Of a stretch of 64,000 nt of DNA, positions 1 to 64,000 are shown piece after piece. Numbering within the stretch: position 1 is the first letter of the stretch; every line of letters begins with the position of its first letter. The notes beneath the pieces are model-generated. The model saw only the letters and a program-made list of their open reading frames with translations. It ran no database searches and was not told the origin of the DNA. Source of the stretch: Smaragdicoccus niigatensis DSM 44881 = NBRC 103563 (GTDB lineage Bacteria > Actinomycetota > Actinomycetes > Mycobacteriales > Mycobacteriaceae); assembly GCF_000380645.1 (NCBI RefSeq), contig NZ_AQXZ01000017.1, forward strand, positions 434,001 to 498,000. Direction: 5' to 3'. Made by a program: the position numbers and the translations under genes.

Positions 1-55
1 ACGAATACCAGCAATTGCGGAGAAGCCTTTTCGACAATCTGGACTGGGGAGTGGG

Positions 56-1564
56 GTGTCAGCTGTGTTCCTTGCCGAGGCACCGACATCATCTTCGGAA
101 AAAGCCCAGTCATCCCCGGCTGAATCTTTGCCTGCACACCGCAAACGCGACTTCCGAGTGGGACTGTCAGTCGCGGTCGCCCTGACTGACGGCTTCGTCA
201 TCGCGTTCGCGGTCGCCGCTGCGCATGCGTTTCATTTGTTTGTTCGTGCCGGTGTTGGCTTCGGAACCTGGCGGGAGCCTGCATCCTTTGTGATCGCCTT
301 GGCTTGGTTTGGGCTGCTGCGATTGGGCGACAATCGCTCGTCGGTGCGGATCGGTGGCCCTGACGACGTGAAGCGGGTGATCACCGCAACGCTGTCGGTG
401 TTCGGGCTGGCGACGATCGTGACTCTGTTCCTCGCCGTCGACTTCGGTCGAGACCAGCTGATGATTGCGCTTCCGCTCGGACTCTTCGGATTGTTGCTGT
501 CTCGGTTTGGATGGCGGGTTGGCATTCACCGATTCCACGCGCATGGCGTACTGCGGACCCCCGTGCTTGTTGTCGGCAACGCTGAGTCGGCGAGAAACTT
601 GGCAACCGTCCTCGATGGCGACGTGATCGGCGAATACCGCGTCGCGGGTCTGTACCTCGTCGGAGATGCGCGTCCGTCAGTTCTGGACTGGTCCCAGCGC
701 GAACTGGTGCCTGTCTACTGGGGTACCGACGACGGCATCATTCGCGCTGTCGAGGAGTGCGGAGCCCGCGCAGTCGCCGTCACCGCATCCGAGCACCTGG
801 CGCCGGAATTCATCCGCCAGCTGACGTGGAGTCTCGAAGAACACGACGCTCAGCTCATCGTTAGTCCTGGAGTGACCGACGTAGCGCTTCCTCGCATGTT
901 GCTGCGATCGATCGGAAATGTGCCGCTGCTCTACGTCGAGCCACCCCGGCACTCCCGAGCAAACCGGCTTGGCAAGGCACTGTTCGATCGGTTGTTCGCC
1001 CTTGTGGCATTAACCATCGCTTCGCCGCTGATGATTGCCATTGCCATCGCCATCAAGCTGACGAGTCGCGGCTCGGTGTTCTACTGCTCGGAGCGCATCG
1101 GGGTGTCTGGCCGACCGTTCCAGATGATCAAGTTCCGATCGATGTTTCACGGTGCTGACAAGCAGGTCTTCTCCGTGATCGATGCACATGGCGGTCATCG
1201 CGATCAATTGCTGTTCAAACTTCAGAACGACCCGCGCGTAACGAAACTCGGTCGAGTGCTCCGTCGCTTGAGCGTCGACGAACTTCCGCAGTTCCTGAAC
1301 GTGCTGAAGGGCGACATGAGTGTCGTCGGGCCGAGACCGCCGCTAGGACGTGAGGTTGCGGTCTACACGCCAGACATGCGCCGCCGGCTTCTCGTGAAGC
1401 CTGGCGTCACCGGATTGTGGCAAGTCAGCGGGCGTTCAAACCTCACGGTCGAGCAGGCGATGCAGCTCGATCAGTACTACGTCGACAACTGGTCCATGGG
1501 ATTCGACGTGGCGATCATCTGCAAGACATTCCGTGCGGTTCTTAGCCGCCACGGCGCGTACTGA
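56..1564 (+). CDS. polyprenyl glycosylphosphotransferase (initiating sugar-1-P transferase)
   Basis: This is a membrane enzyme that starts repeat-unit synthesis by moving a sugar-1-phosphate from a nucleotide sugar to undecaprenyl phosphate. The N-terminal half has several hydrophobic segments (about residues 35-150) followed by a Rossmann-like region (VLVVGNAESARNLATVL). The C-terminal bacterial sugar transferase domain begins after a further membrane helix at about residue 305 and shows the family motifs KFRSM, DELPQFLNVLKGDMSVVGPRPP and GLWQVSGRS. Its 502 aa match full-length WbaP/WcaJ-type proteins. The GTG start has GGGGAG just upstream. The stop lies 9 bp before the next glycosyltransferase, so it looks like the first gene of the 56-8250 operon. 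The sugar donor cannot be read from sequence. Bases 1-55 hold no gene that I can support. Confidence 0.93.
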   Translation: MSAVFLAEAPTSSSEKAQSSPAESLPAHRKRDFRVGLSVAVALTDGFVIAFAVAAAHAFHLFVRAGVGFGTWREPASFVIALAWFGLLRLGDNRSSVRIGGPDDVKRVITATLSVFGLATIVTLFLAVDFGRDQLMIALPLGLFGLLLSRFGWRVGIHRFHAHGVLRTPVLVVGNAESARNLATVLDGDVIGEYRVAGLYLVGDARPSVLDWSQRELVPVYWGTDDGIIRAVEECGARAVAVTASEHLAPEFIRQLTWSLEEHDAQLIVSPGVTDVALPRMLLRSIGNVPLLYVEPPRHSRANRLGKALFDRLFALVALTIASPLMIAIAIAIKLTSRGSVFYCSERIGVSGRPFQMIKFRSMFHGADKQVFSVIDAHGGHRDQLLFKLQNDPRVTKLGRVLRRLSVDELPQFLNVLKGDMSVVGPRPPLGREVAVYTPDMRRRLLVKPGVTGLWQVSGRSNLTVEQAMQLDQYYVDNWSMGFDVAIICKTFRAVLSRHGAY

Positions 1565-1573
1565 GGGGCCGGA

Positions 1574-2809
1574 ATGTCTGGATCACTGCGAATCACGATT
1601 ATCGGCGCGAACTATGCGCCCGAGCCGACCGGCATCGCTCCGTACACGACTGGCATGGCGGAAGGCCTGGCGGCTGCTGGACATGAGGTCACCGTCGTCA
1701 CAAGTTATCCGCACTATCCGGCGTGGAATCAACCGGAGGGTGTTCCGCGTCGATCAACAGAGATGCGGAACGGTGTGCGCGTCGAGCGACTGCGTCATTA
1801 CGTTCCAGAGGAGCCGTCGGCGGCAAAGCGGTTGCTCTACGAAATCGGAGTCGGGGCACGGATCTCGCCTAAGCGGCTGAATAATCCGGACGTCGTCATC
1901 TGCATTAGCCCACTACTGTTCGCGTCGCGAATCGCAGTATCGCGCGCTCGACGTCACTCGTCGTCGCCTGCGATCGGCGTCGTCGTTCAGGACATCTACT
2001 CACTCGGCCTGGCCGAGACGGGCGTCGGATCGTCACGGTCGGCCGGTTTCGTGCAGAAGGTGGAGTCGCGCCTGTTTCGTCACGTTGACGGCGTTTCGGT
2101 CATTCACGAGCGGTTCAAGAACCGTCTGGTTGACACCTTGGATGTTCCAGCCGAAAAGGTTTCGGTAATCCGCAACTGGACGCATGTGCCTCCGGCAGAG
2201 GTGTTCGACGTCAAGGAATTCAGATCGGCATTCGGTTGGACTGCGGACGACATCGTCGTCCTGCATGCGGGCGCGATGGGCGTTAAGCAAGGCTTAGGGA
2301 ATGTTGTGGCCGCCGCGCGCGTGGTCGACGAGAGGCGACTTCCCGTCAAATTCGTCCTTCTTGGCGATGGTGGCGAGCGACGGGCACTCGAGGCTGCGGC
2401 CGCGGGAGTGAAATCGATCCAGTTCATGCGACCGTTGCCTGATGTCGCCTTCCGCCAAGCACTGCAAGCAGCGGACGTCCTCCTGGTCAATGAGCGGGAG
2501 GGTGTGACCGACATGTCGGTGCCGAGCAAATTGACGACGTACTTTGCGGCAGGACGGCCAGTTCTGGCGGCGGCAGGAAAGGGCGGCGCAACCGCGGAGG
2601 AGATCCGTCGTTCCGCGGCTGGGGTTCGTGTCGAGCCGGGGGAGCCTTCAGCGCTGGTTGCCAAGATTCTGGAACTTCGCGGTGACGAGCGTCGGTCGAC
2701 GCTTCTTGGACTTCGGGGTGAGCAATACGCGAACTCGGTATTGTCGCAGGATGCGGCGGTGGCTGCGTATGACGAGTGGGTGCGATCGCTCAAGGCGAAC
2801 CGCGGATAG
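1574..2809 (+). CDS. GT4-family glycosyltransferase, WcaI/WbuB-like
   Basis: This is a cytoplasmic, membrane-associated retaining glycosyltransferase that would add a sugar to the lipid-linked intermediate. It opens with ITIIGANYAPEPTGIAPYTTGMAEGL, typical of WcaI/WbuB-type enzymes that act early, often as the second glycosyltransferase after a WcaJ-like primer. The C-terminal GT-B donor domain is present, with VLLGDGGERRAL and a VPSKLTTYFAAGRPVL segment. The length (411 aa) is normal for the family. The ATG start lies 9 bp after the priming transferase stop, which supports co-transcription and a second-step role. Acceptor and donor are not predictable. Confidence 0.88.
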   Translation: MSGSLRITIIGANYAPEPTGIAPYTTGMAEGLAAAGHEVTVVTSYPHYPAWNQPEGVPRRSTEMRNGVRVERLRHYVPEEPSAAKRLLYEIGVGARISPKRLNNPDVVICISPLLFASRIAVSRARRHSSSPAIGVVVQDIYSLGLAETGVGSSRSAGFVQKVESRLFRHVDGVSVIHERFKNRLVDTLDVPAEKVSVIRNWTHVPPAEVFDVKEFRSAFGWTADDIVVLHAGAMGVKQGLGNVVAAARVVDERRLPVKFVLLGDGGERRALEAAAAGVKSIQFMRPLPDVAFRQALQAADVLLVNEREGVTDMSVPSKLTTYFAAGRPVLAAAGKGGATAEEIRRSAAGVRVEPGEPSALVAKILELRGDERRSTLLGLRGEQYANSVLSQDAAVAAYDEWVRSLKANRG

Positions 2810-2841
2810 TGCCGTAATACAGGGGCTTGGGAACAGATGCG

Positions 2842-4014
2842 GTGACGGTCCGTACCAACAAGCGATCACTTCTAGGAAAGCGACTGGCGTTCGTGAGAAA
2901 GTCACGCAGTCAAGCGTTCCCCGATTCGCTCGTCGTGCTTGAGCCGAATCCAAGTGGGCATCGCTTCTATTACTGCGCAGTACTAGCACGTCAGGCATCG
3001 AAGCGTGGGGCAGCGTTTACGCTCGTGACGACCAGTGCCGCGCGTGCATCGGTCGAATTTGAGGCGCATTTCGGGGCGCGACCCGAACGACTATCGATCG
3101 TCGTCGAAGACAGGGGCATAAATCGACGGACTGGTCAGATCTCGCGCGAGTGGTACCGGCGAGCTGCTGAGACTGCGGGCCGAGGCAACTCAGGGCATAC
3201 CCGTCAAGTGGTCCTTGACGCCGACCGGATAATGCAGTGGCAGTTTGCCGACTTCCGCCGTTTTCGTAGGACAGTCCTGCTCTTGATGCGCCCACCACAA
3301 ATTAGGTCTGGTGATCTAAGGCAACGATTGATCGGTCTGTTGAAGCTAGCGTTAGCCAACCTGTGTAGATTGCGCGGTGCGAGCGTCAAGTACCTCGTGC
3401 CGGCAGGCCCCGTCGACCTATGGCGGGATTGCAGACATCGCGTACCTGACCCAATCGAACAGTCGGCATCGGTAGGTCGAACTGAGTCGCGCCTTATGCT
3501 CGGGCTGGAGTCGGGTCGAATATGGGTCGGAATACTCGGTCACATATCTGAGAGAAAGAATCCGGATCTAATTATTCGAGCCATGCTCGGCCTGCAGTGC
3601 GGCGAGTTCGGCTTGATGGTTGCCGGGAGTATGACGCAAGTCGTTGCAGACAAGTGTGAGCCGCTCCTTCGCGCATTTCAGGATCAAGGAGGCGCCGTCG
3701 TCCGGATCGATGGCTACCTCGACAACGAGACCTTCGATCGTGCTCTTGAGTCGGTGGACGTCACTGTCATCGCACATTCAAACGAAGGCGCCAGCGGGAT
3801 ACTAGGTCGATCACTTGCGGTCGGCGTGCTGCCCATCGTCGCGGGGCCGCCCGGATTGAAGCGGTACATTCGTAACTTCCCGGCTTCATTGACAGCGCCG
3901 CTGTCAATCGAGGGCATCAGAGAAGCACTGCTGAAGGTCAAATCGATCCTTCCTGCTCAACCTATTGAAGTGTCAGGCGCTGATGACTTCTTCGAGCAGT
4001 TGATCGCTCGTTAG
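2842..4014 (+). CDS. divergent glycosyltransferase-like protein
   Basis: About 390 aa, and only weakly recognisable. The C-terminal half looks like a GT-B/GT4 donor domain: GILGHISERKNPDLIIRAML (residues ~230-250), then a span ending SNEGASGILGRSLAVGVLPIVAGPPGL, which resembles the conserved E-x7-E region of GT4 enzymes. The N-terminus carries LEPNPSGHRFYYCAVLARQA, fitting an acceptor-side Rossmann fold. An in-frame TTG at 2827 is also possible but sits directly on the AGGGG sequence. The GTG at 2842 leaves more room, so I chose it with low certainty. Its stop is immediately followed by the flippase ATG. The gene is visibly richer in A+T than the later part of the window. Confidence 0.7.
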   Translation: MTVRTNKRSLLGKRLAFVRKSRSQAFPDSLVVLEPNPSGHRFYYCAVLARQASKRGAAFTLVTTSAARASVEFEAHFGARPERLSIVVEDRGINRRTGQISREWYRRAAETAGRGNSGHTRQVVLDADRIMQWQFADFRRFRRTVLLLMRPPQIRSGDLRQRLIGLLKLALANLCRLRGASVKYLVPAGPVDLWRDCRHRVPDPIEQSASVGRTESRLMLGLESGRIWVGILGHISERKNPDLIIRAMLGLQCGEFGLMVAGSMTQVVADKCEPLLRAFQDQGGAVVRIDGYLDNETFDRALESVDVTVIAHSNEGASGILGRSLAVGVLPIVAGPPGLKRYIRNFPASLTAPLSIEGIREALLKVKSILPAQPIEVSGADDFFEQLIAR

Positions 4015-5235
4015 ATGAACGGCATCGCACGTCCGAAGTGGCGCCTAGCGGCTGACTCGTTGAATCGGGTCGGCGCTCGTATGTTTGCAGCCCTTTTGCA
4101 GGCAGGGTTCTTGCTGGTGCTTGCCCGAGCCGTCGGGCCGACAGATCTCGGCGCCTTTTCTGTCGTGTATTCGGCCACGCTCGTTGCTGCAACAGTTCTT
4201 GGTTTCGGAGCGTCGACCCGCATCTTGCGTATTTCGTCCGAGGATGAACCCGAATTGACTGCTAATGCTCTAACGGCATTAAGGCTGGTCGGGTTGATCG
4301 CGGCGATCCCTATTGTTCTGACGATCGTAGACGGATTCTTCAACTACGGCTTTGCGATCGTTCTCGCAGGGACGGTTGTGGGAGCAAGCGATCAGCTGGC
4401 TGAGTACGTGCTGGCGAAGCATTCCGGGAACCATCGAAACACGCGAGCATCCGTCGTAATCGTGGCTCAGCGACTGTTGTTGTTCGGGGGACTCGTCGCA
4501 GGGCTGTCGGTTGCGTCGCTCGGCGTCTGGGGTGGCCTCGTCCTTTCGGCAATCCTTGCCACTATGTGGACGGTTGTCGAACTCGGGACGGTCCGATTCG
4601 TTTGGCGAGACATGCGGGCACTAGCAAGAAGTTCAGTCGGCTATCTATTCAGTTCGGCGGTGTCGAGTGCCAACCAGCTCGAGATCATCGTTCTCCAACC
4701 AATCGCCTCCGCTGCGATCGCAGGACAGTATGCACTCGCAAGCCGCCTGATGAATCCGTTGACGATGTGCATCGCCGCTCTGCAGTCGATCGCAATTCCG
4801 GAGTTGGCGCGGGCAGATGGCCCCAAGCGCTCAAAAGTAAGGCGGGTCGTTTTGCTTTCGGGAATAGGGTACGGGGCGGTTCTTGTGCTCCTCTCCCCGG
4901 TTATCGTTGCAGTTGTTCTCCGCGTTATTGGTTCAGAGTACGATGCGGCACGTGCTCTTCTGTATGCTGTAGTAGTTTCGGCTGCACTGTCCAGTGTTGC
5001 GCAAATGATCAATTCAGTTCTGATTTCAGAAGGCCGTCCCGGGATTGGTGCGATAAATATTGCAATTGGGCGCGTGCTGGCAATTACGTTGCTCGTAGGA
5101 CTCGCTCTGTCCGGATGGCAGGATTACATTTGGATCGCCTTGTTAACGGCACACGGCACTGTATTGACGTTGTTCGTTGTGGGCTTCCGTGTCAGCGAAG
5201 CAAAGTCTGCCATTTCGTCGATTAGGAACGTTTGA
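4015..5235 (+). CDS. Wzx-type lipid-linked oligosaccharide flippase (first of three)
   Basis: A polytopic membrane protein of the MATE/MOP-like polysaccharide flippase superfamily, 406 aa with about 12 hydrophobic segments. Typical elements are the N-terminal LARAVGPTDLGAFSVVYSA stretch and ISEGRPGIGAINIAIGRVLA late in the protein. It would move undecaprenyl-PP-linked repeat units to the outer face of the membrane. The ATG lies immediately after the preceding TAG, and its TGA shares one base with the next ATG, so translation appears coupled. With the Wzy-like gene at 6994 it gives this operon a complete Wzx/Wzy pair. Confidence 0.88.
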   Translation: MNGIARPKWRLAADSLNRVGARMFAALLQAGFLLVLARAVGPTDLGAFSVVYSATLVAATVLGFGASTRILRISSEDEPELTANALTALRLVGLIAAIPIVLTIVDGFFNYGFAIVLAGTVVGASDQLAEYVLAKHSGNHRNTRASVVIVAQRLLLFGGLVAGLSVASLGVWGGLVLSAILATMWTVVELGTVRFVWRDMRALARSSVGYLFSSAVSSANQLEIIVLQPIASAAIAGQYALASRLMNPLTMCIAALQSIAIPELARADGPKRSKVRRVVLLSGIGYGAVLVLLSPVIVAVVLRVIGSEYDAARALLYAVVVSAALSSVAQMINSVLISEGRPGIGAINIAIGRVLAITLLVGLALSGWQDYIWIALLTAHGTVLTLFVVGFRVSEAKSAISSIRNV

Positions 5236-5810
5236 TGGTATCCAATTCGACTGAACATTCGGAATCTAGCTGGCGACAGCTGCTCGCGATGGACCTCGGT
5301 AGATACGACGACGTTGCTGGTACCGGAGTCGTGCGGATGATCTGGGCGTTCGTCACGATTGCCGGTGTCCGTGCATCCGTGCTGCTCCGATTGCAGGAGC
5401 ATTCACCGTTTGGACGCGTTGTCGCAGTGAAGAAGCTGCTTCGCACGGTGAATCTCATTCTCACGGGAGCTGATTTCGTCCCAGGCTGCCGTATTGGAGG
5501 AGGGCTAGTTATGCGTCATCCAAACGGAATCGTCGTCGGCGGAACTGCAAGTGTGGGCGAAAACTGCACCATCCTTCAACAAGTAACGCTCGGCGAGAAC
5601 ATGAGCCGATCGAGCTCGCAGCGCCCAGGAGGCCCGACTGTCGGTGACGATGTGGTGTTGGGCGCCGGTGCAAAGATTCTTGGCTCGGTCAAGATCGGCA
5701 GCGGCGTCACCGTAGGTGCTAATGCGGTTGTTATTCGTAGCGTTCCAAGCGGCTCCGTCGTGGGCGGAGTCCCCGCAAGAATTCTCGCGTCATCGGTAGG
5801 AGACATGTGA
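5235..5810 (+). CDS. hexapeptide acetyltransferase, serine O-acetyltransferase-like
   Basis: A left-handed beta-helix acyltransferase of about 191 aa. The C-terminal two thirds carry hexapeptide repeats (GCRIGGGLVMRHPNGIVVGG, GENCTILQQVTLGEN, GPTVGDDVVLGAGAKILGSV, KIGSGVTVGANAVVIRSVP), with the pattern and His found in CysE-like proteins. In polysaccharide loci such enzymes usually O-acetylate a sugar, so the CysE likeness does not imply cysteine synthesis. The ATG at 5235 overlaps the flippase TGA. The stop overlaps the next GTG (GTGA). The substrate is unknown. Confidence 0.85.
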   Translation: MVSNSTEHSESSWRQLLAMDLGRYDDVAGTGVVRMIWAFVTIAGVRASVLLRLQEHSPFGRVVAVKKLLRTVNLILTGADFVPGCRIGGGLVMRHPNGIVVGGTASVGENCTILQQVTLGENMSRSSSQRPGGPTVGDDVVLGAGAKILGSVKIGSGVTVGANAVVIRSVPSGSVVGGVPARILASSVGDM

Positions 5811-6997
5811 AGGGCCACGAGAGCGCTGACTTGGATCTCGAACGGCAGCCCGACTTTTCGGAAGATCCGAGGAAAATCCACGACTCGCTAGTTAGGGTCG
5901 CATGGTTTACAAATCTGGCTAGTCCCTACCGTTTGCCAGTTTGGGAAGCGCTGGCTCGGTCCTGTCAGCTGACTGTATTTCTGCTGCACCCGGATGCTTC
6001 TGTCGCCACCGACGCTCGACGCGGCGACGACTGGACCGCCGCATCGGCTAGTTCCCAACACGTCCGTTTTCAGCCGTTGGAGTCCCGCTTCGTTCGCTAT
6101 GGTGACGAACCGTATTACATCCTTAAACGCCATTCAGCTCGGCTCGTAAGGGATTTCGATGTTGTGGTCTTGGCCGGGTGGGAGTCGCCGGCCTACTGGC
6201 AAGTTGCGATGGCGTGTCGAACCGCAAGGGTTCCATACATCTCATTCTATGAATCGACCATGGCAACTAATCGCTTTCGACGGGGGCCTGTTGCGCGTAT
6301 CCGGTCCGCTGTACTGACCGGGGCTGCAAGTGTGGTGGTTCCAGGTAAAGCGGCACAGAGAGCTGTTTCGGCCGCCGGTGTTGATGACAGTCGGGTTCGT
6401 CGAGGATTTAACCCGGTTGATGGAGCGTACTTCTACCAGGCTGCACGTGACTTCCGCGATGCCTCGCAGTCTGCGGCCGGACGTTACAGTTACGTGTACA
6501 TCGGGCAGATTGTGCATCGTAAGAACATCGATGCCCTGATCACTGCCTTCGAGACCTTGCCTGAATTCAGTACATTGACAATTATCGGGCGTGGCCCTGG
6601 CTCCGACGAACTGGCGAGTCGAATTATCCGCAGTGAAATGACGAACCGAGTAACTGTGATTGGGTTCGCTCAAAATAGAAATATTCCATCGGAACTTGCG
6701 AAACATGCCACGCTTGTCCTTCCCTCACTCACTGAAGTATGGGGCTTGGTCGTAAATGAGGCGTTGGCGGCTGGTCTTCATGTCGTCGTCTCGCATTGTT
6801 GCGGAGTTGCGGAGGAAGTTGCAGAAATGCCAGGTGTGTGGGTCACCTCAACTGATGCGAACTCAATCGCTGAAGCCATGCGGGAGAGTGCTGTTCAATG
6901 GAACGGCCCACTTCAAAATCCGCCAATTCTTGAGTACAGCCCGGACCGATTCGCTGACGTGTTCCTTGACGCGATACGACAGGCGGTTACCCGATGA
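5807..6997 (+). CDS. GT4-family glycosyltransferase
   Basis: A 396-aa GT-B glycosyltransferase. After an extended, charged N-terminus of about 30 residues it reads VRVAWFTNLASPYRLPVWEAL, typical of GT4 enzymes. The donor domain has YVYIGQIVHRKNIDALITAF, TIIGRGPGSDELASRI and LPSLTEVWGLVVNEALAAGL, the conserved E-x7-E active-site region. The GTG start is in a GTGA overlap with the preceding acetyltransferase and has TAGGAGA about 5 bases upstream. The end overlaps the next ATG (ATGA). Donor and acceptor are unknown. Confidence 0.88.
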   Translation: MKGHESADLDLERQPDFSEDPRKIHDSLVRVAWFTNLASPYRLPVWEALARSCQLTVFLLHPDASVATDARRGDDWTAASASSQHVRFQPLESRFVRYGDEPYYILKRHSARLVRDFDVVVLAGWESPAYWQVAMACRTARVPYISFYESTMATNRFRRGPVARIRSAVLTGAASVVVPGKAAQRAVSAAGVDDSRVRRGFNPVDGAYFYQAARDFRDASQSAAGRYSYVYIGQIVHRKNIDALITAFETLPEFSTLTIIGRGPGSDELASRIIRSEMTNRVTVIGFAQNRNIPSELAKHATLVLPSLTEVWGLVVNEALAAGLHVVVSHCCGVAEEVAEMPGVWVTSTDANSIAEAMRESAVQWNGPLQNPPILEYSPDRFADVFLDAIRQAVTR

Positions 6998-8250
6998 ACG
7001 GTGTGGACGTCATCAAACCAACTTCGACTCGTACGTGGGGCAAGAGAAGACGCCCGAGATCTGGCGAATCGTCGCGCTTTACCTATGCGGATTGGTGGCG
7101 CAGGCTGCTGGGCATTACCGCAGCGGTACCGACTCTGGTCACCACGGTGCCTGTCGCGGCTGTAATCGGGGCGCTCGCGCTGCCGAGTGGGAAGTTTCGT
7201 TTTGGTCGTCCGGCGCATTGGATTACATACCTTGCCGGGATGTCCGTTGCCCTCTATTTCGTCGCCAGTCTTATCAATCGCACTCGCCCGGACTACTTTT
7301 CTATCGGCCAGGTGGCTGTATTTGGATTCTTCGTGGCGGTCGCGATTCGCAGCGTCGAAAATGTCCGGCATGCCGCCCAGTTGGCGGGGTGGGTAGCGCT
7401 TAGCTCCGTGGGTTACCTGGCAATATTCGGCGTTGCACAGGGGAGCGGACTGGAGATTTCTTGGAAGTATGGGCTCGCGTATCCGGCGACAACGTTGATC
7501 ATTTATTTGTGCTGCTTGCTGCCCTCGGCACGCCTTGCCGTGACTGTATTCGCATTGGTGGCAATCGGTCTGTTGGGTCTCTTCTTGGGATACAGGTCGC
7601 ACGGGGGCATCTGCATTCTGAGTGCGATGTTCGTGCTGCTGAGTCGAATCAGTGGTAAGAAGCGCGTCGCCATGCTCGTCGTCGGGCCGCTTGTTGCCTA
7701 CCTTGCGATAGTTGGCCTTGAACAAGCGATTTTGAGCGGAGTGTTTGGTTCCTCGGTTCAGGCAAAGACCGACTATCAAACCTCGGGCGACACCCCGCTC
7801 TTGTTCGGTGGGCGTACCGAGACGCCGCTGTCGATTGCGGCAATTGCAGAGAAACCGATTTGGGGCTGGGGCAATGCTCAGACTATCGACGCGCAAGTTA
7901 TATCGTCTGGGATTGCTATTGCGCGCGATTTCGGCATGAATCAACCAGACCAATTTCTACAATACTGGGTCCTCCCGAATGGCTTCATATCGTTGCATTC
8001 GATTGTCCTGAGTACCTGGGTCGAAGCCGGCGTATTTGGGGCGATGCTTCCATTCTTGTTGTTAGCGGTATTCGCGTGGGCGTTCACGCTGGCGAGGGGA
8101 CAGTTCGGCCCTCTGGTGATGATTGTTTCAGCTCAATCCTTTTGGGCGCTGCTCTATTCCCCTTGGTCGGGAAATCTCGGTGTGCAGTTGGGAACGGCCT
8201 GTGCCCTGGCAATTGTTGTAATTTGCACCGCCAAGTCGACTACCCAGTAG
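6994..8250 (+). CDS. Wzy/O-antigen ligase-like membrane polymerase (first of three)
   Basis: A 418-aa polytopic membrane protein with roughly ten hydrophobic segments and a large extracytoplasmic loop near residues 250-320, before a block ending TWVEAGVFGAMLPFLLLAVFAW. This topology and gene context fit the Wzy polymerase/O-antigen ligase group, which is poorly conserved in sequence. It would polymerise the repeat units exported by the flippase at 4015. The ATG overlaps the preceding TGA. It is the last gene of the 56-8250 operon. Its stop abuts the stop of the opposing gene at 8251 with no spacer, so no terminator separates them. Confidence 0.78.
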   Translation: MNGVDVIKPTSTRTWGKRRRPRSGESSRFTYADWWRRLLGITAAVPTLVTTVPVAAVIGALALPSGKFRFGRPAHWITYLAGMSVALYFVASLINRTRPDYFSIGQVAVFGFFVAVAIRSVENVRHAAQLAGWVALSSVGYLAIFGVAQGSGLEISWKYGLAYPATTLIIYLCCLLPSARLAVTVFALVAIGLLGLFLGYRSHGGICILSAMFVLLSRISGKKRVAMLVVGPLVAYLAIVGLEQAILSGVFGSSVQAKTDYQTSGDTPLLFGGRTETPLSIAAIAEKPIWGWGNAQTIDAQVISSGIAIARDFGMNQPDQFLQYWVLPNGFISLHSIVLSTWVEAGVFGAMLPFLLLAVFAWAFTLARGQFGPLVMIVSAQSFWALLYSPWSGNLGVQLGTACALAIVVICTAKSTTQ

Positions 8251-9351
8251 TCATGCTTTTGTCGACAAGAGTTGAACGGCACCACGACAGAAGGAATCGA
8301 CCATCGCACTCAAGTCGGGAACTGATTCATTGGGTTGCGGTTGCGGTGCCGCGATCATTCGATCGAGTATGAATTTCGCAAACTCTCGAGGGTCTGAGGT
8401 GTCGGCCTTGAAGAGGGATTGTCCGTCGACAAGATATTCAACCTCGGGGGCGTGAGCGGCAAATTGGGTCGTCACGACCGGAAGTGACATCGTCAAGGCC
8501 TCGACGGCGATAAGCCCTATTCGCCCTGGATTCACGATCAACGACGCCGCTCTTGAAATCAGAGCTTTTTCGAGATCCCCGACATAGCCGAGCAGCACAC
8601 TTTGACCGCGAGCCGTCGAGGCTGTGAATAGCGGCGCCAGCTCCCCCTTCCCGCAGATTAGTACTTTGACGGCTGGATCGAGGTTCCAGAGTTCGTCGAG
8701 TGCCGAGGCGAGAAGGTCGATCCGCTTGGATGCATCGAGGCCACCGATGTAGGCAATTGTTTTTCCCTCGGTGAGATCGTGGTCCGCGACGAAGGCGGAG
8801 ACCTGATCCACTGACAGTTCGGCGATTGCTTTCCGAAGCGTGGAGGTGTCGACCGTGTTGTTTAGAACGGTCAGTTGATTCGGCTGTACTCCGACTCGAT
8901 GCGCGTAGTTCGCGCCTCCTTCGGTATACGCAAAGACATGGTCGGCGCGACGTAGTTGCCATCGTTCGATCAATGCATCGACGGGGTTGGCGTCCGACAC
9001 ATAGCTTGCGATGTGCCCCCAAACCCCGATCTTCGGCGAACGAGAATGTGCTCGGGAGAGAAGTGCGCGATTCAGTTCGATCCAGCTGCCCATATGCGGA
9101 TATATGACGGCGTCCGCGTCCCGAACAAGGCTCCATGAACGTGTCATGACGGCCGGCCCGAGTTTGCGGGATCTAAGTCGAACTAGCCAGTCCGGATTCT
9201 CCGCATCGCCGCGTTGCGCTTGGGAGGATTCTGGGTCGCCCGCTGCGACGTGCACGTGGATGCCGAGTTCAAGTAAACGGCTTGCAACCTGCTCGAAGAA
9301 CTGCAGTCGGTATCGCGGTAGATACGGTTGCACAATCCATAGTTCTTTCAA
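8251..9351 (-). CDS. GT4-family glycosyltransferase
   Basis: A 366-aa GT-B glycosyltransferase. The N-terminus has WIVQPYLPRYRLQFFEQVASRL. The donor domain has IAYIGGLDASKRIDLLASAL, VLICGKGELAPLF and IVNPGRIGLIAVEALTMSLPVV, matching the GT4 E-x7-E region. The TTG start forms a TTGA overlap with the stop of the upstream gene (9348-10505), so the two are translationally coupled on the minus strand. It ends exactly against the plus-strand Wzy gene. The specific sugar is unknown. Confidence 0.86.
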   Translation of the reverse strand: MKELWIVQPYLPRYRLQFFEQVASRLLELGIHVHVAAGDPESSQAQRGDAENPDWLVRLRSRKLGPAVMTRSWSLVRDADAVIYPHMGSWIELNRALLSRAHSRSPKIGVWGHIASYVSDANPVDALIERWQLRRADHVFAYTEGGANYAHRVGVQPNQLTVLNNTVDTSTLRKAIAELSVDQVSAFVADHDLTEGKTIAYIGGLDASKRIDLLASALDELWNLDPAVKVLICGKGELAPLFTASTARGQSVLLGYVGDLEKALISRAASLIVNPGRIGLIAVEALTMSLPVVTTQFAAHAPEVEYLVDGQSLFKADTSDPREFAKFILDRMIAAPQPQPNESVPDLSAMVDSFCRGAVQLLSTKA

Positions 9352-10505
9352 TCCAGGTACCTGCGCAGACCCTTGCGCGGGCTAGTCTTGTTGTCCCGGT
9401 TCGCGGTTGAGTACATGGCCTCGAGTTCGGTGACCACCGCGTCGACCGACATATGAGTCCGTACATAGGCGCGCGCTGCATTGCCTATTTCGCGAGCTTT
9501 GCCAGGGCTCTCCAGGAGCGACTTTATTGCGGACACCAAGGCGGTAGTGGTCGGCTCGATCACTATTCCTCCCCGTGAGTTTCTGACGTGTTCAGCGAGG
9601 CCGCACGAGGTGGTGATTATGACGGGTGTCGCGGCAGACATTGCTTCGAGGACGGTCATTGGGAACGGCTCGTCGACCGACGGCAGGACATAGATCGCAG
9701 AACGGCACAGCCGTTGCATCACGTTCTCAGGTGCAACGGGACCTTCAAACCGTATGTCGGGCAAGTGGCTGCCGCTAACCTCGGCTTTGAGGGATGTGAG
9801 CATTCCTTCGTCGGGCCCGGCAATGACGAAGTTCGCCTCGAGGCCTTGCTTGAGAAGGATTGCTGCTGCGTCGACGAACATGTCCGGCCGCTTGCGGGGA
9901 TGCAGTCTGGCTAAGAAGAGCACCTCCGGTTTCCCGCTAGGCGATTGTGGTTGATCGGTAGTCGCCGGGACTCCGTTGGGTAGGAATCGGAGGTTTCTCA
10001 GCTGGGCGACCGCCGCCAACTCAGTTCGCTCCGTTGATGTCAGAAAATAGACCGCTTTAGCGCTTTGCAGATTCCGGCGTGTCATCAGGAAGTCGAGGGG
10101 ACCTGCCAGCCGATTGGAGCTTCGAGCGATCATTCCGTGTGGTTGGGCAACATAAGGGACGCCTGAACGTCGAACGATGTGCGTGGCCGGCAGTGTCACG
10201 AGATCGCGTCCGAGATGAATATGTACGACGTCGAACTGTGCGACGTGCTTCCGTAGCCATCGCATAAGCGCGGGGGAACTCAGGCCCGAAAATCCAGTTC
10301 GTGTGACGACTCGACGCGCGCGAAAAAGCTGAGCGGGCACTCCGCCAACCAGAGTCGGCGGATGCGCGTAGTCATCGTATGCTCCAGCGATTACTACGTC
10401 GTGCCCCCGGTTCTGTAGCTCGCGACATTGATTTTCCGCGACTCGAATTGGGCCGCCGAAGGCACCCGATGGTGTGACAAGTGTGACGATGTGAAGGATT
10501 CGCAC
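9348..10505 (-). CDS. GT4-family glycosyltransferase
   Basis: A GT-B glycosyltransferase of about 385 aa. It starts VRILHIVTLVTPSGAFGGPIRV, where a GGPxR loop follows the first strand, and contains VLFLARLHPRKRPDMFVDAA, FVIAGPDEGM and PSVDEPFPMTVLEAMSAATP in the donor domain. I chose the GTG at 10505 because GAGG lies 7 bases upstream. A TTG at 10529 would extend it by eight residues into the acetyltransferase gene. It is the middle gene of a three-gene minus-strand operon (10510-11067, this gene, 8251-9351). Confidence 0.87.
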   Translation of the reverse strand: MRILHIVTLVTPSGAFGGPIRVAENQCRELQNRGHDVVIAGAYDDYAHPPTLVGGVPAQLFRARRVVTRTGFSGLSSPALMRWLRKHVAQFDVVHIHLGRDLVTLPATHIVRRSGVPYVAQPHGMIARSSNRLAGPLDFLMTRRNLQSAKAVYFLTSTERTELAAVAQLRNLRFLPNGVPATTDQPQSPSGKPEVLFLARLHPRKRPDMFVDAAAILLKQGLEANFVIAGPDEGMLTSLKAEVSGSHLPDIRFEGPVAPENVMQRLCRSAIYVLPSVDEPFPMTVLEAMSAATPVIITTSCGLAEHVRNSRGGIVIEPTTTALVSAIKSLLESPGKAREIGNAARAYVRTHMSVDAVVTELEAMYSTANRDNKTSPRKGLRRYLD

Positions 10506-10509
10506 TCCG

Positions 10510-11067
10510 CTACCTCGGCGGATCCGCAAGGACGAATTCGCCGCGCGCTACTGATCCAGCGGAGACGATTGCCCCAGCATGAAGGTGCGTCCCTCGAAGG
10601 ACGATCGCTCGGGCGGCAACCCAAACGCCTTGATCGATCATGATCGGCCTGTTGTCGAACTCGAACGTAGGGGACCGGCGGTCGTGGCTTCCCGTGCAGA
10701 TGAGTGCCTCCTGGGAGATGCAAGTGTCCGTGCCGATGGTGATCGACTCCAAGTTGAGGAGCCACGCGCCTTCACCGATCCAGCAGTTATCGCCGACGGC
10801 CAGCTTCCACGGCCAATGCACCCGTACTCGATGGCGAATCAGAACCCCTCTGCCGATCTGGGCACCAAAGGCCCGGAGGATCGCTGGACGAACCCGGGCC
10901 GGCAGCCACCACTTCATGAAGACGAGGTTCGAGACGCAGAACCAGAGAACCTGCACGATGACTGGTCGACCCTTGTCGTAACCGGCTCCCGTGAAGCCTG
11001 AGAGATCCCGGCGGGCTGCCTGTTCCATGCTGTGAATGGTATCCGCCGGAATTTGCGAAAACCGCAC
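10510..11067 (-). CDS. WcaF-like hexapeptide O-acetyltransferase
   Basis: An acetyltransferase of 172-185 aa related to the colanic acid acetyltransferase WcaF. Family features are the N-terminal [22 protein letters not shown] block, the aromatic FMKWWLP segment, and beta-helix repeats including [31 protein letters not shown] and [15 protein letters not shown]. It probably O-acetylates a sugar of the locus. The start is either GTG at 11067 (AGGG 7 bases upstream) or ATG at 11028. The family N-terminus fits the shorter form slightly better. It is the first gene of the minus-strand operon and is divergent from gmd. Confidence 0.85.
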
Positions 11068-11190
11068 CTCGGTTCCCTGAATGACAGAACTGACGAACGT
11101 ATGTCATCCAATTGGACGACAACGATTTTCGAGCAGTGGTGGAATCTCTCCCGGAGTTCCTCTGGGCATCTCGAAGCATGCTTTTTTCGA

Positions 11191-11196
11191 TATGAT
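11191..11196 (+). promoter_or_regulatory. candidate -10 element upstream of gmd
   Basis: TATGAT lies about 43 bases before the gmd GTG, in the divergent gap between the WcaF-like gene and gmd, directly after a T-rich run. It matches the actinobacterial -10 consensus well. No good -35 hexamer sits 16-18 bases upstream, so the call rests on the -10 box alone. Confidence 0.35.
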
Positions 11197-11238
11197 TCCC
11201 GGGTCAATCGACCGTCAGCTCGAAATTTGGGGACACAC

Positions 11239-12291
11239 GTGACGCAGGCGAAGAAGGCGTTTATCACCGGGATCACGGGCCAGGATGGCTCCTACCTTGC
11301 GGAGTTGCTTCTGGGCAAGGGCTACGAAGTCCATGGCCTCATCCGACGCGCCTCGACCTTCAATACTGCACGCATCGATCACCTCTATGTCGACAGCCAC
11401 AACCCGGACGCGCGGCTGTTCTTGCACTATGGCGACCTGTCCGACGGTGCGCGCATGGTGACGCTGCTTTCCGAGATTCGGCCGGATGAGGTTTACAACC
11501 TCGCTGCTCAGTCGCATGTTCGAGTGTCCTTCGACGAGCCAGAGCACACCGGTGACACAACTGGCGTCGGCGCGATGCGACTGCTCGAAGCCGTCCGGCT
11601 CACCGGTCTCCACTGCCGCTACTACCAAGCCTCATCTTCGGAGATGTTCGGCGCGACCCCGCCACCGCAGAACGAGGAGACTCCGTTTTACCCGCGCTCG
11701 CCATACGGCGCCGCCAAGGTCTACGCGTATTGGGTCACCAAGAACTACCGCGAGGCCTACGGCATGTTCGCGGTCAACGGCATCCTCTTCAACCACGAGT
11801 CGCCGCGACGCGGTGAAACCTTCGTGACCCGCAAGATCACGCGCGCGGTCGCCCGCATCAAGGCCGGCCGCCAGTCCGAGCTGTACATGGGTAACCTCGA
11901 CGCGATCCGTGACTGGGGTTACGCCGCCGAGTACGCCGAGGGCATGTGGCGCATGCTCCAGGCCGACGCCCCGGACGACTTCGTTCTGGCCACAGGCATC
12001 GGCATCACCGTGCGTGACTTCCTCGAAGCGTCCTTCAGCCACGCGGGCCTGGACTGGCAGAAGTACGTGAAGTTCGATCCGCGCTACTTGCGCCCGACCG
12101 AGGTCGACGCCCTCATCGGCGATGCTTCCAAGGCAGAGGAGAAGCTCGGCTGGAAGGCGACCGTCGCCCCCGACGAGCTCGCCCGCATCATGGTCGACTG
12201 CGACATCGAGGCCCTCGAGCACGGTGACGGCTACATCGACCAGCCGCGGCTCTCGGGCTGGCCGCTGCACTCGGAGCTCCGTCGTGGATGA
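11239..12291 (+). CDS. gmd: GDP-mannose 4,6-dehydratase
   Basis: Converts GDP-D-mannose to GDP-4-keto-6-deoxy-D-mannose. The 350-aa protein begins [24 protein letters not shown] (NADP-binding GxxGQDGSYL) and carries SSSEMFG, the YGAAK catalytic Tyr-Lys pair and the family signature [17 protein letters not shown] use the GTG at 11239 because TTGGGGACA precedes it and homology begins there. The open frame continues upstream to 11032 without family similarity. The stop overlaps the GTG of fcl by 8 bp, so the GDP-L-fucose pathway is translationally coupled. Confidence 0.96.
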
Positions 12292-13249
12292 CTTCGTCCC
12301 GCAACCGCTCGACCGGGACGCGACGACCTACATCGCCGGCCATCGTGGACTGGTGGGCTCCGGGATCTGGAGGAAGCTGACGGACGAAGGCTTCAACTCG
12401 CTTGTCGGCCGCTCCTCGTCGGAACTCGACCTGCGCGACCGCAACGCGGTGTTCGACTTCTTCGCCGAAACACAGCCCCACTACGTCGTACTGGCCGCCG
12501 CCAAAGTCGGTGGAATTCTGGCGAACAGCACCTACCCGCATGAGTTCCTCTCGGACAACTTGCAGATCCAGCTCAATGTCATGGACGCAGCGCTCAAGCA
12601 CGGAACTGAGCGACTTTTGTTCCTCGGCTCGTCCTGCATCTACCCGAAGTTCGCGCCGCAGCCGATTACGGAGGATGCACTCCTCACCGGGCACCTCGAG
12701 CCGACCAACGATGCGTATGCCATCGCGAAGATCGCGGGCATCCTGCAGGTTCAGGCAATTCGGCGCGAGTACGGAAAGCACTGGATCTCGGCGATGCCGA
12801 CCAACCTCTACGGCCCTGGCGACAACTTCTCACCGACCGGCTCGCATGTCTTGCCGGCGCTCATTCGTCGCTACGACGAAGCCGCGCAAAGCGGTGCCGA
12901 GACGGTCACGAACTGGGGGACCGGCGCGCCTCGGCGCGAGTTCCTCCACGTCGACGACATGGCATCGGCCTGCCTCCACCTTCTCGAGCACTACGACGGA
13001 CCTCAGCAGGTCAACGTCGGCACTGGCACCGATGTGACCATCGCCGAGATCGCCGACGTGATCGCCGACGTCGTCGGATTCGAAGGTGAAACCCATTGGG
13101 ACACAAGCAAGCCGGACGGAACCCCGCAGAAGCTGCTGGATGTCAGCAAGCTCGGAGAGGCTGGTTGGAAGGCTTCGATCGGGCTTCGTGAGGGAATCGA
13201 GTCGACGGTCGAGTGGTATCGGCGGCACGTGGGCGAAGTGCGCGCTTAA
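12284..13249 (+). CDS. fcl: GDP-L-fucose synthase
   Basis: Performs the 3,5-epimerisation and 4-reduction of GDP-4-keto-6-deoxymannose to GDP-L-fucose, using NADPH. The 321-aa protein has the N-terminal [17 protein letters not shown] nucleotide-binding motif, [37 protein letters not shown] (Tyr-Lys pair) and [21 protein letters not shown], all diagnostic of Fcl/WcaG. The GTG at 12284 overlaps the gmd stop. The frame is open further upstream inside gmd, but the extra sequence has no similarity. Fucose is therefore a likely component of one polysaccharide here. Confidence 0.96.
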
Positions 13250-13279
13250 TGCAGCGCCAAGCTTGCGTTCGAGGTCGAC

Positions 13280-14458
13280 GTGCACGTTAGTCAAAGGCAG
13301 CCTGTTCGCGACGAAGTCAGCGCTCTTATTCATGGGCTGAAAGTCCTGATAAGTGATCCGACGGCGAGATGGCTGGTGCCTGCCGAGCTTCGCAACTCTC
13401 GGCTTGTGGCGGTCGCGCAGCGTCACATGGTCTTGCCCTTCTTGCGGCACAGTATCGACCGGATCGACGCGGACGACTCCACACTCAATGAGCTGCGCGC
13501 GAGTGGCACAAGCGTGGTTCTTCTCGCGCTGAATCTGATCGGGGTCTTTGCCGAGACCTACGGACTATTGGCGGACGCTGGGCTCCGCGTCCTAGCCGTC
13601 AAAGGCCCGGCCTTGGCTGTTCAGGCGTACGGAAACACCACCGCTCGAGGTGTTGGGGACATCGATCTACTCGTGTCGCCGGACGACTTTCCGACTGCGC
13701 TGGACATTCTGAGCTCAGCGGGCTGGCAGCCAAACCCGAGCGAGCCGCTCCCTTCCGACAGTTGGGTCTGGCGCTATCGATTGGCGACGTATTACGAGAC
13801 GACACTCGAGCGGTCAGGCGAAGCTGTGGATCTTCACTGGCGACTTTCGCCATTGGTCGGTGACCTGCCTGTATTTGATGAGCTGTGGCGGCAACGAGTC
13901 GAAGTCGACCTCGCGGGATCCTCGATTTCGACGCTCGGACTTGAGCACGCGCTGCAGCATTCTTGTAGCCACGCGGCGCGAGATGAATGGGCCTATCTCC
14001 GCAGCTCTCTGGACATCGCACTACTGAGTCAACGGTCTGACCGTCAGCCGAGTGGACTGAATCGACGGCAACGAGCGAGTCTTTCTGTGGCACGGGCTTT
14101 ACTCGTGGAGCCTCCAGAGCGGACCGCTCCGTCGCTACGTCGAGCGTTGCGGTTAGCTTCGGTGAATCAACGTGATCCAGATCCGCGCGCCGATCGCGGT
14201 TATCGGCCGCTCTCGTCGTTTGCAAAACTCATCCGTCGTATTCAGTTGGGTCCATCGCCGAAGAACGTCCTACGGCTTGTCGCCGCCGTGATAGTTCCGA
14301 GCGACCGTTTGACAGGGCGGGAAAACGAAGGACCTGTTCGTGGGTTCCTTGGTGCGGCGGGCACGCTCGGAATCGAGCGGATGAGGCGATTGCCGATGCG
14401 TCCGGCCAATCGCGACGATTCTCAGCGCATAGAACACAATGCGCAGGACCTGACGTGA
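13280..14458 (+). CDS. nucleotidyltransferase-fold protein (PF14907-type) of the RiPP cluster
   Basis: A 392-aa protein with a minimal nucleotidyltransferase core at about residues 110-135: KGPALAVQAYGNTTARGVGDIDLLV, where G-x-x-D-I-D-L-L supplies the two metal-binding Asp residues. This matches the uncharacterised nucleotidyltransferase family PF14907. Members are known beside HPr-kinase-like genes in some lasso-peptide clusters, with no settled role. The GTG start has GAGG 5 bases upstream. The TGA overlaps the GTG of the kinase gene (GTGA). It begins only 30 bp after fcl, so read-through from gmd-fcl is possible. A role in modifying the phosphorylated peptide is an inference. Confidence 0.78.
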   Translation: MHVSQRQPVRDEVSALIHGLKVLISDPTARWLVPAELRNSRLVAVAQRHMVLPFLRHSIDRIDADDSTLNELRASGTSVVLLALNLIGVFAETYGLLADAGLRVLAVKGPALAVQAYGNTTARGVGDIDLLVSPDDFPTALDILSSAGWQPNPSEPLPSDSWVWRYRLATYYETTLERSGEAVDLHWRLSPLVGDLPVFDELWRQRVEVDLAGSSISTLGLEHALQHSCSHAARDEWAYLRSSLDIALLSQRSDRQPSGLNRRQRASLSVARALLVEPPERTAPSLRRALRLASVNQRDPDPRADRGYRPLSSFAKLIRRIQLGPSPKNVLRLVAAVIVPSDRLTGRENEGPVRGFLGAAGTLGIERMRRLPMRPANRDDSQRIEHNAQDLT

Positions 14459-15426
14459 CCGACTTGCGGGCTTACAGTGGCCACGGACTTGTTGTTGCGT
14501 CCGACATGCAGCTCAATTTGCGCGAGATTGGTGGGACGGCACTGCCAGACGTCACGATCGAATCTGGCGATATCAGGTCGGTGCCACGAATGAACCCCGA
14601 CGCCGACGTGCTACTCGAACGTGTTTGGCCCGAGGACGGCGGTTTTCAAGCGCTCGAGCGTGGAGCCGAGGGACTTCGGCTTGTCCTGTCGGACATCGCT
14701 GAATTGACAGGCGACCAGGAGTTTCGCCGGATCGTCGCCCATCCCGCAGACGAGACCAAACGCGAACTCCTTCCAGTCATAGCCGAGGGCATCGTTCTTT
14801 CCCTCCATCTCTACCTCGCAGGGCATCCGGTTCTTCATGCAAGCGCGGTCGATGTCGGGGGACAGGCGCTTGCTTTCGTGGGTGCCTCGGGAATGGGCAA
14901 GTCCACGATGGCGACGATTCTGGCGATGGCAGGAGCCAAGCTCGTCACCGACGACGTGCTTCGTATCCATTTAGGGGATGTGGTTGAGGTCTTCCCCGGT
15001 GCCACAGGAACGCGACTACGGCAAGGCGCGAGGCAGCTGCTAGGCGGAGCAGGAAGCGTTCCGGTTCGAAAGACGGCCGACGACCGGACTATGGCTTTAC
15101 TGAGCAGATCAGAGGCAGAGATTCTCCCACTGTCCGCGATCGCGATTCCAACTCCGGACCGAACGTCTTCAAGGGTCACCGCTCGCCGCCTTACCGGAGT
15201 TGAGGCTTTGAAGACCTTGCTCAGCTACCCGAGAATGATCGGTTGGCTTGACAAAGACGTTCTCTCGGAACAGTTCCAGGTGTCCGCAGAGTTGGTGCGC
15301 CGCACGCCGATCTGGGACGTGTCGATCCCGTGGGGACCACCATTCGACCAAAACCTTGCCGAGGAATTGTGTCGGGTGATCGACGTTGAATTCTCGGCGC
15401 AATCCAGCAAAGGAGTCAGGGGATGA
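14455..15426 (+). CDS. HPr-kinase-like serine kinase of the RiPP cluster
   Basis: A 323-aa P-loop kinase related to HPr kinase/phosphorylase. LHASAV at about 127-132 precedes a Walker A motif GASGMGKST at 143-151, followed by LVTDDVLRIHLGD at about 162, the usual order in this family. It lacks the N-terminal domain of classical HprK, and no HPr gene is nearby. Kinases of this type in lasso clusters, such as that of paeninodin, phosphorylate the C-terminal Ser of the precursor. The precursor at 19171-19290 ends in Ser, which supports the same role here. It is translationally coupled on both sides (GTGA upstream, ATGA downstream). Confidence 0.82.
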   Translation: MTDLRAYSGHGLVVASDMQLNLREIGGTALPDVTIESGDIRSVPRMNPDADVLLERVWPEDGGFQALERGAEGLRLVLSDIAELTGDQEFRRIVAHPADETKRELLPVIAEGIVLSLHLYLAGHPVLHASAVDVGGQALAFVGASGMGKSTMATILAMAGAKLVTDDVLRIHLGDVVEVFPGATGTRLRQGARQLLGGAGSVPVRKTADDRTMALLSRSEAEILPLSAIAIPTPDRTSSRVTARRLTGVEALKTLLSYPRMIGWLDKDVLSEQFQVSAELVRRTPIWDVSIPWGPPFDQNLAEELCRVIDVEFSAQSSKGVRG

Positions 15427-15686
15427 GTATTCGTCTTCGTCCGACCGATGTTGCCCTCACCGAACTCGACGGCGAAGTCGTCCTTCTCGATCTGCAGAGT
15501 TCGCGGTATCTCTCAGCGTCGGGTACGGGGGTTGTTCTGGTGCGCCTGCTTCAGGAAGGCTCCTCAGAGGAGCAGTTGGTATCCGCCCTGACGGCTCGGT
15601 TCGATGTGGATGTGCCGACGGCGACCACAGACGTGAGGGCATTCCTGAACGATCTGCGGTCCCGCGGCTTGCTCGAAGAGTCATGA
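15423..15686 (+). CDS. PqqD-like RiPP recognition element (lasso B1-type)
   Basis: A small 87-aa protein of the PqqD fold, the RiPP recognition element that binds leader peptides. Typical features are MSIRLRPTDVALTELDGEVVLLDL, then YLSASGTGVVLVRLLQEG, and a C-terminal helix FLNDLRSRGLLEES. In lasso systems the stand-alone B1 protein delivers the precursor to the B2 peptidase, binding the YxxP region of the leader. The ATG overlaps the kinase stop. The exporter gene begins 18 bp later. Confidence 0.88.
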   Translation: MSIRLRPTDVALTELDGEVVLLDLQSSRYLSASGTGVVLVRLLQEGSSEEQLVSALTARFDVDVPTATTDVRAFLNDLRSRGLLEES

Positions 15687-15704
15687 CGCATTGAACCTCT
15701 TGCT

Positions 15705-17495
15705 ATGAATGGGATGTTCGCGCGCTACGCGAATCGACTTTCCGCGTTGAGAGACACGGCGACGGCGGTAAAGGTACTTTGGCGCGCTGACCGCGTTCGA
15801 ACCGCGCTCGGCGCTTCCCTGCAGATCGCACAAGTCGTCTCGACCCTGCTGATCATTGTTGCAAGCAAGGCGGTGATCGAGGCGATCATGAGCGCGGGCC
15901 GCAGTGGCTCGATCTCCGCGCTTGTCGTTCCTCTGGTTGCGCTTACCGTGCTGACCGCAGTAACCAGTTCGGCTGCGATCCTCGAAGCGCAACATGATCG
16001 GATCCTCGGCCACAAAGTGGAGCAACAAATCTGGGACCGACTGCTCAAGGTAACGACCAGAGTAGATCTGGACCGGTTCGAGTCGCCACGGTTCGCTGAG
16101 CATCTCGATCGCGTAGTGACCAACGCGATGGACAAACCCGTCGATGCGGCGCGGTCGCTGTTCGACTTCATTGGCTCGCTTCTGGGCTGCGTGACAGTCG
16201 GCTTTGCCGTCCTGGTGATTGAACCTCTCTTGGTTCCGCCCCTATTGCTGGTGGCGATTCCCTCCGCCTATTTCGCGGTACGTTCCAGCAATGCGGAGTA
16301 CCTCTACGCGACCGACGTAACGCCGACCCGTCGTCGCCTGTACTACCTCCGATTGCTCATGACCCAAAAACCTCACGCTGCTGAGTTGCGTGCCTTTGAA
16401 TCGGCGCGATACCTGGCTTCACGCCATTACGACCTCGAGGCGACTTTGCTGACGAAGTTGCGAAGAGTGGTCGCGACTCGCCAGCGTTACGGCATTGCTG
16501 GCGGAGTGCTCGCCGGGCTGGGTTTGGCCCTCACGCTGGGAACAGCGATGCTCCTCATCAATAGCGGGTCCCTCTCCATCGCAGCGGCTGGCTCATCTTT
16601 TGTGGCCGCGCGATACTTGGCGAACAATGTCGGTCGACTTCTTTCCGACCTCGGAAGGCTCACCGAGGCTCTGCCGTTCATCCGTGATTTCGAAATCTTC
16701 GAGCGGACTTACGCAACCAGCGTCGCCGAGGTGTCCAAACACGATTTCGACGACAAAATACGGCTCGAGGGCGTCAATTATCGCTATCCGGGTTCAATGA
16801 CCTTGGCGCTGAAGCAGGTCGACATCGAAATTCGGAAGGGCCAGGTCGTCGCCCTCGTTGGTGAGAATGGTTCAGGAAAGACGACCCTTGCCAAGGTTGT
16901 TGCTGGCCTCTATCTCTCCGAGAGCGGTCGATACACGTGGGATGGTGTCGAGCTGGCAGACCCTCGAACCGCGCGATCTGCGATCGCCTGTCTCTTCCAA
17001 GACTTCGACCGCTTCAACTTCTCCATGCGAGAAAACATTGCTATCGGCGCGACCGACCGACCTGTCAGCGACGATGACGTTGTTCGTGTTGCGCACCGCG
17101 CCGGATTGGCCGACACCTTGGACCGATTACCGGATGGCCTAAATACGCAACTCGGCAATGTCTTCGATGAGGGCGTCGATATGTCGGGAGGCCAGTGGCA
17201 GCGAATCGGCCTTGCACGGACCCTTCTAAGGGGATCGCCATTAGTTGTGATGGATGAGCCAACAGCAGCGCTCGACCCAAGAGCCGAGTATGAGCTCTTC
17301 TCCGATGTCCGTTTGACTCTCGAGGGGCGGTCCGCATTGCTGATCACACACCGCTTTGCCAGTGCGCGACTCGCAGACTTCATATACGTGATGAGGGATG
17401 GCGAAATTGTGGAAGCCGGTTCTCACGAACAATTGATGGCACATGACGGCTTGTACAGCGAGCTGTTCAGCCTTCAGTCGGCAGGCTACGTGTGA
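15705..17495 (+). CDS. ABC transporter (TMD-NBD fusion), probable RiPP exporter
   Basis: A 596-aa ABC half-transporter with an N-terminal six-helix membrane domain (about residues 25-310) and a C-terminal ATPase. Seen directly are Walker A GENGSGKTT at about 386-394, signature MSGGQWQR at about 492, Walker B LVVMDEPTAALD and the H-loop LITHRFASARLADFIYVM. In lasso clusters such D proteins export the mature peptide and give self-immunity. It follows B1 by 18 bp. Its last 29 bases overlap the 3' end of the minus-strand B2 gene. Confidence 0.9.
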   Translation: MNGMFARYANRLSALRDTATAVKVLWRADRVRTALGASLQIAQVVSTLLIIVASKAVIEAIMSAGRSGSISALVVPLVALTVLTAVTSSAAILEAQHDRILGHKVEQQIWDRLLKVTTRVDLDRFESPRFAEHLDRVVTNAMDKPVDAARSLFDFIGSLLGCVTVGFAVLVIEPLLVPPLLLVAIPSAYFAVRSSNAEYLYATDVTPTRRRLYYLRLLMTQKPHAAELRAFESARYLASRHYDLEATLLTKLRRVVATRQRYGIAGGVLAGLGLALTLGTAMLLINSGSLSIAAAGSSFVAARYLANNVGRLLSDLGRLTEALPFIRDFEIFERTYATSVAEVSKHDFDDKIRLEGVNYRYPGSMTLALKQVDIEIRKGQVVALVGENGSGKTTLAKVVAGLYLSESGRYTWDGVELADPRTARSAIACLFQDFDRFNFSMRENIAIGATDRPVSDDDVVRVAHRAGLADTLDRLPDGLNTQLGNVFDEGVDMSGGQWQRIGLARTLLRGSPLVVMDEPTAALDPRAEYELFSDVRLTLEGRSALLITHRFASARLADFIYVMRDGEIVEAGSHEQLMAHDGLYSELFSLQSAGYV

Positions 17496-17892
17496 GCGTC
17501 ACGAAGTCTGCCGACATGGGATCGATTGACTGTCCGCTGATTTCCAACCATGAATGTGCCAGGAAGGCTCCGCGAGCGTCGCGGGTGACACCGATTCGGA
17601 CAACCGGTTCCAAGTCCCGCAGTTGTACTGCGAGCACGAGACAGCGACGTAGGCAGGTGTCACCCCAGGGCCATCGCTGCGTTGTCCAGTTCGTCAAGTT
17701 CACAGCCCGGACAAATCGTCCGGGAATCTCGACCTCGGACATGGATGCCGGCCGTGACGCCGACATGTCGAGTCTGATTCTCAACAGCCGGCAAACGGAT
17801 GGAAGCTTGGTGATCCTGAGTCCGATTTCGACGGCCAGCAGCCGAGCGAGAATTCGCGCTGCTAGCGGGACGAGCCTAATTTTGCGTATCAA
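17467..17892 (-). CDS. lasso peptide B2-type transglutaminase-like leader peptidase
   Basis: A 141-aa protein matching the lasso B2 family (transglutaminase-like cysteine peptidase, PF13471 type), which removes the leader peptide. The presumed catalytic residues are Cys80 in WGDTCLRRCLVL, His113 in AHSWLEI and Asp124 in SIDP. The N-terminal 60 residues are basic and amphipathic, as is usual. The TTG start at 17892 has GAGGA about 9 bases upstream. It lies on the strand opposite to B1, the exporter and the cyclase, converging on the exporter and diverging from the cyclase across 81 bp. The split orientation is unusual, but the motif match is good. Confidence 0.83.
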   Translation of the reverse strand: MIRKIRLVPLAARILARLLAVEIGLRITKLPSVCRLLRIRLDMSASRPASMSEVEIPGRFVRAVNLTNWTTQRWPWGDTCLRRCLVLAVQLRDLEPVVRIGVTRDARGAFLAHSWLEISGQSIDPMSADFVTLTRSLPTEG

Positions 17893-17973
17893 GCAGTTGG
17901 TTCCTCGTTCAGATCGACAGGATTCAGACTACCGCGCACCGTCGAACGGGGCCCTAGCTGGAAATAGGGACAA

Positions 17974-19161
17974 GTGACATTCGAACTGCCGCCCGGCGAG
18001 CTGAACCTTTCGCCGCTCCTACCTGATGAAATCCTTTTCGGGTTTCCCGACGGGGTCGATCATCGACGTGCCGAGGAATTGGAGCGAATCCGGGGAACCC
18101 GTACCGAACGTCCCGAGCACGTCCTCTCTGACATTCTTGCTGGCGCGCTGTCGCGCCCACCATGTGTGGTCGCCTTCTCGGGTGGGCGGGACTCGTCGCT
18201 GATCCTTGCTTACGCTGCACGGACTGCTCGAGAACACGGACTGGAACCACCTGTCGCGCTGACCCATCGATATGCGTCCGACGACGTTGAAGCAAACGAG
18301 GACCAATGGCAGGAGCGGGTAGTCGGGCACCTGCAAGGCCTCGGTCTTCGGTTCGAGTGGAATAAGGTCGAGATCGATCAGGAGTTGAATGTCCTCGCTC
18401 CGATGACCACCAGCGTCCTCAAACGAGTAGGGCGCGTGCTCTTTCCGCCAGCGATCAGTGCAACGGTGTTCAACGCAGCGCTGGTTCCCGGGGGGACAGT
18501 CGTCACCGGGGAGTTCGGAGACGAACTTTTTTGGACCTATCGGTCAACGGCAATTAGGCAAGCGCTTCGGGGTAACGCGCGCGGTGTTGGACGGCGACGC
18601 GTTCTGAATTCAATCAACCACCGAATTTTTCCCCGAATTTCCGTCGGAATTGCTGGCGAGAATTTTCCATGGCTGAAACAAGCTCCGCGGCGAAGGTTCG
18701 AAGAAATGCTCCGGCGCGATCTGCGCGAACGCTTCTGGTGGTCAGCGGGGGTTCGCGAGACGCTCAGTTCACGGTATGTCGCGCTAATGGATGAAGCCTG
18801 CCGCGGTGTCTCGGGGCTCTTCGGGACTGGACTTGTCGAACCGCTCAAACAGACTGAATTTGTTCATTCGTGGACTCAGCACAGTCCGAAGTTTGGTCTG
18901 ACCAGGACTGAGTCCATGCGATTGCTTGCGGGTGATCTGCTTCCCGACGACGTTCTCGCCCGAACCTCGAAAGCGGCGTTTGGCGAATCGCGCTTCGGCG
19001 AGGGCGTTCGGCAGTTCGCCGAGAACTGGTCAGGGCACGGACTGAACACCGACGATGTCGATGTCGAGGTGCTGCGCGAGACATGGTTGCAAGGGGAGTG
19101 CTCGCCTCAGTCAGTGATGCTGCTTCACGCAGCTTGGTTGAACGACAACGTGAACAACTAG
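17974..19161 (+). CDS. short asparagine-synthetase-like cyclase (lasso C-type)
   Basis: A 395-aa ATP-dependent amide-forming enzyme related to the synthetase domain of asparagine synthetase B. The PP-loop FSGGRDSS lies at residues 68-75, and the second family motif GEFGDELFW at about 179-187. In lasso pathways the C protein adenylates an Asp/Glu side chain and closes the macrolactam with the N-terminal amine. Known lasso cyclases are usually 500-600 aa with an N-terminal glutaminase-like domain. Here the PP-loop is only 67 residues from the start, so that domain is essentially missing. GTG start with AGGGACAA upstream. Divergent from B2 and convergent with the precursor gene. Confidence 0.82.
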   Translation: MTFELPPGELNLSPLLPDEILFGFPDGVDHRRAEELERIRGTRTERPEHVLSDILAGALSRPPCVVAFSGGRDSSLILAYAARTAREHGLEPPVALTHRYASDDVEANEDQWQERVVGHLQGLGLRFEWNKVEIDQELNVLAPMTTSVLKRVGRVLFPPAISATVFNAALVPGGTVVTGEFGDELFWTYRSTAIRQALRGNARGVGRRRVLNSINHRIFPRISVGIAGENFPWLKQAPRRRFEEMLRRDLRERFWWSAGVRETLSSRYVALMDEACRGVSGLFGTGLVEPLKQTEFVHSWTQHSPKFGLTRTESMRLLAGDLLPDDVLARTSKAAFGESRFGEGVRQFAENWSGHGLNTDDVDVEVLRETWLQGECSPQSVMLLHAAWLNDNVNN

Positions 19162-19170
19162 CGCATTCTC

Positions 19171-19290
19171 TTACGACAGTCGCTGGTTGGATGCGTCCTG
19201 CTTGCTTCCCAACTTGGGCTTCGGAGCAAGCGTCAGCTCACGCACGGAACCCAGGTCAACGAGCTTCGGAGCCGAGTAGGTTTCGCGCAT
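19171..19290 (-). CDS. lasso-type RiPP precursor peptide
   Basis: A 39-aa peptide with a lasso-style leader: Y5-x-x-P8 (YSAPKLVDLG), L13-G14, then VRELTL with Thr20. If Thr20 is the usual penultimate leader residue, cleavage after Leu21 gives the 18-residue core APKPKLGSKQDASNQRLS. The core has a single acidic residue, at position 11 (Asp32), and ends in Ser39. A ring of the usual nine residues would need Lys24 as residue 1. The ATG is preceded by GGGAG 7 bases upstream. The frame is open further upstream to 19353 without leader features. It lies 9 bp beyond the cyclase stop, on the opposite strand, with its own AT-rich upstream region. Confidence 0.85.
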   Translation of the reverse strand: MRETYSAPKLVDLGSVRELTLAPKPKLGSKQDASNQRLS

Positions 19291-19321
19291 TGGATTTCTC
19301 CCAAACTTCTTTGCGGCTGAA

Positions 19322-19336
19322 ACTGAAGTTTTCAGT
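19322..19336. promoter_or_regulatory. inverted repeat in the precursor 5' region
   Basis: ACTGAA-GTT-TTCAGT, 6-bp arms with a 3-base spacer, lies 32 bases upstream of the precursor ATG. It could be a small RNA hairpin in the leader transcript or an operator half of a pair with the site at 19384-19399. No regulator gene is found nearby. Confidence 0.35.
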
Positions 19337-19383
19337 CGACAAACGTTCAACAAATTGTTCTCGCCGAAACGATAGCTGCTTGA

Positions 19384-19399
19384 ACTCGAAACTTCGAGT
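19384..19399. promoter_or_regulatory. palindromic operator-like site upstream of the precursor
   Basis: ACTCGAA-AC-TTCGAGT, with 7-bp perfect arms and a 2-base spacer, lies about 95 bases upstream of the precursor start. Its outer ACT..GAA/TTC..AGT pattern resembles the repeat at 19322-19336, suggesting two copies of a related site. The region between them is A+T-rich and is the likely promoter of the minus-strand precursor gene. Confidence 0.35.
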
Positions 19400-19577
19400 C
19401 GGCAAGGCCAAAGTCATGCGGTTGAAGGACACGGTTCCGACCTGCGGAAATCCAGTGTGGTCGTCCTTTCAACAGTTGATCTTTGGGTAGCAGATGTCAC
19501 AATGGCCGAGTGTCTTCCGCCCCTACCGCTGCCGTGATCGCCGTCCGTGATCGCCCCGACGGACGGGGACGTTAGCC

Positions 19578-20186
19578 ATTAGCGCGCGCCGTCGAACTCA
19601 GCTCATCTGGTTGGTCCTCATCAGCGTGGGATTGCTTGTCGCACTTGCTATTGCAGTCAATCTCGACGGTCTGGTCGTTCATGCAGACTGGCGGATCGGG
19701 CTCAAGGTCAAAGCGCACATGACGCCGCGGCGAACGCACCTCGCCCAGCTCATCTTCAGCGCCGGCGACCCGGAGGTGCTGATTCCCCTCACGGTCGTGG
19801 CGGGCGTGAGCATTGCCGTTTGGCGGAAATCACTTCTGCGGGGTGCCTTGATCCCCACGGCTGTGGGGGTGGCAAGTGCCGTGAGCGGTGCCCTCAAAGC
19901 CCTACTGCCCTCGGTGCGTCCGGCCGGATGGGCTGATCAGATGCATTCTTTCCCTTCTACGCACACAACGGCGACTGCCACGCTTTTCGGCGTCGTCGCC
20001 GTTTGCGCATTCCTCCACTGGAAACAGCAGAATCAGGCGCTTGTATTTGCCGCGTTAGGTGCATTCGCGATGGCGGCGGCGTGCGTTCTCTACCGCGCCC
20101 ACTGGCCTTCCGACGTCCTCGGCGGCCTGCTGATCGCAACCGCCACGGTGGCAACCGTTCGGCTTGTATTGCTCCGCCACCGCTGA
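19578..20186 (+). CDS. PAP2-family phosphatase
   Basis: A membrane phosphatase of about 190-200 aa with the three PAP2 motifs: KALLPSVRP, SFPSTHTTA and YRAHWPSDVLGG. Five to six hydrophobic segments fit undecaprenyl-pyrophosphate or lipid phosphatases, so it could recycle the carrier lipid used by the surrounding glycan pathways. The start is unclear. The first conventional start is TTG at 19611, inside the first membrane helix. An ATT at 19578 would add a basic SARRRTQLIW segment more typical of a cytoplasmic N-terminus and has GGGAC upstream. An in-frame TGA at 19548 sets the limit. Confidence 0.82.
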   Translation: MSARRRTQLIWLVLISVGLLVALAIAVNLDGLVVHADWRIGLKVKAHMTPRRTHLAQLIFSAGDPEVLIPLTVVAGVSIAVWRKSLLRGALIPTAVGVASAVSGALKALLPSVRPAGWADQMHSFPSTHTTATATLFGVVAVCAFLHWKQQNQALVFAALGAFAMAAACVLYRAHWPSDVLGGLLIATATVATVRLVLLRHR

Positions 20187-20275
20187 CCCGAATTGGGCAT
20201 GACCTCCAGTAGTCAATCCGTCGAGTGGCAGAATGTCCGGGTGCCTTCAAGCCTCCACGATGACGTGATCGCCGC

Positions 20276-21220
20276 ATGACCGACGTGACCACGCTGCTCG
20301 CTGTCGCGTTCTTCGTCGGCATCGTCGTCGGGATGACTGGCATGGGCGGCGGGGCCCTCATGACGCCCGCGCTCATCTTCCTTGGCATCCCGCCAACGGC
20401 GGCGGTGGCCAACGACCTCGTCGCGGCCGCGGTCAACAAGTCGACCGGCGCGATCGTCCACTGGCGTGCAGGGTCCGCACATCTCAAGCTGACGGCGTGC
20501 CTTATCGCTGGCTCGGTACCCACGGCTTTCGCTGGGGCATTCATCATCGAAGCCTTCGGTGAATCGGCCAAACAGCAGCACTTCGTCAAATCCGCGATCG
20601 GCTGCACGCTGATCCTCGCCGCCGGTGCGTACGCATTCCGCGCGCTCGTTCGCATGCGCCGGGCGATCGCCGGCCACCAGGTCGAAAGCGATCACATTGA
20701 GATCCGCGTGGTGCCGACCGTACTGCTCGGCGCGTTCGGCGGCTTGATCGTCGGCGTGACGTCGGTCGGCTCGGGCTCGATCATCATGGTCTTGCTCATG
20801 GTCATGTACCCGATGCTGTCGCCGGTCCGTCTCGTCGGCACCGACCTCGTGCAGGCAGTCCCGCTCGTGGCTTCGGCCGCGCTGAGCCACATCCTGGTGA
20901 GCGGCGTCGACTGGAACATCCTGCTTCCGCTCATCGCAGGTGGCACGCCCGGCACGTTCCTGGGCGCACGCCTCGCGGGTTCCGTCTCGCAGTCGATGGT
21001 CCGTCGCGCCCTCGTGATCGTGCTCGTCATCACCGGCGTCGCGATGCTCACGAAGTCGCCGTATGTCGTCGGGGGAGTCGCGATTGCGCTCATCACCCTC
21101 GGACCGATCGCGTGGGCATTCGTGCGCCGCGCGCATGGCCAGAAGCCGTTCCAGCGGTTCGGGATTCTGTCGCCCACGCCAGAAGTGTTCGATTCCCCAG
21201 CTGCTTCCAAAAGTTCATGA
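20276..21220 (+). CDS. TauE/SafE-family permease
   Basis: A 314-aa integral membrane protein of the sulfite exporter TauE/SafE family (DUF81). It starts MTDVTTLLAVAFFVGIVVGMTGMGGGALMTP with the conserved GxGGG loop in the first repeat. The second half repeats the fold (GAFGGLIVGVTSVGSGSIIM). About eight membrane segments. Family members move sulfur-containing or other small anions. Proximity to the cysD/NC/Q genes is suggestive, but these lie on the other strand. The ATG start is clear. Confidence 0.87.
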   Translation: MTDVTTLLAVAFFVGIVVGMTGMGGGALMTPALIFLGIPPTAAVANDLVAAAVNKSTGAIVHWRAGSAHLKLTACLIAGSVPTAFAGAFIIEAFGESAKQQHFVKSAIGCTLILAAGAYAFRALVRMRRAIAGHQVESDHIEIRVVPTVLLGAFGGLIVGVTSVGSGSIIMVLLMVMYPMLSPVRLVGTDLVQAVPLVASAALSHILVSGVDWNILLPLIAGGTPGTFLGARLAGSVSQSMVRRALVIVLVITGVAMLTKSPYVVGGVAIALITLGPIAWAFVRRAHGQKPFQRFGILSPTPEVFDSPAASKSS

Positions 21221-21257
21221 AATTCCGTGATGAGCACCCTCTACCACCTCAAACTCC

Positions 21258-21309
21258 GATGGATTGCCGTGCAACGCACCTGATCAGGTATGCGCTGCGG
21301 CAATCGATC
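21258..21309. repeat. degenerate palindromic repeat, left copy
   Basis: An imperfect inverted repeat centred on CCTGATCAGG (axis between 21283 and 21284), with outer arms GATTGCCG and CGGCAATC. The core GCACCTGATCAGGT and these outer arms are shared with the perfect palindrome at 22301-22358. The inner arms contain several mismatches. The two copies bracket the gene at 21400-22299. It lies between two genes on the same strand, so a simple convergent terminator is less likely for this copy. Confidence 0.7.
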
Positions 21310-21399
21310 CGAGTTTGAAGGCGCTACAACACGCAAGATCCAGCACACTCGGGCGCGACGACCTGGCGAAACGATGTGTAACCAGCCACTATCGCCGTC

Positions 21400-22299
21400 G
21401 TGGAACCGATCTTTCGCCGTCAGGCTCTCCGCGACGGCACGTCCGATGAACAGCTACAGGCGGCTGTGGCCAAAGGGGAAAGGGTGCGCCTGCGGAACGG
21501 CGCGTATGCCCTCGCGTGCGAGTTCGGCGAACTGTTCGCTGAGGACAAGCATCGCATCATGGTTGTTGCATCGATCCCGCGTCTGCACAAGGATTCGGTC
21601 GTCAGCCATGTTTCCGCGGCAGTGCTCCATGGGCTGCCGCTCTGGCGCACCGACATCGGCCGGGTGTACGTCACGCGGCCCGGCAGTACGACGTGCGAGA
21701 CGACCCGGGTGAAGTTCATCGGACAGCCGTTGTCCTCGGAAGAGATTGTGTCGATCGACGGTATCCGGGTGACATCGCTGAATCGGACGCTCCTCGATGT
21801 GGTGCGGACGCTGCCATTTGAGCAGGCCGTCGTCGTAGGAGATGCTGCCCTGCGTCGTGGCGCGCAACTTCCGACCAACTTGGACCGCCGACGTGGCAAC
21901 GAACAGGCGCGTCGCACACTTGAGTTCCTCGATGGTCGATCCGAGAGCGTAGGTGAGTCGAGGAGCCGAGTGCTGATCGACCGAAAATCGATCACGAAGC
22001 CGCTGGTACAGGTCACGATCCTGGATCATTCGGGCGGATTCATCGGTCGAGTCGACCTGTGCTGGCCCGAGTACGGACTTGTCGGGGAGTTCGACGGCGA
22101 CGACAAGTACCGCTCGTCCGACGCGCCCAACGTCGTAGGTCTCGAGAAGGCGCGCGAAGGACGCCTGCGTGACGCGGGCTGGAACGTCGTGCGCTGGGGC
22201 TGGAAAGACCTCGACGAGCCAGCGGACATGATTCGTAGACTCGGGAAGAACCTCACAAGTCGGGTTGATGCTCCTTCGCCATGGTTCCAGCGGCTCTGA
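21400..22299 (+). CDS. AbiEi-like / DUF559-type protein
   Basis: A 299-aa protein. The N-terminus resembles the AbiEi antitoxin winged-helix region (FRRQALRDGTSDEQLQAAVAKGERVRLRNGAYAL), followed by VVSHVSAAVLHGLPLW. The C-terminus carries a DUF559/Vsr-like nuclease-fold signature, YGLVGEFDGDDKYR with E-x-D and K, and RLRDAGWNVVRWGWKDL. Such genes are common in actinobacteria and are usually annotated as AbiEi-family antitoxin-domain proteins, mostly without an AbiEii toxin. None is adjacent here. GTG start. The stop is 1 base before a 58-bp palindrome. It could be part of a defence or mobile cassette, but no function can be assigned. Confidence 0.75.
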   Translation: MEPIFRRQALRDGTSDEQLQAAVAKGERVRLRNGAYALACEFGELFAEDKHRIMVVASIPRLHKDSVVSHVSAAVLHGLPLWRTDIGRVYVTRPGSTTCETTRVKFIGQPLSSEEIVSIDGIRVTSLNRTLLDVVRTLPFEQAVVVGDAALRRGAQLPTNLDRRRGNEQARRTLEFLDGRSESVGESRSRVLIDRKSITKPLVQVTILDHSGGFIGRVDLCWPEYGLVGEFDGDDKYRSSDAPNVVGLEKAREGRLRDAGWNVVRWGWKDLDEPADMIRRLGKNLTSRVDAPSPWFQRL

Positions 22300-22300
22300 C

Positions 22301-22358
22301 CCCGATCGATTGCCGTATTACGCACCTGATCAGGTGCGTAATACGGCAATCGATCGGG
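22301..22358. repeat. perfect 58-bp palindrome, right copy
   Basis: Two 29-base arms with no spacer pair perfectly around the centre between 22329 and 22330 (CCTGATCAGG). It starts 1 base after the AbiEi-like stop, between convergent genes, so it may act as a bidirectional terminator. However, it lacks a loop and a T-tract, and a related degraded copy lies at 21258-21309. I therefore class it as a repeat element. Confidence 0.9.
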
Positions 22359-22405
22359 ACGAGGGGCAGGGGGTCGATCCACTGGTCCGGACCACCGGAA
22401 CGGAC

Positions 22406-24217
22406 CTACCGAGGCTTGCACTCCGGCACATCGAACTCGACCTTCGGAGTGTCTGTCAACGGCTGAACCTGCAAAACCGGCTTGCCGGCCGCGCTCGGCT
22501 CGTCGAGCTTGAACACGAACTCGGTCGATTTGCCGGGTCCCAGCACCACGACCGTGGCTTGCACCGGATGCCCGAGTTCATTGAACGGTGTCATGAAGAC
22601 CGGCACACCGTCCTTCGTTGCCGAAACGGCCTTCGATCCCGGCGTCTCGTAGAGCATCACCGTCACCCGGTTGGTGCCGGGCGCGCCCTTGACGTTGAAG
22701 ATCGGCGTTCCGTTGGGGTTGAGCAACGGTTGAATCTGCAGGTAGTCGGGGTATGTCGGGAGCTTGGGCGCGGTGTTCGTGAGCTTGAACCTCACCTCGG
22801 TCTGGCGCCGATCACCTGTGCACGACTGCCCGGTGTACGAGATCTCGCGCGACAGGTAGAAGTCGAGCTTGCTGCCCGAACCGCTGTTCAGCACCACGGA
22901 CGAGAACGGGGCGGCAGTCTGCGGGAGAGCGTGGGCGATGGGGCTCGTCTCGAGCACCTTCTGCTCTTTGTCGTTGGCGCTCCAGACCTGGATGCGACCT
23001 TCCTCGATCGCCCGGCCCACCGCTTTCAACATCGCGCCCTTGTTGAGGCTCGACGTCAGACGATCGACGACGGCTTTCTGGATCTCCTGGAGGTAGGCCT
23101 TGCGTGCGCCCTGCGGACCCGGTGCCCGCGTCGGGTACTTGAAGTACGCGGTGTTCATCGTCAGCGTGGCGACGTCTTTGCCGGTGATCGTCTCGCCGCT
23201 CGACAGAGTCACGGGACCCGTCGCGTCGAGGATGTAGCCGAGGGCGATCGGGTCGGTCGCGATCACGCCGTCGACCTTCTTGCCGAATGTCGTCTGGTAG
23301 ACCCCGGCCCACAGCTCACCGGCGTACGGGAAATGCGGGCTGAAGTTCGAGTCCCGCCAGAAACCCATCTTGTTCCAGTTGCCCCAGTTCGCGTTCCAGT
23401 CCTTGCCGAGGTCGGCCGGGCCGGGCTCGGGGCGAATCATGTGACCAGGTGACGTGAGGTTCTCGTTGCTGCCCGATGCGGTCTGCGTGAGATGACCACC
23501 CTCGGCGTGTAGAACGGCCCAACCACCGAGCAGGCCGCCCGTTCCGCGGGCTTCGGCCGGGGTCTGGAATGCGAGCATGTAGTCGCGCGGACCTTCGCCA
23601 CCGAGCATCGAGGGTGCGATCTGCGCGCCCATCTGCGCGAGCTTCATCGTCGTGTTCAGCTCGTCGGTCTTGTCCTGCAGTTGGCGAACCGCGTTGTTGA
23701 CCAACCAGAGCGGCGAGTCAGTGCGGATCTCCTGCGCTCGAGCGTCGATCTTCGCCGCCGATTCCGCCGCCTTGTTGAGGGACGGGAGCATCGGCGTCAG
23801 ACGCGTGATGTCGAGGTTCAAGGCGCCGGAGTTGCCGCCAAGAACTGACTGGGCCGCTTTGGCCACCGGTGGGACAACCTGGGTGGCGACATCGCGGATG
23901 ACGACCGCCGAATCGCCGATCGCTTCGAACGGGCGCCCCACCCACGGAATGCTCGCGAGGGCCTGCCACGGCGACGATTCAGTCCAGAAGAGCGCGTCTT
24001 TCGCCTTGCCCTGGGCGGTGTCGAGGTGGTCGTTCGCCGACGCCATATCCCGACTCGTCAACGAGTCCTGAGCTGCCTCGAGCTCGGCCTTCACCCGGCT
24101 GAGGTCGTAGCCCGCGATGCCCACGAAGAGCACGAAACCGCCGAAGACGGCGATCGCAATGCCGGCAAGGACGCGCTTGAACAATCGTCGGCGTGGAGGC
24201 GCGTCGCGTTCCGACAA
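22406..24217 (-). CDS. DUF4012 domain-containing membrane-anchored protein
   Basis: A 603-aa protein with one N-terminal membrane helix (about residues 14-34, VLAGIAIAVFGGFVLFVGIAGY) and a long extracytoplasmic part matching DUF4012 (AFQTPAEARGTGGLLGGWAVL, GVIATDPIALGYILDATGPV). DUF4012 proteins are frequent in actinobacterial polysaccharide loci, but their function is not established. The TTG start has AAAGGA 6 bases upstream. It is the last gene of the minus-strand cysD-cysNC-cysQ run, 30 bp after cysQ. A short helical repeat region follows the membrane anchor. Confidence 0.88.
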   Translation of the reverse strand: MSERDAPPRRRLFKRVLAGIAIAVFGGFVLFVGIAGYDLSRVKAELEAAQDSLTSRDMASANDHLDTAQGKAKDALFWTESSPWQALASIPWVGRPFEAIGDSAVVIRDVATQVVPPVAKAAQSVLGGNSGALNLDITRLTPMLPSLNKAAESAAKIDARAQEIRTDSPLWLVNNAVRQLQDKTDELNTTMKLAQMGAQIAPSMLGGEGPRDYMLAFQTPAEARGTGGLLGGWAVLHAEGGHLTQTASGSNENLTSPGHMIRPEPGPADLGKDWNANWGNWNKMGFWRDSNFSPHFPYAGELWAGVYQTTFGKKVDGVIATDPIALGYILDATGPVTLSSGETITGKDVATLTMNTAYFKYPTRAPGPQGARKAYLQEIQKAVVDRLTSSLNKGAMLKAVGRAIEEGRIQVWSANDKEQKVLETSPIAHALPQTAAPFSSVVLNSGSGSKLDFYLSREISYTGQSCTGDRRQTEVRFKLTNTAPKLPTYPDYLQIQPLLNPNGTPIFNVKGAPGTNRVTVMLYETPGSKAVSATKDGVPVFMTPFNELGHPVQATVVVLGPGKSTEFVFKLDEPSAAGKPVLQVQPLTDTPKVEFDVPECKPR

Positions 24218-24247
24218 TGTTGGTCCTTTCGCTCCGGTGCGACAGGG

Positions 24248-24979
24248 TCAGTGTCGGCGGGTGACCGCGAGGATCTGCTCGGCGAACTCGGGTCGGCAGA
24301 TCACCAGATCTGGCAAGTACGGGTATGGCTGGTTGTACAGGAGGGGAGAGGCGTCCAATCGCGAACAATGTAGACCAGCGGCGAGCGCGACGCCGACAGG
24401 CGCGGCCGAGTCCCACTCCCATTGGCCACCGCCGTGAACGTATGCGTCCGCGTCACCGCGCAGGACCGCCATCGCCTTCGCACCTGCGGAACCCATCGGG
24501 ATCAGCTCGGCGCCAAGCTCGTCACGCAGACGTACGACGACCGCCGGCGGACGCGAAGCGCTGCACACGATGCGAAGCGGACCGTCGGTGCGGGGCCCGA
24601 GAACCGCGTCCGCGGTTGAGTAGACCTCGCAGATGTCGGGTTGCGACACCGCACACGCGCTCAAGCTGCCCGACTCCCACAACGCGACATGCACGGCCCA
24701 ATCCGGACGGCCGAGAATGCCGAATTCCCGCGTGCCGTCGAGGGGGTCGATGATCCACACCCGCTCGGACGTCAGGCGGTCCTCGCTGTCCGCCGACTCC
24801 TCGGACAGGACCGCATCGTTCGGACGCTCGATCGCGAGCTGGTCGAGGAGGTAGTCGTCGGACAGACGATCGCCCTTCTTGCCGAGCTCCCAGCCATGGA
24901 GACCGGAATCAGCCCGGAGCGTCTTCAGCAGTTTTCCCGCTTCGACCGCCAGATGGGCTGCCAGCTCCGCGTCGTTCAC
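24248..24979 (-). CDS. cysQ: 3'(2'),5'-bisphosphate nucleotidase
   Basis: A 243-aa inositol-monophosphatase-fold enzyme that hydrolyses PAP (and PAPS), relieving inhibition of PAPS-using enzymes. Motifs are LSEESAD, the metal site WIIDPLDGTREF and WEWDSAAPVGVALAAG. The GTG at 24979 overlaps the cysNC stop in a GTGA arrangement, so I prefer it to the in-frame GTG at 24991. Co-transcription with cysD and cysNC fits control of PAP/PAPS levels. The sulfotransferase encoded at 50777-51763 would be a source of PAP. Confidence 0.9.
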   Translation of the reverse strand: MNDAELAAHLAVEAGKLLKTLRADSGLHGWELGKKGDRLSDDYLLDQLAIERPNDAVLSEESADSEDRLTSERVWIIDPLDGTREFGILGRPDWAVHVALWESGSLSACAVSQPDICEVYSTADAVLGPRTDGPLRIVCSASRPPAVVVRLRDELGAELIPMGSAGAKAMAVLRGDADAYVHGGGQWEWDSAAPVGVALAAGLHCSRLDASPLLYNQPYPYLPDLVICRPEFAEQILAVTRRH

Positions 24980-26823
24980 GAATTGATCCACTCGAAGATC
25001 TTCGCGGCGATCTCGCCGGGGCCGCCGTCAGCCGGAGTGAAGTGCAGCGTCGGGTTCGCCGGCCGCTCGTACGGGTCGCTGATCCCAGTGAATTCCTTGA
25101 TCTCACCGGCCCGGGCTTTCGCGTACAAGCCCTTGACGTCCCGCTCCTCGCAGACCTCGAGGGGAGTGTCGATGAAGATCTCGGCGAACGGCAGACCCGC
25201 AGCCTTGTGGATCTCGTGCACGGCCTCGCGGCCCTCGGCGTACGGGCTGATGATCGATGCGATCGCGATGACACCCGAGTCGGCGAGGATGCGCGCGACT
25301 TCACCGATACGACGCACGTTCTCCACGCGGTCCTGGTGCGTGAACCCGAGGTCGGCGTTGAGGCCGTGACGTAGGTTGTCGCCGTCGAGGCGGTAGGCGT
25401 TGCGCCCGGCGGCGACCAGGCGACGCTCGAGTTCGACCGCGACCGACGACTTGCCGCTGCCCGAAAGGCCGGTCAGCCAGATGGTGCCGCCGCGGCTGCT
25501 GCGCTGGTCGCGCGAGACCGCGGTGTCGTGCCAGACGACGTTGCTGTTCTGCAGCGTCGGGCCGGTGATCATTCCCGCGCCGACGGTGTTGTTCGTCGTC
25601 TCGTCGATGAGGATGAACGAGCCCGTGGTGCGGTTGCGGCGGTACGCGTCGAACAGCAGCGGCGTCTGAATGCGGAGCTGGACGCGTCCGATTTCGTTGA
25701 GCGACAAAGACTCTGCGGTCTCGTCGCGGTGCAGCGTGTTGACGTTGAGCTTGTAGTCGATGCGCGAGACCTTGGCCTTGGTGAGCTTGGTCGTGTGCAT
25801 CAGGGTGAAGCGCGAGTTCGGGTTGAGTGCGACGTCGGGGGAGAACCAGCACACCATCGCGTCGATGTCGTTGCCCAGGTGCGGACGGTTCTGCGGCCGA
25901 CACAGGACATCGCCGCGGCTGATGTCGATGTTGTCGGTCAGTTCGATCGTGACGGCCATACCGGCGAACGCCTCATCCACGCGGGTGCCGCCGGGCGCCC
26001 AGATGGCCTTGACCTTCGTCGGGAAGCCCGAGGGCAGCGTGACGACGTCGTCGCCCGGCTTGAAGACACCGCCGGAGACGGTTCCCGCGTAGCCGCGGAA
26101 ATCGTGCATCTCCTGGTCCGTCTGCTTCTGCGGACGGATGACGTACTGCACGGGAAAACGCGCGTCGATGAGGTTGCGGTCGGAGCTGACGTGCACCTGC
26201 TCGAGGTGATGCAGCAGTGACGTGCCGTGATACCACGGCATGTTCTCGGTCTTGTCGACGACGTTGTCGCCGAGCAGCGCCGACACCGGGATGAACGACA
26301 GGTCCTTGACCTCGAGCTTCGTCGCGAACTTGCGGAAATCCTGCTCGATCTCGAGGTATCGCTCCTGCGACCAGTCGACGAGGTCCATCTTGTTGATGCA
26401 GACCACGACGTGCGGCAGACCGAGCAGGCTCGCGATGAACGCGTGGCGACGGGTCTGCTCGACGATCCCGTGGCGGGCGTCGACGAGGATCAGCGCGAGG
26501 TCGGCGGTCGAAGCGCCGGTGACCATGTTGCGCGTGTACTGCTCGTGACCAGGCGTGTCGGCGATGATGAACTTGCGGTGCGGCGTCGCGAAGTAGCGGT
26601 ACGCGACATCGATCGTGATGCCTTGTTCGCGCTCGGCACGCAGACCGTCGGTGAGCAGCGCGAGGTTCGTCTGCTCGTCACCGCGCGCCTCGCTCGTGCG
26701 CTCGACGGCTTCGAGTTGGTCTTCGAAGATCGACTTCGAGTCATACAGAAGGCGCCCGATGAGCGTCGACTTTCCATCGTCGACCGACCCAGCCGTGGCA
26801 ACGCGCAGCAGCTGAGACTTCAC
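24976..26823 (-). CDS. cysNC: bifunctional sulfate adenylyltransferase large subunit / APS kinase
   Basis: A 615-aa fusion. The N-terminal EF-Tu-like GTPase of ATP sulfurylase shows GSVDDGKSTLIGRLL, DTPGHEQYTRNM and the NKMD box. The C-terminal APS kinase shows GLSGSGKSSVAVELERRL and LDGDNLRHGLNADLGF. Together with CysD it makes APS and then PAPS from sulfate and ATP. The frame is open further upstream, but homology starts at VKSQLLRVATAG. The GTG at 26823 with GGGGGATCC upstream is the likely start. It lies 31 bp after the cysD stop. The CysN-CysC fusion is typical of actinobacteria such as mycobacteria and relatives. Confidence 0.95.
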   Translation of the reverse strand: MKSQLLRVATAGSVDDGKSTLIGRLLYDSKSIFEDQLEAVERTSEARGDEQTNLALLTDGLRAEREQGITIDVAYRYFATPHRKFIIADTPGHEQYTRNMVTGASTADLALILVDARHGIVEQTRRHAFIASLLGLPHVVVCINKMDLVDWSQERYLEIEQDFRKFATKLEVKDLSFIPVSALLGDNVVDKTENMPWYHGTSLLHHLEQVHVSSDRNLIDARFPVQYVIRPQKQTDQEMHDFRGYAGTVSGGVFKPGDDVVTLPSGFPTKVKAIWAPGGTRVDEAFAGMAVTIELTDNIDISRGDVLCRPQNRPHLGNDIDAMVCWFSPDVALNPNSRFTLMHTTKLTKAKVSRIDYKLNVNTLHRDETAESLSLNEIGRVQLRIQTPLLFDAYRRNRTTGSFILIDETTNNTVGAGMITGPTLQNSNVVWHDTAVSRDQRSSRGGTIWLTGLSGSGKSSVAVELERRLVAAGRNAYRLDGDNLRHGLNADLGFTHQDRVENVRRIGEVARILADSGVIAIASIISPYAEGREAVHEIHKAAGLPFAEIFIDTPLEVCEERDVKGLYAKARAGEIKEFTGISDPYERPANPTLHFTPADGGPGEIAAKIFEWINS

Positions 26824-26854
26824 CGGATCCCCCGTCGCTTCGCTCGCCCCGACA

Positions 26855-27787
26855 TCAGAAGTAGCCCTCTTTCTTCCGGTCTTCCATGCCGGCTTCGGAA
26901 ATGCGGTCGTCTGCACGGGTCGCGCCGCGTTCGGTGATGCGGGTCGCCGAGACTTCCTCGACGACTTCGAGTCGAGTCGCAGCGGTGGACTCGACGGCGC
27001 CGGTACCCGTGGCGTCACCGACGGTCCGGAACCGAACCATCTTGACGAAGACTTCTTCGCCCGGCTTGGGCTCGACGAAGCGGTTGACCGCCAGGAGCAT
27101 GCCGTCGCGTTCGACGACCTCCCGCTCGTGCGCGAAGTAGATCTCCGGAATATCGATGTTCTCTTCGAAGATGTACTGCCAGATGTCGAGCTCGGTCCAG
27201 TTGCTCAGCGGGAACACCCGAATGTGCTCGCCCTTGCGGTGCAGACCGTTGTAAAGCGACCACAGTTCGGGACGCTGTGCCCGGGGGTTCCAGGCACCGA
27301 ACTCGTCGCGGAACGAGAACACGCGCTCCTTGGCGCGGGCCTTCTCCTCATCGCGGCGCGCACCACCGAACAGCGCGTCGAACTTGTTCTCCTCGATGCC
27401 GCGCAGCAGTGCCACCGTCTGAATACGGTTGCGGCCTGCCGCGACACTGGTGTCTTCGACGGCTCGACCAGCGTCGATGTCGTCTTGGACGCTCGACACG
27501 ATGAGCTTGAGGCTCAGTCGCTCAGCGGTGCGGTCGCGGAAGTCGATGACCTCATCGAAGTTGTGCCCGGTGTCGATGTGCATCACCGGGAACGGCACCG
27601 GCGCCGGCCAGAAAGCCTTCGTCGCCAGGTGCAGCATCACCACCGAGTCCTTGCCGCCCGAGAACAGCAGACAAGGGCGCTCGAATTGAGCCGCAACCTC
27701 GCGGAAGATGTGAACTGACTCCGCCTCGAGTGCGCGAAGGTGGCTCAGGCGGTAATCGTGCACAGTCTGTGGCAACGAACCCTCCAT
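26855..27787 (-). CDS. cysD: sulfate adenylyltransferase small subunit
   Basis: A 310-aa PP-loop ATP pyrophosphatase subunit of ATP sulfurylase. It shows LLFSGGKDSVVMLHLATKAF, HIDTGHNFDEVIDFRD and the family C-terminus with RFRTVGDATGTGAV and GYF. ATG at 27787 (MEGSLPQTVHDYRL) is the conserved N-terminus. An open frame continues 22 codons upstream without similarity. It is the first gene of the minus-strand cysD-cysNC-cysQ-DUF4012 run, with a 75-bp divergent gap to the glycosyltransferase at 27863. Confidence 0.95.
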   Translation of the reverse strand: MEGSLPQTVHDYRLSHLRALEAESVHIFREVAAQFERPCLLFSGGKDSVVMLHLATKAFWPAPVPFPVMHIDTGHNFDEVIDFRDRTAERLSLKLIVSSVQDDIDAGRAVEDTSVAAGRNRIQTVALLRGIEENKFDALFGGARRDEEKARAKERVFSFRDEFGAWNPRAQRPELWSLYNGLHRKGEHIRVFPLSNWTELDIWQYIFEENIDIPEIYFAHEREVVERDGMLLAVNRFVEPKPGEEVFVKMVRFRTVGDATGTGAVESTAATRLEVVEEVSATRITERGATRADDRISEAGMEDRKKEGYF

Positions 27788-27862
27788 AGTCGTATCGCCC
27801 TTGACAACGGGCACTAGCCTAGCCTGCCGGTCACGGGTATCTTGCCGTGGCACGATGGTCCG

Positions 27863-29062
27863 GTGACGTCAGCGGGCCCGCAACGCCAAGGCGAACCGAG
27901 CCTCGCGTACTGCACGATCGTCGCGCGCAATTATCTGCCGCAAGCGGCCGCGCTGCACGCCAGTGTCATGACCCATGAGCCCCACCGACCACTGTTCGTC
28001 CTCGTCGTCGACGACGGTCCGGACCTCAACGTCGACCTGCGGATCGTCGGGCCCGACTTCCTCCCGATCAGCCGTCGCGAGTTCCTCCGGTGGGCGGCAA
28101 TGTACGACGTCGTCGAGCTGTGCACCGCCCTCAAACCGATGTTCCTGGCGACGCTCCTCCAAGGCTTTGACCAGGTGGTTTACCTCGATCCGGATACCTT
28201 CATGGTGTCGCCCCTCGCGGAGTTGCCCGACCTCTTGGCGGAGCATTCGATCCTCCTCACGCCGCACTTCCTGGAAGCCATCGCGCCGGGGTCGCAGCTG
28301 CTGTCGGAGGCGCACTCACTGACGGTGGGGGCCTACAACCTGGGATTCTGCGCCGTGAGCCGGAGGGCGAAACCGTTCCTGGACTGGTGGCACGAGCGGC
28401 TTCGCTTCGAATGTCTCAAGTACCCGCTCCTGGGCATGTTCGTCGACCAGAAGTGGATGGACGTCGGCAGTGTGCTGTTCGGCGCGCATGCGTTGCGGCA
28501 CTACGGATACAACGTGGGGACCTGGAACACCCACGAACGGCCCATCGAATGTCGGGATGGCTATGTCGTGGCAACTGCCGCCGGCGATGTGCCGCTGCGG
28601 CTGTTCCACTTCAGTGGGTTCGATCCCGAGGACCCCACAGAACTCAGTTCGCGCCTGGGGTTTTCGACCTCCGACTTTCGTTCGGGCGAGGGCATCGACC
28701 GACTGTGCCGTGAGTACTCCGACGCGGTGATCGAGGGTCGCGCCGACGTCGGAGTGGCACCGACCTACGGATTTGCCCGCGACAGTCGCGGCAAGCGGAT
28801 GACCACTCGCCTGCGGCGGGCTTACCGCGCCGCGCTGCTGGCGGGGGAGGAACCACCGTCCGCGTTCGATCTCGACGATCGCGAAGCATTCCGGCGGTGG
28901 CGGCGCCGGGCGCGAAAGGGAGTGGCCAAGCAGGCCGCACTCGACGTGGCGCTCGCCGCGAAGTACGCGCTGCCCGACGAATTCGAGTACGCGAAAAAGC
29001 GATTCGGATTCAGCCGGCGCCTGCGGGCCACGTTGCTGGAAGGTCCGCAGATCCGGCGCTGA
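27863..29062 (+). CDS. GT8-like nucleotide-sugar glycosyltransferase
   Basis: A protein of about 399 aa with a GT-A fold. YCTIVARNYLPQAAALHASVMTHEP at the start resembles the nucleotide-sugar entry region of such enzymes, and VVYLDPDTFMVSPLAEL supplies the DxD metal site. Later it has GAYNLGFCAVSRRAKPFLDWW. The basic C-terminal third is not family-typical. The start could be TTG 27842 or GTG 27863. Neither has a strong ribosome binding site, and the GTG is nearer the conserved region. It is a single gene divergent from cysD, 31 bp before the decarboxylase gene. Confidence 0.78.
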   Translation: MTSAGPQRQGEPSLAYCTIVARNYLPQAAALHASVMTHEPHRPLFVLVVDDGPDLNVDLRIVGPDFLPISRREFLRWAAMYDVVELCTALKPMFLATLLQGFDQVVYLDPDTFMVSPLAELPDLLAEHSILLTPHFLEAIAPGSQLLSEAHSLTVGAYNLGFCAVSRRAKPFLDWWHERLRFECLKYPLLGMFVDQKWMDVGSVLFGAHALRHYGYNVGTWNTHERPIECRDGYVVATAAGDVPLRLFHFSGFDPEDPTELSSRLGFSTSDFRSGEGIDRLCREYSDAVIEGRADVGVAPTYGFARDSRGKRMTTRLRRAYRAALLAGEEPPSAFDLDDREAFRRWRRRARKGVAKQAALDVALAAKYALPDEFEYAKKRFGFSRRLRATLLEGPQIRR

Positions 29063-29093
29063 AGTTCCTGCTGAGAGGCCCTACCCTATAGCC

Positions 29094-30275
29094 GTGACTT
29101 CTTCGCCTTCGATCGTCGACACGCGCACGACGATCCGGACGTTTCTCGATCGTGAGAATCCGACCACGCCCTGTGTGGTCATCGACCTGGACACGGTCGC
29201 CGCTCGCCTCGAGGACTTCCATCGGGAGTTTCTGGGCTTCCGAATCTGCTACGCGGTCAAGGCGAATCCGGCTCGTTCGGTCGTGAAGACGATCGTGAAC
29301 GGCGGGGGTCAGTTCGATGTGGCCAGCGTTGCCGAGATCGATCTCTGCCTCGCCGAGGGCGCGGACCCGCGCTCCATCTCCTTCGGAAACCCGATCAAGA
29401 AGGGCAAGGACATCGCCTACGCCTACTCCAAGGGCGTCCGCGAATTCGTCACTGACTCGATCGAGGACATCGAGACGATCGCCGCGTACGCACCGGGTTC
29501 GGAGGTGTCGGTGCGCATGCTGGTCGCGGCGCCGGACTCGGGCACGCCGTTCGGCCGCAAGTTCGGGGTAAGCAAGCGCGTCGCGGCGGAGCTGCTGCTG
29601 CATGCCGCCGATTGCGGACTCGAGCCGATGGGTGTTTCGTTCCACGTCGGTTCGCAGCAGATGGAGACCTCTGCGTACATCGCCGGCATCAAGGACGCGC
29701 GGTGGGTGTTCGACACCCTCGCCAAGGACGGCTACGAACTGACCCGACTGAACCTCGGCGGTGGGTTCGCGGTCACTTACGACCGGCCGGCCCCGCCGAT
29801 CTCGACGTACGCCAAGGTCATCCATCGCGCGCTCGCGGAGAATTTCCCGAACGGGGTCGCCGAACTGTTGCTCGAACCGGGCCGCGCAATCGCCGGTGAG
29901 TCCGGCATCCTCCGCACAGAGGTCGTGCTCGTGGCTCGTCGCCCCGACGGTCGGCGCTGGGTCTACCTCGACGTCGGCCGCTACAACGGCATGGCCGAGA
30001 CCGAGAACGAGTACATCGCGTACAAGCTCGAAGTCGTCGGCGGAGCACGCACTCAGGACAGCTCTGTCGTGATCGCGGGACCGACGTGCGATGGCGATGA
30101 CGTGCTGTATCAGAAGACGCCGTACAAGCTTCCGCTGGATCTGAAGGCGGGCGACCGGATCGACATCATCAACACCGGGGCGTACACGTCGAGCTATTCG
30201 TCGGTCGCGTTCAACGGCATCGAGCCGCTGCGCACGATCTGCATCTCGGGCGACACGGTCGTCGAGGAGAATTAA
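29094..30275 (+). CDS. type III PLP-dependent decarboxylase (ornithine decarboxylase-like)
   Basis: A 393-aa alanine-racemase-fold decarboxylase. The PLP lysine is in CYAVKANPAR, with HVGSQ, the GGGFAVTY phosphate loop, EPGRAIAG and the second-subunit active-site segment PTCDGDDVLY. Size and motifs fit ornithine/lysine decarboxylases more than DapDC. The SpeD-SpeE fusion downstream supports production of putrescine or cadaverine as the amine acceptor. GTG start. A 193-bp gap separates it from the fusion gene, so the two may be regulated separately. Confidence 0.87.
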   Translation: MTSSPSIVDTRTTIRTFLDRENPTTPCVVIDLDTVAARLEDFHREFLGFRICYAVKANPARSVVKTIVNGGGQFDVASVAEIDLCLAEGADPRSISFGNPIKKGKDIAYAYSKGVREFVTDSIEDIETIAAYAPGSEVSVRMLVAAPDSGTPFGRKFGVSKRVAAELLLHAADCGLEPMGVSFHVGSQQMETSAYIAGIKDARWVFDTLAKDGYELTRLNLGGGFAVTYDRPAPPISTYAKVIHRALAENFPNGVAELLLEPGRAIAGESGILRTEVVLVARRPDGRRWVYLDVGRYNGMAETENEYIAYKLEVVGGARTQDSSVVIAGPTCDGDDVLYQKTPYKLPLDLKAGDRIDIINTGAYTSSYSSVAFNGIEPLRTICISGDTVVEEN

Positions 30276-30468
30276 TTCACTTTGGGGTTAGCCCCATCGG
30301 CTTGCGAAAACCGGTCGGACTGACCGATGATATTCAACGGACCGTGCAAGTATCGTGTTGATTTGCAACTAACGCGGGAAGTCGACATCGTTAACTGCCG
30401 GTGAACGAGCCACCTTGCTGCGCCCGCGAAACACGCTGGGCGCCACTCAACCGAGGGAGATTTTATCG

Positions 30469-31710
30469 ATGACTGCTGACTCCAACGAGGTCGGTCATTT
30501 CGCTGGACGCCACGTGCTGGCTGAGCTGACCGATGTGGATGCTGCGAAACTCGACGACGAAGAGTTTCTCCGTAGTTCGCTGGAGACAGCGCTCACCGAG
30601 GCCGGCGCAACCGTCCTGAATCTGATGTCCCATAAGTTCGACCCGCAGGGTGTGACGATGCTCGCACTTCTCGCGGAGTCGCACGCGTCGATCCACACGT
30701 ACCCGGAGCACGGCTGCGCGTTCCTCGACTTCTTCACGTGCGGCGAGCAGGCTGACCCGGAGAAGGCGGCACAGCTGTTCGCGACGGCCGTCGGTGGCAC
30801 GCTGCACAGCAAGACCGTTGGTCGCGGGCTCAACGCACCGGCTGCCGTGATGACCGAGTCGGTCGGCGAGGGCATGACCCGCAGCTGGGAGATGACCGAG
30901 GTCGTTGTCGACGCCAACTCGACGTTCCAGCACTACACGATCGGCCGTACGGCACAGGGACTTTCGCTGTTCTGCGACGAAGAGCGCCAGAGCACCGAGC
31001 AGACCCAGCTCATCTACCACGAAGCGCTCATGATTCCGGCGATGGTTCTCGCCGAGAAGCTCGAGCGGGTCCTCATCATCGGTTCGTCCGAGGGTGTTGC
31101 CTCGCAGCTCGCGGTGGCCGCCGGCGCGAAGGTCGTCGACCACGTCGACATCGACCAGGAAGTCGTCGAAGTGTGCGCTCGCGAGCTTCCGTACGGCTAC
31201 ACGCCGAGCGAACTGGCGAAAGCCGTGAATCAGGACGGTCCGATCCGCGTCCACTACCGTGACGGGTGGGAGTTCCTCGCCGAAGCAGCCGCCGGAACTG
31301 ATCGCTATGACGTTGTCGTCATCGATCTTCCCGATGAGACGACTGACCCCGAGGCCCAGCACAACCGCCTGTATGGCCTGGACTTCCTGGCAAACTGCGC
31401 TGCAGTGCTCGCGCCCGGTGGCGTTGTCTCGACCCAGGCCGGTTGTCCGACCGTCTGGCGCAACGAGACTTTGAAACTGTCCTGGGAGCGCTTCACTCGC
31501 GCTTTCGGAACGGTTGCCTACTACGGAAGTGATGAGCACGAATGGGCGTTCGTATCAGCCCGTCAAGACACTATCGAGTCCCACGTCGAGGCGATGTGCG
31601 ACCGGCTCGAACGCCTGCCGTACCGGCCCGAGTCGATCGACACGGCAGCGTTGCGGTCAAACGCGACGCCGCCGATGCAGGTTCGACAGCTCTCTTTGGT
31701 GTCCCAGTAG
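30469..31710 (+). CDS. speDE: S-adenosylmethionine decarboxylase-aminopropyltransferase fusion
   Basis: A 413-aa fusion for polyamine synthesis. Residues 1-130 are a bacterial SpeD. The AE-SHASIHTYPE motif places autocleavage between Glu70 and Ser71, the latter becoming the pyruvoyl group, with His76 and Cys91 in the expected spacing. From about residue 165 follows a spermidine-synthase-like domain with VLIIGSSEGVASQLAVA, VDIDQEVVEVC and VVVIDLPDE. The last replaces the usual DSTDP catalytic loop, so acceptor choice may be unusual. ATG at 30469 with GAGGGAGA upstream. Such fusions occur naturally but are uncommon. Confidence 0.9.
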   Translation: MTADSNEVGHFAGRHVLAELTDVDAAKLDDEEFLRSSLETALTEAGATVLNLMSHKFDPQGVTMLALLAESHASIHTYPEHGCAFLDFFTCGEQADPEKAAQLFATAVGGTLHSKTVGRGLNAPAAVMTESVGEGMTRSWEMTEVVVDANSTFQHYTIGRTAQGLSLFCDEERQSTEQTQLIYHEALMIPAMVLAEKLERVLIIGSSEGVASQLAVAAGAKVVDHVDIDQEVVEVCARELPYGYTPSELAKAVNQDGPIRVHYRDGWEFLAEAAAGTDRYDVVVIDLPDETTDPEAQHNRLYGLDFLANCAAVLAPGGVVSTQAGCPTVWRNETLKLSWERFTRAFGTVAYYGSDEHEWAFVSARQDTIESHVEAMCDRLERLPYRPESIDTAALRSNATPPMQVRQLSLVSQ

Positions 31711-31769
31711 CGGATTTCAGCGGTTTCGTAACCGAATTCATCACCGGGATTCCCGCGCGTATCCCAGGG

Positions 31770-32405
31770 ATGCGCCATAGTCAACCTGTGACGACTCCAC
31801 CTCCTCCGCCGACGCCGACGGGTCTGGTTGCTTCGATTCAAGAGGCATTGGAAAGGGCGCAGAAGCTTGCGTCCGGTACGGCGAAGTCCGCTCAGCAGTT
31901 CGCCGGGGACACCGCGCGTTCGGCACAGCAGTTCGCCGGAGACACCGCGCGGAGCGCTGTGGCACCGATTCCGACCGGGCTGGTGACTGCGCTGCAGGAT
32001 GCACTGATCGCCGCGCAGCAGGTGGCGTCGGATACGGCTTATGTCGCGATCCGGACGCCACCGGCCGCAACGCGGTTGGCGGCGCAGGCTCCGGACCTGC
32101 TCGACAACCTGGCCGCGGCCACGGAGCGGGTCAATGCCACGGTCGACCGGTTGGAGCGCGTTCTCAACCTGCTCGAGCCGCTCGTCAACGCGTTGGACAC
32201 CGTCGTCGGGGGACTCGAGAGCATCATCCCGGCGCTCGAGGAAGCCGCGAACACGGGTGCGACGTTCACGAAGTCGTTGATGAACCTGCCGATCATCTCG
32301 CAGGTGTCGAAGATGACCGGGCTCATTTCCGATGAGCCGGTACCGCCGCCGCCCGCGCAGACGCCGGGCTCGGCACCAGTGCCGCCGAAACCGAAGAAGC
32401 GCTAG
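31770..32405 (+). CDS. hypothetical protein with AQQFAGDTARS repeats
   Basis: An unrecognised protein of about 211 aa. A Pro-rich start (TTPPPPPTPTG) is followed by Ala-rich amphipathic helices with an imperfect tandem repeat SAQQFAGDTARSAQQFAGD. The middle region ANLA..ATERVNATVDRLERVLNLLEPLVNALDTVVGGLESII is probably coiled-coil, and the tail is Pro-rich and basic. No signal peptide or membrane helix is obvious. The start is ATG 31770 or GTG 31788, neither with a clear ribosome binding site. It lies between speDE and the Gmd-like gene on the same strand. It resembles phasin-like or other helical scaffold proteins only in composition. Confidence 0.6.
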   Translation: MRHSQPVTTPPPPPTPTGLVASIQEALERAQKLASGTAKSAQQFAGDTARSAQQFAGDTARSAVAPIPTGLVTALQDALIAAQQVASDTAYVAIRTPPAATRLAAQAPDLLDNLAAATERVNATVDRLERVLNLLEPLVNALDTVVGGLESIIPALEEAANTGATFTKSLMNLPIISQVSKMTGLISDEPVPPPPAQTPGSAPVPPKPKKR

Positions 32406-32428
32406 CGGACTCGCAGGTCGACTGACGC

Positions 32429-33511
32429 ATGGCAGCTCATAGGACTGCGCTCATCACCGGTGTGGCCGGACAAGACGGTATCTACCTTGCTCGCGTCCTT
32501 CTCGAGCGTGGGTACCGGGTCATCGGCACGTCGTTCTCGTTGGCTCGGCACTTCCCGTACCTGCAGGGCGTTGAGCTCATCGCCTTCGACATCCGCAACA
32601 CCGATGCGATGTCCGAACTGTTGCGCCGCGAGCGGCCCGACGAGATCTACAACCTCGCGGCGATCAGTTCGGTCGGTCAGTCGTGGCAGATGGCGGAGAA
32701 GGTCGCCGAGGTCAACGGGATGTCGGTGCTGCGTCTGCTCGAACTGCTCGTGCGGTTGCGCGACGACCTCGGCTACGCGCCCCGGTTCTACCAGGCGTCG
32801 AGTTCGGAAATCTACGGCATGGCCGACCAGCAGCCGCAGGACGAGCGGACTCCGCACTACCCGCGCAGCCCCTATGGCACGTCGAAGAGTTTCGCCCATC
32901 ACCTGACGGTGAACTACCGGGAGTCGTACGGCCTCTACGCCTGCAACGGAATTCTGTTCAACCACGAGAGTCCGATTCGGCCGGCTCGGTTCGTCACGCG
33001 CAAGATCACACGGGCAGTGGCCGAAATCAGTCTCGGTATGCGGGACCAGGTGACTCTGGGCAACCTCGATGCCCGGCGCGACTGGGGTAGCGCGGCGGAC
33101 TACGTCGAGGCGATGGCGGAAATGCTGCAGCAGGAGTCGGCGCAGGACTTCGTCATCGCGACCGGTGAGGTTGCGTCCATTCGTGACTTCGTGGCGATCG
33201 CGTTCGAAGCGGTCGGGATCGAGGACCCGTGGGCACATGTCGAGTTCGATGCCGCGTATCTCCGGCCTGCCGATGTTCCGCAGACGTGGGGACGGGCCGA
33301 CCGCGCACGCTCCGCGCTGGGCTGGGGTCCGAAGGTGTCACTTCGGGAAGTGGTTGCGCACATGGTCCAGGCGGACATCGTGCGCGCGAAGACCGGGATC
33401 GAGGAGTGCCGGGGATACATGTTCCCGAATACGGTCAATGACGCCCTAGGACTGACCCCGGCGACGCACCGGCACGAGTGCCCGAGTTGTGCGGCCGGAG
33501 TTGCCAACTAG
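32429..33511 (+). CDS. GDP-mannose 4,6-dehydratase-like SDR (second copy)
   Basis: A 360-aa extended SDR clearly related to Gmd: GVAGQDGIYLARVL (NADP site), SSSEIYG, YGTSK and [11 protein letters not shown]. It differs from the canonical Gmd at 11239 in the substrate loop, NHESPIRPARF instead of [11 protein letters not shown]. It also has a C-terminal Cys/His-containing tail (HRHECPSC). No reductase or epimerase gene sits beside it. It may supply GDP-4-keto-6-deoxymannose for another sugar such as D-rhamnose, or act on a different nucleotide sugar. ATG start 23 bp after the hypothetical gene. Confidence 0.85.
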   Translation: MAAHRTALITGVAGQDGIYLARVLLERGYRVIGTSFSLARHFPYLQGVELIAFDIRNTDAMSELLRRERPDEIYNLAAISSVGQSWQMAEKVAEVNGMSVLRLLELLVRLRDDLGYAPRFYQASSSEIYGMADQQPQDERTPHYPRSPYGTSKSFAHHLTVNYRESYGLYACNGILFNHESPIRPARFVTRKITRAVAEISLGMRDQVTLGNLDARRDWGSAADYVEAMAEMLQQESAQDFVIATGEVASIRDFVAIAFEAVGIEDPWAHVEFDAAYLRPADVPQTWGRADRARSALGWGPKVSLREVVAHMVQADIVRAKTGIEECRGYMFPNTVNDALGLTPATHRHECPSCAAGVAN

Positions 33512-33519
33512 CCGTTCGG

Positions 33520-34293
33520 TCAGTTGGTTTCGGGCAGTTGCTTGCGCCGGAACTCTTGTGTGACGGCGATCTTGAGGAACAGCGTGTTGCCGAACAGATA
33601 GCGGCGCCACAGCCGCTTCGGGTCCATCGCCAGCCGGAACATCCACTCGAAGCCGGTGCCGTGCAACCACATCGGCGCCTCGCGCACGGTGCCGGCGATG
33701 AAGTCGAACGCCGCACCGACGCCGACGGCTACGGTGTTCGTCCGCTCCGCGATCGCGGCCGCGACGTAATCCTGCTTCGGCGATCCGAGTCCGACCCAGA
33801 CCACCTGTGGCTTTGCCGCTTCGATCTTGGCCACGCAATCGGCGATGAATGCCTCGCTGACCGGTGCGAACGGCGGCGAATACGTGCCGGCGACGATCAA
33901 TTCCGGATAGCGCGCCTGAAGCTTCTCAGTCATCTTGTTGAGAGTTTCATCAGTGGTACCGAGGAAGAAATGGCGGAGGCCGGTTTTTCGGCCCGCAGCC
34001 GCCAATGCCGGGAGCAATCCGGGTCCCCGAACGGTGGCGACGGTCTGGTCGTGCAGGCGGTGCCGCATGATCCAGGCGACGGGCGTTCCGTCCGGAAGGT
34101 TGATGCCTTTACCGCGAAGAAGGTTCCGATAGATCGGGTCATGCGAGGCTTCCGCAACGCAGTACGCGTTGACCAGACGCACTGGCTGACCCACTCCACT
34201 GTTCACCAGCTCGAGCAGCGTTTTCACCGCAAGCCGCGGGTTCGTCGCATCGAAAGGAACCGGACCGACATCGACCCGGGCGACAGTGGTCAT
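33520..34293 (-). CDS. WecG/TagA/CpsF-family glycosyltransferase
   Basis: A 257-aa GT26 enzyme. Family motifs are INLPDGTPVAWIMRHRL, a central GPGLLPALAAAGRKTGLRHFFLG segment, and VVWVGLGSPKQDYVAA. The C-terminus (RRYLFGNTLFLKIAVTQEFRR) fits the membrane-associating tail. These enzymes add ManNAc, ManNAcA or glucose-type sugars to undecaprenyl-PP-linked GlcNAc, so it points to a second glycan class beside the WbaP-type primer. ATG start with AGGGAAA upstream. Third gene of the minus-strand LCP-pabB-wecG run. Confidence 0.9.
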   Translation of the reverse strand: MTTVARVDVGPVPFDATNPRLAVKTLLELVNSGVGQPVRLVNAYCVAEASHDPIYRNLLRGKGINLPDGTPVAWIMRHRLHDQTVATVRGPGLLPALAAAGRKTGLRHFFLGTTDETLNKMTEKLQARYPELIVAGTYSPPFAPVSEAFIADCVAKIEAAKPQVVWVGLGSPKQDYVAAAIAERTNTVAVGVGAAFDFIAGTVREAPMWLHGTGFEWMFRLAMDPKRLWRRYLFGNTLFLKIAVTQEFRRKQLPETN

Positions 34294-34403
34294 CAGTTTC
34301 CCTTCTGTTCACAAAAACGGACCAGTTGGGATGTTAAGGCTGTCAGTCCTGCGTTCGTAGGACATTCAAATAAATGATACGAGTGGTACGAAAGTGACTG
34401 TTG

Positions 34404-35699
34404 TTACTGGTTGAATCGCGAATCAACGCGCAAGGTGGCCGCGGCTTTGAGCACGACCTCATCGAACTCGGCATGCGGATCGGAGTCGAGAACGATCGCT
34501 CCGCCGGCGCCGACATGCATCTGACCGTCGGCAAAGACGGCCGTTCGGATGACGACATTGAGGTCGGCCGCCCCGTTGAGGCTGAGGTAGCCGATCGTCC
34601 CCGAATAGATCCCGCGAGCCATTGGCTCGAGCTCATCGATGATCTCGAGCGTTCTGATCTTCGGTGCTCCGGTCATCGATCCGCCCGGAAAGCAGGCACG
34701 GACGCAGTCGAGGACGGTGGCCTCCGGCCGCAGTTGCCCGCGAATCGTCGACACCAGTTGGTGCACCGTCGGGTAGGTCTCGGTCACCATGAGCTCAGGC
34801 ACCTTGACCGACCCCGGTAGGCAGACCCGGCCGAGGTCGTTGCGTAGCAGGTCGACGATGATGAGGTTCTCGGCCGCGATCTTCGGATCGGACAACAGTG
34901 AGTCCCGCAGGGCCGCATCCTCTTCCGGTGTCGCGCCGCGGCGGGCCGTGCCTTTGATCGGCCGCGTTTCGACCCGGTGCCCGGGATCGATGCGCAGGAA
35001 TCGCTCCGGCGACGAGCAGGCGACTTCGACCGTCCCGAACCGCAGGTACGCGGCCTCGGGCGCCGGGTTACTGCGGCGCAGGCGCCGGTAGAACGCGAAT
35101 CCGGACTCGATCGCGTCGACCACGACGTGGTTCGTCAGGCAGATCTCGTACGACTCACCAGCCTGCAGTTGGGCTTGGCACCGGCGCACGTCTTCCATGT
35201 AGTCCGTGCGCCCGACGCTCAGTGCCGCCTCGACCTTGTGCAGGTCGGGGACCGCGGTCTCGTACGCGACCGGCTGGTCGTCCGGGATTTCCGCCAGGTC
35301 GGGAGCCCAATCCGGGTCGACCGACACCGAATACGTGGCCCGGCCGATGTGGTCGATCGCGAGGTAGCGGTCGGCGCAGATCCAGCCGGCATCCGGCACC
35401 CACGATCGATGCCCGACGGGGGAGCCGCACGCGGCCTTCATCTCGTAGCCGAAGTAGCCGACGAATCCGCCGAGGAAGTCGAACGGAAGCTCGGGGGACT
35501 CCACGGAGTCGCGCAGCCGGGGCGCGAGCTCGTCGAAGGCGTGCGGGCCGATGATCACATCGTCGGAGGCTCCGAGGTACGACACCGCACTCGTCCGGTC
35601 GAGCCAGAAAGCGTTCTCGGCGTCACCGAACAGCCGCTCGAACGCCGCTTCCGGATCGATCGCCCGATCGATCCGTCGGACGTGCAGCCGGACAGTCAT
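34404..35699 (-). CDS. pabB: aminodeoxychorismate synthase component I
   Basis: A 431-aa chorismate-utilising enzyme of the TrpE/PabB family. It shows PIKGTARRGATPEED, VDLLRNDLGRVC, GSVKVPELM, FPGGSMTGAPKIRTLEIIDELEP and GIYSGTIGYLS. The size and short N-terminus fit PabB, which with a glutaminase makes 4-amino-4-deoxychorismate for folate. It appears to be a housekeeping gene caught between LCP and WecG genes. ATG start. No pabC is adjacent. Confidence 0.88.
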   Translation of the reverse strand: MTVRLHVRRIDRAIDPEAAFERLFGDAENAFWLDRTSAVSYLGASDDVIIGPHAFDELAPRLRDSVESPELPFDFLGGFVGYFGYEMKAACGSPVGHRSWVPDAGWICADRYLAIDHIGRATYSVSVDPDWAPDLAEIPDDQPVAYETAVPDLHKVEAALSVGRTDYMEDVRRCQAQLQAGESYEICLTNHVVVDAIESGFAFYRRLRRSNPAPEAAYLRFGTVEVACSSPERFLRIDPGHRVETRPIKGTARRGATPEEDAALRDSLLSDPKIAAENLIIVDLLRNDLGRVCLPGSVKVPELMVTETYPTVHQLVSTIRGQLRPEATVLDCVRACFPGGSMTGAPKIRTLEIIDELEPMARGIYSGTIGYLSLNGAADLNVVIRTAVFADGQMHVGAGGAIVLDSDPHAEFDEVVLKAAATLRVDSRFNQ

Positions 35700-35732
35700 T
35701 GCTTTCCCAACCAGTGATGGATGCGAAAAACG

Positions 35733-37178
35733 TTAGTTGATGCAGTCTTCCGACGTGTACGTGCGGTCGAGAGTGTCCGACTCACCCTTCGACGAACCGG
35801 ATTCGGACGTGGACGTTTTCGTCTTGGTGGTGGTGGTTTCGGTCGTCGTCTCATCGCCCTGCGACGGAACCTGAATTCCGTCGGTGCCGAGCGCCAGTGT
35901 CACCGTGGTGGCCGACTTCTTGAACCCGACGATCGCGCCCGGAACAGCCTTGGCCAGTGTCTTGGCCTGCGCTTCCATACCGGGCCCGTAGGTGATCGTG
36001 GTGAGGGTCGTGGTGTCCTCGAGCGCGTCGGGTTCGAGCGTCGTGAAGCCGAGCGATTTCAGATTCTCCGTCGCAGTGTCAGCCTGGCCGTATTCGCCCG
36101 TGCCGTTGAGGACCTGAACGGACACGTCCTTGCGCGGAAGGATCGTCGCCTCGCTGTATTCCTTCGTCTCACCGACGACGGTCGAGATGAAGGCCGGCAT
36201 CGCGTTCCAGTCGACGGCCACGATCGAGATCTCCTCGCCGCCGTCGCCCTCGATCGTCGGCGTTCCGGTGATCGGAATCGTCGCGAAGGTGACATTGCCA
36301 GCGGAGATGTTCTGCATCTGGCGCGAGAACTTGAGCAGGTCGAGAGTCGGGTCGGTCTGCAGGGCATTCGATACGGCGTCGAGGAGGCGCTGCAAGCGGG
36401 CGGGCTTGAGCAACATGCCGCTCGAGATGACCTTCCGCAGCGCAGCAGACATGAAGTACTGCTGGCGAACCTGGCGGTCGAGGTCGCCGCGGGGGAGACC
36501 GTGACGCTGGCGGACGAAGGCCAGTGCTTGGGACGCGTTGAGGTATTGCTCGCCGGCCGCGAAGTCGGCGCCGGAGAATTCGTCGTACGTCGCCTCGTTG
36601 AGGCACACCTTGATGGGGCCGAGTTCCTGGGCGATCGTGTAGAAGCCGAGCAGCGAGACGCGCACGAAGTGGTCGATTTTGAGTCCGGTCATGCCTTGGA
36701 TCGTGCGCACCAGCAGTCGGATTCCGCCGGCTTCGCCGCCCGCTTCGTTGCCGAGTGAGAAGGCGGCGTTGAGCTTGCGTTTGCCATAGCCGCCGGGAAT
36801 CGTCACCCACGAATCGCGGGGGAACGAGATGACGGTTGCTCGGGCGCCGTTGGCCGGCACGTGCAGCAACATCATCGTGTCGGTATTGAGGTCGGCAGTG
36901 TCGGCGTGCGTGCCCGCGTGGAGTTCGTCGATTTCCTGCTGGGTCATGCCTTCGGGACGGTGATCGTCGCCGAGCAAGAGGATGTTCTGGTCTTCGCCGT
37001 CGACGTCCGGGGTGTTGTCTCCCGTGCCGATGTCGATGAACGAGACGCCGCTGGTGAGGTGGTTCAGGCTGGCCCAGCCATACCCGGACGTGCCAAGGAT
37101 GACCAGCGACAACACCATCGCCACGGCCTGCGCAGCACGATGCACGAGACGCGAGGTGGTCTCCACTGTCCGGTGCAT
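35733..37178 (-). CDS. LCP-family cell-wall glycopolymer ligase
   Basis: A 481-aa LytR-CpsA-Psr protein. One membrane helix near residues 16-36 is followed by an extracytoplasmic catalytic domain with LLGDDHRPEG, LNTDTMMLLHVPANGARATVISFPRDSW, GYGKRKLNAAFSLG and VDHF-like elements. A C-terminal LytR_C-type domain (VQVLNGTGEYGQADTATENLKSLGF) and a Thr/Ser-rich tail follow. LCP enzymes transfer undecaprenyl-PP-linked polymers to peptidoglycan or arabinogalactan-type acceptors, so it may anchor one of the glycans made here. ATG start. Divergent from the operon at 37560. Confidence 0.92.
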   Translation of the reverse strand: MHRTVETTSRLVHRAAQAVAMVLSLVILGTSGYGWASLNHLTSGVSFIDIGTGDNTPDVDGEDQNILLLGDDHRPEGMTQQEIDELHAGTHADTADLNTDTMMLLHVPANGARATVISFPRDSWVTIPGGYGKRKLNAAFSLGNEAGGEAGGIRLLVRTIQGMTGLKIDHFVRVSLLGFYTIAQELGPIKVCLNEATYDEFSGADFAAGEQYLNASQALAFVRQRHGLPRGDLDRQVRQQYFMSAALRKVISSGMLLKPARLQRLLDAVSNALQTDPTLDLLKFSRQMQNISAGNVTFATIPITGTPTIEGDGGEEISIVAVDWNAMPAFISTVVGETKEYSEATILPRKDVSVQVLNGTGEYGQADTATENLKSLGFTTLEPDALEDTTTLTTITYGPGMEAQAKTLAKAVPGAIVGFKKSATTVTLALGTDGIQVPSQGDETTTETTTTKTKTSTSESGSSKGESDTLDRTYTSEDCIN

Positions 37179-37559
37179 GCGTGGATGCTATCGGCTGCGC
37201 TGAGCGAAAACGATCACCAGGTAGTCGATGCGGTCACAATTTCCCTGCGAATAGATGAATGTCCCTAATCGACTTGTGAATTCGGGAATTACGGGTATTC
37301 ACCTCACAGGAAACCGTTATCGAATTCCCAGCCTATTTGCCAAAAGATGCTTTCCGCTTTGGCGGGATTGCCGGGTTCGTCCGGACTCGGCGGCCGCCCC
37401 ACTGCAGACCTTGTAGTCGGTTTGACTGACAGTTGGACTTGATCACGCGCATAATTCTGGGACCGACTGGGGTGGAACGGTGCGCTTGCGGGTTAGAATA
37501 AACCGTCCGGTTGGTACGTTCCGTAGCCTCGTCTGCATTTTCGTTTGGAGGATCGCGGT
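37179..37559. promoter_or_regulatory. 381-bp divergent intergenic region (LCP / GT operon)
   Basis: No gene is visible here. The part near the plus-strand operon has a -10-like TAGAAT at 37494-37499 and, further up, TTGACT at 37422-37427 and CATAAT at 37450-37455. None is paired with a partner at ideal spacing. GGAGG at about 37547-37551 is the ribosome binding site of the 37560 gene. It must contain promoters for both directions. Confidence 0.45.
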
Positions 37560-38669
37560 ATGCCCTCAGTAACGGTGCTGGGGACCAGGGGATATCCGAG
37601 CTACTACGGCGGCTTCGAGACCATGGTTCGGCGAATCGCGCCCTACCTGTGCGACGAGGGCTGGGATGTCACCGTTTACAACCGCGCAGGCATCGACCGT
37701 CGCCAACACGTCGCCGATCCGCGCGTGCATACGATCGTCACTCCCGGAATCGAGACCACCTCGGCGAGCACCCTGTCCTACGGGTTGAGCGCCGCGGTGC
37801 ACGCGAGCTGGCGCAAGCCCGACGTCGCGCTCATCATGAACGTCGCCAACGGCTACTTCCTCCCGATGCTCAAGAAGCGCGGAATCCCGACCGTCGTCAA
37901 CGTCGACGGAGTCGAGTGGGAGCGCGCGAAGTGGAGCAAGCCCGCCCGTGCGGTGTTCTACAAGGGTGCGCGGCTCGTGGCGAAGCACGCCGATGTCATC
38001 GTGTGCGATTCGAAGGCCATCGCCGAGCTGTGGCGCCGCGAGTTCAAGCGGGAGAGCATCTACATCCCGTACGGTGCGGAGACTCCGGGGCCGTTGCCGC
38101 GGGTCGACCGGTTGAACGGCAACCCGTACGCCTTGATGGTGAGCCGATTCGTTCCGGAGAACACGATCAGCGAGTTCCTCGACGCAACGACCATCATCAG
38201 CCGGGACTGGGACGTCGTAATCGTCGGCGGCGCGGCGCATGGTGGACCGCTCGATCACCGCGTCCGTCACCTGGCGAGGTCGAACGATCGGGTGCACTGG
38301 TTCGGCCACCTGGAAGACGACGATGTTCTGTTCTCGCTGTGGCAGCATGCGGGCACGTACTTCCACGGTCACAGCGTCGGTGGTACCAACCCCGCGCTCG
38401 TGCAGGCCATGGCGTGCGGCTCGCCGACCGTCGCGCGCGACACGATCTTCAACCGCGAAGTGCTCAGCGACGCCGGTGTCTTCACCGAACCGGACCCGGG
38501 CGATATCGCCGACGCGGTCCAGACGCTGCTCGCGGACCCGCCGCGTCAGGAAGAGTTGAGCAAGCGCGTCCGTCGCGAGGCGGAATCGCGCTACGGCTGG
38601 GACGCGGTGCTTCGCGCCTACAACGAGACCCTCACAGACGCGATCGGGCGTCGACCGGCGTCGCGTTGA
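37560..38669 (+). CDS. DUF1972/GT4 rhamnosyltransferase-like glycosyltransferase
   Basis: A 369-aa glycosyltransferase. The N-terminal DUF1972 region is SVTVLGTRGYPSYYGGFETMVRRIAPYL, typical of Cps2T/RgpA-like beta-1,4 rhamnosyltransferases. The GT4 donor domain includes YALMVSRFVPENTISEFLDA, YFHGHSVGGTNPALVQAMACGSP and the E-x7-E region. The ATG has GGAGG 8 bases upstream. The stop overlaps the next gene's TTG (TTGA). First gene of the tightly packed 37560-44114 operon, so it likely acts early in that repeat unit. Confidence 0.9.
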   Translation: MPSVTVLGTRGYPSYYGGFETMVRRIAPYLCDEGWDVTVYNRAGIDRRQHVADPRVHTIVTPGIETTSASTLSYGLSAAVHASWRKPDVALIMNVANGYFLPMLKKRGIPTVVNVDGVEWERAKWSKPARAVFYKGARLVAKHADVIVCDSKAIAELWRREFKRESIYIPYGAETPGPLPRVDRLNGNPYALMVSRFVPENTISEFLDATTIISRDWDVVIVGGAAHGGPLDHRVRHLARSNDRVHWFGHLEDDDVLFSLWQHAGTYFHGHSVGGTNPALVQAMACGSPTVARDTIFNREVLSDAGVFTEPDPGDIADAVQTLLADPPRQEELSKRVRREAESRYGWDAVLRAYNETLTDAIGRRPASR

Positions 38670-39715
38670 AGGTTCTCTTCGACGGATTCTGGTGGCATTC
38701 CGGTCCACCGTCCGGGCGGACTGTCCTGCGCGAGACCGTTCGGGCCTGGCGCCGCGCATACCCGGACGACGCGTTGACACTCGCGGTGCCTCGGCGCGAC
38801 CTGTCCGTGGCAGACATTCCGGCGGGTGTCGCCGTCATCGGAACCATGATGAATCTTCATCCGCTGGTGAATGGGATCGAGCTCGCGCGGCTGTCCCGTG
38901 AATTCGACGCGGTCGTCGCGCAGAATTTCGCGCCCTGGACCGGTCGATCAGCGGTATTCATCCACGATGCGCTGTTCAAGTCGCATCCCGAGTGGTTCAC
39001 GCGATCCGAACGTCTGTACCTGGCACCGATTCCCGCGATGGCCCGGCGAGCGGCCGTCGTTCTCACGTCGTCGAGCGCGGAGGCCGCGCGGATTCGGCAC
39101 GAGATCCCGAAAACCGGGCCGGTCGTGGCCACGGGACTCGGACTTGCGACCGAGCTCGCGAACACCCCGTCCGAGGAGCCGGCAGATCTCGGGCTCAAGC
39201 GGGGGCGATTTCTGCTGTCGGTGGGACGGCTGAATATCCGGAAGAACCTCGAGCGCACGATCGAGTCGTCGCTTGAGTCGGGAGTCGTGACTGCGGACTG
39301 TCCGCTGATCATCGTCGGTGGGGAGGACGGCCGTGGCGAACGGTCCGTCGACGCACCTGCGGGCGCGGTTCGGTTCGTGGGCCATCGATCAAATGCGCAA
39401 CTGCGCTGGCTCTACGAGAACTGTGCGCTGTTTCTGTTCCTGTCCCTTGACGAGGGATTCGGACTGCCGCCGGTGGAGGCGCACGAATTCGGGGCGCCGG
39501 TGATCGTGAGTGACATTCCGGCGACACGCGAGTCACTCGACGGGATGGACGGGGTGACATTCGTCAATCCGCTCAACGGTAGACAACTTTCGGAGCAGAT
39601 CGCCTCCAAGATCACCGCGGACCGGGTAACAAAGACCCCGACAGATCCTGCCGCGGCGTGGAACGAGTGTGTCCGGACCATCCGGGATGCCCTCCATGCG
39701 GCCCGACAAAGGTGA
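38666..39715 (+). CDS. GT4-family glycosyltransferase
   Basis: A 349-aa GT-B enzyme. It opens LKVLFDGFWWHSGPPSGRTVLRE and carries FLLSVGRLNIRKNLERTIE, RFVGHRSNAQLRWLYENCALFLF and LDEGFGLPPVEAHEFGAPVIVSD, clear GT4 donor-site elements of the mannosyl/rhamnosyl type. The frame is open more than 1 kb upstream through the preceding gene, but only the TTG at 38666, overlapping the upstream TGA, makes sense. The stop overlaps the next GTG (GTGA). Confidence 0.88.
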   Translation: MKVLFDGFWWHSGPPSGRTVLRETVRAWRRAYPDDALTLAVPRRDLSVADIPAGVAVIGTMMNLHPLVNGIELARLSREFDAVVAQNFAPWTGRSAVFIHDALFKSHPEWFTRSERLYLAPIPAMARRAAVVLTSSSAEAARIRHEIPKTGPVVATGLGLATELANTPSEEPADLGLKRGRFLLSVGRLNIRKNLERTIESSLESGVVTADCPLIIVGGEDGRGERSVDAPAGAVRFVGHRSNAQLRWLYENCALFLFLSLDEGFGLPPVEAHEFGAPVIVSDIPATRESLDGMDGVTFVNPLNGRQLSEQIASKITADRVTKTPTDPAAAWNECVRTIRDALHAARQR

Positions 39716-40416
39716 CATTTTCCGTGCCCGTTGAACGCGTGATCCGCGACCTGTACCGCAAGGTTCGGGGTCGGCCGATGGCGGACGAGGTTCCGTCGGA
39801 TGTGGCGCTGGCGTTTGCCTTCCACCGCGGTGCCGATGCCGTCCGGGGAACTGTTCGATCGTTTGCCTCGCGCCGGGTTTCGGTACATCTCCGCGGACGC
39901 CGGGTCCAGGTCCGAACCTCCCGAATGCTCACCGTCGGCAAATGGGTGTGCTTCGGCGACGACGTCGTCATCGATGCGTTCTCGCGGAACGGCGTCACCA
40001 TCGGCGACTACGTGACCGTCGGTCGCGGGGCGTCGATCCTCGGGTCGGGCGTCATCGCCAACCCGGGCGAGGGCATCTCCATCGGAGAGGGCACGTCGAT
40101 CGGGTCGTTCAACGTCATCTGGGGACAGGGTGGCGTGACGATCGGCGAGAACTGCCTCTTCGGGCCCAACGTCGTGGTCGTCAGCGAGAACCATCGGATC
40201 GGTGACCTCGACCTGCCGATCCGCCTGCAGGGCGAGGACCGTGCGCCGGTCGGCATCGGTGACAACTGCTGGCTCGGTGCGAACGTCGTCGTCACCGCGG
40301 GCGTGACGATCGGCTCGGGAGCCGTCATCGGTGCCGGGTCGGTCGTGGTGCACGATGTGCCCGAGAACGCGATTGTTGTGGGGGCGCCGGCGCGAGTCGT
40401 GCGGCAACGAGGTTGA
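39712..40416 (+). CDS. hexapeptide acyltransferase
   Basis: A 234-aa left-handed beta-helix acyltransferase. The C-terminal half shows repeated hexapeptides (GVTIGDYVTVGRGASILGSG, GISIGEGTSIGSFN, IGENCLFGPNVVVVSENHRI, IGDNCWLGANVVVTAGVTIG) and ends with the common VVVHDVPENAIVVGAPARVV. It probably O-acetylates a sugar of the repeat unit or nucleotide sugar. The GTG lies in a GTGA overlap with the upstream gene. The stop shares a base with the next ATG. The acceptor is unknown. Confidence 0.88.
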   Translation: MTFSVPVERVIRDLYRKVRGRPMADEVPSDVALAFAFHRGADAVRGTVRSFASRRVSVHLRGRRVQVRTSRMLTVGKWVCFGDDVVIDAFSRNGVTIGDYVTVGRGASILGSGVIANPGEGISIGEGTSIGSFNVIWGQGGVTIGENCLFGPNVVVVSENHRIGDLDLPIRLQGEDRAPVGIGDNCWLGANVVVTAGVTIGSGAVIGAGSVVVHDVPENAIVVGAPARVVRQRG

Positions 40417-41363
40417 TGAACCCCCTCGTGTCGGTCGTGATCGTCACGTACAACAGTGCCGATCACATCGCGCACTGCCTCGAACCGCTCGCCGACTCCC
40501 CGGATTTCGAGATCAGCGTCATCGACAACGCCTCGGCCGATAACACCGTCGAGGTTGTCCGGTCGCGGTTCCCGAAGGTCACCGTCATCGAAAGCCCGGT
40601 CAACGCGGGATTTGCCGTGGCGGTGAACACGGCGGCGAAGTTAGCGCGCGGTGACGTCGTCCTTCTGCTCAATCCGGACGCCGTCATCAGTGCTGCGGGT
40701 GTCCGCGAGTTGGTCGAGGAAGTCCTGCGACCCGGTGTCGGTGTCGTGGGACCGCGCATCGACCATCCGACCGGGCGACTGCGCATCATGTCCGCAGGTC
40801 GGCAGCCGCACCTGTGGCCGATCTTCACTCACTTCTCCGGCCTGTCCAGGTTGTCCGCGTCTCGAATAATGAAGGGACACTACCTCTTTCAGTCAAGGAT
40901 CGCCGGTGGACGAATCGACACCGAGTGGGTCACCGGCGCCTGCATGGCGGTGCGGGGCGAGGTGTGGCGACAACTCGGCGGCCTCAGTGAGCGCTGGTTC
41001 ATGTACGCCGAGGACATCGAATTCTGTCATCGGGTGCGTGCCGCGGGGTTCCGGATCGTTGCGTTGCCCAACGTCACCGCCACGCACATCCTCGGCGCGA
41101 GTTCGGACCCCGATGCGCCGCCGGACTCCGCGTGGATCCTCAATCTGTTCGACTACTACTGCGCGTTTCTCGCACCGACCCGGATTCACATGGCGCTGTG
41201 GAAAGTCGTCGTGGTGTGCGGCCTGGCGTCGCGGTCGGTCGCCTTCGGTGTCCTCGCGCGACTTCGGCGGGAACGCCGTGATGAGTGGATTCGTGAGTCG
41301 CACCGATTCCGCATCCACGCAGGTGCACTCTGGAAGCAACCGTTTTCTTCCAGGAAGCGTTGA
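40416..41363 (+). CDS. GT2 rhamnosyltransferase-like glycosyltransferase
   Basis: A 315-aa GT-A family 2 enzyme. VSVVIVTYNSADHIAHCLEPL, VIDNASADNTVEVV and LLLNPDAVI give the nucleotide-binding and DxD-like region, and WVTGACMAVRGEVWRQLGGLSERWFMYAEDIEFC is the acceptor-side motif seen in WbbL-type rhamnosyltransferases. It may therefore add rhamnose or a related 6-deoxyhexose, which fits the Gmd-like enzymes in the window. The ATG overlaps the previous TGA. The next gene begins with a TTGA overlap. Confidence 0.88.
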   Translation: MNPLVSVVIVTYNSADHIAHCLEPLADSPDFEISVIDNASADNTVEVVRSRFPKVTVIESPVNAGFAVAVNTAAKLARGDVVLLLNPDAVISAAGVRELVEEVLRPGVGVVGPRIDHPTGRLRIMSAGRQPHLWPIFTHFSGLSRLSASRIMKGHYLFQSRIAGGRIDTEWVTGACMAVRGEVWRQLGGLSERWFMYAEDIEFCHRVRAAGFRIVALPNVTATHILGASSDPDAPPDSAWILNLFDYYCAFLAPTRIHMALWKVVVVCGLASRSVAFGVLARLRRERRDEWIRESHRFRIHAGALWKQPFSSRKR

Positions 41364-42676
41364 CTCAATTGAGCGAGGGGACCGTGCAGAAGAGGGCGGG
41401 AATCGTGTCACGCGCCCTCACCTTGGCGCGTCAGGATTCGCCCGTTCTGGTGATCGGCGCCAACCTTATCGCCGCGGGACTCGGGGTACTGGCGGTTCCC
41501 GTTATCGCTCGCGCGCTCGGACCGAGCGGCCGAGGTGAGACCGCAGCCGGAAACACGCTCGTCTATCTCCTCGCCGTGGTGCTCGCGATCGGGCTTCCGC
41601 TCGAGATCGCGCGGCTCGCCGCGCGGGGAAAGACTGCCGAGGCGCTGCGCAGCGCACGGGTCATCGCGCTCGTCGGATTCGTGCCCGCGACCGGCTTTGC
41701 CGCCATCGCCTATTGGACGATCTTCTCCGACTTCGAGCCCACCGCGCGCCTCGCGTGTGCGGCCGGAGTCGCGCTGTGCCCGTTGAGCGTCAGTTGGATG
41801 GTCGACTCCAGTGTCCTTATCGCGCAGAAGCGATTCCGGGCGCTGTTCGTGCAGCGGGTGTCCAATGCCGCAACATTCCTCGCGGCCGTGGTCTTCCTGT
41901 GGATCACCGGCACCGCGACGACGGCGACCGTCATGCTCGCGAGCATCGCGAGTTCGGCGGTGATGTGCGTGCTCGGGCTCATGTTCACGTGGACGAGCCC
42001 GCGGGGACCGCACATGGAGTTCGGCACGATCCTGCCGCCCAGCCTGCGGATGGCGGGCGGCAATGTGGCGGACGCCGCTCTCAACCGCCTCGACCAAGTG
42101 CTGATCGTGCCGCTGCTCGGCGTCCATGACGCCGGCCTGTATTCGATCGGACTTGCGTTCGGCGTGGTTCCACTGGCCATCGGGCAGGCTCTCGGGGGCG
42201 CATATTTCGCCGATATGGCGAATGCCGAAGGCGACGCTCGGGCCGAACTGAAGGCCGAGGCCGGCCGAGTCGGTCTCGCGGTCGCAGCGGTCACGACTCC
42301 GCTGCTGATCCTGACCGCGATCGTTCTCGTGCCCATCGCCTTCGGCCGAGAGTTCGAAGCCGCAGTCGTCCCGACGGTCATCTATCTCGTCGGTGGGGCC
42401 GCGATGCTCGCCTCGGTGCCATGTTCGGTCACTCTGGTCGCCGAAGGGCGGGGCCACGTGATCACCGCCGCCCAGACCCTCGGGTTGGCCACCAACGTCG
42501 TTCTCCTGCTTTTGATGTCTGGTCCGTTTGGGCTGGTGGGCGCGTCGATCGCCGCCGCGATCGCGTTCGGCGTCGTGCTCGTGGTCTTCCTGACGCGGCT
42601 CCGCGTGCCGTTCGAATCCCTCGTTCCGCGCCCGCGCGATGTAGTCACCGGATTCCGCCGGTTGGCACGAGCCTGA
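41360..42676 (+). CDS. Wzx-type flippase (second of three)
   Basis: A 438-aa polytopic MOP-superfamily protein with about 12-14 hydrophobic segments. Characteristic parts are VLAVPVIARALGPSGRGETAAGNTLVYLL, LNRLDQVLIVPLLGVHDAGLYSIGLAFG and LVAEGRGHVITAAQTLGLATNVVLL. It would flip the lipid-linked unit made by the 37560-41363 enzymes. The TTG at 41360 overlaps the preceding TGA. A GTG at 41384 is an alternative. The Wzy-like gene follows after 43 bp. Confidence 0.88.
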   Translation: MTQLSEGTVQKRAGIVSRALTLARQDSPVLVIGANLIAAGLGVLAVPVIARALGPSGRGETAAGNTLVYLLAVVLAIGLPLEIARLAARGKTAEALRSARVIALVGFVPATGFAAIAYWTIFSDFEPTARLACAAGVALCPLSVSWMVDSSVLIAQKRFRALFVQRVSNAATFLAAVVFLWITGTATTATVMLASIASSAVMCVLGLMFTWTSPRGPHMEFGTILPPSLRMAGGNVADAALNRLDQVLIVPLLGVHDAGLYSIGLAFGVVPLAIGQALGGAYFADMANAEGDARAELKAEAGRVGLAVAAVTTPLLILTAIVLVPIAFGREFEAAVVPTVIYLVGGAAMLASVPCSVTLVAEGRGHVITAAQTLGLATNVVLLLLMSGPFGLVGASIAAAIAFGVVLVVFLTRLRVPFESLVPRPRDVVTGFRRLARA

Positions 42677-42719
42677 TGACTACAGTGCACTTCGTCGGAT
42701 CGATCGCGAAAGGGTGTTG

Positions 42720-44114
42720 ATGGCGGCGCCGATGGATACCGTCGAGAAACCGACCGTGCCGAATCGCACGATCAACTGGACCGTAATCGCCGTCGGTGCG
42801 ACGGCCTTGGTCTCGCTGACCGGGCGATTCAAGGTCGAGGTCGCGGGGTTCAGTGTCCGTCCCGAGCACCTCGCAACCCTTGTGCTGGCGGCCGTGGTGT
42901 TCGCGCGGGCGGACGGTCGAGCTGCCGGACTCCGTGCGCTACGCCATCCGGTGGTGCTGCTCTTCGGTGCCTATCTCGTGTGGGGTGCGTTCTCGTCGCT
43001 GCTGTTCTCGCCACGGCTGACGAAGAGTGCCGCGATCCTTGGCTGGCTCGGTCTCGACTGGCTCCTCCTGGTCACCTTGCTTTCGGTCGGTGCAGCGGTG
43101 ACGGTCGTTCGTCGATTGAGCGGACCCATCAGCTTCGCGTGGGCCGCTGCGGGCTTCTTGACGTTCGTGATCGCCAATGCGACGAAGGGGTCAGCGCGCC
43201 TGGGCACCCAGTTCGAGTACAACCACAACCTGTACGTCGCAGTCCTCACCGCATTCGAATCGAATATCTACGCGACGTTCCTCTTGCTGTGGACGTTGTT
43301 GTTCGTGCTGGGCACCATGAAGGGCTGGCGGACCATCGCGGCCATTTCGATCGTTTTCCCGCTGGGCTTGATCGCGGCGCAGACGCGCGCCTCGCTGGCT
43401 GCCCTCGGTGCGGGCGTGGCGCTCTACGTCGCGTATGAGGCGATCCGCCAGAAGCGGTCGGGACAACGGAACCTCGCGCTCTTCGTGGCTCCGGTCGCGC
43501 TACTCGTTGGGACCGCCGTCATGTTGGGGGCGTTCAAATTCGCCACCGGGGCGCTCGAACAGGAGCCGGCTCCGCCGCCCGTCAAAACGGTGCAAGTGCA
43601 GACTCCGCAAGGGACCACCGCCGTCATCACGGTGCCGGTCGCACCCGGGAACACGCACGTCAACTTGGACAAGCTGTCGGCCACCGACGAGCAGAGTCGC
43701 GGCGGGACCCTCGACTTCCGGAAGCAGATTCTGATCCTCGCCGCGCAGGACATGCACGGGGCGAATCTCTGGTTCGGCAACGGCGTCAACACGTATCCGC
43801 TGCGGCACGATCGACCCGCTCAGTACGGCGGTGGCACGGGTGACCTGAGCATGCTTCCGGCGCAGATCCTCTACGACGCCGGCATCGTGGGCGTGCTGAT
43901 CCTGTCGGCCATGTTCGGCGCGGTCATGTGGCGCACCCCGCCGTCGCGACGCCCGCTCGCCGCCGGAATTCTCGGGTGTTTCCTCATCGCATCAGCGCTG
44001 ACCAGCGCATTTTGGTTCAGCCCGATCTGGATGATGATCGCGTTCCTCATGCAACCTAGTGCGGAATCTGAAGGTGGTCCTGCTTCTCCGCCCACTCCAG
44101 AATCCGTGCACTGA
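42720..44114 (+). CDS. Wzy/O-antigen ligase-like polymerase (second of three)
   Basis: A 464-aa membrane protein with about 10-12 hydrophobic segments and a large periplasmic-type loop around residues 275-385. The loop contains SRGGTLDFRKQILILAAQDM and an FGNGVNTYPLRHD segment, the arrangement typical of Wzy/WaaL proteins. The motif AAQTRASLAALG resembles the conserved SxSRG..L region. ATG at 42720 with AAAGGG 6 bases upstream. GTG 42714 and TTG 42717 also lie in frame. Its last 59 bases overlap the 3' end of the opposing SGNH-hydrolase gene. Confidence 0.82.
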   Translation: MAAPMDTVEKPTVPNRTINWTVIAVGATALVSLTGRFKVEVAGFSVRPEHLATLVLAAVVFARADGRAAGLRALRHPVVLLFGAYLVWGAFSSLLFSPRLTKSAAILGWLGLDWLLLVTLLSVGAAVTVVRRLSGPISFAWAAAGFLTFVIANATKGSARLGTQFEYNHNLYVAVLTAFESNIYATFLLLWTLLFVLGTMKGWRTIAAISIVFPLGLIAAQTRASLAALGAGVALYVAYEAIRQKRSGQRNLALFVAPVALLVGTAVMLGAFKFATGALEQEPAPPPVKTVQVQTPQGTTAVITVPVAPGNTHVNLDKLSATDEQSRGGTLDFRKQILILAAQDMHGANLWFGNGVNTYPLRHDRPAQYGGGTGDLSMLPAQILYDAGIVGVLILSAMFGAVMWRTPPSRRPLAAGILGCFLIASALTSAFWFSPIWMMIAFLMQPSAESEGGPASPPTPESVH

Positions 44115-44874
44115 GTGCCGCACCGAGGCGCTCGTTCCAGTCGCGCGTGTAGTGCGCCCCGTCCGGGGCCACCTCTTCGAGATCGCTTCCGTCGCCGAGC
44201 AGTAGTGCCTCGGTGTCGAGGTAGACGACATCGGGCAGCGCGATGCTTTCGGCCAGGCTTCGCAGACCGTCGTTGAGGAGTTCGACGCGCTCGGCCATCC
44301 CGGGGAACGGGTTGGCGAAGCGGGCTGCCGGTGGCAGCGTCCCCACGAGGATGACGAGCGGCGATCCACCCCGGTGGGCGAGTTGGATATAGCGTTCGGT
44401 GACCGCGAGGATGTGCTTGAGTTCGGTCCGCCACAGCAGTGTTGGCGACTTCTTGTCGGCCTGGGTCTGAACGCGGCGGACCAACCCGTAGACCTTGCGC
44501 AGCACTTTGTGCCGATAGAAGGAGCGAATCGGCGTGGGGCGGGCGGCGGTCGTCATCGTGTGTCGCTCGAACCACCGCGGGATGAAGAGGTTGATCGATT
44601 CGTAGTGGCCGGTGTGCAGGATGATGACGTCTGGAGTCCATGCGACCAGATCACGGTCGACGGTGCGCAGCAGCGTCCGTGAGGAGCCGCCGGGTCGGGC
44701 CTCGGTGTGCACGATCGCCGGGCAGCCGGCGGCGAACAACTTCGCCTCGATCAACCGAGACAACGACAGGCCGGGGCGCTCGTTTGCACGCGTCGACTGC
44801 TGCACCACCGTGGACCCGCCGTTGACGAGAACGCGGATCGGCGGTGGCAGGGGACGGCGTGAATCGCTTGGCAC
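44056..44874 (-). CDS. SGNH/GDSL-type hydrolase
   Basis: A 272-aa protein with the layout of SGNH hydrolases. IRVLVNGGSTVVQQST corresponds to block I with Ser in the GGS context, VIILHTGHYESINLF to the Gly/Asn blocks, and PDGAHYTRDWNERLG to the C-terminal D-x-x-H block. Members in glycan loci remove or transfer acetyl groups. Without a signal peptide this one may act in the cytoplasm. It overlaps the Wzy gene at the 3' ends and is divergent from the serine hydrolase at 44961. GTG start. Confidence 0.72.
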   Translation of the reverse strand: MPSDSRRPLPPPIRVLVNGGSTVVQQSTRANERPGLSLSRLIEAKLFAAGCPAIVHTEARPGGSSRTLLRTVDRDLVAWTPDVIILHTGHYESINLFIPRWFERHTMTTAARPTPIRSFYRHKVLRKVYGLVRRVQTQADKKSPTLLWRTELKHILAVTERYIQLAHRGGSPLVILVGTLPPAARFANPFPGMAERVELLNDGLRSLAESIALPDVVYLDTEALLLGDGSDLEEVAPDGAHYTRDWNERLGAALSARILEWAEKQDHLQIPH

Positions 44875-44960
44875 CGTCTGAACATACCGAGGGCCCCCGC
44901 CTTCGAAACCTGAATCCTGCGCAGCAGGGTTTTGCAGACGCGCCCCGTTACGCTTCTTGC

Positions 44961-45797
44961 ATGGCGGTCCTCGATCAACTTGGGTCCTGGCCGGTCGACA
45001 ATGTCGCGGCTGCTCTCGTCACGCCGAACGGGATTGAAACGTACGGCCACACCGAACACATCTTCCAACTTGCGTCTGTGACGAAACTGCCGGTCGCGTA
45101 CGGCGCTCTCGTTGCGGTCGAAGAAGGTGCGATCGAGCTCGAGCAGCCGGCCGGCCCGCCGGGGTCGACGGTCCGCCATCTTCTCGCGCATGCCTCGGGG
45201 TTGTCGTTCCGGATGGATGCGATCCGCCGCAAGCCGGGGGAACGGCGCATCTATTCGAGCACCGGCTACGAAGTGCTCGCGGACTTCATCGCGAGCGAGA
45301 CGGACATCCCGTTCCCGGACTATCTCCGGGAGGCAGTGTTCGAGCCGCTCGGGATGACTCGCACGATGTTGGTCGGTTCGGCGGGACACGGTGCCCGGTC
45401 CACGGTCGCCGACCTCACGTATTTCCTCGGCGAATTACTACAGCCCAGACTCATTTCGCCACAGCTGTACCAAGACGCAGTGTCGGTGCAGTACCCGGGC
45501 CTCAACGGTGTGGTTCCGGGGTATGGTCCACAGCGACCCTGTGACTGGGGTCTGGGATTCGAACTGCATGACCACAAGGAGCCGCATTGGCTCGGCCACG
45601 AATCCTCGCCGGCCGCCTACGGGCACTTCGGGCAGGCGGGTACATTCTTGTGGGTCGATCCGCCATTGCGGTCCGGCTGCGTGGTACTGACGGATCGGCC
45701 CTTCGACGAGTGGGCGAAACCGCTATGGGCGGATTTCAACGACTCGGTCGTGGTGTCGATTCGGGAGACACGCGGTGACGCAAGACACACCTCATAG
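44961..45797 (+). CDS. serine beta-lactamase-like hydrolase
   Basis: A 278-aa member of the class C beta-lactamase/esterase family. It shows SVTKLP (Ser-x-x-Lys nucleophile) near residue 40, YSSTGYEVLADFIA for the second motif Tyr, and a HFGQAGTFLWVDP motif replacing KTG. No signal peptide is visible, so it is probably a cytoplasmic esterase, amidase or transferase rather than a drug-resistance enzyme. I use ATG 44961, where homology begins. The open frame extends further upstream, and no clear ribosome binding site was found. Confidence 0.8.
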   Translation: MAVLDQLGSWPVDNVAAALVTPNGIETYGHTEHIFQLASVTKLPVAYGALVAVEEGAIELEQPAGPPGSTVRHLLAHASGLSFRMDAIRRKPGERRIYSSTGYEVLADFIASETDIPFPDYLREAVFEPLGMTRTMLVGSAGHGARSTVADLTYFLGELLQPRLISPQLYQDAVSVQYPGLNGVVPGYGPQRPCDWGLGFELHDHKEPHWLGHESSPAAYGHFGQAGTFLWVDPPLRSGCVVLTDRPFDEWAKPLWADFNDSVVVSIRETRGDARHTS

Positions 45798-45914
45798 AAG
45801 AACTAGCGCAACATAGGCCACAGCAGGCACACTAGTAACTGCGGACAGCCTGTTCTGTAACCCGCCGAGAGCCGCTTGGGGAAGACGATTCTCGTCGAGT
45901 TTCGGAGGTGGGTT

Positions 45915-46430
45915 GTGCGTGCTTCAAACCAGTTCGCAGAGTTGACGACCGGTGTTGTGTACATCCATTCGTCACCGGCTGCGCTGTGCCCGCATGTCGA
46001 GTGGGCACTGACCTCGGCGTTGGAGGCACGGGCGAATCTCAAGTGGACCGCCCAGCCAGCCTCCGACGGACTTTTGCGCACCACGACCAACTGGGTAGGC
46101 CCAGTTGGTACGGGTGCCAAGATCGCCCATGCACTGCGGTCATGGTCGATGCTGCGCTATGAGGTCACCGAAGACCCCAGTGAGGGCGTCGACGGTGAGC
46201 GGTTCAGCCATGTGCCCGGCCTCGGGCTGTGGCGTGGACAGATGAGCGCAAACGGCGACATCGTCGTGAGCGAAAACCGACTGCACGCCCTCATGGCGAG
46301 CGGCACGGAATTCCTCGTGAACGAGATCCACAACGCCCTTGGCACTGCGTGGGATGAGGCGCTCGAGCCTTATCGCCGTGGCGGCGAGTTCGGCGCCGAG
46401 GTCACCTGGCTCCGCCGCGAAGTGGTGTAG
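45915..46430 (+). CDS. DUF3145 family protein
   Basis: A 171-aa protein that matches the actinobacterial DUF3145 family: TGVVYIHSSPAALCPHVEWALTSAL near the start, KWTAQPAS, and a C-terminal NEIHNALGTAWDEALEPYRRGGE. The function is unknown, and the gene is conserved across actinobacteria as a single copy. The GTG start has a very good CGGAGG 7-8 bases upstream. An open frame continues upstream without similarity. A strong hairpin terminator follows at 46459-46503. It looks like a core gene marking the backbone chromosome. Confidence 0.88.
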   Translation: MRASNQFAELTTGVVYIHSSPAALCPHVEWALTSALEARANLKWTAQPASDGLLRTTTNWVGPVGTGAKIAHALRSWSMLRYEVTEDPSEGVDGERFSHVPGLGLWRGQMSANGDIVVSENRLHALMASGTEFLVNEIHNALGTAWDEALEPYRRGGEFGAEVTWLRREVV

Positions 46431-46458
46431 CCGTAAGTTCTATCCGCAAGTCCTCGAC

Positions 46459-46503
46459 AAAGCATTGAGGCCGACCGCAAACTGCGGTCGGCCTCAATGC
46501 TTT
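46459..46503. terminator. bidirectional intrinsic terminator
   Basis: A perfect 21-bp stem (46459-46479 with 46483-46503) with the 3-base loop AAC. The stem starts with AAA and ends with TTT, so it works on both strands. It sits between the convergent DUF3145 and BY-kinase genes and is the clearest terminator in the window. Confidence 0.92.
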
Positions 46504-46514
46504 GTGGTCGTGGA

Positions 46515-47933
46515 CTAGGCGCGTACGGCGGGGCGTACGTGGGTCGTCGACGAAACCGGTGTCGTCGATTCGCGGTCCGAATAGTAGTAGTAGTAACCGT
46601 CCGAGTACGCGTTCGCTTCCTTCGACGGAACGAGGGTCAGCACCGTACCCAGCGTGGTCGCTCCAACGGCAGTGAAGTTGGAGAGCGACCGCGTCAGTTC
46701 CTCGCGCTTGACCTTTCCGTGGCGAACGATCATGAGGACGCCGTCCGCGACCGTGCCGAGGATCGCGGCGTCGACCGCGAGGAGCGTGGGCGGCGAGTCG
46801 ATGATGACGTAGTCGAATCGCACCTTGAGCTCGTCGAGCATGGTCTTGAAGGCCTGTGAGCCCAGCAATTCGCTCGGGTTCGGAGGAACCGGACCAGCGC
46901 CGATGACGCTGAGGTTCGGGTACGACGTCTGCTGCATCACGTCCTCGACCGGTGCCCGACCCGACAGCACCGTCGTCAGTCCGACGCCGGAGACGAGACC
47001 CATGTACTTGGTCACGCGCGGTCGCCGGATGTCACCTTCGAGAAGGAGACACGAGTTGCCCGCCTCGGCAAGACAGATCGACAGGTTGATCGCGGCGGTC
47101 GTCTTTCCTTCTTCCGGCTTCGGACTGGTCAGCACGATGGCGCGTGGAGGGTGATCCACGTCCAGGAACTGCAGGTTGGTCCGGAGTGTTCGATAGGCCT
47201 CGGCGCTGCCCGATCTCGCGTCGGCGAAGTCGATGGTCGCCTTTCCTTCCAGCGCCCGGTCATAGGGGAGCTGGCCGACCTGCGGCATCTGGCTGACCTT
47301 CTCCAACTGGGTTCGGCTCTTGATGCGGTTGTCGAGACGATCGCGCAGTACCGCAAGCGAGAGACCGAGCGCGAGACCCACCAGAAGACCGAGTTCGACG
47401 TTCTTGAAGATGTTCGGAGACGCCGGACTGGTCGGCGTCACGGCACTCTGGATGATCGAGACCCGAGCGCTCGGTGGTCCGCCGCCGGCGGGAGTCTCGA
47501 CTTCCTGAACGACTTCGATGAAGCCGTTGGCTGCGGCGTTCGCGAGATTGCGCGCGACGACCGGGTCACTGTCGGAAACGATGAGGTTGATGATCACGGT
47601 GCCCAGCGAGTTCACCGCGCTGATCTTCGCGGCGAGTTCCTGCGGTGTCATCCGCAGTTTGGAGTCAGCGATCGTCCGTTCCGCCACCGCCTGGCTCGTC
47701 ACCAGGTACTGGTAGGACTTGACCTTTTGTTGCGACAGCACGGTTCCGGCGTACGCCTCGTTGACGTTGTCGCTTTCCGTCGCCCAGACATACAACGACG
47801 CAGACGCCTGATAGATCGGCGTCATCAGCAGCGAGGCGCCCAAGGCGAGCAGTGGGACCGCTGTCATTGCGATGACAATCGTGCGCCACCGAGCCCGGAG
47901 AATATTGAGGTAGTCCCGGAACTCCATGCGCAA
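46515..47933 (-). CDS. Wzz/BY-kinase fusion controlling polysaccharide length
   Basis: A protein of about 470 aa. The N-terminal Wzz-like domain (MEFRDYLNILRARWRTIVIAMTAVPL with a membrane helix, second helix near residue 175) is fused to a bacterial tyrosine autokinase. Walker A SPKPEEGKTTAAINL, Walker A' LLLEGDIRRPR and Walker B YVIIDSPPTLLAVDA are present, followed by a Tyr-rich tail YSDGYYYYYSD that is the expected autophosphorylation cluster. It regulates polymerisation and export in Wzx/Wzy systems. The start is TTG 47933 (AGGA 6 bases upstream) or ATG 47927. Divergent from the gene at 48109. Confidence 0.93.
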   Translation of the reverse strand: MRMEFRDYLNILRARWRTIVIAMTAVPLLALGASLLMTPIYQASASLYVWATESDNVNEAYAGTVLSQQKVKSYQYLVTSQAVAERTIADSKLRMTPQELAAKISAVNSLGTVIINLIVSDSDPVVARNLANAAANGFIEVVQEVETPAGGGPPSARVSIIQSAVTPTSPASPNIFKNVELGLLVGLALGLSLAVLRDRLDNRIKSRTQLEKVSQMPQVGQLPYDRALEGKATIDFADARSGSAEAYRTLRTNLQFLDVDHPPRAIVLTSPKPEEGKTTAAINLSICLAEAGNSCLLLEGDIRRPRVTKYMGLVSGVGLTTVLSGRAPVEDVMQQTSYPNLSVIGAGPVPPNPSELLGSQAFKTMLDELKVRFDYVIIDSPPTLLAVDAAILGTVADGVLMIVRHGKVKREELTRSLSNFTAVGATTLGTVLTLVPSKEANAYSDGYYYYYSDRESTTPVSSTTHVRPAVRA

Positions 47934-48025
47934 CTCACTTCCTTGTGCTATTGGCAGAAATTAATACTCACCCGATGGGGCGAGGAAAGTCTAGGCCCAA
48001 GTTGTCCCCCGAGGCAGGTGATTAC

Positions 48026-48037
48026 ACAGACGTCTGT
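48026..48037. promoter_or_regulatory. palindrome in the BY-kinase/48109 divergent promoter
   Basis: ACAGACGTCTGT is a perfect 12-bp palindrome in the 174-bp gap between the divergent kinase and hypothetical genes. It is followed by a -10-like GATACA and is placed as an operator would be. No regulator can be assigned. Confidence 0.35.
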
Positions 48038-48108
48038 CCTACAAGTGATACATAAGGATGGGACTCGCGGCTACCATTCAGTAGCGCGTGACAAGGAGGG
48101 GAGCCACA

Positions 48109-48834
48109 GTGCCCGGCGTCGTTGTGGGAATCGCGGTTGGACCGGACGGCGTTCGCGCCGTGCGATCAGACGCGCCGTCTCAGTGCGAGCACTGGCCTGC
48201 GGCGATTGGCTGGGATAAGGGCTGGACGCTGCGGGAACGCGTGGTCACCGCGATCGGTGTCATGCATATCCGGATCAAGCAGGGTCCGAATCACATCGAG
48301 TGCACGTCCGTGGCATGTACACCCGCCCAAGCCGACGAACTCAAGCTCGATCCGCATTTGCGGCAATTCGGAAACTTGACCTACGCCGAGCCCGAAGCCG
48401 CATTCTGGGCCGGGATTCGGGCAGCCGCGGAATTGCCGCCGAATACGTCGATCCTGCTGATGGATATCTCCGATTCCGCAGTGCGCGCCTGGCGGACGAC
48501 GGCCGCTGCAGCCACCGGACAGATTATTGGCCGCAGCGCGCTCGATGATGATTCAGACGTGCGCGCGGCCGCCGTTTCCCTGGCCGAGGATGCCATCCGA
48601 ACCGGCACGGTCGATGAGATCATCGTGCTCGGCGACCCGGCGCGGACTTCGACGGTCGCCACGGAACTCAAGACCCAGACCCAACTGCCGGTGCGAACCG
48701 ACGCCGAGTTCGGCACGTTTGTCGCACGTGGTGCCACGCTCGTGGTGGGTCAGGCTGCGCCCGCGGAGTCGAGCGGTCCGCGGCACGCTGCCAAACACGC
48801 CAAGCCGGCCAAGCGCCGGTCGTGGCGCCGCTAG
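48109..48834 (+). CDS. hypothetical protein, ASKHA/DUF7159-like fold possible
   Basis: A 241-aa protein that I do not firmly recognise. VVVGIAVGPDGVRAVRSD at the start resembles the phosphate-1 strand of actin-like ATPases or mycobacterial DUF7159-type proteins. A second segment has TSILLMDISDSAVRAW, and VDEIIVLGDPARTSTVATEL resembles the adenosine motif. The C-terminal 25 residues are basic (KHAKPAKRRSWRR). GTG at 48109 has AAGGAGGGG 7 bases upstream, while an in-frame GTG at 48088 lies before that site. It precedes a glycosyltransferase by 38 bp. Confidence 0.65.
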   Translation: MPGVVVGIAVGPDGVRAVRSDAPSQCEHWPAAIGWDKGWTLRERVVTAIGVMHIRIKQGPNHIECTSVACTPAQADELKLDPHLRQFGNLTYAEPEAAFWAGIRAAAELPPNTSILLMDISDSAVRAWRTTAAAATGQIIGRSALDDDSDVRAAAVSLAEDAIRTGTVDEIIVLGDPARTSTVATELKTQTQLPVRTDAEFGTFVARGATLVVGQAAPAESSGPRHAAKHAKPAKRRSWRR

Positions 48835-48872
48835 CCAGCCAACTGTCGATCGCATTCGCCCGAGGGAGTTAG

Positions 48873-50051
48873 ATGCGAGTCCTGATGAGCGCGTACGCGT
48901 GCGTGCCCTATGCCGGGTCCGAGCCGGGCGTCGGCTGGGAAATGCTCGTCATGGCGGCCCGCAAGCACGACGTCACCGTGTTGACCACCGAGGTCAACGC
49001 GGCGCAGACGCGTGAGGCCTTGGAGCAGGCCGGCATTTCCAATGTGCAAGTCGTCGCCATCACAACGCCGAAGCCGCTGGCGGCGAAGGCCTACGGTTTC
49101 GGGCTCGGCCACCTCGACTACCTGTTGTGGCAGCGCCGAGCTCGCCGAGTGATCACCGAACTCGCGCCGGACCATGACGTCGTCCATCACGTCACCTACA
49201 CGAGCGACTGGCAGCCGTCGGCCGCGCTTTCGCAGAAGAGCCTTCCGGTGGTGTGGGGTCCGGTCGGCAGCCTCGCGCCGGTGCCGTGGTTTCTCATCCC
49301 GTACCTCTTTCTCCGCAGCATCGGAGCGCAGGCGATGCGGCACATCGTCACTCGTCTGTTCCGGATCGGCCGACTGGCGCAGGTCAACCGCCCGGGCGTG
49401 GTCGTCGTGGCGGTCAGCGGTCACACCGCACGGTTCTTCCGGCGAGCGCGCAATATTCGTATCGAAGCGACCTGCGCCCTCGACCCGGTGTCCACTGCGC
49501 CCACCGCAGTTCCGGCACGCGCCACCGATCCCGGGCGTCGCACGATTCTGTTCGTCGGGCGGTTGGTGGCGTTCAAAGGCGCCGGCGTCGCCCTGGCGAC
49601 GATGAAGAAGCTGCCGCCCGAGTGGCACATGGACATCTATGGCACCGGCGTCGAGGAGAAGCTGATCCAAGACCGCGCCGAACGGCTCGGTATCTCTGAT
49701 CGAGTGCATTTCCTGGGTGTGCGTCCCCGCGCGGAAGTGGAGCAGGCGCTGCGCGATGCGGATGTTCTGCTCTTCCCGAGCATGAACGACGGCAGTTCGT
49801 ACACGGTCGCCGAGGCCATCCGCGTCGGCTGCCCGGTCGTTTGCCTCGACCTCGGCGGACCGCCCGTGCTGGTCCAGGGCACATCGGGTGCGATCGTCAA
49901 GCCGGACCGCCACGCCGTGGCGAACCTGGCTCGGGCCGTTCAGACCGTGCAGCGTGACGAGCCCAGCGACCGATTCAGCCGGGAACGATTCCCGGACCTG
50001 CTGACCGAGTGGTACGAAACGGCCGTCGCCGATGCGGCGACGGCCGGTTAG
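48873..50051 (+). CDS. GT4-family glycosyltransferase
   Basis: A 392-aa GT-B glycosyltransferase. MRVLMSAYACVPYAGSEPGVGWEML is a common N-terminus of this group. The donor half has TILFVGRLVAFKGAGVALATM, MDIYGTGVEEKLIQDRAERL and FPSMNDGSSYTVAEAIRVGCPVVCLD. ATG start with GAGGGAGTTAG upstream. It lies downstream of the hypothetical gene on the plus strand and ends convergent with the TylF-like methyltransferase. The specific sugar is unknown. Confidence 0.87.
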   Translation: MRVLMSAYACVPYAGSEPGVGWEMLVMAARKHDVTVLTTEVNAAQTREALEQAGISNVQVVAITTPKPLAAKAYGFGLGHLDYLLWQRRARRVITELAPDHDVVHHVTYTSDWQPSAALSQKSLPVVWGPVGSLAPVPWFLIPYLFLRSIGAQAMRHIVTRLFRIGRLAQVNRPGVVVVAVSGHTARFFRRARNIRIEATCALDPVSTAPTAVPARATDPGRRTILFVGRLVAFKGAGVALATMKKLPPEWHMDIYGTGVEEKLIQDRAERLGISDRVHFLGVRPRAEVEQALRDADVLLFPSMNDGSSYTVAEAIRVGCPVVCLDLGGPPVLVQGTSGAIVKPDRHAVANLARAVQTVQRDEPSDRFSRERFPDLLTEWYETAVADAATAG

Positions 50052-50063
50052 CCCGGTGTTCCG

Positions 50064-50780
50064 CTAGGCGGGCACCTGCCAGTAGTGCTTGTCGACGAAG
50101 GTGATCTCCGGATGCGCCGCCAGATACTCGTCGGTGGCGACCCGGCAGCCGTCCCAGCTCTGGTAATCGTCGATGACGACATAGCCGCCCGGGCTCACGC
50201 GATCCACGAGAGCGTCGAGGACGTCCTTCACCGATTCGTAGAGGTCGGCGTCGATGTGCAGGACGGCGATCTTGTCGACGTGCACGCTTGGCAGTGTCTC
50301 GTTGAACCAACCCTTGACGATGCGGTAGTCGACGTCGGGTGCGTACTTGGCGAAGCCTTCCGCGAGCATCTGCTCGCTGCCCTTGAGTTCGCCCGCCCAG
50401 GAGGCATCCCGGCCGTCCTCTGCCGTCAGCGACGGCAAGCCCTCGAACGAATCCAAGGCCCACACAGTGCGGTCACCGGCGCCGGACCCGAGCAGGACGC
50501 TCGACCCGCCGTTGCGCGCGCCACAGTCGATGAGCGCACCGGGGACTCCGTTCCGGCGAATGTCGCGGGCGAGTGCATAGAGCGTGCGTCCGTGCCGCGA
50601 GGAAGTCATCGTCCAGCCGCCGCTGCGCAGTTTCGCGTGCAGCGCCGCGCCGCGCGCGAGATCGGCCGGGTGCAACAGTTCGCGCGGCCGAACGACATTG
50701 TGCGCGGCCATCTTCCGGGCCCAGAGCACCTTGTGTTGCAGCGTGGTGCCCTCGAGGCTGAAGCGTGGCTTATAGGTCAT
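50064..50780 (-). CDS. TylF/MycF-like O-methyltransferase
   Basis: A 238-aa SAM- and Mg-dependent methyltransferase of the TylF/MycF family, which O-methylate deoxysugar hydroxyls in macrolides and some glycans. Motifs are LIDCGARNGGSSVLL (motif I), WALDSFEGLPS, IAVLHIDADLYESVKDVLDAL (metal-binding Asp residues) and GGYVVIDDYQSWDGCR. It most likely methylates a sugar of the polysaccharide. ATG at 50780 overlaps the stop of the sulfotransferase (ATGA), indicating coupled expression of sulfation and methylation. Confidence 0.88.
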   Translation of the reverse strand: MTYKPRFSLEGTTLQHKVLWARKMAAHNVVRPRELLHPADLARGAALHAKLRSGGWTMTSSRHGRTLYALARDIRRNGVPGALIDCGARNGGSSVLLGSGAGDRTVWALDSFEGLPSLTAEDGRDASWAGELKGSEQMLAEGFAKYAPDVDYRIVKGWFNETLPSVHVDKIAVLHIDADLYESVKDVLDALVDRVSPGGYVVIDDYQSWDGCRVATDEYLAAHPEITFVDKHYWQVPA

Positions 50781-51763
50781 CGGGATGCCTCTCTCAAGGT
50801 GGGGGAGTCATTCTGGTCAGAGCGCATGGGGTAGCCGTACCGAGCGAGCATCGGTGCGCTGAGGGCGGTCACGAGACGGCGGTCCCGCGATCCGAGCCCG
50901 TTGCGCCATCCGGTGTCTTCCCGCAGGGTCACTTCGGAGCGACCGAAGCCGGAGGGGTTGCCCAGCAGGGCGTGGCCCTTCGGTATGTGCACGGTGCGCG
51001 ATCCCAACTGGGTGGCCAAGCCGGACGGGGTTTCGATCTCCAGGCCGCGCAGGGCGGCTTCGACCGTGGGGCCGGGTGTGGACACGAAGTCCTCGTAGCG
51101 CATCCGGTGATAGGGAAGTCCGCGCCGCGCGATCGCTTCGGCGAGGGCATTGTCGACACACCACCGCGCCGCCGAGGCGGCCGGCTTGTGGGTCTTCATC
51201 TCGGTGAAGACGGCGTTCGCCGACGGGCGCGCCACGTCCTGCTTGGTCCACGAGTACGCGACACCGCGAGCATCGCGGACCAGGTGGAGCAGTCGCACAT
51301 CGAGATCGTCCGAGGCGCTGAGGGCAACCGCCTGGGTGACGAGCTTGCTGGCGTCCACCACCACGTCGGCTTTGGCCACCTGGGCGACCGCACGGATCAG
51401 CTTCCCGAAGACTGCCGAGTACTCGATCACCGGTCCGCGACGATGGCGAATATCGAGCATCGTGGCGGGCAGCTTCGAGCGGGGCTGGACCTTCCATCGA
51501 AGATCGAACATGCGGAGCGCCTGCTCCCGCGTCCAACCGCCGAACGCGACATCGCCGACTTCGTTCCAGAAGTCGCAGGACCTGAAGTTTGTTCCGCACG
51601 AACACAGTTCGTCGTCGAGGACGCCGCGCGTCGCGAACTCGACGATCTCGCCGACATTGTGAAAGCCGCTCAGACTGCCGAGCACGAGTTCGAGAAGTGT
51701 GCTGCCCGATCGCCCGGGGCCAACGATGTAAACAACGACTTGTTTGGCAGGGGCTGATGGCAC
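50777..51763 (-). CDS. PAPS-dependent sulfotransferase
   Basis: A 328-aa sulfotransferase. The 5'-PSB loop is IVGPGRSGSTLLELVLG, followed later by RLLHLVRDARGVAYSW, the 3'-phosphate-binding region (Arg and Ser residues), and YHRMRYEDFV. It transfers sulfate from PAPS, which the cysD/cysNC enzymes encoded 24 kb away can make. Homology starts near the GTG at 51763. The frame is open to 51889. It overlaps the TylF-like gene by 4 bp. The substrate is probably a glycan or glycolipid. Confidence 0.87.
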   Translation of the reverse strand: MPSAPAKQVVVYIVGPGRSGSTLLELVLGSLSGFHNVGEIVEFATRGVLDDELCSCGTNFRSCDFWNEVGDVAFGGWTREQALRMFDLRWKVQPRSKLPATMLDIRHRRGPVIEYSAVFGKLIRAVAQVAKADVVVDASKLVTQAVALSASDDLDVRLLHLVRDARGVAYSWTKQDVARPSANAVFTEMKTHKPAASAARWCVDNALAEAIARRGLPYHRMRYEDFVSTPGPTVEAALRGLEIETPSGLATQLGSRTVHIPKGHALLGNPSGFGRSEVTLREDTGWRNGLGSRDRRLVTALSAPMLARYGYPMRSDQNDSPTLREASR

Positions 51764-51858
51764 GGGAGGATGATACGCGGGAGCGTCCTGGGACGTCCTC
51801 GCATTCCGAATCGTACGTCTGTGACGGCTGTTAGCATTCGGGAGTCCGCGCGACCCCA

Positions 51859-53262
51859 GTGACGATCGTGCCCGTTCCCGGCGCCTCACAAGGCGTGGAG
51901 CGAGGCGCGTCAGGAAGTTGGCGACCCGACGTGAGCAGTACGTTGTCTTGGTCCAGCAACGACCGGGATCAGGCCCTGCGCAAAGCGATGCTCAACGGCG
52001 TGGTCATTCGGCTTCTGACGATTCCACTGGGCTTCGTGACGACTGCCCTGGCCACGAGGGATCTGGGTCCAGTCCGGTTCGGTGTCTTCGCCGCGGTCTT
52101 GTCGGCGATGACGATCCTGCTCGTGAGCGACTTCGGTACCGGCCGGGCAATGGCGAATCGGTTGGCCAGCGAGCACGGGCGCGACGACATCGCCGCGATG
52201 CGAACCACGATCGCCGCAGCGACTCTCACGACGACCGCGATGGGCATCGGTATCGGTGCGATCGCGTTCGCCAGCACGCTGTGGGTCAACTGGGCTGTCG
52301 TGCTCGGCGCGCCGCAGCTCTCCCGGGCGGAAGTGAACGCCGTCGTCTACGTGGTCGCGTTGTGCCTCGCCTTCGGGCTTCCGCTGAGTCGTGGCACCGG
52401 GGTGCTGTCGGGGATGCAACGCGAGGCCACAGCGCAGCGGTGGCTGCTGTGGGTCGCCCTGGGTGTCTTCTCCGGAATCGTCGCGTGCTTCCTCACCCAT
52501 GCGCCGCTGTGGTGCTTCGTGGCGGCGAGCCTGGGCGTCCCGGTGGCCGTCAATGCGGTGCAGTTCTTCTGGGTCATGAATCGAACGTTCCCGGAGCTCA
52601 AGCCGAAGCTCAGCGAGGCGACCTGGGAATGCGCGCGTGACCTGTTCAAGTCGGGTCCCGCGTACGCCGCACTGCAACTGTCATCGCTCGCCATCAGCGC
52701 CGACATCGTGATCGTCGGACACCAGGTGGGCGCGCACGGTGCCGCGATTCTGTCGATTTCCACGAGCCTGTTCGCTCCCGTACTGACGAGTCTCGTCATC
52801 GCGTCGAATCAACTGTGGCCGGCGATGTCCGAGGCCGTCGCACGCGGTGATCACGACTGGGTCGTATCCCGGCTGCGAAAGGTTGTGCTCGGAACGCTCG
52901 TCGTCACCGTCGCCTCGTGCGGTGCGGTCGTCCTCATCGCGCGTCCAGTCTCGCGACTCTTCTTCGGCGCGGACTTCGTTCCGCCGTGGTCGGTGCTGCT
53001 GTTCGCCGCACCGTGGGTCGTGTACTCGGTGGTGATCTTCCAGGTGGGCGGAATGTTGGCCGCGATGGGCCGCGCCTCGAAGCAGGCCGCCATCTCGATG
53101 GTCGCCTTGCTGGTGAATGTCGCCGTCGTGTGGCTGACCACCGACATCATGGGCGCGCCGGGAGCCTATCTCGGCAGCGTCATCACCTACGCCGTGATCG
53201 TCGGCATTCCGTCCGTGATCATGGTGCGTTCGGCGCTCAAAGAACTGTCGGCCAAACGCTGA
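51859..53262 (+). CDS. Wzx-type flippase (third of three)
   Basis: A 467-aa MOP-superfamily membrane protein, with about 12 helices starting near residue 45 (MLNGVVIRLLTIPLGFVTTALATRDLGPVRFGVFAAV). Later parts include LSSLAISADIVIVGHQVGAHGAAILSIS and VGGMLAAMGRASKQAAISMVALLVN. GTG at 51859 gives a long polar N-terminus. GTG 51931 is a shorter alternative. It stands alone between minus-strand genes, without an adjacent Wzy. The nearest is the partial polymerase gene at 63061. Confidence 0.87.
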   Translation: MTIVPVPGASQGVERGASGSWRPDVSSTLSWSSNDRDQALRKAMLNGVVIRLLTIPLGFVTTALATRDLGPVRFGVFAAVLSAMTILLVSDFGTGRAMANRLASEHGRDDIAAMRTTIAAATLTTTAMGIGIGAIAFASTLWVNWAVVLGAPQLSRAEVNAVVYVVALCLAFGLPLSRGTGVLSGMQREATAQRWLLWVALGVFSGIVACFLTHAPLWCFVAASLGVPVAVNAVQFFWVMNRTFPELKPKLSEATWECARDLFKSGPAYAALQLSSLAISADIVIVGHQVGAHGAAILSISTSLFAPVLTSLVIASNQLWPAMSEAVARGDHDWVVSRLRKVVLGTLVVTVASCGAVVLIARPVSRLFFGADFVPPWSVLLFAAPWVVYSVVIFQVGGMLAAMGRASKQAAISMVALLVNVAVVWLTTDIMGAPGAYLGSVITYAVIVGIPSVIMVRSALKELSAKR

Positions 53263-53298
53263 TTCGCGCGTCCGGCCGACAGATTCAGTGCACGTGCT

Positions 53299-54321
53299 TC
53301 ACTGCGGTTTGACGATGCTCCGTAGCGCGCGACGGGCGGCCACCAGTCGGTTCCGCACCGGGATCGGGATCCGGTTGATGACCTCGGTACGAAGTGCGCG
53401 TACCCCGGTCGCCGGGGTTGAACCCGGGCTGCGGTCGAAGGTCTCGGCGAGCACCTTCTTCTCGTGCTCGATCTCGTCGGTGGAGAGGGTGGCGGGCGCG
53501 GGACCCGACCCCTTCTGCCAGAAGACTCCGCTCCAGTCGACGGTGCGGATGAGATCGTCGATTCCGTTGTCCCGACGGAAGTCGTTGATCGCCTCGCGGC
53601 AGCCTTCGATCGCGTAGTCGTCGACGATGATGTACCCACCGTCGGAGACCTTGGAATAGAGGTTGACCAGCGCGTCGATGGTCGACTCGTACATGTCGCC
53701 GTCGAGCCGTAGGACGGCGAGCTTCTCGATGGGCGCACCCGGGAGCGACTCCGAGAAGAACCCCTTCAGGAAGACGACCTGGTCGTCGAGCAACCCGTAG
53801 CGACGGAAGTTCTCTGCGACCTGCTCCTCCGACACGGCAAGCTGCCGGAATCGGTGGAAGGGCGCGCCGAGGGCGTCGAGCGGGTACTTCGATGCGTTCG
53901 CCTTCGGCAAGCCCTCGAAGGAGTCCGCAACCCAGACCCGCCGGCTCTTGTCGCCGTGCGCCGCGAGGATGCCGCGCATGAAGATGCACGCACCGCCGCG
54001 CCAGACGCCGGTTTCGATGAGGTCGCCGGAGATGTCGTGCTTGAGAACGTCCTCGACACAGAACTGGAGGTTGTTCATGCGCTTGGCGCCGATCATCGAG
54101 TGCGCGAGTTTTGGCCAATCGCGCCCGTTCTCGCGCATCATCGCGCCATGGCTGTCGGCGTCGCGGCCGCTCGTGTTTCCGTCGGCGCCACGCCACAGCA
54201 TCATGGTGAGCGAGTCACGCAGAAGGTCGATATAGCGATTGCGAATGTCATCCGAGGTCACGACGTCACCCAACTCGGCAGTGTTTGCGACACTGGTCGC
54301 ACCATCAGTCACGGCAGCCAT
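53299..54321 (-). CDS. TylF/MycF-like O-methyltransferase (second copy)
   Basis: A 340-aa methyltransferase of the TylF/MycF family. It has VADSFEGLPKAN, LIETGVWRGGACIFMRG (motif I), AVLRLDGDMYESTIDAL and GGYIIVDDYAIEGCREAINDF. It is longer than the copy at 50064 because of N- and C-terminal extensions. It probably O-methylates another sugar position. ATG start. It follows the methyltransferase at 54392 on the minus strand and converges with the flippase gene. Confidence 0.87.
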   Translation of the reverse strand: MAAVTDGATSVANTAELGDVVTSDDIRNRYIDLLRDSLTMMLWRGADGNTSGRDADSHGAMMRENGRDWPKLAHSMIGAKRMNNLQFCVEDVLKHDISGDLIETGVWRGGACIFMRGILAAHGDKSRRVWVADSFEGLPKANASKYPLDALGAPFHRFRQLAVSEEQVAENFRRYGLLDDQVVFLKGFFSESLPGAPIEKLAVLRLDGDMYESTIDALVNLYSKVSDGGYIIVDDYAIEGCREAINDFRRDNGIDDLIRTVDWSGVFWQKGSGPAPATLSTDEIEHEKKVLAETFDRSPGSTPATGVRALRTEVINRIPIPVRNRLVAARRALRSIVKPQ

Positions 54322-54391
54322 GCTAATGGGCAGTGTACGTTTTCTGTCGTCTAATCAGTCGACAACCATTCAGCGGACAATTCGGACGCGT

Positions 54392-55357
54392 TCAGTCGTC
54401 GATTCGGGCGAGATAAAAGCAGGCTTGATCGCCTTCGCCGGACTCGTTGAGCTCTCGTGCCCGGGCTTCCATCTGACGCACCTCGTCGGGCGTGAAGATC
54501 GCGTCCTTCGGTCCGGTCAGTAATGAACGTGGGTCCTCGAGGGGGATGTCGCGCTCGTACTGTTCGCTGCCCCAGATCTGCGCGGCCTGCGAATCCCGGA
54601 TGGCATTCACGATCTTGAAGCCGGTCCGTTGTGCGAGTAATCCGAGGCTCGCCTCCGTCTGGATGCAGATGTGCCGCGGTGCGTCGAGTTGGACCCAGTT
54701 CTGTCGATACTTGCGCCACGCGTAGGAGTCGGCGACCGGAGTCCGGATCAACAGCAGTCCGCCAGGTGCCAGGAGGTCTGCGGTGAGCTTGAGCGTTGCT
54801 TCCGGGTCGAGCACGTGCTCGAACGAGTGGTGCATCATGACGAAATCGAACTTCTCGCCGGCGAGATCACCGAGTTCGCCCTTGATGATCCGTCCCGTGG
54901 TGCCGATCCTTCGGCTCGCGTCGGTGAACGGGTCGACACCCGTGACGTTCTTGAATCCGGCCTTGAACATGTCTTCCAAAAGGCGACCCGAGCCGCATCC
55001 GACATCGAGGATGCGGGCATCCCAGGCGAGCTTCGCGGGGATGACCCAGTTCGTCCAGTCCGGCTTGCCGAGTGCTCGCTCCAGGGCGCGCCCGACGAGC
55101 GATGGTTTGCCCAGGGCCTGGCGGGAACGAATCGTACGGAGCCGATCTTTGATGGGCTGCGCGCGACCAGCCATCGAGTAGTAGTCGGTCTCGTAGTACG
55201 GCGACAGATCGTCCGGAATATCCAGCAGCTGCAATGAGCCACACTCGACGCACTCGGCGTAGTGGAACTCCGTACGGAGACCGAACATCATCTCGCGCGC
55301 GGTGTACGTCTTGTTCCCACGGCTGTTACTGCAGATGCGGCAAACCGGTTCGGCCAT
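54392..55357 (-). CDS. class I SAM methyltransferase with N-terminal zinc-like motif
   Basis: A 321-aa methyltransferase. The N-terminus has a Cys cluster (VCRICSN and YAECVECGSLQLL), as in the sugar C-/N-methyltransferase or TylCIII-like group with a zinc-binding start. The SAM domain has ILDVGCGSGRLLEDMF and FDFVMMHHSFEHVLDPEATL (motif with HHSFEH), then PGGLLLIRTP. The target is probably a sugar or polyprenyl-linked glycan. Start at ATG 55357. The frame is open upstream, but homology begins with the Cys cluster. Confidence 0.8.
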   Translation of the reverse strand: MAEPVCRICSNSRGNKTYTAREMMFGLRTEFHYAECVECGSLQLLDIPDDLSPYYETDYYSMAGRAQPIKDRLRTIRSRQALGKPSLVGRALERALGKPDWTNWVIPAKLAWDARILDVGCGSGRLLEDMFKAGFKNVTGVDPFTDASRRIGTTGRIIKGELGDLAGEKFDFVMMHHSFEHVLDPEATLKLTADLLAPGGLLLIRTPVADSYAWRKYRQNWVQLDAPRHICIQTEASLGLLAQRTGFKIVNAIRDSQAAQIWGSEQYERDIPLEDPRSLLTGPKDAIFTPDEVRQMEARARELNESGEGDQACFYLARIDD

Positions 55358-55409
55358 GCGCGACTCCGACTTCGTCGTTGGTAGGGGGAGGGAGGTTGGG
55401 GGAAAGGGA

Positions 55410-56582
55410 TCAGCGCCGAGCGAGTGCGGCGTGCCGGGCGGTCGTCGGGGTGAAGAGCTTGACGAGCGTCTTGCGGACGACGGGGGTGTTGCGTTCGAAA
55501 AGCCACCACAGTGGTACGACGAGCACCACGGTGACGGCACTCACCGCGTAGACGGCGATGCCCCGCGACAGCGCACTGTCACTCCACAATCCCGTCCCGG
55601 CGGCGATGATCAACTCGACGATCGGGCTGTGGAACGCGTACAGCGTGTAGGAAATGGTGCCGAGCTTGGCCAGGCGGGCGACCGACCGTCCGTGGAAGTA
55701 CGTCGGGTTGGCGATCAGGATCACGATGAGCGGCGTGGCCGCGGCGCCGACGAGCAACAGGGTCGGCGGATACCCGGCGTGCATGAGGTTCGAAACGATC
55801 ATGGCCAGGCCCAGGATGCACAGCGACGCGAAGACCGACAGTAGGTAGTGCTTCATCACGAAGCGCATGACCCCGTGCTCGCGGCTCTGCATGATCTTCG
55901 GCTCGAAGTAGGCAATGGCCGCGCCCAACAACCAGGCCGGCACGAACAGATAGACGTCCTTGCCGAAGAGGACCGAACCAGCGACGATCACCACGAGCAT
56001 GGTGATTGCCTGCCGGTAATTGCCACGTCGAACCGTGTACCAGAGAGCCGCGAACGCGGCGAACAGGACGTAGAACCAGAATTCGAACGCCAGTGACCAC
56101 AGGGGACCGTTCGACCCGAAGCTGGGGCACCGCGCGTACATGAGGAACACGGCGTTGCATGCTGCCGAAGACACCGTCAGCGGCTGGCTGCCCTCGGGAA
56201 CCAGGCTGAACAGGTACGGGTAGTGCATGTGCGAGAACACGTTGAGAATCGCGGTCACGGCGAGCGCCGGCAGCAATACCGTCCACAATCGTGACAGACG
56301 GCTGCCCATATAGAACGACCAACTGAATCGGTTTGCCGCCTGGCCGCGAAGCACCTGGCCACCGACCAGATAACCACTGAGCACGAAGAAGACCGCCACT
56401 GCTTCGCGTGCGAATGATGTCGGAATCATCGACAGCAGTTCCAGGCCTCCGGTCGGGGTCTGCACGCCGGACATCTGAACTACCGTGCGGCGGGCATGGG
56501 CGAGTAGCACCAGCAACGCAGCAACACCGCGGACCACATCCAACGCCAGGTTGGCGTGCTTGTCCGGCGCAGGCGCCTCCAT
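55410..56582 (-). CDS. acyltransferase 3 (OafA/YrhL-like)
   Basis: A 390-aa integral membrane acyltransferase of family 3, with about ten hydrophobic segments. The family signature LDVVRGVAALLVLLAHARR near the N-terminus supplies the catalytic-type His, and FFVLSGYLVGGQVL follows. Such proteins O-acetylate surface polysaccharides outside the membrane. ATG 56582 has GAGGAGG just upstream. It is the first gene of the minus-strand run with the methyltransferases at 54392 and 53299. Confidence 0.88.
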   Translation of the reverse strand: MEAPAPDKHANLALDVVRGVAALLVLLAHARRTVVQMSGVQTPTGGLELLSMIPTSFAREAVAVFFVLSGYLVGGQVLRGQAANRFSWSFYMGSRLSRLWTVLLPALAVTAILNVFSHMHYPYLFSLVPEGSQPLTVSSAACNAVFLMYARCPSFGSNGPLWSLAFEFWFYVLFAAFAALWYTVRRGNYRQAITMLVVIVAGSVLFGKDVYLFVPAWLLGAAIAYFEPKIMQSREHGVMRFVMKHYLLSVFASLCILGLAMIVSNLMHAGYPPTLLLVGAAATPLIVILIANPTYFHGRSVARLAKLGTISYTLYAFHSPIVELIIAAGTGLWSDSALSRGIAVYAVSAVTVVLVVPLWWLFERNTPVVRKTLVKLFTPTTARHAALARR

Positions 56583-56771
56583 AATTCCTCCTCAGGTACG
56601 CGCACATGCTAGACCCCGGTCGTCGGGCGCGAACCCATAAACGAGTGGGTATTTGTCAAGCCCCAAAACGAAGGACGATTCGCCAGAATTTCGGCAGGAA
56701 TCCCGACCGATCTGCGAGGCAGTTCGGCTAGGGTTTGTCCGCGCTATCCCGACCCATTGCGAGGAGCCACA

Positions 56772-57662
56772 ATGCCGAAGCCGTCCCAGAAGACGACCGC
56801 TCTGGGTAGAGCCGGTTGGACGATCCTCGGGAAGGCGACGGCTCCGCTGCGTGGACGGGGTCTGGCGACCCGTTTCCCCATTCTGTGGACCGCACATTCG
56901 CGAGTGCGACGGGCGCTCGGCGTCAACCGCGTGCAAGTACTCGGCCACGATTTCGAGGTCGACGCCAACGACACCCTGCACATTGCAATGCGCGGTAGCT
57001 ACGAACTCGAAGAGACCGCCTGGTACCAGGCGAACGTCAAGACCGGAGACGTGGTTCTGGAGGTCGGGGCGAACATCGGATACTTCACGTTGTTGTTCGC
57101 CAAGCTCGTCGGCCCGACGGGGCTGGTGCTCGCCTTCGAGCCGGACCCGGAGATCTCGGCAATCCTTCGCCGGAACGTCGCGCGGAACGGATACCACAAC
57201 GTCGACATTCGCCAGGTTGCCGCCGGTGCGGTTTCCGAACAGCGGCAGTTGCACTACTCGAGCGAGAATCGCGGCGATAATCGCTTCTTCGCCCTCGACG
57301 GTGACACATCGTCGGTCGCGGTGGAAGTGCGTGCGCTCGACGATGAACTTGAGGGGCTCGGCCGTCCGATCGACCTGCTCAAGATGGACATCCAGGGCTT
57401 CGAGCCGATCGCCTTGGCCGGCATGCACCGCGTGCTGAGCACCAACCCACCCAAGCGGATCCTCATGGAGTTTTGGCCGGATGGGATCACGGCGATGGGC
57501 AACGATCCGGCGGCGCTGCTGACGACGCTGCGCGGTGCGGGTTACTCGATCGGCGAGCTCGACTCGGGCGTTGTCAAGCCGGTGGACGACGCGGAACTGA
57601 CGGCACGATTCACGCCGGGCGACAAGCGCTGGGTCAACCTCGTGTGCGAGCGCCGCTCGTAG
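56772..57662 (+). CDS. FkbM-family methyltransferase
   Basis: A 296-aa methyltransferase of the FkbM family. VVLEVGANIGYFTLLFAKLVGPTG is the SAM motif, with VLAFEPDPEISAIL, RALDDEL and LLKMDIQGFEPIALAGMHRVL, which are classic FkbM features. In glycan loci these enzymes O-methylate sugars. GAGGAG lies 6 bases before ATG 56772. A -10-like TAGGGT sits at 56729-56734. It is the first plus-strand gene of a small block with the acyl-ACP genes. Confidence 0.9.
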   Translation: MPKPSQKTTALGRAGWTILGKATAPLRGRGLATRFPILWTAHSRVRRALGVNRVQVLGHDFEVDANDTLHIAMRGSYELEETAWYQANVKTGDVVLEVGANIGYFTLLFAKLVGPTGLVLAFEPDPEISAILRRNVARNGYHNVDIRQVAAGAVSEQRQLHYSSENRGDNRFFALDGDTSSVAVEVRALDDELEGLGRPIDLLKMDIQGFEPIALAGMHRVLSTNPPKRILMEFWPDGITAMGNDPAALLTTLRGAGYSIGELDSGVVKPVDDAELTARFTPGDKRWVNLVCERRS

Positions 57663-57738
57663 GTGCCCGGCGGTTCCCACGCGCAATGTCGATTTCGACC
57701 GAAACGCACCAATGCGACTTTGTAAACAATTCAACGAC

Positions 57739-57771
57739 TTGACAGACGCCGCGGTACTTCCTCACTAGTGT
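57739..57771 (+). promoter_or_regulatory. candidate promoter of the acyl-ACP block
   Basis: TTGACA at 57739-57744 is a perfect -35 hexamer. TAGTGT at 57766-57771 fits the TANNNT -10 pattern, but the 21-base spacing is long, so the pairing is uncertain. It would drive the AMP-ligase gene at 57818. Confidence 0.35.
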
Positions 57772-57817
57772 TCCTCACGGCGTTCAGCAGGACGCCGCCG
57801 GCCACTGGAGGTCTGTC

Positions 57818-59179
57818 TTGATCGAGCTGCTGCGTCGTGCCGCTGCGGTCAGTCCAGATGGTGTCGCGGTGGTCGAGTCGGCCTCCAACGCTGTCACGTA
57901 CCGCGATCTCCTGAATTCGAGTGAACGTCTTGCGTCGGCGATCGCGGCACGTGAGATCACCAGTTTCGGAATCGCGTCGACCGATGCCGCGCAGGTTCTC
58001 GGGCTGCTCGGTGCAGCGTCTCTGGTTGGTGCCCGAGCGTGTGTGCTGCCGCCGGTCGACCTGTCCGAAGCGCTCGTCATTGCCGACCGCTTCGATCTCG
58101 ACGTGGTCGTCGCTCCGGACGTGCCCGCCGGCGAGTTCTCCAATGTTCTCCCGCTGGCGGAGCTGGAACTGGCGGCAAGCGAACCGATGGCGGGGAAGCT
58201 GCCGGCACAACGGCGGCACCTGGTCCTGACCACCGGTTCGACCGGCACTCCGAAGGGGATCGTTCACGATTGGTCGCGCTTGACCGAGCCTGCGCTGCGC
58301 GTGGACCCCGATCGACAATCGATGTCTCAGAAATGGCTGTTGGCCTATGGCGTGCACCAATTCGGCGGACTTCAGGTTCTCCTGCACGTGTGTGCCGTCG
58401 CTGCCACCTTGGTGGCGCCGGTTCCGCGTCGGCCCGCGGCCGGACTTGCGGCGATGCGCGAGTTCGGGGTGACGCATGCGAGTGCGACGCCGACGTATTG
58501 GCGGTTCCTCATGTCCGAGATGCGCGCGGACGGCGGGCCGCTTCCCGCACTCGAACAGATCACCATGGGCGGGGAGGCGTCCAGTCCGGACCTTCTCGAT
58601 GCGCTGCGCGGGGAGTTCCCGCAAGCCCGGATCACCCAGGTGTATGCCGCCACGGAATTCGGTGCGATCAACGTGAGCGACGGCCTGGCCGGGCTGCCCC
58701 TGAGCCTGCTCGATGACGACAATCCGTCGGACGTCCAGTTGCGTATCGACAACGGCGAACTGTTGGTGCGGTCGCGAGTCGGGATGATCGCCGAATACGG
58801 GCGGGCCGCTGCGGCATCGGACGGTTGGCGGCCCACCGGCGACCTCGTCGAAGTCGTCGATGGCCGCATCCGCTTCCGCGGACGCACGTCCGAGGTGATC
58901 AACGTGGGCGGGGTCAAGGTCCACCCGTTGCCGGTCGAGGAACGCGTGACCGCGACGGCCGGCGTCCAGGCGGCGCGGGTTTTCGGGCGGTCGAATGCGC
59001 TGACCGGCATGGTCGTGGCCGTCGAGCTGGTGGTCGCACCCGGCTTCGTACGGGAGAACGTGATCGGAGCTGTGCGAAATGCCTGTCAGGATCTGGCCGC
59101 CGAGGCGCGTCCGCGCAGCGTGCGAGCGGTCGACGAGATTGCGTCAGTCGGCGGAAAAATCGTGAGGAGAACAGTCTAG
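57818..59179 (+). CDS. AMP-dependent acyl ligase
   Basis: A 453-aa ANL-superfamily enzyme. Core motifs are LTTGSTGTPKGIVHDW (A3), YAATEFGAIN (A5), GWRPTGDLVEVV (A7), FRGRTSEVINVGGVKVHP (A8) and GGKIVRRTV with the catalytic Lys near the C-terminus (A10). It is shorter than many acyl-CoA ligases. With an SDR and an ACP directly downstream it probably loads an acid onto that ACP. The TTG start has GGAGG 7 bases upstream. The identity of the acid is unknown. Confidence 0.86.
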   Translation: MIELLRRAAAVSPDGVAVVESASNAVTYRDLLNSSERLASAIAAREITSFGIASTDAAQVLGLLGAASLVGARACVLPPVDLSEALVIADRFDLDVVVAPDVPAGEFSNVLPLAELELAASEPMAGKLPAQRRHLVLTTGSTGTPKGIVHDWSRLTEPALRVDPDRQSMSQKWLLAYGVHQFGGLQVLLHVCAVAATLVAPVPRRPAAGLAAMREFGVTHASATPTYWRFLMSEMRADGGPLPALEQITMGGEASSPDLLDALRGEFPQARITQVYAATEFGAINVSDGLAGLPLSLLDDDNPSDVQLRIDNGELLVRSRVGMIAEYGRAAAASDGWRPTGDLVEVVDGRIRFRGRTSEVINVGGVKVHPLPVEERVTATAGVQAARVFGRSNALTGMVVAVELVVAPGFVRENVIGAVRNACQDLAAEARPRSVRAVDEIASVGGKIVRRTV

Positions 59180-59181
59180 TA

Positions 59182-59922
59182 ATGACGGAACAGGGTCGAG
59201 TCGTCATCATCACGGGCGGCAGTCGTGGCTTGGGCGCCGGACTCATGCGGGCGTACCTGAAGCATGGCGATCGCGTCGCGACGTGCGCTCGCTCGCGCAC
59301 CGCTGAGGTCGACGCCTGGGAGAGCGACCCGGAGACGCGGGATCGATTTCTCTTCTCGACCGCCGACCTGTCGCGTCAGGAAGAGGCGCGTTCGTTCGTT
59401 GGACAGGTCGTCGAACGTTGGGGTGCGCCGGACATTCTCATCAACAACGCCGGCGTGGCGCGGGACGGAATGCTGGCCCTCACCTCGGACGAGGACATCG
59501 ACGTTGTCGTCGACCTGAATCTCAAAGGCACGTTCTATATGACGCGCCTGGTGAGCCGGCGCATGCTCGCCCGCGGCGGCGGACACATCGTCAACGTGTC
59601 GTCGATCGTCGGCCGAAGCGGCTACCGCGGTCTGTCTGTTTACAGTGCGACCAAGGCGGCGCTCGACGGGTTCACGCGCGCAATGGCGCGTGAGCTCGGG
59701 TCGCGCGGAATCATGGTCAACGCTATCGCGCCCGGCTATCTCGACACCGAGATGAGTGGCCAGCTCGAGCAGGGGCAGCTCACTCAGATCGTGCGGCGAA
59801 CGCCCGCTGGTCGCCTCGGTACTCCGGAAGACATCGCCCGGACCGCCATGTTCTTGACCTCCCCGGACAACGGGTACCTGACGGGTCAGGTTCTCGTCGT
59901 CGACGGAGGTCTCACCTGCTGA
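59182..59922 (+). CDS. FabG-like SDR oxidoreductase
   Basis: A 246-aa classical SDR resembling 3-oxoacyl-ACP reductase. VVIITGGSRGLGAGL is the NADP site, followed by NNAGVARDG, NVSSIVGRSGYRGLSVYSATKAAL (Ser-Tyr-Lys) and NAIAPGYLDTEM. Placed between the acyl ligase and the ACP gene, it likely reduces a keto group on the ACP-bound acyl chain. ATG starts 2 bp after the ligase stop, with GAGGAGA upstream. An alternative is a sugar or polyol dehydrogenase. Confidence 0.9.
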   Translation: MTEQGRVVIITGGSRGLGAGLMRAYLKHGDRVATCARSRTAEVDAWESDPETRDRFLFSTADLSRQEEARSFVGQVVERWGAPDILINNAGVARDGMLALTSDEDIDVVVDLNLKGTFYMTRLVSRRMLARGGGHIVNVSSIVGRSGYRGLSVYSATKAALDGFTRAMARELGSRGIMVNAIAPGYLDTEMSGQLEQGQLTQIVRRTPAGRLGTPEDIARTAMFLTSPDNGYLTGQVLVVDGGLTC

Positions 59923-59977
59923 CGATCCGCCAGCAGTCCTGTCAACGCTCGACAAACCAGTTCTGGAAAGGAATGAA

Positions 59978-60220
59978 GTGCACCAGCAGACGGTATCGGT
60001 CATCGCGGTTATCAATGGGCTCCTGGAGCGCAACGGCAAAGCCGGTCTGCAGCTCGACGCGACGACCCCACTGTATGGCGACGAGAACGCGCTGAACCTG
60101 GACTCATTGCAGACCGCGGAGCTCTCCGCGATCCTCGAAGACGAACTGGGATCGGACCCGTTCAGTGCCGGGCTCAACGTGCGAACCGTCGGCGAGATCC
60201 TGGACTTCTACGCGGCCTGA
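59978..60220 (+). CDS. acyl carrier protein
   Basis: An 80-aa acidic carrier protein with the phosphopantetheine attachment motif ALNLDSLQTAEL, Ser43 being the modified residue. The rest fits the four-helix ACP fold. It is encoded between an AMP ligase/SDR pair and an acyltransferase, so it is probably dedicated to that module rather than to fatty-acid synthesis. GTG start with AAAGGAATGAA upstream. No ketosynthase lies nearby. Confidence 0.9.
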   Translation: MHQQTVSVIAVINGLLERNGKAGLQLDATTPLYGDENALNLDSLQTAELSAILEDELGSDPFSAGLNVRTVGEILDFYAA

Positions 60221-60269
60221 CGGGCTTCGCGCATCCAGGATCACACCAACTAATTGAGGATTGAAGTAC

Positions 60270-60932
60270 ATGCGCGCCCTGCTCACGACGTTGATCTTCC
60301 TGCTGCCGCCAGGCCGCCTGAAGAACCGATTGCTGAACGCTCTCGGACATGACGTCCATCCGAAGGCACGTGTTGGTATGTGCCTGGTTCGCAACGTGGA
60401 CAAGTTCGAACTCGACGAGGGCGTCGGAATCGGACACTTCAACATCTTCCGCGGACTGGCGCTCGTTCGAATGGGCCGGGGGTCCCTCATCCACCAGTTG
60501 AACTGGATCACGGGATGTTCGGGGCATGAGGTCGGCGCGGAGGACAACGGCTATCTCCGGCAATTGCACATGGCGACGAACTCCCACATCGTGAGCCGGC
60601 ACGTCATCGACTGCGGTGGCGGTCTGGTCATGGAGGACGACTCGTGGATCACCGGAGTTCGAACCACGGTGATGTCCCATTCGTTCGACCCGGTGAACGG
60701 TGGAGTCATGCTCCTGCCGGTGCGTTTGGAGAGCGGGTCCATCATCGCCACGTGTTGCACGGTGTTGCCGGGAAGCGTCATCGGTACGGACACGTTGGTC
60801 GCGGCCGGTTCGACGATCTGGGCCAAGCAGATTCTCAATGAGAAGTCGCTTTATGGCGGAGCGCCGGCGCGCCGGCTGGGGCCGCTCGAGCTTGCGGCCG
60901 TGTTGAAGCAGCGCAACCGGTACGTCGGCTAG
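60270..60932 (+). CDS. LbH acyltransferase, probable acceptor of the ACP-bound acyl group
   Basis: A 220-aa hexapeptide acyltransferase. VGIGHFNIFRGLALVRMGRGSLIHQLNW, VMEDDSWITGVRTTVMSHSFDP and GTDTLVAAGSTIWAKQI form the beta-helix, with His in the SHSFD segment. The stretch before the helix is hydrophobic. Sitting 49 bp after the ACP gene, it may transfer that acyl group to a sugar. ATG 60270 has GAGGA 9 bases upstream. An in-frame TTG lies at 60261. The role is inferred from context. Confidence 0.82.
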   Translation: MRALLTTLIFLLPPGRLKNRLLNALGHDVHPKARVGMCLVRNVDKFELDEGVGIGHFNIFRGLALVRMGRGSLIHQLNWITGCSGHEVGAEDNGYLRQLHMATNSHIVSRHVIDCGGGLVMEDDSWITGVRTTVMSHSFDPVNGGVMLLPVRLESGSIIATCCTVLPGSVIGTDTLVAAGSTIWAKQILNEKSLYGGAPARRLGPLELAAVLKQRNRYVG

Positions 60933-60957
60933 CGCCGGGAAGCTCGCGGCAATCGCG

Positions 60958-62043
60958 TCAGCGGGCTTCCCATACGCGCTGGTAGACCGATAGATATTTG
61001 TCGACCGTCCGTGCCCAGGTGAACTGCTTCACCTGGACGAACCCGGCGCTCCGCATGCGGTCCGCAAGACCGGAGTCCGTCAGCAGACCTCCCAGATGGT
61101 CGGCCAGCGCAGCGTGGTCGGTGGGGTCGGCCGTCAGCGCCGCATCGCCGGCCACTTCCACCACGGGCGCAATGTTCGACGTCACGACCGGCAGTCCACA
61201 TGCCATTGCCTCGAGCGGCGGCCAGCCCATGCCTTCCCACAACGACGGGAAGATCATGGCGTCGGCCGCGTTGAGGATCTCGACCAGTTCGTCGTCGGAG
61301 ATGCGGCCGAGTTCGCGAATGTGATCGGTGACGCCGAAGGATTCGGTGAGCGCCGGTGAAATGGGATCGCCAACGTGCAGGAGCCTCGCCTCGACGCCCT
61401 GACGACGCACGCGTGCGAGCGCATCGACGATTCCGGTCATGTTCTTATAGGGCGAATTACCCACGTGGACAATCAACGGGCCGTGTTCGCCGAGCCGCGA
61501 CCGGATCTCGGCCCGCTTGTCCTCGCTGAACTGGCGGAAACGTTCGTGAACGCCGACATGCGCAACGTCGATTCGCTCCGGATCGACGTCCAGCAATCGC
61601 ACGATGTCGGCCTTGGTTGCCGCGGTCAGCGCCACCACCGCGGCGGCCTTGCGTAGGTAGCTGATGCTGAATTTGAACTGCGCGAGGTGACGGGGCGGAA
61701 TCTTCTCGTCCGGAAACAGCTCCTTCGCCCGCAACAGGAACAAGTCGTGGCAGGAGATGATGGTCCGCCGCTTGGGCAGGAAGGCTGCGGTGTGTCCGAG
61801 CGAGTGGTCGGCGACGTGATAGATGTCCGCCTTGGCTCGGGCCGCACTGACCGGATAGAAGGCGAATCGTCCGGCCCAGTTCGACGTCGGGGGAGTCGGC
61901 CGCTGGACCGTGATCCCGCGTCCCTCGAGCCCGGCCGTCAGCTCGTCAGCGAGCCGGACCATGCTCGGCCGCCACTGTCCGACGGGGGAGATGAGCGTGG
62001 CGGTCTGCAGCGAGCGGTTCGAGTCGGTGTTCGACGAACGCAC
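60958..62043 (-). CDS. GT4-family glycosyltransferase
   Basis: A 361-aa GT-B glycosyltransferase. The N-terminal LISPVGQWRPSMVRLADELTAGL is followed by ISCHDLFLLRAKELFPDEKIPPRHL. The donor domain has PLIVHVGNSPYKNMTGIVDALA and MIFPSLWEGMGWPPLEAMACGLPVVTS, the clear E-x7-E region. The GTG start lies 3 bp after the upstream GT2 gene and has GGAG upstream, so both are co-transcribed. It ends convergent with the acyltransferase gene. Confidence 0.88.
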   Translation of the reverse strand: MRSSNTDSNRSLQTATLISPVGQWRPSMVRLADELTAGLEGRGITVQRPTPPTSNWAGRFAFYPVSAARAKADIYHVADHSLGHTAAFLPKRRTIISCHDLFLLRAKELFPDEKIPPRHLAQFKFSISYLRKAAAVVALTAATKADIVRLLDVDPERIDVAHVGVHERFRQFSEDKRAEIRSRLGEHGPLIVHVGNSPYKNMTGIVDALARVRRQGVEARLLHVGDPISPALTESFGVTDHIRELGRISDDELVEILNAADAMIFPSLWEGMGWPPLEAMACGLPVVTSNIAPVVEVAGDAALTADPTDHAALADHLGGLLTDSGLADRMRSAGFVQVKQFTWARTVDKYLSVYQRVWEAR

Positions 62044-62046
62044 CGG

Positions 62047-62928
62047 TCAACTCCGTTCTACGGCCGCACGGGCCTGGTTGGCGCGGCGCTCGCCGAGCTT
62101 GCCGCCGATGAGCCCGGCCGTCGACATCGCGGTCCGGCGTGGTTCCCGTAGGGCGTTCTTGATCAGTCGGGTCAGTGCGCTGGGCTGACGGACATTCGAC
62201 ACCGCCCCCGGCGGACGCGGTGGGTGGTACCGCGCGACGATCTCGGCGCGGGACTCGCCGTAGCCCAGACCCTGGCGGTACCGGGCCCGGATCGTGTGGC
62301 GCAGGCGGTAGTGCACGACCGCCGCGGGCTCGAAGTGGATCTCCTCGCCGGCCGCGATGGCGCGCCAACAGAAGTCGATGTCGTCCCCGAGCCGCATTCG
62401 ATTGTCGAAGCCGCCGACCTTCTCCCAGAGGGATCGATGGAAGCCCATGACGCACGTCGCCGCCGCCGGCAGATGGGCCATGTAGGTCTGGATGGATTCG
62501 GACTGCAATAGCTCGCCGAAGGGGAGTGCCCACGTGGGGTTGAGGCGGAGATAGTCGAGCCGCCCGGCGACCCAGTTGTGGTCTTCGAGTGCTTTCGCCA
62601 TGCGTTCGACGTAATCGGGCGCGGCCAGATCATCCTGATCGAGCGTCAGGATGACGTCGGATTTCGCGGCCGCGATCCCGGTATTCCGGGCGAAGGCCGG
62701 ACCACGTTCGCCGGTGGCGTCCAGGACGACCAAGGTGTGGAGCCGAGGACGGAACTGTTCACAAATCTGTCGCGTGTTGTCCGTCGAGCCATTGTCTGCG
62801 ATCACGACCTCGAACGGTTCGGGAAACGTCTGGGTGGCGAGCGACTCGAGTTGTTCCGCCAATGCACTGCCCGCGTTGAATGCGGGGATCACGACGCTCA
62901 GCCGAATTCCGTCACCGGCGAATGACAT
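62047..62928 (-). CDS. GT2-family glycosyltransferase
   Basis: A 293-aa GT-A family 2 enzyme. LSVVIPAFNAGSALAEQLESL, VVIADNGSTDNTRQI and VILTLDQDDLAAPDYVERM (with DQDD as the metal-binding site) are visible, and a later MGFHRSLWEKVGGFDNRMRLGDDIDFCWRA segment matches the acceptor motif. ATG 62928 has GGAAG about 6 bases upstream. ATG 62943 is an alternative. It is coupled to the GT4 gene downstream (60958-62043). Confidence 0.88.
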   Translation of the reverse strand: MSFAGDGIRLSVVIPAFNAGSALAEQLESLATQTFPEPFEVVIADNGSTDNTRQICEQFRPRLHTLVVLDATGERGPAFARNTGIAAAKSDVILTLDQDDLAAPDYVERMAKALEDHNWVAGRLDYLRLNPTWALPFGELLQSESIQTYMAHLPAAATCVMGFHRSLWEKVGGFDNRMRLGDDIDFCWRAIAAGEEIHFEPAAVVHYRLRHTIRARYRQGLGYGESRAEIVARYHPPRPPGAVSNVRQPSALTRLIKNALREPRRTAMSTAGLIGGKLGERRANQARAAVERS

Positions 62929-63060
62929 TCGAAATCTTCCCATCGTCGCGAATTTGACGAGGTCACACTACAGCTTCCCGGTTGTTCGTTCGCCCGTATG
63001 AACCACCTACGACTACTACATTGTGTGTGGCAGTCGGGCGTCAGGAGAGAGGGGCATGTG

Positions 63061-64000
63061 ATGCCGCAATTGAAAGCACCGCACTATGTGGGCGGTGTCG
63101 CGGCGGTCGCAGTCATGCTCTTCGGAACTCGCTGGGGTTCGCATTTGAAGGTGCCGCCGATCTATATCGGTGACGCGCTGATCCTTCTCGCCTTCGCGCA
63201 CTACGGGATGCGCCGGATCTATTCCAGCGGCGAGCCGTCTCCACCGGGCCGTGACGCACTCCGAATGCTGTGGTGGCTCATGGGTTACGCGGGATTGCGG
63301 TGGTTGCTCTCCGGCGAAGTCAGTCTGGACTCCATTCGCGACGCTGCTCCGTACACGATCTACGTGGCCGTCGGATTGCTTGCCGGCGCCACCGTCGTCC
63401 ACGAGTCCGTTCGAAAGCCCACCTACAACGTGCTCTTCTGGGCCCTCGCCGGACACGCGGCGTGGACGGTCTTCACGACGTTCATCAAAAAGGGCGGCAT
63501 CCACATTCCGGGCATCACGCAGCAGATCTTCGAAGTGCGGCCCGATATCGACTATCCGATCGTCGGACTGTTCGCGGCATTGCTCATCGGCCAGATGAAC
63601 TCGATGCCGAAGTGGCGTCCGGTCATCATGGCGGTGCTGGGCCTGTGCGGTGCGACCGTACTGTCGACGCAGAATCGCGCCGGCTTCCTGGGCGCCGGCA
63701 TGGTGGTGTGTATCGGACTGTTCCTCGTGCTGAACGCACGCCACCGGGACAGCAGTATGGCCTACCTCGTGGCTGCCGCGATCCCGCTGGGAATGGTGGC
63801 CGCGGTGCCTGTCATCGCGTCGACGACGGTCGGCAAGCGCTTGCTGACGACGTTCACCCAAGACGATACGAACGCGGCGACGACCGATGGTTCGGCGACG
63901 ACGAATACCCGGCGTGCGGCCTGGAATCAGCTGATCGAATGGACGAACTCGGACAGCCAGAGAATGGTGTTCGGGCACGGGTTCCGCGACAACATCATGG
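63061..64000 (+). CDS. Wzy/O-antigen ligase-like protein (third of three), 3' end off window
   Basis: An open frame of at least 313 codons without a stop to the window edge. It is hydrophobic, with about eight membrane segments visible (from VGGVAAVAVMLFG onward), and includes VLSTQNRAGFLGAGMVVC, resembling the conserved TxSRGA..L region of O-antigen ligases. An extended loop with TNAATTDGSATTNTRRAAWNQLIEW precedes VFGHGFRDN, which is typical of Wzy/WaaL. ATG 63061 is preceded by AGGAGAGAGGGG. A GTG at 63058 is also in frame. It may pair with the flippase at 51859. Confidence 0.82.
   Translation, partial: MPQLKAPHYVGGVAAVAVMLFGTRWGSHLKVPPIYIGDALILLAFAHYGMRRIYSSGEPSPPGRDALRMLWWLMGYAGLRWLLSGEVSLDSIRDAAPYTIYVAVGLLAGATVVHESVRKPTYNVLFWALAGHAAWTVFTTFIKKGGIHIPGITQQIFEVRPDIDYPIVGLFAALLIGQMNSMPKWRPVIMAVLGLCGATVLSTQNRAGFLGAGMVVCIGLFLVLNARHRDSSMAYLVAAAIPLGMVAAVPVIASTTVGKRLLTTFTQDDTNAATTDGSATTNTRRAAWNQLIEWTNSDSQRMVFGHGFRDNIM

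Follow-up and report, generated by a model that had tools for sequence, protein, structure and literature searches.

What is new in the locus analysed here, a window of 64,000 nucleotides from Smaragdicoccus niigatensis, is the core peptide and not the gene set around it. The genes very probably constitute a lasso-like RiPP cluster of the paeninodin/pseudomycoidin type, and the cluster is seated in a surface-polysaccharide locus. According to the accessible parts of two reports, lasso peptides carry an acid at positions 7-9 of the core (PMC10368454; as ring sizes in PMC13352647). The predicted core of the window, APKPKLGSKQDASNQRLS, has no Asp or Glu there; its sole acid is Asp11, and Lys5 stands six residues ahead of it (K-x5-D). 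Judging from sequence, we give a little less than an even chance to a ring in which the side chain of Lys5 would be closed onto Asp11, with 26 atoms. The whole explanation, a lasso-like cluster with this ring in a surface-polysaccharide locus, is offered slightly more tentatively still.

The gene block and its setting

Positions 13280-19290 contain the seven gene types of a lasso-type RiPP cluster, B2 and the precursor on the minus strand and the others on the plus strand (Table 1). Their assignment in the initial annotation is borne out by Pfam and NCBIfam profiles and by residues, as is the placing of the block between gmd-fcl and cell-envelope genes: GDP-mannose dehydratase and epimerase are found upstream, with glycosyltransferases farther upstream, and PAP2 and DUF4012 proteins downstream. 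The description as a complete lasso-type cluster holds for the gene types but not for the core, which lacks the acid at 7-9. All seven frames are open with active-site residues retained, and they show no sign of cluster decay. A plus-strand ORF lying over B2 (17492-17977) was dismissed, having no Pfam match and a single chance NCBIfam match (E 0.13).

Table 1. Features of the gene block, in coordinates of the window
Feature	Position	Strand	Details
PF14907 (NTP_transf_5) nucleotidyltransferase-fold protein, PsmN/BsfN-like	13280..14458	+	392 aa; Pfam 140.9 bits (cut-off 31.2)
HprK-like peptide kinase	14455..15426	+	323 aa; Hpr_kinase_C 26.8 bits (under cut-off 33.3); motif residues
PqqD-like B1, leader-binding RRE	15423..15686	+	87 aa; PF05402 64.3 bits; NF033530 63.8 bits (under cut-off 70)
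ABC exporter, MsbA-like	15705..17495	+	596 aa; profile matches (Pfam, NCBIfam)
B2 leader peptidase	17467..17892	-	141 aa, TTG start; NF033537 53.8 bits (cut-off 33); Cys80/His113/Asp124
Short lasso-type cyclase	17974..19161	+	395 aa; PF00733 35.7 bits (cut-off 21); FSGGRDSS
Precursor	19171..19290	-	MRETYSAPKLVDLGSVRELTL followed by APKPKLGSKQDASNQRLS; 39 aa; NF033521 29.1 bits (cut-off 19)
Predicted core	19174..19227	-	APKPKLGSKQDASNQRLS; Lys5-x5-Asp11, C-terminal Ser18

By profile matches and residues, both B1 (an RRE) and B2 (a Cys peptidase) are present as expected for lasso-peptide genes. All three residues of the annotated B2 triad are there; Cys80 and His113 are kept in 74/74 aligned sequences, window included, while the alignment column of Asp124 falls under the 85% listing limit. 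A search with the B2 sequence found no relatives in PDB. The cyclase consists of the PP-loop Asn-synthetase domain only, an N-terminal glutaminase-like domain not being found; characterised lasso cyclases are longer and have an N-terminal domain. Its SGGxDSS is invariant among the cyclases, and PF00733 and fold match are as expected of a lasso-type Asn-synthetase-like cyclase. The AF2 model (pLDDT 84.9) is best matched in Foldseek by TsnB9, Asn synthetase, and carbapenam and beta-lactam synthetases (TM-scores 0.34-0.53, by model length), and sequence comparison with PDB gives Asn synthetase and beta-lactam synthetase.

The kinase possesses the His, P-loop and Asp-Asp pair expected in clusters with kinase and nucleotidyltransferase (H128, GASGMGKS at 143, D166-D167; motif list for lasso kinases from the accessible part of PMC10368454). 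Of 79 aligned sequences, including that of the window, 75-78 keep each of H128, G143, G148, K149, S150, D166 and D167, and sequence comparison with PDB gives weak HPr kinase matches (E 0.007). The PF14907 protein has the nucleotidyltransferase fold with its expected Asp residues, in the motifs GVGDIDLL at 124 and VDLHW at 183, and finds chance matches only in PDB by sequence. D127 and D129 are kept in 62/63 and D184 in 57/63 aligned sequences, window included; in this fold, these Asp residues are catalytic. The protein is present as annotated, but its chemistry, then called unknown, is not wholly so, since PsmN is required for one or two hexoses on phospho-Ser in pseudomycoidin (accessible parts of PMC9266682 and PMC8498205). 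As in pseudomycoidin-type systems, the core ends in Ser, the residue targeted by such kinases, and a C-terminal Ser is found in 27/28 acid-at-9 cores and 17/24 Lys-group cores (hand grouping; see below). Probably, as the initial annotation proposed, the product of this lasso-type cluster is phosphorylated and further decorated.

The precursor ATG is preceded at seven bases by a Shine-Dalgarno-like GGGAG. Its leader shows Tyr(-17), Pro(-14), Leu(-12) and Thr(-2), as expected of a lasso-peptide leader (numbering from the accessible part of PMC10368454), and this geometry predicts Ala1 as the core N-terminus. How would these proteins work together? B1 would bind the YxxPxL leader, the HprK-like kinase would produce phospho-Ser, most likely at the C-terminal Ser, and the cut by B2 would fall behind Thr(-2)-Leu(-1). 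Adenylation of the core Asp and closure of the macrolactam would be the work of the short Asn-synthetase-like enzyme. The PF14907 protein may add a group to the phosphate, a sugar if the analogy holds, and export of the peptide would fall to the ABC protein. We infer every reaction, and the role at the surface, from genes, families, active-site residues and conservation.

Relatives and known systems

The gene block is beyond chance, because relatives of the cyclase keep the same neighbour genes and a leader-bearing precursor. All seven gene types, each scored if present anywhere within the stretch, occur in 49 of 64 actinobacterial stretches of at least 15 kb, window included (B1 58, B2 59, kinase 61, ABC 58, nucleotidyltransferase 55, precursor 61). 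Thus the same gene set is found in relatives, as had been anticipated, and neither of the two doubts raised beforehand, unrelated families or a gene set and precursor lacking conservation, materialised. The genome contigs were searched with an alignment profile, of which the best 80 of 121 relatives, or 75 distinct loci, were used; a single protein query gave none in the same contigs, and at the limits used none were found on plasmids or in viral contigs. Nearest are the two-cyclase loci of Prauserella/Amycolatopsis (L053, L055, L058; B2 51%, kinase 41-43%) and L132 (cyclase 41%, B1 55%), whose cores, unlike that of the window, have an acid at 9. Among 84 flanking ORFs in relatives, counted with no control set, there are 8 initiating sugar transferases, 7 glycosyl transferases of group 1 and 3 O-antigen ligases.

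The gene set itself is not new, since kinase and nucleotidyltransferase are known together from pseudomycoidin and Bsf. In the accessible parts of the reports, the psm cluster of Bacillus pseudomycoides likewise has an HprK-like kinase and a nucleotidyltransferase beside its lasso machinery (PMC9266682, PMC8498205); it belongs to Bacilli, and phosphate and hexose are known on its product, whereas the window is actinobacterial with a short cyclase and no acid at 7-9. Paeninodin of Paenibacillus dendritiformis, a characterised class II lasso peptide, shares the kinase for the precursor C-terminal Ser, but the accessible part of PMC9266682 mentions no nucleotidyltransferase with it. Bsf of Bradymonas sediminis has a kinase, a predicted nucleotidyltransferase and YxxPxL at -17 to -12 like the window, and differs in Ile(-2), a predicted Gly1-Asp8 ring and phosphorylation at Ser3 (accessible part of PMC10368454). 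The polysaccharide setting was annotated correctly, but the accessible part of PMC13381572 already describes kinase/nucleotidyltransferase lasso clusters in capsular loci of Bacilli. These, and clusters for linear polyphosphorylated peptides of Bacilli, resemble the window in having, inside polysaccharide loci, an MsbA-like transporter and an RRE together with the HprK-like kinase and an NTP transferase; unlike the window, they belong to Bacillota and have a peptidase of SipW-like type, and those for linear peptides are without cyclase.

Spacing of Lys and Asp among cores

In a grouping by the careful cyclase tree, cores beside short cyclases carry an acid either at 9 or at 8, or fall into a 23-row group (the Lys group) in which Asp ranges from 7 to 15, with Lys exactly six residues ahead in 20/22 and seven ahead in 1/22. 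K-x5-D is found in 0/5, 0/7 and 1/15 cores of the three acid-at-9 groups and in 0/5 of the acid-at-8 group; in this tree-only grouping, L067 was set aside and two-cyclase loci were counted in both their acid-at-9 groups. The first grouping was manual and, except for the 23-row group, done with knowledge of the precursors; it was redone from the tree alone. Of 56 non-redundant cores, 23 contain K-x5-D, while 2000 shuffles gave 2.2 on average and never more than 8; where Asp lies at 10-15 (n=30), Lys is at D-6 in 17 and at any other offset in 0-4. The spacing of six is also kept by the two cores beside the single cyclase of L065 (Asp at 10 and 13, on a short contig of 7 kb), by those of L135, again with one cyclase (Asp at 11 and 7), and by L097 and L133, with sister cyclases and identical leaders (Asp at 15 and 13). 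A ring closed from Lys would have 26 atoms in K-x5-D and 29 in K-x6-D, as do N1-E8 (26) and N1-E9 (29). This spacing, together with the equality of its 26-atom ring to that from the N-terminus to Glu8, points to the Lys side chain as the amine, and on the sequences we lean towards such a ring in the K-x5-D group.

It is to be noted that support for the 23-row group is low (43/86 in the careful tree; 83 for a 26-row form in the quick one), and we do not claim it as one clade. For the careful tree, eight rows were taken out (long branches, a distant side group) and eight new ones added, and 107 were thinned to 78. Thirteen cores have cyclases in unresolved places of the tree (K-x5-D in 5, K-x6-D in 1, acid at 8 or 9 in 7). 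L107, of which L189 is a repeat, does not fit the Lys grouping; at L067 a non-fitting core adjoins a Lys-group cyclase and a K-x6-D core adjoins a cyclase of acid-at-9 lineage. An acid at 8 or 9 is also found in 6/22 Lys-group cores, to which the ordinary ring is therefore open, and a free N-terminus should be available as well, since B2 is present in 20/21 tabulated Lys-group loci. Later searches for independent Lys-group loci yielded no new one with a recognisable precursor. In newly met cyclase loci, all 16 precursors with a leader show an acid at 9 (by eye; several are near-copies), and one of them, in L182, has Lys at D-6 too; four regex matches were dropped for want of a credible leader, and neither L162 nor L173 yielded a credible precursor.

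Could the Asp wander only because the leader is cut at different places? B2 would then cut two residues later in the window (KPKLGSKQD, a 9-residue ring) and variably in the K-x5-D group, Lys being a conserved third ring residue under ordinary chemistry. Every ring would have 9 residues, matching the sister lineages, and in L043, L044, L045, L099 and L112, with Asp at 9, the canonical cut already gives this. We consider it unlikely, however: the cut looks alike in both sets of cores, because Leu or Gln follows Thr(-2) in most of both (21/24 Lys-group, 23/28 acid-at-9), the would-be first residue is highly varied (I, L, F, W, N, T, K), and Lys at D-6 is rare in acid-at-9 cores, as counted above.

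Possible ring closure in the window

The window cyclase lies outside the Lys-group part of the tree. It is sister to that of L132 (100/99), within acid-at-9 lineages (99/83 and 96/89; careful tree); the L132 core (G544) carries an acid at 9 but lacks Lys at D-6, and the other cores counted in this lineage have an acid at 9 in 5/5. The window core resembles a K-x5-D core with a doubled Pro-Lys ahead of the ring, and 30% of its shuffles also place a Lys at position 5, since Lys makes up three of the first ten core residues. It is evenly balanced, in our judgement, whether a branch of short actinobacterial lasso-type cyclases joins a Lys side chain, in place of the N-terminus, to an adenylated Asp. 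The product would have a 26- or 29-atom ring with 0-8 free residues on its N-terminal side and a C-terminal tail behind it, and the cluster of the window would be a separate case, in which an enzyme of the acid-at-9 kind has come to do the same. In the open-access literature searched, no lasso-type ring closed from Lys is reported, and subscription papers may contain one.

Another possibility, rather improbable, is a linear peptide or a decaying cluster, in which the acceptor position has been lost while phosphorylation and decoration remain. The core without an acid at 7-9 fits this, as do G001, the other genome of the genus examined, with no cyclase match, and G331 with its decayed cyclase piece; linear relatives exist as well (accessible part of PMC13381572). 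In G001, pieces of the flanks are spread over several contigs. But the frames and active sites of the window are intact, and its cyclase gene, absent from the linear systems, is retained. Less probable again is an enlarged N-terminal macrolactam of 11 residues (34 atoms) here and up to 15 in relatives. The machinery is of lasso-peptide type and Ala1 is the predicted N-terminus, but characterised rings have 7-9 residues, a one-residue change is said to cut yield (accessible part of PMC13352647), and the fixed Lys-Asp spacing would be left without reason. Against this ring size, Lys5-Asp11 closure, as supposed for the K-x5-D relatives, is rated likelier than N-terminal closure in the window core. 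Least of all do we expect K-x5-D to serve the cyclase as a recognition or turn motif, with Lys not cross-linked: sequence cannot separate a cross-link from a contact and Gly often lies in between (KxxGxxD), but the spacing is rigid while N-terminal length varies, and the ring size matches.

What would closure from Lys mean? In some Actinobacteria, as in Bacilli, lasso clusters with kinase and nucleotidyltransferase have polysaccharide genes as neighbours, and this suggests a role at the surface. An acid at 7-9, counted from the leader cut, is what identifies a lasso peptide, and if the K-x5-D reading is true, this rule mispredicts the ring in an actinobacterial group. Lasso peptides have a ring closed from the N-terminal amine and a tail threaded through it. 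Closure from a Lys side chain would be new for such enzymes; lasso-type enzymes would make a side-chain-to-side-chain ring independent of the N-terminus, useful for peptide engineering, and lasso machinery would make two kinds of macrolactam.

A lasso-type cluster in a polysaccharide locus

The initial annotation had read seven gene types of a lasso-type peptide cluster from the window, together with Cys80, His113 and Asp124 of the leader peptidase B2. By family matches all seven are present (Table), and B2 has all three residues. Since precursor, B2, cyclase and the others match their families and the set recurs in relatives, the lasso-type identity is borne out, and the cluster is a genuine, conserved one of a known kind. 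Cyclases of the group are 376-412 amino acids long where no upstream start extends the frame, and that of the window matches the synthetase domain only. Characterised lasso cyclases are generally longer than the short ones of this group. The window's kinase has the His, P-loop and Asp-Asp residues that PMC10368454 gives for lasso kinases, and they are kept in 75-78 of 79 aligned kinase sequences, the window counted.

Genes of the cluster in order, and open frames beside it
Feature	Position	Strand	Match
PF14907 nucleotidyltransferase-fold protein (NTase)	first in 13280-19290	+	above Pfam cut-off
HprK-like kinase	second	+	26.8 bits, below Pfam cut-off of 33.3
PqqD-like leader-binding protein B1	third	+	above Pfam cut-off
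ABC exporter	fourth	+	above Pfam cut-off
B2 leader peptidase	fifth; end overlaps end of exporter gene	-	53.8 bits; NCBI curated cut-off 33
PP-loop cyclase	sixth	+	above Pfam cut-off
Precursor, 39 residues	last	-	29.1 bits; NCBI curated cut-off 19
Open frame	20213-21136	-	none in Pfam at 1e-5
Open frame	21400-22299	+	none in Pfam at 1e-5
Open frame	22265-23452; overlaps DUF4012 gene on opposite strand	+	none in Pfam at 1e-5

The gene set itself is not new, because lasso systems of the kinase/PsmN type have already been described. In the published accounts, PadeK acts on the paeninodin precursor, whose C-terminal Ser it phosphorylates, the phosphate and one or two hexoses of pseudomycoidin require PsmK and PsmN (PMC9266682, PMC8498205), and the target of BsfK is given as Ser3 (PMC10368454).

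The placement in a polysaccharide locus, also proposed at first, holds: glycosyltransferases, a GDP-mannose dehydratase and an epimerase lie upstream, and downstream follow genes for a PAP2 phosphatase and for a DUF4012 protein. Some of the three open frames nearby may be spurious. Within window 5-20 kb, 14 of the 15 kilobases have a G+C of 55-61%, and all 44 kilobases past 20 kb exceed 60% (mostly 62-68%); the low G+C of 5000-20000 fits what an exchanged polysaccharide island would be expected to show. Distribution of the cluster is patchy. Genomes with a cyclase relative number 2 among 61 relatives (own genome counted), 6 of 401 in the family and 30 of 397 in the order (own genome and a few weak or broken matches counted), and the one other genome of the genus examined has none. 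The genus of the nearest relative contains a short cyclase fragment with two internal stop codons (G331:C9:118642-118869, in locus L136).

The gene set in relatives

Together with the window, 95 fetched loci gave 86 distinct by cyclase sequence, from Prauserella, Amycolatopsis, Nocardioides, Blastococcus, Micromonospora, Jiangella, Rhodococcus and others, and one from a Gemmatimonadetes MAG. Genes were counted as present anywhere in a stretch, using profiles grown from the window's proteins. Among the 64 stretches of at least 15 kb (window included), the kinase was found in 61, a leader-bearing precursor in 61, B2 in 59, B1 in 58, the exporter in 58 and NTase in 55; all seven types occur together in 49. 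In a flank survey of 84 of the 165 listed ORFs, hand-picked from 26 of 45 loci, raw counts with no control set were eight initiating sugar transferases, seven group-1 glycosyltransferases and three O-antigen ligases. Thus, the polysaccharide link reported for such clusters in Bacilli (PMC13381572) seems to extend into Actinobacteria.

Mixed gene strands are frequent in such clusters, that of the window included. The kinase gene separates cyclase and precursor and is encoded on the opposite strand in L079, L088, L099, L045, L049, L112, L083, L087 and L065 (Lys group, see below). In nine loci of Prauserella/Amycolatopsis type (L053, L055, L056, L058, L061, L078, L081, L035, L036), a second short cyclase occurs about 5 kb from the first. 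These loci have two precursors, one of the GQSQGSRLDADF.. and one of the ANLFGTKPDNLTW.. type; B2, kinase and exporter were each found once.

Lysine and aspartate in the precursor cores

In characterised lasso peptides, as described in PMC13352647, the N-terminal amine closes a ring of 7, 8 or 9 residues. Leader residues Tyr(-17), Pro(-14), Leu(-12) and Thr(-2) of the window's precursor give the predicted core APKPKLGSKQDASNQRLS, which has no acid at 7-9, its sole acid being Asp11. Judged by this predicted core, the peptide fails as a lasso peptide by the acid-at-7-9 rule, although it most likely works like one nonetheless. By cyclase, the closest relative is L132; its core has an acid at 9, whereas that of the window does not. 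The DNA repeat CCGAAG CCCAAG encodes Pro2-Lys3-Pro4-Lys5, and one unit fewer would bring the acid to 9 and leave a Lys at 3; this is only a hint of the core's history.

How, then, do cores of relatives look? Thinning of 104 precursors with the leader pattern, from 86 loci, left 56 cores, of which 23 have a Lys six residues before an Asp (K-x5-D). When the first 17 residues of each core were shuffled, K-x5-D turned up in 2.2 cores on average and in at most 8 over 2000 rounds; this test was unplanned, since the pattern had been noticed first. Each remaining Lys-to-Asp distance from 1 to 10 occurs in 0 to 6 cores. In two cyclase trees, a Lys group stands apart from acid-at-9 lineages and from an acid-at-8 lineage. 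Cores were grouped by the second, careful tree alone (78 rows), with the window omitted and L067 set aside. In the 23-row Lys group, 20 of 22 cores have K-x5-D and one K-x6-D, the Asp position, counted from the cut, ranges between 7 and 15, and 14 of 22 have no acid at 7-9. Acid at 9 is found in 5/5, 7/7 and 12/15 cores of three acid-at-9 groups, the first two of which have two-cyclase loci in common, and K-x5-D in 0, 0 and 1; the acid-at-8 group has acid at 8 in 5/5 and K-x5-D in none. Cores of cyclases with unresolved place show K-x5-D in 5/13 and acid at 8 or 9 in 7/13.

The rule shows best where a locus has two precursors and a single cyclase was found. L065 and L135 have Asp10 with Asp13 and Asp11 with Asp7, respectively, with Lys six before in 4/4, and such acid-at-9 loci (L070, L072, L075, L076, L082, L089, L092) have acid at 9 in both cores. 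The precursors of L097 and L133, whose cyclases are sisters, share one leader sequence and differ in the position of the Asp (15 and 13, respectively). The L097 core (Rhodococcus sp. IEGM 1381) has both acid at 8 and Lys9-x5-Asp15, and L133 retains the Lys-Asp pair alone. In the cores of L077, L090 and the second L135 precursor, Lys is found at 1 or 2, Asp at 7 or 8; these cores would fit an N-terminal ring and a Lys ring alike.

Exceptions and a possible lysine ring

L067 contradicts the rule: it has two cyclases of different groups, one precursor beside each, and the core types are swapped, the misfit core adjoining the Lys-group cyclase and the K-x6-D core the one of the acid-at-9 part. L107 is a second misfit. 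Tree support for the Lys group as a unit is weak, 43/86 in the careful tree. K-x5-D or K-x6-D is counted in 22/24 Lys-group cores by hand grouping, and by tree grouping in 21/22 without L067 or 21/23 with its adjacent core; the odds for the lysine reading were left as before after this recount. Later searches gained acid-at-9 loci (acid at 9 in 16/16 precursors, several of them near-copies) and no Lys-group locus with a precursor, so that the lysine rule has its discovery set as its whole basis.

As the sole fixed pair, Lys and Asp are the natural candidates for the bond, which would join the Lys side chain to an Asp six residues apart. By arithmetic, Lys-Asp rings of 26 and 29 atoms equal those from the N-terminus to Glu8 and Glu9. 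Around the leader cut, the sequence looks as it does in acid-at-9 lineages, and B2 is found in 20/21 Lys-group loci; leader removal should therefore continue. From these patterns, there is a fair case that the Lys group forms a ring through the Lys side chain. For the window's own peptide chances of such a ring are about even, because its cyclase falls among acid-at-9 enzymes (100/99 with L132, then 99/83 and 96/89 in the careful tree) and its core is Lys-rich, 30% of shuffles placing a Lys at 5 by chance. Ring closure via a Lys side chain, as the sequences suggest, is the reading that deserves a test.
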